A DNA stretch of 29,563 bases from a virus, in the IMG/VR virus record IMGVR_UViG_3300010403_000174, positions 1-29,563 of that record, one strand, 5' to 3'. The position numbers and the translations under genes are program-made. Below the pieces are notes generated by a model that was given only the letters and a program-made list of their open reading frames with translations, made no database searches and had not been told where the DNA came from. Below are positions 1 through 29,563 of the stretch, in pieces; position 1 is the stretch's first letter; each line of letters starts with the position of its first letter.

Positions 1-311
1 GCCCATGAAGTTTGAATATGACTGCTTTCCAAGAATGTAAATAAGCCATTCAATATACCTGGAACAGGAACAGCTTCAACATTACATGTTGTCATTTGAA
101 TGGCCATATCGATACCTTGTAAATCCCTATTCAAGGCATCAGATAACCATTGTTCTGGTACGAATTGTTGTCCAGTATCAAGCTGATCATATTTCAAGGC
201 ACGAGCAGTTACATCAATATTATTATCTTGCAATAGAGTACGCAAGAAGATACGAGAGGCATGGGCAAAGCCCGAGAAATCAAGTAGCGGACCAGTAAAA
301 AGTAATTTCAT
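1..311 (-). CDS. Glycosyltransferase (GT-B fold), N-terminal fragment
   Basis: The frame opens with ATG at 311 and stays open to the left edge, giving about 103 N-terminal residues; the catalytic C-terminal half lies outside the window. It begins MKLLFTGPLLDFSGFAHASR, a beta strand, a glycine loop and a small-residue helix start, which is the usual opening of family-4-type GT-B glycosyltransferases and resembles the start of the larger glycosyltransferase at 529-2331 (FVGEASFLNTGFSTYYREL). The start codon overlaps the stop of the 74-aa gene by four bases (ATGA), so it should be co-translated in the same operon. The donor and acceptor sugars cannot be judged. Seen: the open frame, overlap and N-terminal pattern. 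Inferred: the glycosyltransferase assignment, because the E-x7-E donor-binding motif is not in view. Confidence 0.65.
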   Translation of the reverse strand, partial: MKLLFTGPLLDFSGFAHASRIFLRTLLQDNNIDVTARALKYDQLDTGQQFVPEQWLSDALNRDLQGIDMAIQMTTCNVEAVPVPGILNGLFTFLESSHIQTSW

Positions 312-532
312 AATGTTTCGATATGTGTTCTAACACATAGTGCTTTCATTTCACTATCTAAAGTATCACCTGTTCTAAACCATCTATTCGTGATATAAGT
401 ACCGTCTTTAAACCATATGATCAATTCTCCAGGAGTATCAGTTTTTTGTCCAAGAGAAGCAAAAATTTCTCTAATAGTAAATTCATTCAATGTTCTCATT
501 GCATTGCCAAACTGCCTAGCTATATTATTCAT
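308..532 (-). CDS. Small hypothetical protein (74 aa)
   Basis: A 74-residue protein with no family I recognise. It lies between two glycosyltransferase genes and overlaps both by four bases (ATGA at 529-532 and at 308-311), which strongly supports it as a real, translationally coupled gene. The sequence has a short helical N-terminus, then a beta-rich segment (ELIIWFKDGTYITNRWF, about residues 36-52), and no signal peptide, membrane segment or cysteine pair. It could be an accessory subunit of the flanking enzymes or an unrelated small phage protein. The evidence for function is position only. Confidence 0.7.
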   Translation of the reverse strand: MNNIARQFGNAMRTLNEFTIREIFASLGQKTDTPGELIIWFKDGTYITNRWFRTGDTLDSEMKALCVRTHIETL

Positions 533-2331
533 ACAAATTCTTGAGATCTCTTTATTGCTGGAACGGCCTTTCCATCCACCTGAATACGAATCTGATCACG
601 AATCTTACTTGCACTAGATTGTTGATTTCCTATTGCAACAAACTGTTGCATAAGTTGATCACGAGTAACTCCTTGCTGCAAATGTGAAATCCACATCTTG
701 GCACCATCTGTATCAACGGCTGGATATTTCAAAACATTGAGATATAACCAAGATACAAATTGCTCATCGCTGAGATTACCAGGAACAGGAATAGGCTTAA
801 CTTCATCAATCTCAGCGATAGGACTATCCCATGTTTCTAAACGATCCAATATCTTTACGTTGTCGAATACATATTCCCATTGATGCCATACTTTGTCCCA
901 ATCATAATTTTCTTCAACACATTTACGTGCATCAATCTTAAGCTGCTCTAAGCGATTCTTATCGCTTATCATATTACGCATTTTCAATGCTAGATCTTCA
1001 ATATCTGGCAGGGCTCTTTTACATGATGTTTCAGGCTCATAATAGTAACGACCAACATCAATAACATCACCACCTTTATTACAAGTATAGTTATCTTCTG
1101 TTATACCACTTTCTTCAAAGTGTGAATAATTTGGATATTTGCCCTTTTCACGCATAGCGGTATAATCTACAACTAATGCAGGAACACCACATGCTTTAGC
1201 TTCCTGTATAGGCATTCCGTCACCTTCACATATAGAGCATTGAACATACAAGTCCATCAAGTTATAAAGCTTGGCCAAATCTTCACGATTGAATCCTATG
1301 TTTGTGCTAGGTGGCGAAGCCTCATTCTTGCCACAATAGCAGCATGGCATCTTGACACGACCATCTTGAATTGGACGACTCCACAAATTCATAGCAAAGG
1401 TTATCGAACTCTGCTTACAAGAATGGCAATAAAGTGATTGTAGAACATCGCCACGTAATCCCTTCTTATGATTATCCATCCATTCATATCTTTCAAGACG
1501 ATATACGTGACGAGGATAATCAAAAGAAAAAACATTATCTGGCCAGCACGAATGAATCAATAAAACAGCTTTATCAACTTGCGAATCGCCCTTATACTTG
1601 TTCTTCATTAATGCAAAAGCATCAATTAGATCTGGATATAATTTGCGGCTTTGATTACGCATAACTGTCCCAATCACTGGAATGTCCTGTGCTATATTCC
1701 AATGTTCTCTAATTGCCTTTCTGTCGGCAGGCTTGAAAGAATGAATGTCAACACCCGGTCTCATTGCCTTGGGAAAAATCTTCATACTTCTCTTACCATT
1801 TGGGGCTAAGGAAGATTGACGACGCAGAGTATGAATTCCATAATCTGAATATGCCAATACCATATTGGCATTTTCATATGTTTGTATCCATTCTTCTTGT
1901 TGGGGTTCGGCATCAACAGTTGGCATAACTATCCATTTATACCATGGACGAAATACATTACGCTCTTGAAACTCTAACATCCACCAGTCGCGAATATCGA
2001 CAACAATATCAGGCTTAAAATCAACAAGTGCAGATGCGAATTTATATTCGCCAAACTGATTAGTATTCTGACCGCGTGCTCTTGGATGGCTTGGTTGCTG
2101 AAACGCTTGTGCTTCTTCTGCATTGATTGGCATAACACCATAGAATTTCCAACGACCAGCAATAAACTCTTGTACTCTGGGATCATTTTGTGCAGCATAA
2201 GAACCAAGTTCGGCAATTTCATATTTGCCAGTTGCTACTAATCGTGGCAATAATTCACGATAGTAGGTTGAGAAACCAGTGTTCAAAAAACTAGCTTCAC
2301 CAACAAACATTATTCTTTTTTTATAGTTCAT
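529..2331 (-). CDS. Two-domain glycosyltransferase with zinc-knuckle insertion and DUF4214-like C-terminus
   Basis: A 600-aa GT-B glycosyltransferase. Residues 5-30 form the N-terminal Rossmann opening (IMFVGEASFLNTGFSTYYRE). Residues 220-240 (GTVMRNQSRKLYPDLIDAF) match the phosphate-binding start of the C-terminal domain. E369 and E377 in EGDGMPIQE form the E-x7-E motif of family-4 enzymes, followed by ACGVPALVVDY. Between these lies an insertion with CHSC at 302-305 and CCYC at 330-333, a likely zinc knuckle. After the catalytic part, residues about 522-575 (DEQFVSWLYLNVLKYP then DTDGAKMWISHLQQGVTRDQ) resemble DUF4214, a repeat domain of surface and S-layer-type proteins. The start overlaps the sigma-factor stop (ATGA). 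It probably transfers a sugar from a nucleotide donor; the acceptor could be a virion protein, host envelope or DNA. The enzyme class is fairly sure, the substrate unknown. Confidence 0.88.
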   Translation of the reverse strand: MNYKKRIMFVGEASFLNTGFSTYYRELLPRLVATGKYEIAELGSYAAQNDPRVQEFIAGRWKFYGVMPINAEEAQAFQQPSHPRARGQNTNQFGEYKFASALVDFKPDIVVDIRDWWMLEFQERNVFRPWYKWIVMPTVDAEPQQEEWIQTYENANMVLAYSDYGIHTLRRQSSLAPNGKRSMKIFPKAMRPGVDIHSFKPADRKAIREHWNIAQDIPVIGTVMRNQSRKLYPDLIDAFALMKNKYKGDSQVDKAVLLIHSCWPDNVFSFDYPRHVYRLERYEWMDNHKKGLRGDVLQSLYCHSCKQSSITFAMNLWSRPIQDGRVKMPCCYCGKNEASPPSTNIGFNREDLAKLYNLMDLYVQCSICEGDGMPIQEAKACGVPALVVDYTAMREKGKYPNYSHFEESGITEDNYTCNKGGDVIDVGRYYYEPETSCKRALPDIEDLALKMRNMISDKNRLEQLKIDARKCVEENYDWDKVWHQWEYVFDNVKILDRLETWDSPIAEIDEVKPIPVPGNLSDEQFVSWLYLNVLKYPAVDTDGAKMWISHLQQGVTRDQLMQQFVAIGNQQSSASKIRDQIRIQVDGKAVPAIKRSQEFV

Positions 2332-2975
2332 TCAGCACCTTCAATAGCACGCTTGATTCGATTCTTTAAATCTGCTTCACGCTCATATATAATTTTGCTT
2401 GTTGTTTTTAGATATTCTGCTACTTGCTTTACAGAACTAGTTCCAAGAATTCTTTTGGCTAAAATAATACGATCAATATTATCTTTAATGACACTCTCAA
2501 GCAGATCGTCGATCATGTTTATTGTAACATCATTTTCTGTTGTAATATTATCTTCAATTGAAACATATTGTCTACGACTATATGTAATGCGTAAATCACG
2601 AACATGGTCTATATCAAATTTGCGATTATATTTTTCTGTTAAGATGTCTGCTATTTCCTTATCAGACTTTCCTTTTTCATGTAGTTTAACAACATACGAA
2701 GCTTGATTGGTTGTTCTTGCGTCTACAGTTAATGCTCCTAAAAAACGAGCAGCTTCTTTAAAGACTGCATTTCTAACAGAATCAGATACAAATGATTTTA
2801 TGTTACTACCTAATGATGGATCATAAGACTTCACAGCACGCAATACAGCCATATCACCAACCTGATAAAGATCTTCGATATCTAATGTTGCCGAAGAATG
2901 ATATGCACATTTGGCAATATATCTAACCAGTGGATGATATTGATCAAGTATGCTTAACACAATATCATCAGACAT
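2328..2975 (-). CDS. Phage sigma-70-family RNA polymerase sigma factor
   Basis: A 215-aa sigma factor that would bind host core RNA polymerase and direct it to phage promoters. Residues 10-75 match sigma region 2 (YHPLVRYIAKCAY, then DIEDLYQVGDMAVLRAVKSYDP and the arginine-bearing helix DSVRNAVFKEAA). Residues 100-130 look like region 3, and 168-212 (ILGTSSVKQVAEYLKTT, then a basic helix) like the region 4 helix-turn-helix. Region 1.1 is absent, as in alternative sigma factors. I chose ATG 2975, which overlaps the SSB stop by eight bases and has GGAG 11 nt upstream. An ATG at 3092 would add 39 residues that lie wholly inside ssb and have no sigma similarity. The stop overlaps the glycosyltransferase start (ATGA). 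Its targets are unknown; the TTTAGTGTA-type intergenic motif is one candidate. Confidence 0.85.
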   Translation of the reverse strand: MSDDIVLSILDQYHPLVRYIAKCAYHSSATLDIEDLYQVGDMAVLRAVKSYDPSLGSNIKSFVSDSVRNAVFKEAARFLGALTVDARTTNQASYVVKLHEKGKSDKEIADILTEKYNRKFDIDHVRDLRITYSRRQYVSIEDNITTENDVTINMIDDLLESVIKDNIDRIILAKRILGTSSVKQVAEYLKTTSKIIYEREADLKNRIKRAIEGAE

Positions 2976-3333
2976 CACGTCTTGTTCTCCGGTCCATGAT
3001 CTTGATAAATCCACTTGGCGAAACTCGAATGACTTCTCTATATTGGTCTTGACCATCTTCGTAATATTTTTCATCATCCATAATACCAACAACGTTTATT
3101 AAACGACCCTTAATGCCGTCTTCGTCTTGGCATTTTTGTACATAAGTAGCATATGATCCAATAACCATAACGCGACGATAAATAGTCTTGGTGATTTTTT
3201 CATCATTACGTTGTATTGGAATATTACATGCTATCGTGAATACAGCCTTAACTATTCTTCCATCTTCTGATCTTGAAAATGTTGCATCATTAGTGGCTCT
3301 ACCAAGAGCATGAACTGTTGCATAGTCAAACAT
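2968..3333 (-). CDS. ssb: Single-stranded DNA-binding protein (OB fold)
   Basis: A 121-aa SSB-like protein that would coat ssDNA at the fork and during recombination. The pattern is typical of the bacterial SSB OB fold: an opening strand with HALGRATNDATF (residues 8-19), KAVFTIACN (29-37), the YRRVMVIGSYATYVQKC strand and helix (52-68), and GRLINVVGIMDDEKY (76-90) followed by a strand with REVIRV (99-104). Most bacterial SSBs carry a disordered acidic C-terminus ending in DDDIPF; here the protein ends directly after the fold with a basic RRTRRDV. It follows the 71-aa gene after a 24-nt gap, the only gap in this operon, with no strong Shine-Dalgarno. It lies in the same operon as polymerase, helicase and primase. 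Confidence 0.85.
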   Translation of the reverse strand: MFDYATVHALGRATNDATFSRSEDGRIVKAVFTIACNIPIQRNDEKITKTIYRRVMVIGSYATYVQKCQDEDGIKGRLINVVGIMDDEKYYEDGQDQYREVIRVSPSGFIKIMDRRTRRDV

Positions 3334-3357
3334 ATAATGACTTCATTCTATAAAATG

Positions 3358-3573
3358 TCAATTCTTTTTCGACTTCTTAATAGCAACTCGTTTGAACCAT
3401 AGTAATGGCACAGAAAATGGATAAAATGGCTCCCATCCATCTTTAGCACGTTTGTTAATAATGTCTTTTATCTTGGCAGAAAGATCTTCAACTTTAACCA
3501 TTCCAAGTTCTGCTAATTGACGTTGTCGATCTGTCAATCCAATATCTTCGTGATCATATTCATATAGTATCAT
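3358..3573 (-). CDS. Small hypothetical protein (71 aa), DUF4177-like C-terminal half
   Basis: A 71-residue protein whose ATG overlaps the dnaE stop by four bases (ATGA at 3570-3573). The N-terminal half is acidic and helical (DIGLTDRQRQLAELGM). The C-terminal half has the pattern INKRAKDGWEPFYPF then LLWFKR (residues 39-64), reminiscent of DUF4177-type small proteins, where a helix ends in a GWE turn before beta strands. It ends in a lysine-rich tail. Its function is unknown; position between polymerase and SSB hints at a replication accessory role, but nothing in the residues proves it. The family resemblance is weak and the gene call firm. Confidence 0.68.
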   Translation of the reverse strand: MILYEYDHEDIGLTDRQRQLAELGMVKVEDLSAKIKDIINKRAKDGWEPFYPFSVPLLWFKRVAIKKSKKN

Positions 3574-6500
3574 TTTAATCTCTCCACAACATCAGCAATG
3601 AGTGATCCACGATCATCTACCTTACCAGTAATTCTAATCACATTTCCAGATTCCAAAAGTCCCTTGCATGCTGCAAAAGTCTTAGGGAAAACAACTATAT
3701 TATCCATTTGATATGTATTGTCTCGTGCTGTCACAAATGCCATTGGATCGCCTTTCTTTGTGACAATTTCTCTAACACCATCAATACATACAGCAATTTC
3801 AAAACGCATATCAGCAGAAGATCCTCTCACAAGATCAACGCATTTATGTCGTGCCTTATATACATCTGCTTCACTACCACTTAAAGATATACCAAGATAA
3901 AACTGTTCCCATACTATTCTTTGTGATCTAGAATCAAAAAGATCTTGAGAATCATATTCTGTAATGAGTTCTCTTATTGCAGAACGACGACGTACATTAG
4001 GAACAGATACGCCATATTTATCTTTTATTATTTCAGCCTTTGAATCGTCAGAAAGCGATTTGATAAATCTTACCCAATCAACAACATCGGTTTCTATCTG
4101 CATCAAAAGACGAATACTTTCACGTTCTTTGTCAGTAAGCGAATCTAACAAATGAAGGCGTGTTGCTCCACGAATACGGCTTTCAATGAGATCATCAAAT
4201 GCCCCACCCTTGATAAGGGCCATCATTGTAGCACTTGTAACCTTGCTCTTGGTGGTTGCCCATTTCCAAATAATATCATCAAAGGTCTTTAGATCTTTTG
4301 ACATTTTGATAATATCATTAACGGCTGTAGCTCCAACGCCCTTAAGGGCAGTTAGACCAAAGGCAATTTGTTTGTCTGTGACAATAGAAAAATCTTTATT
4401 GCCATGTGTAACACGCGGAGGAGTAATTTGAATATCAAAAAGCTTGGCATCATAAACCAAACCACTAAGCTTTTCGAGTTCGCCATCTGCGTTTGTAAGT
4501 TTCGCACACAAGAATTCAATTGGATAATTAGCTTTCAAATATGCTGTTTCATATGCCATGAGAGCATATCCAACACCGTGAGATTTATTGAATCCATATC
4601 CAGCAAACTTATCTACATAGCTCCAAATAGCTAATGCTACATCTGGATCAATACCGTTCTTGCTACATCCAGAAACAAAGATCTCCTGCCATTTTTTCAT
4701 TTCTTCGGGCTTCTTTTTACCCATAGATTTACGAACTTTATCGGCATCTATCAATGACATACCGGCCAAAACACGACAAATTTCAATAACTTGTTCCTGA
4801 TATAACAAACCAGAATATGTATTTTTTAGGATTGGTTCTAATAGCTCATGTATATATGTTGGCTCAGCACCATTCATCTTTACGTCGCGATATTGTGTAT
4901 GCATATCGCTTTCCATTGGACCAGGACGAATAAGTGAAACTAAGTCTGAGAGTTGATCAATATTTTCTGGCTTTAGATTCTTGCTCCAAGTTCTTCCAAG
5001 CTGCTTTTCAATTTGGAAAATGCCAACAGTAAAGCCATTGCCAATCATAGCATATGTTACAGGATCATCAAGAGGAATTGTTGCTCTAGATAATTCAATA
5101 CCACGACGTTCACTAACAAGTTCCATTGTCAGTTGGATATCATCTAGAGTATTCAAGCCTAGAATATCCAATTTCAATAAATTGAGACCATCAACAGTAT
5201 TCATGTCCCATCCAAAAATTGGATCTCCATCTTTAGATCTTGTTAATGGATAAGAACTTTCATCAAACGGAATATCAGAAATAACAACAGCAGCAGCATG
5301 CAACCCAGTTGATTTATAACAGCCTTCTAATGCACGAGCAATTGTAAACCATGGCTTATACTTTTCTGAATATTCTTTTAGTTCTTTTACAGATTCAATA
5401 GCTTCATCTAATGAAATTGCAACGTGTTCATTATTTTTTGCTGGAACCAATGAAGTTATTTTATTGGCTTCATCGAATGGCATTCCATAAACACGGAAAA
5501 CTTCCTTTAGAACTGCTCTTGCTTGTAAACCATTGAAAGTGACAAGCTGTGCTACGTTTTTTTCTCCGAATCTATTTCGGATATATTCTAATACTTGTTG
5601 ACGTTTTGAACGAGGAACGTCTGTATCTATATCGGGCAATCCTCCACGACCCTTATTTAAGAAACGTTCCCATATCAAACCATATTGAAGAGGATCAATA
5701 TCCGTGATACCTAGGCAATAACTTACCAAACTACCACCAGCAGATCCACGACCACGCCCCAATAAAATGCCTTTATTTCTAATCCATGAAACAACATCAT
5801 GGACAATCAAGAAGTAATCTGCAAATCCCATGTCTTGAATATCTGACAATTCACGCAAAAGACGATCATGATATTCGTCAGCCATACCGGCTACTTTAGG
5901 AATACGTATTAGACCATCATTTGCTAGTTCCATCAAATATTCATTGGATGTCTTGCCATCAGGTATAAACGCATATTTAGGCAATCTTCTCTTGCTTGTA
6001 TCAATTTCTACATGACAACGATTTGCAATTTCGTTTGTTATATCAAGCTCGTCTTCTTGTAATCCAGACTCTAACAATTGTTCACGAGTTTTCAAATAAT
6101 ATTCTTCATGCGAAAAATCAGTGAATGTCGATTTACTATATGAATTTTCACTCATTTGAAGTAATGTTCTATGAGATTCAGCATCGTGCTGATTAACATA
6201 ATGTACATTACCAGTAGCAACTGTACGAAGTCCATACTTCAATCCAATTGAGCGAAGACGCGAATTAATTTGTTCTTGTTGTGGAAGACCAGTTGATTGA
6301 ACCTCTAGATAAAAATGATCCTTGTCATAGATCTTCAAGAAACGACGTACAAGACCTTCGGCCTTAAATGTGGCTGCGGGTTCAACGCTTTGTCCATCTT
6401 CTGATGGCTTGTCAAACAAATGTTTGGCTATCACGCCATCTAAACTGCCACCAGTCAAACAAATAACGCCATCTTTATATTTCTCTAATAGTTTAAAGTC

Positions 6501-6857
6501 CACACGAGGATTATAATAGTAGTTGATTTCATTATTGGACTCAGATACAATTCGAGTAATATTCTTCCAACCAATGTCATTCTCTGCCAAAAGTATCAAA
6601 TGCGACACCTGACGAATCTTTTGAATGCGTAATTGCTCAGAATCTTCACAAAAGAAAACATCAATACCCAAAATAGGATTAATGCTTGCAGCCCTTGCTT
6701 GCTTATAAAATTCTATAGCATTGAATAGGTTGGAATAATCAGTAAGTGCTACAGATGTTTGTCCAAGTTCTTTTACCTTCTTTATGATATCTTTAACATT
6801 TGCAGAACCATAAAGCATTGAGGCTTTAGAATGAACACTAAGATGTGTGAAGCTCAT
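3570..6857 (-). CDS. dnaE: DNA polymerase III alpha subunit (family C replicative polymerase)
   Basis: A 1095-aa replicative DNA polymerase, slightly shorter than bacterial DnaE (about 1160). Domains in order: PHP domain (1-285, opening FTHLSVHSKASMLYGSA); palm with LLGRGRGSAGGSLVSYCLGI (365-384); catalytic PDIDTD with D411 and D413 matching E. coli D401 and D403; third aspartate D564 in LLKLDILGL, matching D555; fingers with NKSHGVGYALMAYETAYLKA (757-776); helix-hairpin-helix LKGVGATAVNDI (838-849); a possible clamp-binding peptide SQDLF (970-974); and a C-terminal OB fold (about 1016-1093). In the PHP domain the usual HLHVH is HLSVH, so one metal ligand is lost, as in E. coli (HLRVH), and PHP exonuclease activity is unlikely. 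No epsilon or clamp gene lies in the window, so proofreading and processivity factors come from elsewhere in the genome or the host. Confidence 0.97.
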   Translation of the reverse strand: MSFTHLSVHSKASMLYGSANVKDIIKKVKELGQTSVALTDYSNLFNAIEFYKQARAASINPILGIDVFFCEDSEQLRIQKIRQVSHLILLAENDIGWKNITRIVSESNNEINYYYNPRVDFKLLEKYKDGVICLTGGSLDGVIAKHLFDKPSEDGQSVEPAATFKAEGLVRRFLKIYDKDHFYLEVQSTGLPQQEQINSRLRSIGLKYGLRTVATGNVHYVNQHDAESHRTLLQMSENSYSKSTFTDFSHEEYYLKTREQLLESGLQEDELDITNEIANRCHVEIDTSKRRLPKYAFIPDGKTSNEYLMELANDGLIRIPKVAGMADEYHDRLLRELSDIQDMGFADYFLIVHDVVSWIRNKGILLGRGRGSAGGSLVSYCLGITDIDPLQYGLIWERFLNKGRGGLPDIDTDVPRSKRQQVLEYIRNRFGEKNVAQLVTFNGLQARAVLKEVFRVYGMPFDEANKITSLVPAKNNEHVAISLDEAIESVKELKEYSEKYKPWFTIARALEGCYKSTGLHAAAVVISDIPFDESSYPLTRSKDGDPIFGWDMNTVDGLNLLKLDILGLNTLDDIQLTMELVSERRGIELSRATIPLDDPVTYAMIGNGFTVGIFQIEKQLGRTWSKNLKPENIDQLSDLVSLIRPGPMESDMHTQYRDVKMNGAEPTYIHELLEPILKNTYSGLLYQEQVIEICRVLAGMSLIDADKVRKSMGKKKPEEMKKWQEIFVSGCSKNGIDPDVALAIWSYVDKFAGYGFNKSHGVGYALMAYETAYLKANYPIEFLCAKLTNADGELEKLSGLVYDAKLFDIQITPPRVTHGNKDFSIVTDKQIAFGLTALKGVGATAVNDIIKMSKDLKTFDDIIWKWATTKSKVTSATMMALIKGGAFDDLIESRIRGATRLHLLDSLTDKERESIRLLMQIETDVVDWVRFIKSLSDDSKAEIIKDKYGVSVPNVRRRSAIRELITEYDSQDLFDSRSQRIVWEQFYLGISLSGSEADVYKARHKCVDLVRGSSADMRFEIAVCIDGVREIVTKKGDPMAFVTARDNTYQMDNIVVFPKTFAACKGLLESGNVIRITGKVDDRGSLIADVVERLK

Positions 6858-7531
6858 TCTAATCTTTCTGGATTAACGGATGATTTATCTCTATGCCCAT
6901 AATCATTCTGAGTGGCCTTATCTACTATCTGTCCAGGTGTACGATTTACTGGTATATTTCGCTCTTGACGAAGCCGAGTCAATCTTGCTTTATTTGCTTT
7001 TTGTGTGCGACTTTCTTTGAAATTATTGTCTCCATCATATGATCCAGTTCTTACTGGTTCAATACCATGACGATCCCAAAGATCTCCAATTCGTGTTTTT
7101 GTTCTTATTGCTGTCGCAGAAGGATATGAAAGCTTAAAATCATCGATTGCATCTAGCTTAGAGTCGCATTGTTTCCCGTCTACTACATGATGACATGAAA
7201 TGTCTTTACTGTCCAGTAGATCAGGTAGATCATCTATGTGTGCCTCTATATTAAAAAAGCTTTCGTTATGTGGACCAAATGAAACATGCAGCGTTGTGCT
7301 TAATGGCGATATCAAACTAAGATGTCCATGTTCGCACTTATAAGCTTTAGCAGGATTGAATATGGTTGTTCCATTTACAATTACTATATGACAATTATTT
7401 GGTTTGCAATCTGGACAAACTTTTTTGAGCTTGGGTATATCGGCCTCAAGCTTTTTTTCTTGGGCTTTGTTCATGGATAATTCGTTCACATGTGAACGTT
7501 CCCAACATATGATTCGAACTATAGATTTCAT
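6854..7531 (-). CDS. Hypothetical Cys/His-rich, probable zinc-binding protein (225 aa)
   Basis: I do not recognise the family. Two metal-binding clusters are visible: CPDC (39-42) with C47 and CEHGH (66-70), resembling a zinc ribbon, and CHH (113-115) with C122. The C-terminal third (about 145-225) is basic and polar, with TKTRIGDLWDRHGI and ARLTRLRQERN, as in nucleic-acid-binding tails. I chose ATG 7531 because it overlaps the protease stop by four bases (ATGA), the junction pattern of this operon; an ATG at 7570 would extend 39 nt further into clpP. The stop overlaps the dnaE start (ATGA). A DNA- or RNA-binding role beside the polymerase is plausible but inferred. Confidence 0.72.
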   Translation of the reverse strand: MKSIVRIICWERSHVNELSMNKAQEKKLEADIPKLKKVCPDCKPNNCHIVIVNGTTIFNPAKAYKCEHGHLSLISPLSTTLHVSFGPHNESFFNIEAHIDDLPDLLDSKDISCHHVVDGKQCDSKLDAIDDFKLSYPSATAIRTKTRIGDLWDRHGIEPVRTGSYDGDNNFKESRTQKANKARLTRLRQERNIPVNRTPGQIVDKATQNDYGHRDKSSVNPERLE

Positions 7532-8109
7532 TCTTCTTTTTGATCCCAAATAATGTCTATCAATCCCCATTCAAGTGCGGTTTCAGCATTGAAATATGTA
7601 TTACCAACTCGCTTACAAAGATTCTTCCAGAATTTAACATCTTTGATGCTATGTTTAGCCATAAGCTCTGCCCATCTTTCTCCCATTTCTTCATAATGCT
7701 TAAGATCTATTTTTAATTCATCAATACGTCTTATACCCATATCATCCCATGCTTCATGAACCATAAAAAATGTATGAGGAGTAGCATATCTATTTCCTTT
7801 TTCTCCAGCGGCAACAAGCAATGGAGCAGCACTCATGCATTTGCCAATAGCAGTTGTATGAATGGGACTATTTAACGTTCTACAAACATCATATAAGGCA
7901 AACATTTCATATTCATCACCACCAAAAGAACCAATAAATAATTCAATAGGTTTGGTTTTGTCTTGTGACTCCATTAAATATAAGCCCTTAATGACGGCAC
8001 CAATACTATTTGAATCTACATCATCAAAAAGAAAAACTCTTCTATTGGCTACATCAACACCAAAGTCGAAATAAGCATCAACCCAGTCTTTTGATATACG
8101 TGCCATCAT
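7528..8109 (-). CDS. clpP: ClpP-like serine protease
   Basis: A 193-aa protein with the ClpP/crotonase fold, the size of mature bacterial ClpP. GSFGGDEYEMFALYDVC (60-76) matches the substrate-binding glycine loop. S93 in GKCMSAAP is the catalytic serine and H118 in FFMVHEAW the catalytic histidine. Counting back from the conserved WGLID, the position of catalytic Asp171 of E. coli ClpP is Asn170 here. Phage ClpP-fold proteins are commonly prohead proteases, but this one sits between a RecB-like nuclease and the polymerase, with ATGA overlaps on both sides and no capsid genes nearby. A regulatory protease acting on replication or host proteins, possibly with a host Clp ATPase, is therefore possible. 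Family assignment is firm; activity and substrate are not. Confidence 0.9.
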   Translation of the reverse strand: MMARISKDWVDAYFDFGVDVANRRVFLFDDVDSNSIGAVIKGLYLMESQDKTKPIELFIGSFGGDEYEMFALYDVCRTLNSPIHTTAIGKCMSAAPLLVAAGEKGNRYATPHTFFMVHEAWDDMGIRRIDELKIDLKHYEEMGERWAELMAKHSIKDVKFWKNLCKRVGNTYFNAETALEWGLIDIIWDQKEE

Positions 8110-9074
8110 TCTATTTTGAACTTTCCCTTCCAGTTAGAAGCACACACAACAGTATCACAAAGCGATCTGCATTTCCATGCTCCACGATTGTTAAATTCTT
8201 CATTACTTCTGACTATACGATCAATCCATTCGGTTGATTCTATTTCGCGAATTTTATTTGCCGTCCATTTTTCTGTTTTGGCATCTTCTTCCGCTGTAAA
8301 AGCAAGAGTAATGGGCGAAGCTGTAAAATAATCAAATGTCAGAATAATATTTTTGTATTTATATCCTTTGTTGTTTACGTCTTCTATGAATTCTTTACGA
8401 GCAGCCATTGAATATATTTTAACTTGAACATCTTCACAGCATTCTTTATAATCTTGTGTCCATCCACCAGTCTTATAATCTATGATATGAATTGTCTCTG
8501 GATCTTCTTCTATTACAAGATCCATAATACCAATAATGGGCACATCAGAACCATTGGCTTTTACTTCAAATGAATATTCTGTTCCAATTGGTGTGCCGTT
8601 AGAATCTCGCAACATTTTGTCCCATATGCCATTTCGATATCTTTTAATTGTTGTCTCTAACATACTAACTGAAGTATCAAATAATTCTTTAGGACAACCC
8701 TTAAGAGCATCCAATGGATCCAATGATATTGCACAATGATCATTTTGTTTATATGGACAAGTATCGCAACGTGGTTTTTTTTCTTGAAAGTCTCCTGGCT
8801 TGGCCCAAATCAAAGGAGACTTCATTATCTCCTTTTCGCCTTTTCTATCTAATGTTTCAAGCTTTCCAGCATATCCAGTATATAGACGCTTCATCCAATC
8901 AGTGTCTACTTTATTTGCAAGATTTTCTAGAATATCATGTAATAAAGAGCCGTGTGCCGCACCCCAATTAGATTTCAATTCAATATTGGGACAATGATAA
9001 GTTAGCCAGTATTTGAATTTACACATATCAAATGTCTTGATACGTGACGGTGAACATGTCTTTAGTTTCAGCAT
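8106..9074 (-). CDS. RecB/Cas4-like PD-(D/E)XK nuclease with cysteine clusters
   Basis: A 322-aa nuclease of the PD-(D/E)XK superfamily. It opens SPSRIKTFDMCKFKYWL (8-24), typical of RecB/AddB/Cas4 nuclease domains. H46 in GSLLHDILE, D185 in GIMDLV, D199 and K201 in IIDYKTGG, and Q217 with Y221 in QVKIY give the full metal-binding and catalytic set. C18 plus C302, C306 and C311 at the C-terminus match the one-plus-three cysteine layout that holds an iron-sulfur cluster in AddB and Cas4. A second group (C103, C106, C114, C127) sits in an insertion. It overlaps the primase by seven bases and clpP by four. It probably processes DNA ends for recombination together with RecA. No cas1, cas2 or CRISPR repeat lies nearby, so I do not call it Cas4. 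Confidence 0.87.
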   Translation of the reverse strand: MLKLKTCSPSRIKTFDMCKFKYWLTYHCPNIELKSNWGAAHGSLLHDILENLANKVDTDWMKRLYTGYAGKLETLDRKGEKEIMKSPLIWAKPGDFQEKKPRCDTCPYKQNDHCAISLDPLDALKGCPKELFDTSVSMLETTIKRYRNGIWDKMLRDSNGTPIGTEYSFEVKANGSDVPIIGIMDLVIEEDPETIHIIDYKTGGWTQDYKECCEDVQVKIYSMAARKEFIEDVNNKGYKYKNIILTFDYFTASPITLAFTAEEDAKTEKWTANKIREIESTEWIDRIVRSNEEFNNRGAWKCRSLCDTVVCASNWKGKFKIE

Positions 9075-10141
9075 CCTACGCCTTTAAAAAGTGACTGTAA
9101 TTGTTCTGTTGATAATTCACCACAATCATGGCCTGGAATATTTACTCTATGGACATTGAATATATCACCAACTATAAGCTCAACTCTTTTGAATCCATCT
9201 TCACCAGCTTTGAGTTTCTTGGGGCCTCGTTCTTCGTCATTGTCATATGCCACATGAAGATCTGTTACTCCATACTTTACAAGCAAGGTTCTATGGTTTG
9301 CAGAAAATTTAGTTCCAAGTGTTGCAACCCAATTATGTATACCTGCCATTTCCAACTTCATTCCATCGAGCGGACCCTCTACAATAATCATACTCTTATT
9401 TTGTCCAAGACGATATTTCGATCTATTGAGATTAAACAATATCGATCCCGTCAATAAATCGCCACGTCTTGGCCATTGATTAAAGTATCTTCCATGAATC
9501 CATTTTGTGAATTGCAATCCCTTGTCTTCAAAATAACTTTTAGGATGAATTGTTCTTCCTGTATAACCAACTAAAAATCCTTCATGATCTCTAATTGGAA
9601 ACACAACTCGATCATGCATAAATGTTCCTAAACGCTGCCAAAGACCAACTTGATAATCACGTAATACTTCTTTGCTAAATCCTCTTTGAATAAGATATTC
9701 TGGATCCATTTGTAAGAATTTCAATTGCTCTTCTTTTAATGGCTCATGTGTATGTAAAACAGTGCCACGAGATTGAATCTCTAATGGTAATGTATCTGTT
9801 GAAACATCTACGTTTTTTTCTTCAAGACGTTCATAAATCCATTTGCCAGTGTCTTTGAAATTGGTTCCAAGAACACTACTTACCAATCCAAATATATCAT
9901 TGCCACGAGCATCTTCGCAATGATGTGTCCAACATACCCATTTTCCAATATCTGGACGCCAACTAAATGCAGTATAATTATTTCTATCACCACCATGTTG
10001 TTTGCATGGGCAAATGGATTGAATAAGTCCGTCGCCACGATCAGTATAACTAATCGCCAATTTGTCCAATAAATAAGTGATGTTTCGATTGGCGTGATTT
10101 TTCAACGCCTTCTTTTCATCATCACTCATCTTTGTCGTCAT
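9068..10141 (-). CDS. dnaG: DNA primase (DnaG-type, zinc finger plus Toprim)
   Basis: A 357-aa primase that would lay RNA primers at the fork. The N-terminal CHC2-type zinc-binding region has C44, C46 and H49, then C70 and the HHC at 73-75 (VCWTHHC). The middle resembles the RNA polymerase domain (HDRVVFPIRDHEGFLVGYTGR, split at about 176-196). The Toprim core follows with E255 in VEGPLDGMKLEMAG and D300/D302 in AYDNDEERG. Bacterial DnaG is near 580 aa; the C-terminal helicase-binding domain is absent, so contact with the helicase must differ. I chose ATG 10141 because AAGGGG stands seven bases upstream (10149-10154). An ATG at 10168 would overlap the helicase gene further, and one at 10129 lacks such a site. 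It follows the helicase gene with a 20-nt overlap. Confidence 0.92.
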   Translation of the reverse strand: MTTKMSDDEKKALKNHANRNITYLLDKLAISYTDRGDGLIQSICPCKQHGGDRNNYTAFSWRPDIGKWVCWTHHCEDARGNDIFGLVSSVLGTNFKDTGKWIYERLEEKNVDVSTDTLPLEIQSRGTVLHTHEPLKEEQLKFLQMDPEYLIQRGFSKEVLRDYQVGLWQRLGTFMHDRVVFPIRDHEGFLVGYTGRTIHPKSYFEDKGLQFTKWIHGRYFNQWPRRGDLLTGSILFNLNRSKYRLGQNKSMIIVEGPLDGMKLEMAGIHNWVATLGTKFSANHRTLLVKYGVTDLHVAYDNDEERGPKKLKAGEDGFKRVELIVGDIFNVHRVNIPGHDCGELSTEQLQSLFKGVGC

Positions 10142-11603
10142 CTTTTTTCCCCTTTTTATAAGCTTCAAGTCTCTTTTGTTTTTCTTCGTTGAAATTTATA
10201 TTGCTTATTCCAAGCTCTTTAAATTCGCCACAACTTAAATCAGTCTCGAAATTAATATGCCCAATTGGTGTACCCGCACCATAACGGGTAACAAATACTC
10301 GAATAAAGTGACTGCCAGTGCCATCAAACGCTCTTTCATCATCTGATTTCCTCTTTAGATAACTAACAGATGTAGCATTTTCACTAATGCGTTTTCCACC
10401 AGCAACACAATGAATACCATCATCTACTTCGTTATTTGTTTGACCAAATGCCAAGCATGGAACATTATACATACGCATAGTATCATGAAGCATACCAACA
10501 TTAATACCATGCATTTGCCATTCAGCTATATTACGATTTGCCTTTAAATCTGTTATTGTTGCTAGCTTAATATAATCGTATACAATTAAACATTGTGCAT
10601 TCTTTGTTGTACGATCAGGCTTAACATCCTTTAGAAGCCAACGACGAAGATGTGGTATTACAGCAGACACGTCCATTCCAGAAATAGATTGATATGTAAT
10701 TGGTAATGCAGATACACGCTCTCTAAGTTCTGGATCGCGAAGACGGCGACCACATTCTTGAATATGTGCAATCTGTTGTTCGTCCGTAACTCCATGTTGT
10801 CGCAATTGATCCGGTGTCATACGCCAGAATCCAGTTTCAATATATTGAAATGGTACACGAGTCATCATTGCAGCAATACGAATCATCTGATCATTTTTAT
10901 TAAGCTCGCTATCTAATAATAAAACTGGAAGCTTTCTACGTGCAGCATTTAATGCAGCACGCAAAGCAAATTGCGATTTTCCAGCTTTAGCAGTAGCAAC
11001 AACCAATGTAAGCGAACCATTTCTGAATTGACCAACGCGATCTTGCCATACTGGATAACCAAGATCAATACCAAGATTACCAGGATCGGAAGCAAGATCA
11101 TCTATAAATTCCCAAATACCTTTAGTTAATTGAATGGGTGCATTACGACCACGATCAAGAGTATTAACTTGACTAATTACGGCATCTTCAACTTTACCAA
11201 TCATTATAGATAATGGGTCGGCTGTTGATGCTAGATAATTTGATGTTTCTTCAAATGCCTTCTTATAATTGTCCTTGAGTGTTTGCCGTTTTATTTCTAG
11301 GAAATGTTCTGAAAGCTCATGCTCTCCAATCTTTTCCTGTAATAATTCATCTATCCATTGACCGTCTCTTGTGGCAGAGAGATAGTTTTGATGACCAAGT
11401 GCTTTAGCTTCAGCAATCAGTTTTGCTTTAGTAATTGTACTAACTTCCTTGTTCATCACCAAGGAACGAACAGCTTCAAATGTTATTTTTGTAGCGGAAT
11501 GCTGAAAATCTTCATCTGTTAGGAAATCAAGATAATCAAACAGCTTGGTTGGATTAGCAATGATGCCAGCCAAGAATACTTTTTCTGCTGCAATATTAGC
11601 CAT
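10122..11603 (-). CDS. dnaB: Replicative DNA helicase, DnaB-type
   Basis: A 493-aa hexameric-type helicase that would unwind the fork ahead of the polymerase. The N-terminal 120 residues resemble the DnaB N-domain (EKVFLAGIIANPTKLFDYL). The RecA-like motor starts near residue 185. Walker A is ATAKAGKS (203-210), E233 in LLDSEL is the likely catalytic glutamate, and Walker B is CLIVYDYIKL (338-347). LAFGQTNNEVD (384-394) is the glutamine sensor of motif H3, and RYGAG (440-444) may carry an arginine finger. The C-terminus is a charged KKGKKDDDKDE tail. The start overlaps the nuclease stop by eight bases (ATGGCTAA). Together with the downstream primase it forms the expected helicase-primase pair, encoded separately rather than fused as in T7. 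No separate loader is evident in the window. Confidence 0.94.
   Translation of the reverse strand: MANIAAEKVFLAGIIANPTKLFDYLDFLTDEDFQHSATKITFEAVRSLVMNKEVSTITKAKLIAEAKALGHQNYLSATRDGQWIDELLQEKIGEHELSEHFLEIKRQTLKDNYKKAFEETSNYLASTADPLSIMIGKVEDAVISQVNTLDRGRNAPIQLTKGIWEFIDDLASDPGNLGIDLGYPVWQDRVGQFRNGSLTLVVATAKAGKSQFALRAALNAARRKLPVLLLDSELNKNDQMIRIAAMMTRVPFQYIETGFWRMTPDQLRQHGVTDEQQIAHIQECGRRLRDPELRERVSALPITYQSISGMDVSAVIPHLRRWLLKDVKPDRTTKNAQCLIVYDYIKLATITDLKANRNIAEWQMHGINVGMLHDTMRMYNVPCLAFGQTNNEVDDGIHCVAGGKRISENATSVSYLKRKSDDERAFDGTGSHFIRVFVTRYGAGTPIGHINFETDLSCGEFKELGISNINFNEEKQKRLEAYKKGKKDDDKDE
10149..10154 (-). promoter_or_regulatory. Ribosome binding site that sets the primase start
   Basis: AAGGGG followed by AAAAAAG and ATG at 10141. 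It lies inside the end of the dnaB-like gene, and favours this start over ATG codons at 10168 and 10129. Confidence 0.6.
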
Positions 11604-12021
11604 TATCGTCTCTATGTTTTTGAATCAAATCACGAAGCTGATCAGTAGAAACAATATCACGAACTTCAATTAAAACAATGTCATTGATATCACACCATTG
11701 ACGCTTACGTTCATCGCGTACTTTTGATTTTTCAAATCCACTCTTGTCTCCATGAAAAAACTTATTAAATTCGTCATGTTGTGTTCCCTGAAATTCAAAC
11801 GCCAAATTATGGTGTGGTAAATAAAAATCTACAAATAGTCTTTCTTCTGGAATACCAAATTCCTCAAGAATAAGAGTTTGCATACCATATATAGATTTTA
11901 ACATACGTCCTAGATTATACTGGCCAATAGATTTTGATTGTGATCTTGACCGCATAGGAAATCGACTTGGCAAAATCTCTAATCTAATTTCTCTATTATT
12001 CAGCGTCTTGAATTTCATCAA
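11596..12021 (-). CDS. VSR-like endonuclease-fold protein
   Basis: A 141-aa protein with the compact restriction-endonuclease-like core of VSR/EDxHD-type enzymes. D65 lies in FVDFYLPHHN, E76 and Q78 in AFEFQGTQH with H82, and then a basic stretch KVRDERKRQWC (100-110) precedes a strand with IVLIEV. Proteins of this pattern include VSR mismatch nicking enzymes and some free-standing homing endonucleases. Here it sits between recA and the helicase with overlapping ends (26 nt with recA, 8 nt with the helicase), so a stable role in recombination or repair, such as nicking or branch cleavage, is more likely than a recent homing insertion. Two adjacent ATG codons (12021, 12018) could start it, without a strong Shine-Dalgarno. 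Fold fairly sure, substrate unknown. Confidence 0.75.
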   Translation of the reverse strand: MMKFKTLNNREIRLEILPSRFPMRSRSQSKSIGQYNLGRMLKSIYGMQTLILEEFGIPEERLFVDFYLPHHNLAFEFQGTQHDEFNKFFHGDKSGFEKSKVRDERKRQWCDINDIVLIEVRDIVSTDQLRDLIQKHRDDNG

Positions 12022-13165
12022 ATGTACCAGTGGTATCTTGATTATTTGCTTTTAGAATCTTAGATAGCTCTTCTTCAAGTTTTGCAGTCAATACAGGATC
12101 AAGTAATAGTTTACGAGACGCATTGAATTGACTCATCCATGCACCATCAATCTCGCCATCTTTCTTTGCAAATTCAACAGAGGCTCTATCAAGTTTAGGC
12201 AGATATACTTGCTTACCCCCTTTACCACCAAGCTTCAAAACTCCAAAATTACAACACTGAATAATGATTTCTTGTTCTCTAAATATACCATTCTTGAAAA
12301 GAAGCGGAAAGGCATTTTCGGTACCTTCGGGTGCAAACTTATTTTTTATGATCTTATAATTGATTAACTTGCCAATAATCTCGCCGTCCGCAAGAGTAAT
12401 CATATCTGCTTTTGTAGGAGTCTTGAGACGTAAACGTTGCGTCGCATAAAATCTAACAGCTTTACCACCTGGGGTTTCTGCTGGATCACCATACATAGTA
12501 ATCTTGTCACGAAGCTGATTGATAAAAATCAAACATACGCTATTTGCTTCTGCAATACCAACGAGTTTTCGCATTGCATCTGACATAAGCTTGCCATGAT
12601 TACCAACTCTATTTTCACCAATCTCTCCTGATAGAACCGTTTCTGGTTGAGCAGCATCAATAGAATCTAATACTCCTATACCATGAGGAACCATGGCTGC
12701 AAATTGTTTCAAGGCTTCCAATGCCTGTTCACCTGTGGTTGCATTAACAATCCATAAACGACATCCCTTTTTGTTTTCAACAGCATCATCAATGAATGGC
12801 TTTAAAGTGCGAATTGTTCTCATGAGAGAAACGTTTAAGCTCTTTTCCATATTGACAAAAAGTGCTATCTTGTTGGAATCCGAAGACAATGCCTTACCAA
12901 TAACTTCAAGAGCAAGTGTTGTCTTTCCAGTTCCTTCGCCACCAAAGATTTCAATTATGCGTCCTTCTGGAAATGGAACCACTAGATCATAATCAAGCAT
13001 ATGAGATCCGCTCTTATTTGAATCTGGATCTTTCATTGTATTCGCTTCAAATACACGAACACCTTTTTCTTCATCTGTAAGTTCACCACTAAAAAATCCA
13101 AACGTTACGGCTTCGGTATTCTTAGGTTGTTCTTCTGCTTGTTTTTCAATCTTGGATTTCGCCAC
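11996..13165 (-). CDS. recA: RecA-family recombinase
   Basis: A 389-aa RecA homologue that would pair homologous DNA for repair and recombination-dependent replication. Walker A is GGEGTGKT (75-82), the catalytic glutamate E107 is in VNMEKSLN, Walker B is IGVLDSID (163-170), and the L2 DNA-binding region runs from INQLRDKI (215-222) through ETPGGKAVRFYATQRLRL (230-247). The first 45 residues are variable and partly charged. The C-terminus (about 350-389) is acidic, as in bacterial RecA. The start is GTG at 13165, set by AAGGGAG seven bases upstream inside the preceding gene, and the overlap is 20 nt. No LexA-like repressor is in the window. The next gene is a VSR-like nuclease, so the two may act together. 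Confidence 0.95.
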   Translation of the reverse strand: MAKSKIEKQAEEQPKNTEAVTFGFFSGELTDEEKGVRVFEANTMKDPDSNKSGSHMLDYDLVVPFPEGRIIEIFGGEGTGKTTLALEVIGKALSSDSNKIALFVNMEKSLNVSLMRTIRTLKPFIDDAVENKKGCRLWIVNATTGEQALEALKQFAAMVPHGIGVLDSIDAAQPETVLSGEIGENRVGNHGKLMSDAMRKLVGIAEANSVCLIFINQLRDKITMYGDPAETPGGKAVRFYATQRLRLKTPTKADMITLADGEIIGKLINYKIIKNKFAPEGTENAFPLLFKNGIFREQEIIIQCCNFGVLKLGGKGGKQVYLPKLDRASVEFAKKDGEIDGAWMSQFNASRKLLLDPVLTAKLEEELSKILKANNQDTTGTFDEIQDAE

Positions 13166-13583
13166 GTTCTAGCTCCCTTAAAAAGGTAAGTAATGTCTTA
13201 GGTTTTTCTTGTTTGTAAGTTGCTTTTTCAAGCCCAATTTTTATAGCTTCTCTACGTTTGTCTGAATAGAGTCTACATACTTCGTTGATATTATATCGCT
13301 TGAAAAGTTTACGTGCTACAACGGCCATCTTTGCAAATTCTGGTGAACTTATATGCTGCGTATGGCACTTGTAGATATAAAATGCTAATTGTTCAGATGA
13401 TAGACCAAATGATGATCCCATTAAACGCTTTAAAGCCGAAACTAACTTACCCCATTCTTTTCCATTTTCTCCACGCCATGGAAATATATCGGTAGCAAGA
13501 TCTCTATTAAGCCATATCATTTCGGCCAAAATATTGGCTTCATCATGTTCAATATCGGGAGTTGTGATTGATTTGAACTTCAT
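13146..13583 (-). CDS. Hypothetical protein (145 aa), upstream of recA
   Basis: I do not recognise the family. The protein looks mainly alpha-helical, with a tryptophan-containing block NRDLATDIFPWRGENGKEWG (26-45), a middle helix AKMAVVARKLFKRYN (84-98), and a basic C-terminal half (SDKRREAIKIGLEKATYKQ). It has no membrane segment or cysteine cluster. It overlaps the 151-aa gene by four bases (ATGA) and recA by 20, so it belongs to the replication/recombination operon as its second gene. The position is compatible with a DNA-binding or recombination-mediator role, but nothing in the residues proves it. Confidence 0.65.
   Translation of the reverse strand: MKFKSITTPDIEHDEANILAEMIWLNRDLATDIFPWRGENGKEWGKLVSALKRLMGSSFGLSSEQLAFYIYKCHTQHISSPEFAKMAVVARKLFKRYNINEVCRLYSDKRREAIKIGLEKATYKQEKPKTLLTFLRELERGEIQD
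13173..13179 (-). promoter_or_regulatory. Strong ribosome binding site for recA (GTG start)
   Basis: AAGGGAG, then CTAGAAC (7 nt), then GTG at 13165. It lies within the 3' end of the upstream 145-aa gene and decides a non-ATG start for recA, suggesting recA is translated independently of the upstream gene. Confidence 0.65.
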
Positions 13584-14035
13584 ACTGCATCATTGATAAT
13601 ACAGGCAAGATTGCCTTCTTCGTATTGCTTTATTTCATAGCTAACATTGCCGATATGATCTATCCATGTAACATGGATTTCGCGGCCCTTCACAATACCT
13701 ATACCGCTCCATGAAACTTGACCTATTTCACCAGCATTAAATAATGCACCGGCCTTTTTAGAATGCCAATATCCATTAATTTGTGGACTGCCAAAATCAT
13801 CCTTATAAGGTATAAGGACGACACGATGACCATAGGCTTCAAGTCTAAGATTAGTAAGTCTAAGATTATGTATCTCTACATACTCTTTAAGACGAAGCCA
13901 TGCAGATTTATAGCCCGGTGTAACATCTTCAAATACGGTTGTTCCATCTGAAAGAGACGCAATCCAACGAGTGGCTAACGGGTCTTTGTTAGGATTAGGA
14001 ACAAATGGATGTTTTGAACTAAATGCAAGTGTCAT
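13580..14035 (-). CDS. Hypothetical phage protein (151 aa), first gene of the replication operon
   Basis: The first gene after the 14118-14142 terminator, so probably the first product of the leftward replication transcript. The pattern RWIASLSDGTTVFEDVTPG, then SAWLRLKEYV and LRLTNLRLEAYGHRVVLIP (residues 23-76), resembles a small hypothetical family I have seen in large phages (SDG, then SAW-RL--Y, then an R-H-V-L-P block), of unknown function. The C-terminal half is beta-rich with several tryptophans and the strand REIHVTWIDHIGNVSYEI. No strong Shine-Dalgarno precedes ATG 14035. Its stop overlaps the next start (ATGA). The family resemblance is from memory and is uncertain. Confidence 0.65.
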   Translation of the reverse strand: MTLAFSSKHPFVPNPNKDPLATRWIASLSDGTTVFEDVTPGYKSAWLRLKEYVEIHNLRLTNLRLEAYGHRVVLIPYKDDFGSPQINGYWHSKKAGALFNAGEIGQVSWSGIGIVKGREIHVTWIDHIGNVSYEIKQYEEGNLACIINDAV

Positions 14036-14081
14036 GTTTGATCATATCCGCAGGTGATATCAGCACGGCGGTTGACACTTC

Positions 14082-14090
14082 ATTATGACA
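14082..14090 (-). promoter_or_regulatory. Candidate extended -10 promoter for the replication operon
   Basis: On the minus strand TGTCATAAT reads as TG-n followed by a five-of-six match to TATAAT, about 47 nt upstream of ATG 14035 and directly after the terminator. No good -35 box is visible 16-18 nt upstream. This is the only stretch between the terminator and a 14-kb overlapping gene chain, so a promoter is expected here. The exact site is a guess. Confidence 0.35.
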
Positions 14091-14110
14091 AGACTCTATG
14101 AAAGTGGCGG

Positions 14111-14142
14111 AAAAAACTGAGGGCGGCATATAGCCGCCCTCA
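14111..14142 (-). terminator. Rho-independent terminator after the virion module
   Basis: A perfect 10-bp stem, TGAGGGCGGC with GCCGCCCTCA (14118-14127 and 14133-14142), closes a 5-nt loop. On the minus strand it is followed by GTTTTTT (T run at 14111-14116). It begins 24 nt after the stop of the 219-aa gene and separates the virion genes from the replication operon. Confidence 0.92.
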
Positions 14143-14165
14143 TACACCCTAACCTCTTGTATCTA

Positions 14166-14825
14166 TCATAGATATTCAAGTTGTAGATAGTAGGCAAAGT
14201 TAATCTTGCGTCCTGCGGCAGTTGGAGTTCCACTTACAATCAAATGGAAGTCATGTACGTGAGCAGTCCCATTTTGTGCATTCAAAGACAATGCAGATCC
14301 GCTACTATCAATATTTTGCCAAGATGAATTTCCAGCAAATCCTTGAGTGTCTGGAAGTTGGGCAGCTTTAATAGTAATACCCGTATTTACCAAATCACTA
14401 ATATTTGGAGCACCAGAACCGGCTATCAAATTAATAGCACGAAATGTGGCATTCTGGGTAATGACGGCTGAGCCATTGGGCTCGGTAAATCTACATAATA
14501 GAGTACCAGAATTTTGAGGAATATTAGCCAATCCTGCTGTAAATGAAACACCTGAAACACTGGCTGTACTTGCACCAGTAAATTTGACATTGATCATAGT
14601 GCCAAAATCAACACCAGTTTCATCACAACGATGTGTACGGTCTTGATATTGTCCAACTATAACAGCACTAGTGGGGGCACCATTTGATCCAAAAAATCCC
14701 ATACGATTGGGATTATTTGTAGCACCAGCTTCCAAATTGAAAATTTCAAGATTAGGAGTAGCACGTCCTGCTGGAGTACCTCCCATTGCTCCTGAGCATG
14801 CAAAAAAACGAATTCCACTTACCAT
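14166..14825 (-). CDS. Putative structural (tail/decoration) protein, 219 aa
   Basis: The last gene of the virion module, beta-rich, with many Gly, Ser, Thr and Asn residues and no signal peptide or transmembrane segment. It carries seven Ser-Gly dipeptides in 219 residues, the bias shared by the other virion proteins here. Its C-terminus FAYYLQLEYL (210-219) follows the same alternating aromatic/hydrophobic pattern as the ends of the 186-aa and 213-aa proteins, so it may be a distant relative. ATG 14825 is preceded by GGGA seven bases upstream. A TTTAGTGTA-type motif lies 84 nt upstream and a strong terminator follows, so it can be made from its own transcript. It is probably a small tail or fibre-associated protein; the exact function is unknown. 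Confidence 0.68.
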   Translation of the reverse strand: MVSGIRFFACSGAMGGTPAGRATPNLEIFNLEAGATNNPNRMGFFGSNGAPTSAVIVGQYQDRTHRCDETGVDFGTMINVKFTGASTASVSGVSFTAGLANIPQNSGTLLCRFTEPNGSAVITQNATFRAINLIAGSGAPNISDLVNTGITIKAAQLPDTQGFAGNSSWQNIDSSGSALSLNAQNGTAHVHDFHLIVSGTPTAAGRKINFAYYLQLEYL

Positions 14826-14909
14826 AGTTTTATCCCATCAAACGTGGGCAACTATCCCCAATGGAGAACGTCTAACCCATACTGCTATGGCAAAATACCA
14901 ACGCACGTA

Positions 14910-14922
14910 GAAATACACTAAA
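14910..14922 (-). promoter_or_regulatory. Candidate phage promoter motif, copy A (TTTAGTGTATTTC)
   Basis: The minus strand reads TTTAGTGTATTTC, sharing TTTAGTGTA exactly with copies at 25658-25670 and 25963-25974. It contains the TAG stop of the 699-aa gene (14918-14920) and lies 84 nt upstream of the 219-aa gene. The repeated intergenic position suggests a phage-specific promoter or RNA processing site. Confidence 0.5.
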
Positions 14923-17017
14923 TAGGCATGTCGAGCATTTCTCTTCTGCCCAATCCAAGTGATGTAATATTTGTCTCCATTCTAGAAATAGCGGCGATTT
15001 CCCATGTATTAGCAGCCTCCTCTATTCTCAATATATATAATGCACCATTTGTTCCTAATGAATTATACCATAGAACAACTGCATAGACTCCATCTTGAAC
15101 ATTTGCATTTCCTGTAACTTCAAATATGTCCAAGATATTACCACCGTTAGCAAATCCTACATAAGGAGCACCATTGATACTTTTCATAATACCATATGTA
15201 ATGGTACCAACCTGTGGTGTATTGCCCGTGTTGTCATATGGTTCTGTACCATCAACAATTGTTGTTGGAAAGATCCCACTATTCAAAGCAAGACCTGCTG
15301 AACCATCATCAAATATAAATTGCTGACCACCAATAGTTACTCCTCTAGGTTTTGTTATTCCACTAGAGAATGGAACGATATATTTATTGATATACTTAAA
15401 TGTAGAATCAAACTTCCAATAACCAAATCCTACAGTGCTACCATTAGATACCCAATATTCTGCATTGGTTGGATCATACCACATATCATTAAAAGTGTCT
15501 GCATCCGCGAGAGGAAATTGATTTGTAATATTTGGTTCAGTCACATCTGATGTGCTAGTAATAACGGCTGTTAAATCTAACATATCATTATAATGTCCAA
15601 CTCTGCATTGTCCAGAACTGCTTGTGAATGGAACCTGAATTGTAGGATGAAGACGATAAATAGTATTAGCGGCAGATCTTGTAAGGCCAACTGTTGTTGA
15701 CCAATTACTACTTGGCGTTACTGGGAAGGCACCAAAACTTACAGTAGAAATAAATGGAGTTTGATCTGCATAACGTACCCATAATCTATGTTTTGTAAAT
15801 GGAGATAATACTGCTAATCCAGATGGTAATGCAGAACTTATTGTTGATGAACAGTCCAAAATCCAAATAGTTTCATCAAAAATATGATAACCAAGATTAG
15901 CTGTTGTAGTAGTTGATCCTATTTTTGTAGCATCTGTTCCAATACCACTTGGCCAATAGAATTCTAATCTTGGCCAGAAGCTCATTTTACCTGATTCTAT
16001 TGTTGTATTAGGAAAATTTGTAAATCTATTTATTGCCGCTATACGATATACACCCGATGTTTGTGCAGTAGGATCAGCAAAAATTCTAGCTCCAGACATA
16101 TTGCCGCCCAAATGTACAGATCTAAGTCCTTGAGATACAAAAGTAAAATCAGTAGATGATGTATCAAAAATGTTGCCATTTCTGTCTAGATATAGTTTTG
16201 TATCATCAAATAATACATAACCATCTAATCTAATATCTCCAGATGATACGTGTTGAATATTATAATCATTATGAGTTCTTAATGATGCTGGTTCACGGCC
16301 AGTTAGCCCAATTAATGAACCGTCTGTTTTTTGAAATGCTGGAAAAATAGGAAACTGTTGTATATTGAATGTATCTTCTGTATTATTGACTCTTCTGCCA
16401 TGCATAGTATCAAATGCTATACGAGCAATATGTGGCGGTGGATTGAACATTACTTCTGCGAAGTCAATATCATAAAGAACACCAGATGATCCTAACACAT
16501 CCAATGCCATATAGTCTACTATTCCAGTCTCAGATGGAAGTCTATGATACCACTGTCCTATAACATTCGCAGAAGTATCGGGATCTAATGCAAAATAAAA
16601 TCCACTAGGGCTTTCTGGATATAAAGACTGTAACCATGCGGCACGATATTCATATTGATCTAAATCAGTATCATTATCATAAATCTGAAAAAGTGTATTG
16701 AGTGCAATTCTTGTTTCTTCAAGATGATCCAATATAAATGCACCAGCAGGATAAAATGTATTACCAAGAGTTGATCCATCTATCTTTGGTTCATATGGAC
16801 CGGAAGGAGCAATGATCGGATTTACATATATATTAAAATCGGATAAAAAATGATTGCCACCAGCAGATAATTTGTTCCATTTTCTTATTTCTGCCGTAAT
16901 AATAAATTGTGCTTGTTCAAGCAAAACACCAGAAATACCAATAGGAATTGGCAAGGACGCAAATCTATGTCCACGATTTGCATATTCATAAGGTATTGTA
17001 CCTGACTGTAGTACCAT
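14918..17017 (-). CDS. Putative tail/baseplate-associated structural protein, 699 aa
   Basis: A large beta-rich protein without a family I can name. Its ATG overlaps the stop of the hub-like gene by one base (TAATG). The N-terminal part has SLPIPIGISGVLLEQAQFII (22-41), then a long acidic, aromatic middle. The C-terminal half contains stretches of propeller-like character (GYWKFDSTFKYINKYIVPF, then GGQQFIFDDGSAGLAL). It has about 14 Ser-Gly dipeptides. There is no coiled coil, signal peptide or enzyme motif. Its place between a hub-like protein and a small virion protein, downstream of the tape measure, fits a baseplate, tail-tip or fibre component. Virion role fairly likely, exact role unknown. 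Confidence 0.7.
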   Translation of the reverse strand: MVLQSGTIPYEYANRGHRFASLPIPIGISGVLLEQAQFIITAEIRKWNKLSAGGNHFLSDFNIYVNPIIAPSGPYEPKIDGSTLGNTFYPAGAFILDHLEETRIALNTLFQIYDNDTDLDQYEYRAAWLQSLYPESPSGFYFALDPDTSANVIGQWYHRLPSETGIVDYMALDVLGSSGVLYDIDFAEVMFNPPPHIARIAFDTMHGRRVNNTEDTFNIQQFPIFPAFQKTDGSLIGLTGREPASLRTHNDYNIQHVSSGDIRLDGYVLFDDTKLYLDRNGNIFDTSSTDFTFVSQGLRSVHLGGNMSGARIFADPTAQTSGVYRIAAINRFTNFPNTTIESGKMSFWPRLEFYWPSGIGTDATKIGSTTTTANLGYHIFDETIWILDCSSTISSALPSGLAVLSPFTKHRLWVRYADQTPFISTVSFGAFPVTPSSNWSTTVGLTRSAANTIYRLHPTIQVPFTSSSGQCRVGHYNDMLDLTAVITSTSDVTEPNITNQFPLADADTFNDMWYDPTNAEYWVSNGSTVGFGYWKFDSTFKYINKYIVPFSSGITKPRGVTIGGQQFIFDDGSAGLALNSGIFPTTIVDGTEPYDNTGNTPQVGTITYGIMKSINGAPYVGFANGGNILDIFEVTGNANVQDGVYAVVLWYNSLGTNGALYILRIEEAANTWEIAAISRMETNITSLGLGRREMLDMPI

Positions 17018-20000
17018 TATACGAATCTAGCAAATGCTGGTTTCACTATCTCAATAAAGTTTACCGCTGCTGTTCCTCCAAACAAACCGCTTGGAACTGT
17101 TGCTGTGGCAAGATAACCTCTATCACCTGATGCAGCAAATTGTGCGAATGGAATTGGAACAACATTTGTAAATAAACTACCAGATGAAGAAACTTGTCCA
17201 TTGATATCAAGTATTCTACAAGATGCTCGTGCTGTTGTTAAACCTTGATTACTTAATGAAATAATCTCTACTGGTGTAATACCCGCTGCCGAAGATGTTG
17301 TACCATTAACAAATATGGTTCCATTTGCATTTCCAGGTTTAACAATTGCATCACCTTGTGCAGCGAGTGTAGTTCTATCTCCAACATTAACCGTACCATT
17401 CAATACTGGTAAATCAAAAATAGCACGAACAGTTCCATGAAGAGATGCTGTTGGATCTATAATAGTAACATCATAATTAGCTGGATTAACAGTGCTAATA
17501 CGAGCAATCTGAACTATTGTTCCATTAGCAAATGGTCTGCCCTGGGTAAAGAATCTAACAACCAAATGTCCATTTGGTAGCCTATATTCATCAGTATGAT
17601 ATATAGCTTGATCACCAATGTTCAAGAATCCATCAATACAAATTGCACCTTCTCTAAAATCAATATTAGATGAGCTTAGTGCTAGTGGTGGTTTCAAATA
17701 TCTATGCTGATCTATACCACGATAACGTTCGTCTACAGCGGCTCCAGCTAAACTTGAAAGAGTGAAGACATTATTTATCTCTGATATCGTTACACGAATA
17801 GCATTCTGTTCGCCATCAAAAAAGATTGGTGGTGCAGATGTATCACCAGGAAGCAATGGATTATTAGGAACACCAGGATTTGGATTTAGTAATTCCAAAT
17901 CAACAAAGTCAATTGGATTCAAAATACCATTAAGCTGAGCACGAACTCTCTCTCCAAGAGGAGCTTCACGTCCAAATTTAGGGTAATAAGATTGAATCTT
18001 ATAACGTGTCACAAATCCTTCAATACTAAATCCAATATTAAGTTCACTAACACCATGAGAAATTTCGCCATATAATCCAGATGGACCAATATTTTGTTCT
18101 GCGAATGAATCAAAAGACAATAGAGGTAATCCAATTTGCTGGAAATCAGAATATCTAGAAGAGCTATTTGGTACGATCTTTCCTTGAACGCGACGAATTG
18201 CTCGATCCGTCATAATCTGAAGCGATGTTTGATTTCCTTCTGGTGAAAATGCCCAAGGAACAAACTGATCGTCTAGTTGTACATCTTCATGTCTTTCATA
18301 GTGAATGCTGCCCAATACCCATTGACTTGGATAAATTTGTCCATAGCGTAAACGTGATTGTACTGGAATAGCAACGCCTGAAAGTGAATCATATACATTG
18401 AGAACTTGTGCCGGATTAATAATGTCAACAAGACCAGATCCAGTCAAATTGTTGACCGTTGTAAGCATTGTTGCTAAGTTGAAAATAACTCCATCATTAA
18501 CTATACCACCAGATGGACCAGCATTAATTGGTAATTGACATAGAAGAGTTCCTTTAGGGTAAGATTCAAATCCATAAAGATCTGCTTCGCTATGTGGATC
18601 GATAACACGTTCTCCAACATCTTGTAATGTAACGGGAATATAGTGTCTACCATCACCACTTGGATTAAATGGAGGTGCATCTTCTGTCCAGTTGGCAAAA
18701 CTTGCTGGATTATCAACACCAAATGGACCATATACAGTGTCTTTTGGAAGAACACAATATCCGCGAATACGAAAATCTTGAGTTACGAATGGACTAACAG
18801 GACCAAGAGCACGATTAATTTCATAGTCTTCATAAAAAACACCACTGGCAGTAACAGTTCCAGATGGTGATAATGTATAGCCCTCTACTTGATTTTCAAC
18901 ATTAGCCCATGCAGCATCAATTAGCTGGAAAAGTCCAGAAGCTTCATTATATAATAATCCTTGAACAACATAAGAACGTCCATAATGACGCGATGCATGA
19001 TCATGTACTCTATTGTAAAAATCAAGAACCCAATTTTGATCTTGATCTCTACGATTACTAATAACTCTTATGCCAGATTCAGCAGCACCAGTTGCCATGC
19101 CAGCAATTGGCATGTTTGGATCAAGACGACTTTGAAACGACGGATCTTGTGCGGCAATAGATCCAGCGTCAGGAGGTAATCCATATCCTGGTGGGTTTGC
19201 GGTTCCACTTGCTGTTTGATAAATCTTATAATATGTCCACTGTTCTATACCACCAAGTGACAGTTGAAGTTCTTTTTCGGTAGGAATGTATGTGCGGAAG
19301 AATCCGTCCGCGTCATAAAATCCAATACTTAGCTTATCCCATGCTTTGGCAAATACAACGTGCCCATCAAGTGCAGATGTATCTAATCCATCTATTGGAC
19401 TTAAAAGCTCTGAATTGACGAAGCCCTCTTGGTGACCTCCCATTACACGGAAACGAGTTGGATCTGGAACAACGTCTTGACCAAATCCAATTTGTTTTGT
19501 TTCGTTTAATCCAGAAACACTTCCAAATTGGGATACCAGATTAAGTATATCAGACTCAGAAATATCAAATACAACCTTTTTATTGATAAGATTAACTCTT
19601 TGTGCATCCATATTCCAATACCAGTCATATCCGGTATCTAGTAGAATACGAGAAAGAACCTCATCAAGGGTGTCCAAATTGAATTGGAATCTTATTGCAG
19701 AAATAGTTCCACCGATATTTTTTTCAATTTGTTCTACTGTTGGTAGAATAGATATCGGAATAAAGCAATTGCCTTCATTATATGTTAGATCAATTGCCGC
19801 CAAAATTTGTGCATATGTACCACCGAATTGTAGAATACGATCATATTCCTTTACAAGCGGTTCAGAAGGATTGCCATTTATGTCTTCAAGACCATTCAAA
19901 ATACGGAATGCTCTTGCAACAGACACAATGCCGCTTGGAATACTTTGTCCTAAATCTTCTGTATGTATTTTTACTCTTCTAAGTATTCTACGATCATCTT

Positions 20001-20349
20001 CAAGAACAACATTAACTATAGTTCCACCAACGCTTGATGTATAGTCAGAGTGTACAACACTACCACGGAAATAAAAATCACCAATAAAAACTTCTAATGA
20101 TTTGCCAATTTCTGGCAATTGTCCACTGGCACCATGAAATGAATCTGCGTCTCCACATGGAATCCATTCTGTTTGAAGATTGTGTGGATTAACATTGAAA
20201 CCAAATGTAGCATTGGCTGATGATAGGAATGCACATAGTTGTGAACCAGGAATACCAGAACCAAATTGTCCTGAGGGCCATGCAATTCCATTTAACGGAA
20301 CTCCAACTCCGCTAACTACTATGCCATTAGATACTATTATTCCACCCAT
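17017..20349 (-). CDS. Putative baseplate hub / tail-tip protein, 1110 aa
   Basis: A very large beta-rich protein. Residues about 80-130 (PEIGKSLEVFIGDFYFRGSV, then a strand pair GGTIVNVVLEDDRRILRRV) have the pattern of the tube-like first domain of tail hub proteins (gpD/gp27 type: short strands, FxGxV, then a strand ending in a basic turn). Around residues 220-260 an ILLDTGYDWYWNMDAQRVNLI segment fits the next hub subdomain. The rest (about 300-1110) holds long beta-rich stretches with repeated SG turns and a late segment (IVQIARISTVNPANYDVTII) that may form small OB- or sandwich-like domains. It starts three bases after the stop of the LamG protein and overlaps the 699-aa gene by one base. 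The hub assignment is inferred from pattern and gene order. Confidence 0.65.
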   Translation of the reverse strand: MGGIIVSNGIVVSGVGVPLNGIAWPSGQFGSGIPGSQLCAFLSSANATFGFNVNPHNLQTEWIPCGDADSFHGASGQLPEIGKSLEVFIGDFYFRGSVVHSDYTSSVGGTIVNVVLEDDRRILRRVKIHTEDLGQSIPSGIVSVARAFRILNGLEDINGNPSEPLVKEYDRILQFGGTYAQILAAIDLTYNEGNCFIPISILPTVEQIEKNIGGTISAIRFQFNLDTLDEVLSRILLDTGYDWYWNMDAQRVNLINKKVVFDISESDILNLVSQFGSVSGLNETKQIGFGQDVVPDPTRFRVMGGHQEGFVNSELLSPIDGLDTSALDGHVVFAKAWDKLSIGFYDADGFFRTYIPTEKELQLSLGGIEQWTYYKIYQTASGTANPPGYGLPPDAGSIAAQDPSFQSRLDPNMPIAGMATGAAESGIRVISNRRDQDQNWVLDFYNRVHDHASRHYGRSYVVQGLLYNEASGLFQLIDAAWANVENQVEGYTLSPSGTVTASGVFYEDYEINRALGPVSPFVTQDFRIRGYCVLPKDTVYGPFGVDNPASFANWTEDAPPFNPSGDGRHYIPVTLQDVGERVIDPHSEADLYGFESYPKGTLLCQLPINAGPSGGIVNDGVIFNLATMLTTVNNLTGSGLVDIINPAQVLNVYDSLSGVAIPVQSRLRYGQIYPSQWVLGSIHYERHEDVQLDDQFVPWAFSPEGNQTSLQIMTDRAIRRVQGKIVPNSSSRYSDFQQIGLPLLSFDSFAEQNIGPSGLYGEISHGVSELNIGFSIEGFVTRYKIQSYYPKFGREAPLGERVRAQLNGILNPIDFVDLELLNPNPGVPNNPLLPGDTSAPPIFFDGEQNAIRVTISEINNVFTLSSLAGAAVDERYRGIDQHRYLKPPLALSSSNIDFREGAICIDGFLNIGDQAIYHTDEYRLPNGHLVVRFFTQGRPFANGTIVQIARISTVNPANYDVTIIDPTASLHGTVRAIFDLPVLNGTVNVGDRTTLAAQGDAIVKPGNANGTIFVNGTTSSAAGITPVEIISLSNQGLTTARASCRILDINGQVSSSGSLFTNVVPIPFAQFAASGDRGYLATATVPSGLFGGTAAVNFIEIVKPAFARFV

Positions 20350-20352
20350 GTT

Positions 20353-23300
20353 TTATTGTCCAGATAGATAATCATTACCAGCCGCTAATGAATCACCCCA
20401 AATTACACCACGAGAATCACGCACAACCCAAATTGGTTTATATATTCCTGGCTCAGTATAAACATGAGTTGGATTGAATGTAATTGTAGATTGTCCATCG
20501 TCGAAATTCAAAAGACTTGCTGTTATTGCAACGCCAATGGGCAATTGATCTATTGTGGTTGTAAAATCAACCGTCAAGGCAGTATTTCCAGAACGAGGAA
20601 CGCCAGATAGACTAACAATTACAGGGCTAATTCCAGAAGTAGCATTAATAATACGTATTGCAGATCCATGAATTCCATTTGAATCTATAGCTTCAAATTT
20701 CGCAATAAAAAATCCACTAGCCGCATAATAATGTTGAACGGGATATAGACCTGCTCCACTTTCAGCAACACTTACTGTAGGTGTCAAATCTCCAAATGTC
20801 CAGCGTGTTTGTGTTATTGTCTTGCCCTGAGTTCCAGACGCGGCACCAATAAAGTATTGATTTTGTGGCATAATAATACCACTAACTGTTGAACTAGGAA
20901 CAATTATATCTACTATTGGTCCTGTTTCTGCTTGGAAAATAACAACCTTAGCATCAAAATCAGATGATACTGTTTTACGAATTGTTAATTGAGAATCAAA
21001 ATCTTTGGCGGCAAAAGCTTGTACAACAAAGCTGCCATCAAATTGCATACTATTACGAAGACCACCAATTATATATCCACCAATGACACCGCTAACGATG
21101 TCAGATCCACGAATAAATCCTCCAATTATTCCTGATGCGGCATCGGAACCACGAATATAACCACCAATTATACCAGATACATCAGTTTGAAAAATTACAC
21201 CAGAAACATATCCACCAATTATACCAGATACATCAAATGCCGCAAAATTCAAACCTCCAATAATACCTGATACTGTATCTAATCCTCTATTATAGCCACC
21301 AATGATACCAGATGCTACATCAGATCCTAGAATGTATCCACCTATAATGCCACTACAAACGGTTCCAGTTGCACCATCAATTCCATTCTCTGCTATATAA
21401 CGAACTTCTGGTTCGGTCAATGCTTTTGAGAAATAGAAAACGTCTGTAATTACAGAATTCTCATCATTCAAACTAGATGCACTGAAATCCCATGGTGAGG
21501 CGTTCGAAGGAGAAAAGAAGGTTATCATTCTGGCTGCTGGATTTACTGGAACTATTGGATTTAGTCCAGATGCAGGACCACCATTCAATGGATCAACAGC
21601 AAATTTGACATCCTTGCTATCTACTTCTTGTCCATTGATGTAACACTTCAATACTTTTTGTGTAGCATTATATGTCCAGCAGGCATGACTCCAAAAGTCT
21701 AATCTAGGTGGTCTAGGCATACCAAACAAATAACCAAAACGTGTTAAGTCTTCATAAATACTATCTGCTTCAAATGTTCCACATACTATTTGACCAGATT
21801 GTGCTGCATTATTTGTATTAGCAAGATAACCATTACCACCAAAAGACATAACCATTTTGATGTCATTACCTTGATCGGTAACTATATTCCACCCTCTATT
21901 GAAATCATTAGTTGTACTAGTAATGGTATTTTCGCCAACTATACCATATGTCAATAAAGATTCAGCCGTACTTGCAGATGGAGTAGTTCTCTTAGCTATC
22001 AAGAAACCAACAGAAAAACCATCTTGAGGATTATTAAAGGCGTTGCCCGAAACAGCAAATGGTGGAGTAATACTTGCTGCACCAGCAGATGAGCCAGTGT
22101 AACTTAGTCCACTGCATTGAACTAATAAATCAGAATTCTTTAATGGTCCTGGCAAGAATTTGAAAGAACGTGACGCCTGTGTTGATGCACCAGCTCTATT
22201 CTTTTGTTCACTTAATGGAGTTAGATGATGAGCTTTCAAACTCAAGTCCGTAGTTCCAGAACCGCCACCATCAAGACCATTGAATCTCCAGTATCCTTGT
22301 AATGAAGCGTCTGTAATGTTAACTTGTGTTTTAGATAGTGTAGATGTGTATCCAGCAATAGTTGGATTTTGAATACCACTTGTTGCTAATGCTTCAACTT
22401 CTCCTTTTTCAAAAACTCCACGCATTAGGAATATTTCACGCATGTAAATATCGCCTAATCCACCGTCTCTTGATATCTTAGTAGCTATCGAATCATTACC
22501 AGCTTCTCCACCAAATTCCAATAATAAGTCATCTCCGGTACTATCTGGAAGAGCATCAACCCAAACTTTAGCTGTCGCAGCAGTTAAACGGCGTCTTTGA
22601 ACCAATACGCCATTAATATATAAAGATACGCCAACTGGTGTTACACCAGCAGTATCGGCTGCAACATTATATGGAGCGTCAAATTTTGTATGGAAAAGAA
22701 TTTTGCTTGGAATACCAAATGGCAATACTCCAGATACAAGACCAACATAATTAGCTGCCGAAAATGTTCCTGTTCGTGAAGCAAATACTATGGTTATGCC
22801 GGAACCTTGGCCAGCATTAACGGTTGTCAAGAAAGAACGCAACTCTCCATCACTAGAGCTATCAGCTAAATTTCCGTACAAAGATAGTGTTGAATTGAAT
22901 TCAAACTTGGTATTATCACCAGTTAATCCAAATGGTGTAGATGGTATGGTTCCACTAGGTGTAACTTCAAATCCAAGAACAAATTCTCCAATAATATTTT
23001 GTGGAGTCGTATTATTTCTTTCATTTACTGGTTTATATCTTTGAGTAAAATTGCTAATAGAAGATCTAGCAGAAAGTGCATCACCAACGTTTGCGGTTCC
23101 AGGACTCAATCCATGTACACCGAAAATACCAGATGTAATTCCAAGAACGCCATAGCTATCTAGTGCCGCTGGTGTAGTGCGTGTATTGAATGGATTAATG
23201 CCAATATTACCATAATATGCACTCCATTTTGTTGTTGTTTCGCCACGAGTAAGATTTCCTGGAAACTCGTTCCATGGTCTAGCACGATCTTCAACAATAA

Positions 23301-25152
23301 CATCATCTAATTTATAATCTGAACATGGCCAATAACCAAGTAGACGTGGATCATATGGTGTACGCCATGTAGCTGTTGTATCAATTCCACTTTGTGCCAC
23401 ATACATAATTTCTTCTGGAAGCAATGCACGTCCCATAATCAATACAGGACCAAACAACATATCTTGGCCACCAGCAGCATTCACTCCGTGTGATGTACTG
23501 TCAACAACTGAATCTGATATACCATTAGTGAACATAAGCGGGAATCCACTACCAGCAAGTTTAATAAGATGGTCGGTAAGTGAAAATGCTATTGTCCCAC
23601 TTCCTTGAAGATGGCCATCCAGATAGAGTGCAATTCCCCTTGTTCCATCATCATAAGCAACGGCATAATGATGCGATACGCCACGGAAAAAGCCGCTTGT
23701 TGCACCATCGATATTAAAAACGTTGTCCACTATGTTTCCTAATGGATAAGCAGAGAAACGCATTCTATTTGGAGTATTTATTTCTGTCAATGCCATACCA
23801 AATGAAAATGCACTTACTGCTGTTGGTGCTCCAGCACCAACGGCTGAAACAGATCCCATAGAAAAAATCATATTGTGGGGACGACCAAGATTAGTAGTTG
23901 GTCCAGCTATAACACCAATTGTCCAACTACGAGAATTCAACATATCATATAATAGACCACTGCTCGTTGTGATACCATCAGCAGTATTCGTGCCATTTTG
24001 TAATAATGCACCAGCACGATACGGACCAGGAACAGGAACATAATGAGCAGTAGGCCCTTCATCTTTAGGAGCAAGTAATGGTCTATGATTTTTTGTTACA
24101 TCCGCATATCCAACAGATCTAAATGGATAATATGCCAGTAATTGTGAATCTGTTAGTTCAACCTTAATGGGATGTTTTATATTATCTTCCAATGGTTGAA
24201 GTGTTGAACCATTATGTAGATCAAGAATTTCACCCTCATGTAATACACGTCTAAATAAGTATGCACCAGATACTAAATGGTTCCATCCAGATGTGCCATT
24301 ATAGTTATTGGTATCAGAACCAACATTATTACCACCGCCAATAGCAAGAGCACGAGTAATAAGTGTTGCATTACCAAGACTTGTTGAACTGCCACCGCCT
24401 GCGGCTGTGGAGACTGTTCCACTTGCGGCCAAACGACCGTTCTTATAAAGAACAATTTCGTCTGCTAATCCATTAATGTAGCGGAAGGTAAATGTTAAGT
24501 GTGTATAACATCCTGATTCAATTGGTGTACGAATAAGCGTTGGTGTGGCATTATTTTTGTCTATGCTTAGAAAAGCGGTTAGTTGATTATTATCAACAAC
24601 AGAATTAAATTGGGCTCCACCATTCAAACTGCCAGAAACTCCAAGTTGCCACCCACCTGTAGAGTTGAATGATTTTTGTGTAAATAAGCAATGACAACGT
24701 ACTGCTTCTATATTAATATCAAATGCACCATTGGCATCAGCATAATAATTTAAATATCCATTACTATTAGGATAAACCCAAATACCAACAGTAATTCCAC
24801 TATTAACAACGTTGGGAGCTAATGTTTGTTCTCTGCTTTGAGAGCATCCATTTCCCATTACCAGATACTTACTATATGGCGAAGAGTCAGCACCAAGTTT
24901 CCAATATCCTTGAACCATATAACCATTGTATGTTACACCAGATTCAGGATTAAATACACTTGCTGTTCCTGGCCATACAGACTTTACCTGTTCTTGAGCT
25001 TCACTTTCAGCTTGTGCAACATGGAAGTCAAATGAAATACCACTGGGTTGACGAGATCTAGCTGGAGAGTAATTCAAAAAGATCGGAGTACCGCTAGGTT
25101 CATTAAGCGGCCAGAGTCCAATTAGCGATCCATCATTTAGAAAATTAGCCAT
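20353..25152 (-). CDS. Giant multi-domain adhesin-like tail protein: four LamG-like modules, SGIIGGY repeats, PKD-like domains
   Basis: A 1599-aa protein, probably a tail fibre or receptor-binding component. Four LamG/concanavalin-like modules each open with a related strand: SLIGLWPL (9-16), QLLAYYPF (337-344), RLLGYWP (603-609) and SLQGYWRF (950-957). Each closes with a related helix/strand such as FRRVLHEGEI, MGRALLPEEI, MRGVFEKGEV or FSKALTEPEV. Typical LamG strands (ALYLDGHLQGSG, SLYINGVLVQRR, KCYINGQEVDSK) lie inside. Residues 1267-1364 are seven SGIIGGY repeats. The C-terminal part has two PKD-like domains (WTFGDLTPTVSVAESG with VQHYYAASGFF; LNFDDGQSTITFNPTHVYTE with a VVRDSRG end). 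LamG and PKD domains usually bind carbohydrates or act as spacers. It overlaps the 153-aa gene by eight bases. Virion location is inferred. Confidence 0.85.
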   Translation of the reverse strand: MANFLNDGSLIGLWPLNEPSGTPIFLNYSPARSRQPSGISFDFHVAQAESEAQEQVKSVWPGTASVFNPESGVTYNGYMVQGYWKLGADSSPYSKYLVMGNGCSQSREQTLAPNVVNSGITVGIWVYPNSNGYLNYYADANGAFDINIEAVRCHCLFTQKSFNSTGGWQLGVSGSLNGGAQFNSVVDNNQLTAFLSIDKNNATPTLIRTPIESGCYTHLTFTFRYINGLADEIVLYKNGRLAASGTVSTAAGGGSSTSLGNATLITRALAIGGGNNVGSDTNNYNGTSGWNHLVSGAYLFRRVLHEGEILDLHNGSTLQPLEDNIKHPIKVELTDSQLLAYYPFRSVGYADVTKNHRPLLAPKDEGPTAHYVPVPGPYRAGALLQNGTNTADGITTSSGLLYDMLNSRSWTIGVIAGPTTNLGRPHNMIFSMGSVSAVGAGAPTAVSAFSFGMALTEINTPNRMRFSAYPLGNIVDNVFNIDGATSGFFRGVSHHYAVAYDDGTRGIALYLDGHLQGSGTIAFSLTDHLIKLAGSGFPLMFTNGISDSVVDSTSHGVNAAGGQDMLFGPVLIMGRALLPEEIMYVAQSGIDTTATWRTPYDPRLLGYWPCSDYKLDDVIVEDRARPWNEFPGNLTRGETTTKWSAYYGNIGINPFNTRTTPAALDSYGVLGITSGIFGVHGLSPGTANVGDALSARSSISNFTQRYKPVNERNNTTPQNIIGEFVLGFEVTPSGTIPSTPFGLTGDNTKFEFNSTLSLYGNLADSSSDGELRSFLTTVNAGQGSGITIVFASRTGTFSAANYVGLVSGVLPFGIPSKILFHTKFDAPYNVAADTAGVTPVGVSLYINGVLVQRRRLTAATAKVWVDALPDSTGDDLLLEFGGEAGNDSIATKISRDGGLGDIYMREIFLMRGVFEKGEVEALATSGIQNPTIAGYTSTLSKTQVNITDASLQGYWRFNGLDGGGSGTTDLSLKAHHLTPLSEQKNRAGASTQASRSFKFLPGPLKNSDLLVQCSGLSYTGSSAGAASITPPFAVSGNAFNNPQDGFSVGFLIAKRTTPSASTAESLLTYGIVGENTITSTTNDFNRGWNIVTDQGNDIKMVMSFGGNGYLANTNNAAQSGQIVCGTFEADSIYEDLTRFGYLFGMPRPPRLDFWSHACWTYNATQKVLKCYINGQEVDSKDVKFAVDPLNGGPASGLNPIVPVNPAARMITFFSPSNASPWDFSASSLNDENSVITDVFYFSKALTEPEVRYIAENGIDGATGTVCSGIIGGYILGSDVASGIIGGYNRGLDTVSGIIGGLNFAAFDVSGIIGGYVSGVIFQTDVSGIIGGYIRGSDAASGIIGGFIRGSDIVSGVIGGYIIGGLRNSMQFDGSFVVQAFAAKDFDSQLTIRKTVSSDFDAKVVIFQAETGPIVDIIVPSSTVSGIIMPQNQYFIGAASGTQGKTITQTRWTFGDLTPTVSVAESGAGLYPVQHYYAASGFFIAKFEAIDSNGIHGSAIRIINATSGISPVIVSLSGVPRSGNTALTVDFTTTIDQLPIGVAITASLLNFDDGQSTITFNPTHVYTEPGIYKPIWVVRDSRGVIWGDSLAAGNDYLSGQ
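21061..21354 (-). repeat. Protein-coding tandem repeat: seven SGIIGGY units
   Basis: Ninety-eight codons hold seven units of 14, 14, 14, 17, 14, 14 and 11 residues, each starting with SG(I/V)IGG(Y/L/F), most followed by a variable xRGSD-like part. Codons differ between units (AGT, TCT, TCA and AGC for the same Ser; GGT, GGC and GGA for the same Gly), so selection acts on the protein rather than on the DNA repeat. The array connects the last LamG module to the PKD-like region. Confidence 0.93.
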
Positions 25153-25606
25153 TGTATTCCATGATTACATAATCGCCAGTGAATGGAGAAACTCTATAAC
25201 GTTTAATAACATTTCCACCACCATCTAAAATGTCAAGGTTAACAAAAATATGATGTGCATTTTGTAGCGGACGACTAGCTATAAACCATTGAGTAGTTTT
25301 ACCTTCCATGTCTAATGGATAATATTCATGAACATAGCAATGCAAATCTGCCTCTGTCCAATTTTCTGGAGATAAAATTCCTTTTCCTTCAATAAAATTA
25401 TCGTTAGATATAAAAGCTCGAAAAATAGAAAGAGGAAGGTTAAGTATCACTCCTTCATGAATCATAACTTCGTTTACGGCTGTTCCACCCAAACGGAATG
25501 TTTCGCCGTCTTGCTTTGTGCAGCTAATGACGTGCGTAGAATCAAAATGCGTGAGCACTTTGAGAGAGCCTATATTGCCCTCGTATTCGAACGAAGCAAT
25601 TACCAT
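25145..25606 (-). CDS. Hypothetical virion-module protein, 153 aa
   Basis: The first gene of the unit that follows the 25675-25698 terminator. AAGGA stands seven bases before ATG 25606, and a TTTAGTGTA-type motif lies 51 nt upstream. Its stop overlaps the start of the giant LamG protein by eight bases, so the two are probably translationally coupled. The protein is beta-rich (EYEGNIGSLKVLTHFD, LGGTAVNEVMIHEGVILNL, HHIFVNLDILDGGGNVIKR), with no membrane segment, coiled coil or enzyme motif. The tight coupling suggests a small structural partner, chaperone or adaptor of the LamG protein. I do not recognise the family. Confidence 0.68.
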   Translation of the reverse strand: MVIASFEYEGNIGSLKVLTHFDSTHVISCTKQDGETFRLGGTAVNEVMIHEGVILNLPLSIFRAFISNDNFIEGKGILSPENWTEADLHCYVHEYYPLDMEGKTTQWFIASRPLQNAHHIFVNLDILDGGGNVIKRYRVSPFTGDYVIMEYNG

Positions 25607-25657
25607 AGTTTAATCCTTACACCAAAGACTAAGCCAAAATAGCTATGTCTCAAAAGA

Positions 25658-25670
25658 GAATTACACTAAA
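25658..25670 (-). promoter_or_regulatory. Candidate phage promoter motif, copy B (TTTAGTGTAATTC)
   Basis: The minus strand reads TTTAGTGTAATTC, starting in the last bases of the terminator T run and lying 51 nt upstream of ATG 25606. It shares TTTAGTGTA with copies A and C. A promoter directly after a terminator would reset transcription for the unit beginning with the 153-aa gene. Confidence 0.55.
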
Positions 25671-25698
25671 AAACGAGGCCCGTCATTGGACGGGCCTC
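25668..25698 (-). terminator. Rho-independent terminator after the 61-aa gene
   Basis: A perfect 10-bp stem, GAGGCCCGTC with GACGGGCCTC (25675-25684 and 25689-25698), has a 4-nt loop. On the minus strand it is followed by GTTTTTT (T run 25668-25673). It starts 24 nt after the stop of the 61-aa gene, the same distance as the 14118 terminator from its gene. Confidence 0.92.
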
Positions 25699-25721
25699 AT
25701 CGATATCAGGCTATCAATTAC

Positions 25722-25907
25722 TCAGCTAAGCAGAGTAAATGGCTCGCCAGCAGATACACCAACACCAAGGTTGTTCACAGAGTCGATTAGAGCACCGCGA
25801 GCAAACGATCCAGACTTACGATCTGTATGCGTTTCAAGCTTTGTGTCTAAGCTCCACAAAACAATGTTGGCATTGTTAGTGCTGCTTGTAAAATTAAATG
25901 TTGCCAT
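25722..25907 (-). CDS. Small, probably highly expressed virion-module protein (61 aa)
   Basis: A 61-aa protein beginning MATFNFTSSTNNANIVLWS. ATG 25907 is chosen because a perfect AAGGAGG stands five bases upstream; an ATG at 25970 would add 21 unlikely residues that cover this site and the leader. It lies between a leader with strong secondary structure and a terminator 24 nt after its stop, so it can be transcribed alone. A strong ribosome site, a private promoter motif and a terminator usually mark an abundant product, such as a small decoration or tail-associated protein. It has no cysteine, membrane segment or known motif. Gene call firm, role unknown. Confidence 0.78.
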   Translation of the reverse strand: MATFNFTSSTNNANIVLWSLDTKLETHTDRKSGSFARGALIDSVNNLGVGVSAGEPFTLLS

Positions 25908-25912
25908 ATTGG

Positions 25913-25963
25913 CCTCCTTGAAGATCAAACGTTTGACTAGTTGGGTATCAAGACCCAAACTAG
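25913..25963 (-). promoter_or_regulatory. Structured 5' leader and perfect Shine-Dalgarno of the 61-aa gene
   Basis: In transcript order: a hairpin with 10 paired bases and one bulged T (CTAGTTTGGGT, loop CTTGAT, ACCCAACTAG; 25963-25937), directly followed by the 12-bp perfect palindrome TCAAACGTTTGA (25925-25936), then AAGGAGG (25913-25919) and CCAAT before ATG. No T run follows the hairpin, so it is not a terminator. It may stabilise the mRNA 5' end or, as DNA, bind a dimeric regulator. Confidence 0.6.
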
Positions 25964-25974
25964 AATACACTAAA
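25963..25974 (-). promoter_or_regulatory. Candidate phage promoter motif, copy C (TTTAGTGTATTC)
   Basis: The minus strand reads TTTAGTGTATTC, containing the TAG stop of the 213-aa gene (25970-25972), 55 nt upstream of ATG 25907. It shares TTTAGTGTA with copies A and B. Two of the three copies embed the stop codon of the upstream gene. Confidence 0.5.
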
Positions 25975-26611
25975 ATGTTAGAAGGTAGTCATTAGAGAAG
26001 TAATTAAACACTAATCCAAAACGTAATAATCCAGATCCACAAACACCAAAACCTCCAAACGGAAACCCGAATGGCAAAATGAGATTCATATATACAAACT
26101 CAGATGAGTTTAAATCATCCTGTCCAACCAAAGCAGGACGCCCATCTTGGCGATGTACATTTTGTGTGCTTGGAATAGTCGTCGTCAATCTTTGTACTGA
26201 ACCTGAGGAAAGAGTAAGGTTGTATCTCCAAAGATTTCCACTAGGTGCATACTGAACAAAACCTGGGCCACAGCCATTCCAAATTCCAGGCTTTAAAGCT
26301 GTATCGTCTATAAGAAACAACCCCATGTCTGAAACACCAACACCACTATTAGCAAGATTAAATGTAATACATGCAGGTTTAGATGCTAAGTGAGAAGGAA
26401 ATGGAGTAGAGGTTAAATCAAATTTTGTACCTTCAAATATTAAAGTACCAGAAGTTGTTCCTGGATTCATAGGATCTGCTATTTGACATCCAGATGCTAC
26501 CATATATTTGAAAGCAAATGAACCACCAGGAATATTACGATTCCCAACAGGGCTTGCTATTTCAGCAACATCCCAAGCAAAAATTCGTATTAAAGGCGAA
26601 ATTGTTGACAT
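25970..26611 (-). CDS. Putative structural protein, 213 aa (paralogue of the 186-aa protein)
   Basis: A beta-rich protein with two blocks that align without gaps or nearly so to the 186-aa protein two genes upstream: residues 93-110 (VSDMGLFLIDDTALKPGI) and the C-terminal strands 170-206 (starting SEFVYMNL, ending with an R-F-G-L-V-F-N-Y pattern). The distance between the blocks is also almost equal (about 60 residues in each). It carries six Ser-Gly dipeptides. AAGGA and AGAAGAA precede ATG 26611, which overlaps the 60-aa gene by 22 nt. It is probably a small beta-sandwich tail, baseplate or fibre protein that arose by duplication. Confidence 0.7.
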   Translation of the reverse strand: MSTISPLIRIFAWDVAEIASPVGNRNIPGGSFAFKYMVASGCQIADPMNPGTTSGTLIFEGTKFDLTSTPFPSHLASKPACITFNLANSGVGVSDMGLFLIDDTALKPGIWNGCGPGFVQYAPSGNLWRYNLTLSSGSVQRLTTTIPSTQNVHRQDGRPALVGQDDLNSSEFVYMNLILPFGFPFGGFGVCGSGLLRFGLVFNYFSNDYLLTF

Positions 26612-26772
26612 AGTTCTTCTTGTTCCTTTGCTGACACTGGCATAAAGCGTCCAGCAAAACGTCGTGCAAATATCACTTTATTATCAAATGTAATAACGTA
26701 GATGCCAGCAGGAAGTTGTTTTTCTTCTGGCTCTCCATTCTTTCGTAATACAATATCGTTAGCTGAAGTCAT
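26590..26772 (-). CDS. Small hypothetical protein (60 aa)
   Basis: A 60-aa protein starting MTSANDIVLRKNGEPEEK, with GIYVITFDNKVIFARRF (24-40) as a strand pair and a helical, charged end (SAKEQEELCQQF). ATG 26772 gives a 14-nt overlap with the 186-aa gene. The frame stays open to an ATG at 26838, but that would overlap the 186-aa gene by 80 nt with a low-complexity leader. The Shine-Dalgarno is weak, so coupling to upstream translation is likely. It lies between two paralogous structural genes. Function unknown; it may be an adaptor of these proteins. Confidence 0.6.
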   Translation of the reverse strand: MTSANDIVLRKNGEPEEKQLPAGIYVITFDNKVIFARRFAGRFMPVSAKEQEELCQQFRL

Positions 26773-27319
26773 ATAATAATCTATATCTAAATGTACCAGC
26801 CCCAGCCCCACCTTTTGTTCCAATAGGCACAGCAACATTTGCCTCTATTGCTAAATATACATATTGACTTACATCTATATCTAATATTCCACTCATCCAT
26901 GGTTGACCTGATTGCCAATATGGTGTTTGTATTGTACCAGAAAAATTTGTATTAGTGGGCACATTTGTTGGAGTATTATCTGCACTAGAATTTAAAGACA
27001 AATTAGGAATGAAATGTAGACTTTTTCTTTCCAAAAATCTAGAAACACCAGCAGTAAATGCAGATGTATTGGTTAAGAAAAATCTCATATTATAAACACC
27101 ACTTGCATCACCCATGCTTGAAATACGAGCATATGCTAATTTCGTATCACTTATAGCACCCGATCCTGTAGTATTAATATTTCCAAAATCTAAAACACCA
27201 CCAGCACTAGTATCAATGTTTCTAATATAGCCATTTACTACTTGTTTAAGATGACGAAATCCAGATGGATCAATAGATAAACTTTGTTGAATCCATTCTA
27301 CTGAGGGAAAGTTTACCAT
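26759..27319 (-). CDS. Putative structural protein, 186 aa (paralogue of the 213-aa protein)
   Basis: A beta-rich virion-module protein. Residues 75-92 (VYNMRFFLTNTSAFTAGV) and the C-terminal strands 151-186 (starting SQYVYLAI, with a G-rich turn and ending YRLLYDFS) are alike in sequence and spacing to the 213-aa protein. It carries six Ser-Gly dipeptides in 186 residues and an Asn/Thr-rich loop (about 110-127). AAGGA precedes ATG 27319 by nine bases. It starts one base after the 505-aa gene ends. A small receptor-binding, baseplate or decoration protein is plausible; no named family is recognised. Confidence 0.7.
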   Translation of the reverse strand: MVNFPSVEWIQQSLSIDPSGFRHLKQVVNGYIRNIDTSAGGVLDFGNINTTGSGAISDTKLAYARISSMGDASGVYNMRFFLTNTSAFTAGVSRFLERKSLHFIPNLSLNSSADNTPTNVPTNTNFSGTIQTPYWQSGQPWMSGILDIDVSQYVYLAIEANVAVPIGTKGGAGAGTFRYRLLYDFS

Positions 27320-27320
27320 A

Positions 27321-28838
27321 TCACAAAGTCCTTAATGTAATAGTAGAACCAAGAGTCTGTACTGTTGCTAGATCAACAGTAAATGCAAGTTCTAATGTAG
27401 CGTTGCAACTACGATCAATATCATTATTTTGTTGATTCAAGCCAACAATACGAATTGTGATATAATTAGCTGGATTAGCATATATAGCCTTCAATCTATT
27501 TAGTTCGCTTTGTACAAATTGAATCGCTAAATTAGTATCATTGTTTGTATTGCCAGTATTTTTAGCAATGGCCTGACATTGAATACTAATTGAACCATCT
27601 GTAGTTGTCTTAATATCCTGAATAATACTTCCAAGACGACGAAATGGAATAGCGTGGCTGGCTTGTATTCTTGTTCCTTCTACAACATTAACATTACATG
27701 TTCTGCTAGCAATACCACTTGGAAGATATGCTGCGGGATTATCAGTATAAGTAATAGAGAAATCAATAGAGCCATGACATTTATTTTGAGATATAGAAAA
27801 TGCCGTAGGATTATTAAGTGCAAGTCCGCTACCACCAGCACCGCCACTACCAATCTTAAATCTACCATATATACCAGATGCGGTCCATGGTAATTGAGGT
27901 CTTACATAATTAGCAAAACCAGATGCGGCTCTGAAATATCCAACTCCACCTTCTGCATCTAATGGTGTTAATGTGCGTCCAAGTCCTTGTACGGTTCCAG
28001 CAATAGTAACTTGTGCTATACCATTCTGATCTTCTTCAAATGATTCAGTTTTAGAAGTAAAATAGAATGGCACTCCACTTACTATGGTAAATTGTTCTGT
28101 AACAGAATAACTACCATTTGCTATATCAGCAACTTCTTCACGCTGTACAGACACTTCAAATACAGGGCCACCAGCAGGATTTGAAGGATGTGTCATTCCA
28201 AACAAACCAGAGAAGTTTGGTTGGGCAAAATATGGAATATCGATAGGTAGTTTGTCTATACCAAGTAATGGTTTTACTGCTGCCATTGCCTGATAAAATT
28301 TATCAGATTCCCCCTCGACGCCTTCAGCACTTACTTGGTGAGTTACCTTAAGTGTACAGCTATCTTGATCTTCTCTAAATGACCATTGATTACTTAGACT
28401 AGAAGTAACGCCACTAACACCAGATGCAGCAATAAGATCTTGTAATTCAACAGTCCAATCAAATCTTGTAACTTGTACATCTGGGGCAATATTTATACTA
28501 TTAACTCTTGGACGCAATCCAGAAGAAATAATTGCACCAAATGGCAGTGTTCTATTACCTGGACCAGCCAATATAACAAGGTCTTTATAATCAACTGAAA
28601 ATGTATCGCGTAAAGCTTGTTGCTTTACATACATCTGTTCATAACTACCAGATGGAACAATAAGCGTTGTACCTGTCAATGTAAGTCGATTGATATTATC
28701 TACACGACTTCCATCATTTCTAAATTGTGATTCAACGGCCCATTCAATTAATGGAGCGGGCACTATCTTAGCACCATTATAGAATACCTCAACTGCTGAT
28801 TGAGGCGGACGACTAACTATAGAAATTAAGTCTCCCAT
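27321..28838 (-). CDS. Putative tail/baseplate structural protein, 505 aa
   Basis: A 505-aa protein immediately downstream of the tape-measure gene (2-nt gap), the usual place for distal tail, baseplate or tail-initiator proteins. It is almost wholly beta-rich, with many SG turns (about twelve). The N-terminus has ISIVSRPPQSAVEVFYNGAK (6-25) and a strand with RFDWTVELQDLIAASG (124-139). The C-terminus (ATLELAFTVDLATVQTLGS) ends in repeated strands. Several segments (RLTLTGTTLIVPSG; QVTIAGTVQGLGR) look like sandwich domains. No enzyme motif is seen. Placement supports a tail tip or baseplate component; the residues alone do not name a family. Confidence 0.72.
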   Translation of the reverse strand: MGDLISIVSRPPQSAVEVFYNGAKIVPAPLIEWAVESQFRNDGSRVDNINRLTLTGTTLIVPSGSYEQMYVKQQALRDTFSVDYKDLVILAGPGNRTLPFGAIISSGLRPRVNSINIAPDVQVTRFDWTVELQDLIAASGVSGVTSSLSNQWSFREDQDSCTLKVTHQVSAEGVEGESDKFYQAMAAVKPLLGIDKLPIDIPYFAQPNFSGLFGMTHPSNPAGGPVFEVSVQREEVADIANGSYSVTEQFTIVSGVPFYFTSKTESFEEDQNGIAQVTIAGTVQGLGRTLTPLDAEGGVGYFRAASGFANYVRPQLPWTASGIYGRFKIGSGGAGGSGLALNNPTAFSISQNKCHGSIDFSITYTDNPAAYLPSGIASRTCNVNVVEGTRIQASHAIPFRRLGSIIQDIKTTTDGSISIQCQAIAKNTGNTNNDTNLAIQFVQSELNRLKAIYANPANYITIRIVGLNQQNNDIDRSCNATLELAFTVDLATVQTLGSTITLRTL

Positions 28839-28840
28839 AT

Positions 28841-29563
28841 TTATCTCGACTGTCCAAATGAGTTAATAAGACCACGTTCATTCAATGCTTGGAATACTGG
28901 ATCTAATTGAACCATCAAAGTTTCAAGCTGTTGTGCAACTTGCTTATTAGTTGTTTCTGCAAGAGCTTGCTTTAATTGATCACGCAGATTTTCAAGCCCC
29001 GTAATCTGAACGGTATTGTTCTGATTTGTTTGGAGCGTAATCTTAATCTCTTGACCGGCAGGAGCAGCGACCCCTGTAGTCTTTCCAGTTGTTGTCGTAG
29101 TAAGACCGGCGGTATTTGTCTTAATAGCCAAATTAGAATCACGCACTTGATTTAAACTGCCATTAAGATCTGTTAATAATCCAGCAATTTTGTCTAATGC
29201 GTCTTCATTACTTCCACCAGCTTTAAGCTGTGAAAGAGAATTAGTAACAGAACGGGCAATAGCAGCAACCATTGTTTGATCGATACTACGTATGTTATTG
29301 ATGCTTGCAGCAATAGAAGTTCCAGTATCATTTCCGCCTGCAAAGTTGTGATACATAGGTATAATTGCTTCACGAGTATTTGCAACAGCTAATTGAGCAC
29401 CATTAGGCATTGCTTTCTTTTCTCTAGCGGCAGCATGCAATATTCCAGCGGCTTCACTTGTTGTCAAATTACCACCAGCAAAGTTGGGTATAAACCCCTT
29501 TGCTTGATTTTGGAAGCTTTGAATGTTATTGAATGTATTCAATGAAGTCTGAGCTTCTATAGC
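28841..29563 (-). CDS. Probable tail tape-measure protein, C-terminal fragment
   Basis: The frame is open to the right edge, leaving 240 visible C-terminal residues. It has the motif AKGFIPNFAGGN (21-32) and a second NFAGGN at 73-78; GF(I/V)PNFA-type motifs recur in tape-measure and related tail proteins of large phages. The middle is rich in Ala, Ser, Asn and Thr (LTTTTTGKTTGVAAPAG), and the end is helical with a likely coiled coil (GLENLRDQLKQALAETTNKQ, then VAQQLETLMVQLD). It is followed within two bases by the 505-aa gene, the expected order for tail length and tip genes. The N-terminal part, which would show length and membrane segments, is outside the window, so this stays a strong inference rather than proof. 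Confidence 0.7.
   Translation of the reverse strand, partial: AIEAQTSLNTFNNIQSFQNQAKGFIPNFAGGNLTTSEAAGILHAAAREKKAMPNGAQLAVANTREAIIPMYHNFAGGNDTGTSIAASINNIRSIDQTMVAAIARSVTNSLSQLKAGGSNEDALDKIAGLLTDLNGSLNQVRDSNLAIKTNTAGLTTTTTGKTTGVAAPAGQEIKITLQTNQNNTVQITGLENLRDQLKQALAETTNKQVAQQLETLMVQLDPVFQALNERGLINSFGQSR

Follow-up and report, generated by a model that had tools for sequence, protein, structure and literature searches.

A conserved 14-residue SG(I/V)IGG repeat array in a predicted phage tail-tip adhesin and a Ser-Gly constraint across the tail proteins of its lineage

A predicted tail-tip adhesin of a large, uncultivated phage carries a real and conserved tandem array of short units with the core SG(I/V)IGG(Y/L/F), which appears to define a family of compact repeats that is missing from the libraries searched by us. 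The protein is encoded by an open reading frame of 1599 amino acids (20353-25152, minus strand) in a virus record of 29,563 bases, which was analysed over its whole length and is here called the window. The array occupies residues 1267-1367 (21052-21354, minus strand). Its seven units start at residues 1267, 1281, 1295, 1309, 1326, 1340, and 1354, that is, with spacings of 14, 14, 14, 17, 14, and 14 residues, and position 7 of the unit is Y in five cases, L in one, and F in one. The preliminary description of this DNA had recognized the seven units. Its period of 14 residues applies to five of the six spacings and not to the one of 17. The span given there, 21061-21354, is right at the high end and nine bases too short at the low end, where the last unit extends to 21052.

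The array did not arise by chance, since SG[IV]IGG is rare when the window protein is shuffled: 1996 of 2000 shuffled sequences had no copy and the other 4 had one. Between the units, pairwise differences in the 7-codon core amount to 0.11, 0.14, and 0.56 at codon positions 1, 2, and 3, and this concentration at the third position supports the protein-level constraint that had been proposed. In comparison with six relatives the array as a whole has a pN/pS of 0.30-0.36; against the same relatives the LamG part of the protein gives 0.24-0.34 and the PKD part 0.17-0.20. The constraint lies in the core positions, while the unit as a whole is held no more strictly than the LamG part and more loosely than the PKD part. 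A constrained core with a free remainder is as expected for a repeat in which one side of the unit faces inward and the other outward. One could also regard the array as a functionless, neutral tandem duplication of DNA, and in one relative (L006:4351-4791) the stretch GFSALDVSGVIGGY of 14 residues indeed stands twice in a row, as compared at the protein level. The third-position bias between the units, together with the core and register that are kept across relatives, makes this reading very improbable. We take the tandem copy as a sign that units probably turn over by copying. In the same relative the fourth unit has 14 residues rather than 17-18.

Loss of the array in close relatives, which the preliminary description had named as a check, is not seen. 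Six close relatives (67-73% identity, aligned over nearly the full length) all have seven units. The pattern search that was proposed along with it was run as a two-unit scan of viral contigs and found 27 stretches. They are spread over 26 contigs of 17-183 kb, those of the six close relatives included, and each stretch has the motif pair in an open frame. The corresponding scan of genome contigs gave 12 stretches, only one of which is the same gene (L038, on a contig of 157,945 bases in a Hydrogenophaga MAG). The other eleven were judged by the frame of the motif, without alignment to the window protein: in five (L035, L039, L040, L044, and L046) the SG..GG motifs lie in seemingly unrelated frames, and in the remaining six no frame with the motif was found.

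We compared 20 array segments, that is, the window and 19 relatives. The spacing is nearly always 14, with one other spacing in 7 of the 20 (15, 17, 17, 18, 18, 18, and 28); the spacing of 28 is caused by a unit which starts with NG instead of SG. In a profile of the 159 units from these segments, position 3 is I, L, or V and position 4 is I, L, F, or V, position 7 is Y or F with a frequency of 0.84, and Gly reaches 0.92 at position 5, 0.99 at position 6, and 0.83 at position 10. The composition at positions 1, 2, 5, and 6 depends in part on how the units were selected, as the script admitted only S at 1, G at 2, G or A at 5, and one of G, A, S, and M at 6. The greatest variability is seen at position 9 and at positions 11-13. 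The segments fall into two main length classes about three units apart, with eight segments of 146-151 residues (alignment A4) and eleven of 186-189, in addition to one of 179; arrays have seven to ten units. Alignment A3 comprises 12 segments, ten of 189 residues, one of 186 which starts at the edge of its locus, and the one of 179. Three distant members (L016, L018, and L032) have a less regular spacing and stand outside the 20 segments. Alignments A3 and A4 omit these three, L029, and near-duplicates, and alignment A2 omits L005, L008, L014, and L023 as near-duplicates of rows that were kept.

From the N- to the C-terminus the protein consists of LamG lectin-like domains, the array, three FDx repeats, and PKD-like domains. 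The LamG or concanavalin A-like lectin region covers residues 1-1258 (21379-25152, minus strand) with about four domains. Three stretches match Laminin_G_3 (PF13385) above the Pfam cut-off of 27.6 (61.3 bits, E = 1.5e-16), and a further LamG-type domain may be placed at about residues 940-1258, where the predicted model resembles lectin-type jelly rolls (Z of about 18-19, rmsd of about 3 over about 200-220 residues). This domain dominates the fold-match list of the 660-residue model, in which clostridial neurotoxins and their kin appear with their binding domains. We read this list as the common jelly-roll lectin fold and not as kinship to the toxins. The FDx repeats, FDGSFVVQAFAAKD, FDSQLTIRKTVSSD, and FDAKVVIFQAETGP, span residues 1371-1412 (20917-21042, minus strand) and directly adjoin the end of the array. 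Each has 14 residues and starts with FD, and the FD columns are mostly invariant or nearly so in the alignments of the relatives. The equal length suggests that the array and the FDx repeats may form one continuous register with an altered consensus. The PKD domain at residues 1516-1583 (20404-20607, minus strand) matches PKD_4 (PF18911) with 42.7 bits (cut-off 27, E = 5.8e-11), and two such stretches are counted in the protein. With both domains above the Pfam cut-offs the window protein resembles other LamG/PKD multidomain proteins. It differs from them by the array and the FDx repeats in between, for which no Pfam family above the cut-off and no PHROGs family was found in the window protein.

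In five distant records with a match the alignment runs only from residue 1218-1235 to near the C-terminus, with 32-39% identity. As the LamG part is not aligned in these records, the block of array, FDx repeats, and PKD-like domains is the conserved core; the LamG part was apparently either swapped or has diverged. We note that two distant tail homologues, G010:C1:100184-101350 and G012:C1:62373-65624, each continue across a single stop codon (TGA and TAA, respectively).

The preliminary description knew of no named domain with this repeat, and our searches of Pfam, PHROGs, and PDB sequences agree. The array gave nothing above the cut-off in Pfam, its best match among PDB sequences (E = 0.068) is taken for chance, and the window protein has no match in PHROGs at E ≤ 0.1. 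Fragments of the relatives (residues 940-1599) match PHROGs weakly, in at most 2 of 25 members, with a best E of 0.01 to phrog_8510, a virion structural protein. A full-length profile has as its sole PDB match the PKD-type domain of ColH (E = 0.069). A tblastn search of 50,697 phage records (INPHARED) found no match to the window protein at E ≤ 1e-3, nor any to its neighbour of 1110 amino acids or to a glycosyltransferase of 600 amino acids from the window. Thus, it appears that the lineage has no isolates among these records.

Structure prediction places strands with a period of 14 in the array in both AlphaFold models. The first model (residues 940-1599 with 24 relatives) has short strands in most units, located at SGII and at YI(x), with ten-residue means of pLDDT between 44 and 67 over the array. 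The second, of a ten-unit relative alone, has means of 55-70; in the first half of its array a single long strand is called, and clean 14-residue units are confined to the second half. Over most of the FDx stretch pLDDT is under 50 in both models. The array, for which disorder had been named as a check, is therefore modelled as strands rather than as disordered, at a low confidence (pLDDT of about 44-70). Foldseek with the array model has its best PDB match at E = 0.62, with none at E ≤ 0.001 in PDB or BFVD. VIA-align returned several unrelated solenoids: a pectate lyase aligns with a Z of 9.8 and an rmsd of 2.0 over 116 residues, and the highest Z, to the hexapeptide-repeat enzymes LpxD and GlmU, is reached only at an rmsd of about 10 A. 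No Foldseek E-value is significant. We do not claim that the array is related to YadA, pectate lyases, or pentapeptide repeats. The beta-solenoid of the preliminary description is plausible only, with the modelled strands of period 14 in its favour and the Foldseek result against it. With moderate confidence we regard the array as a beta-solenoid-type repeat and leave the family unnamed.

Among known repeats the head of YadA-type adhesins (Hep_Hag) comes closest in period. Work on this family gives its canonical motif as GxNSVAIGAxSxAx, with a conserved Gly at position 8 (PMC9543794), and the array shares with it the period of 14, the Gly-containing beta repeat, the adhesin context, and the change in length by whole repeats, which the same work proposes for BpaC/BoaC (PMC9543794). 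If the array were such a left-handed parallel beta-roll, it would form a trimer. The best rotation of the motif aligns Gly with Gly and shares Ser, Ile, and Gly with the published one, and the three-residue insertion of the fourth unit then falls, in our own reading, at the site given there for rare loop insertions (PMC9543794). However, 3872 of 5000 shuffled motifs score equally well, so the match is not significant. Hep_Hag in Pfam does not match at E ≤ 1, YadA heads were looked for in the PDB Foldseek and VIA-align fold-match lists and are absent there, and the array differs from a YadA head in that it belongs to a phage protein and is flanked by LamG and PKD domains. We consider a YadA-like roll improbable.

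We suggest instead that the array is a stiff, narrow, beta-solenoid-like spacer within a phage tail-tip adhesin, a reading to which we give even chances. The spacer would connect the variable LamG lectin-like domains with the FDx repeats and PKD-like domains, which together make up a conserved block at the C-terminus. One unit would correspond to one coil, with the Gly pairs and the I/V/L positions as packing core and with position 9 and positions 11-13 pointing outward. The length would then change by about whole units, and the arrays of the relatives do differ in this way, as expected if a unit is a coil. The reach of the lectin domains could thereby be adjusted through the number of units without breaking the fold. 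The location at the tail tip is inferred from the gene order after the tape measure. The related genome G001 starts this order with portal, major head protein, and tape measure (PHROGs), which are followed by the homologues of the tail-tip genes, replication genes, and a sugar island. This genome of 151,810 bases also has repetitive open reading frames of a VLADGRV type and a LTDRENDVSLKHENHH type towards both ends (L047, L053-L054).

The trait that the array displays in a dense form extends to most of the tail-tip genes of the window (14166-28838), which the preliminary description had missed. In eight tail-tip genes the dipeptide Ser-Gly occurs 103 times where 43.4 are expected, and without the array still 95 times instead of 40.6 (2.3-fold). 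A set of nine window genes for replication and other functions has 11 with 14.6 expected, and the tail genes of control phages have ratios of 1.07 (T4), 1.23 (P-SSM2), 1.30 (SPO1), and 1.20 (T5). At lower window coordinates than the adhesin, three tail-module genes of 219, 699, and 1110 amino acids (14166-20349, minus strand) have 7, 14, and 19 Ser-Gly (2.3, 4.9, and 8.9 expected), and at higher ones three more of 213, 186, and 505 amino acids (25970-28838, minus strand) have 6, 6, and 11 (2.3, 2.0, and 3.9 expected). An open reading frame of 153 amino acids (25145-25606) without Ser-Gly belongs to the eight genes of this enrichment and stands outside the seven genes of the conservation test below. 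Two others, 26590-26838 (82 amino acids, between the tail-module genes, no Ser-Gly) and 28841-29563 (none, 1.1 expected), are outside both tests and enter only the total of the structural module, in which Ser-Gly is the most over-represented of the dipeptides seen more than 15 times (ratio 2.35). Since seventeen codon pairs are used at the Ser-Gly sites, the excess is not a DNA motif. In four distant records with the array (G009, G010, G012, and G013) the open reading frames read, with at least 2.5 expected, have ratios of 1.2-3.3; the exception is one long frame per record (1261-2180 amino acids, ratio 0.6-0.8), taken for the tape measure. A second protein module with frequent Ser-Gly is found at L052:5916-9686 (105.9-109.7 kb of G001) and in L060. 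Two of its proteins carry SGSASLG or SGAASLG near the N-terminus, and one matches head decoration and virion families.

Ser-Gly is also conserved. Outside the array it is kept at 76 of 89 sites against relative G006 and at 81 of 90 against G001. With this it ranks first of 65 dipeptides in the former comparison (0.85, next 0.70) and first of 64 in the latter (0.90, next 0.78), the ranking being made over seven genes for dipeptides with 20 or more sites. These counts exclude the array and all positions with gaps. Against G006, Ser is kept in 77 of 89 cases before Gly and in 122 of 283 otherwise; Fisher p values for this retention are 1e-13 and 7e-10 in the two comparisons, for sites which are not independent. 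At the flanking positions, from -4 to -1 and from +2 to +6, identities are 0.45-0.67 (G006) and 0.71-0.82 (G001), about the overall means of 0.57 and 0.72. In a subset of the array loci comprising 14 relatives, each compared over as many of the seven genes as are present on its DNA, Ser is better kept before Gly in all 14 (0.76-0.96, and 0.38-0.61 otherwise). There Ser-Gly is kept at 0.74-0.96 of the aligned sites outside the array and Gly-Ser at 0.09-0.64. The replication genes do not show this against G006 (Ser-Gly 3 of 11; Ser 5 of 11 vs 97 of 221) and show a small effect, if any, against G001 (8 of 11; 9 of 11 vs 133 of 211). Seven head, tube, and tape-measure frames, pooled between G001 and G006, keep 21 of 27. 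In the tail genes of control phages Ser-Gly is not specially kept (8 of 28 in T4/RB49, 4 of 33 in SPO1/A511, and 2 of 8 in P-SSM2/P-SSM4), but these pairs, with 36-48% identity, are more divergent than ours. The control nearest in divergence, T4 non-tail genes at 61% identity, has no effect either (Ser 10 of 20 vs 98 of 180).

Two adjacent residues which stay fixed while their neighbours drift are what looks, from the alignments, like a minimal recognition site, and the same genomes hold a sugar island. We therefore propose that Ser-Gly may be the acceptor sequon for a modification which the phage itself encodes; the likeliest would be O-glycosylation of Ser by enzymes of the island. We hold this for possible, though on balance unlikely. 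The excess over the control phages and the first rank in conservation with flanks near the average would fit such a sequon, and so would the replacement of Ser by Thr at just 2 of 90 sites against G001. Not enriched, on the other hand, are the major head protein (1 Ser-Gly, 1.2 expected), the portal (5 and 5.0), and the tape measure (8 and 12.1), and the preferences at the sites for Pro, Ala, or Val at -1 and for Ile or Val at +2 could be structural.

The window encodes the glycosyltransferase of 600 amino acids already mentioned (529-2331, minus strand; Pfam Glycos_transf_1 with a C-terminal DUF4214) about 12 kb from the tail genes; for DUF4214 together with a glycosyltransferase our literature search found no paper. 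This enzyme is present in all 8 array records tested, and family matches to Glycos_transf_1 and GDP-mannose dehydratase occur in 7 of 7 viral records. Ten proteins picked for a scan from the island of G001 (80-100 kb, L051) include six glycosyltransferases in addition to a GDP-mannose dehydratase, an epimerase, and a methyltransferase. Yet both families are likewise found in 14 of 14 cellular control genomes, the glycosyltransferase may act on something other than protein, and such islands may instead alter surface sugars of the host or the phage DNA. A scan with the glycosyltransferase gave 73 loci with mainly replication and sugar genes in the flanks, which serve as an internal control with Ser-Gly ratios mostly of 0.8-1.3 (range 0.39-1.91). 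Of the more distant records with the enzyme twelve were compared with the tail genes, and five of these have tail homologues; two of the other seven, G015 and G016, which were partly read, share only the glycosyltransferase and show a weaker excess (totals of 1.68 and 1.32), with several large frames near a ratio of 2 and others not. A link between this enzyme and Ser-Gly is only suggestive. As in the island of G001, the sugar genes of the window (3-2331) adjoin replication genes. By eye, the replication block (2328-13165) encodes a sigma-like protein, a DnaE-type polymerase, a ClpP-like protease, a primase, a DnaB-like helicase, and RecA. The DnaE-like polymerase matches 1350 phage records, all below 60% identity.

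Ser-Gly could as well be a purely structural motif of the virion proteins of this lineage, such as a tight turn or the start of a strand, and carry no modification. We give this somewhat under even chances; compared with a modification site, a lineage-specific structural motif is at least as likely. The residue which follows is I, V, T, or L at 59 of 95 sites outside the array, the dipeptide recurs in proteins of the virion module which by eye have no evident sequence relation to each other, and no modification needs to be assumed. A turn, however, should accept Asn, Asp, Thr, or Gly at its first position, and here Ser is hardly less conserved than Gly, whereas other dipeptides ending in Gly are less kept (0.25-0.73 against G006, 0.33-0.78 against G001). 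Outside the array, loops of the first model contain 8 of 13 serines that belong to Ser-Gly and 30 of 45 other serines, thus no more of the former, and a preference of this kind is absent from the three other phage pairs.

In mycobacteriophages virion proteins are glycosylated by phage-encoded glycosyltransferases. The abstract of one genome announcement suggests capsid glycosylation (PMC11256854). Our lineage resembles these phages in its glycosyltransferases and in the idea of a glycosylated virion, and differs by the proposed constraint on two residues, Ser and Gly. Our literature search turned up no report of a phage virion with a Ser-Gly sequon; given its sparse coverage of subscription journals, this is weak evidence of novelty. 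A modification at Ser-Gly would turn the array into a dense ladder of sites, which is compatible with its role as a spacer and does not exclude it. In its full form the proposal, which we judge slightly less probable again, is that the lineage marks many virion proteins at a two-residue Ser-Gly sequon through a modification system of its own, likely by O-glycosylation, and that the array is a scaffold which presents one acceptor Ser per coil at a fixed spacing, that is, a modified rod.

In summary, the array seems to extend a predicted phage adhesin by whole units. The constraint on Ser-Gly across the tail proteins is the larger surprise and the part which most deserves the attention of specialists. 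If Ser-Gly is a modification site, many virion proteins of these phages would carry a sequon that can be recognized from the sequence alone, and the sugar islands of large uncultivated phages would be tied to a testable target on the particle.
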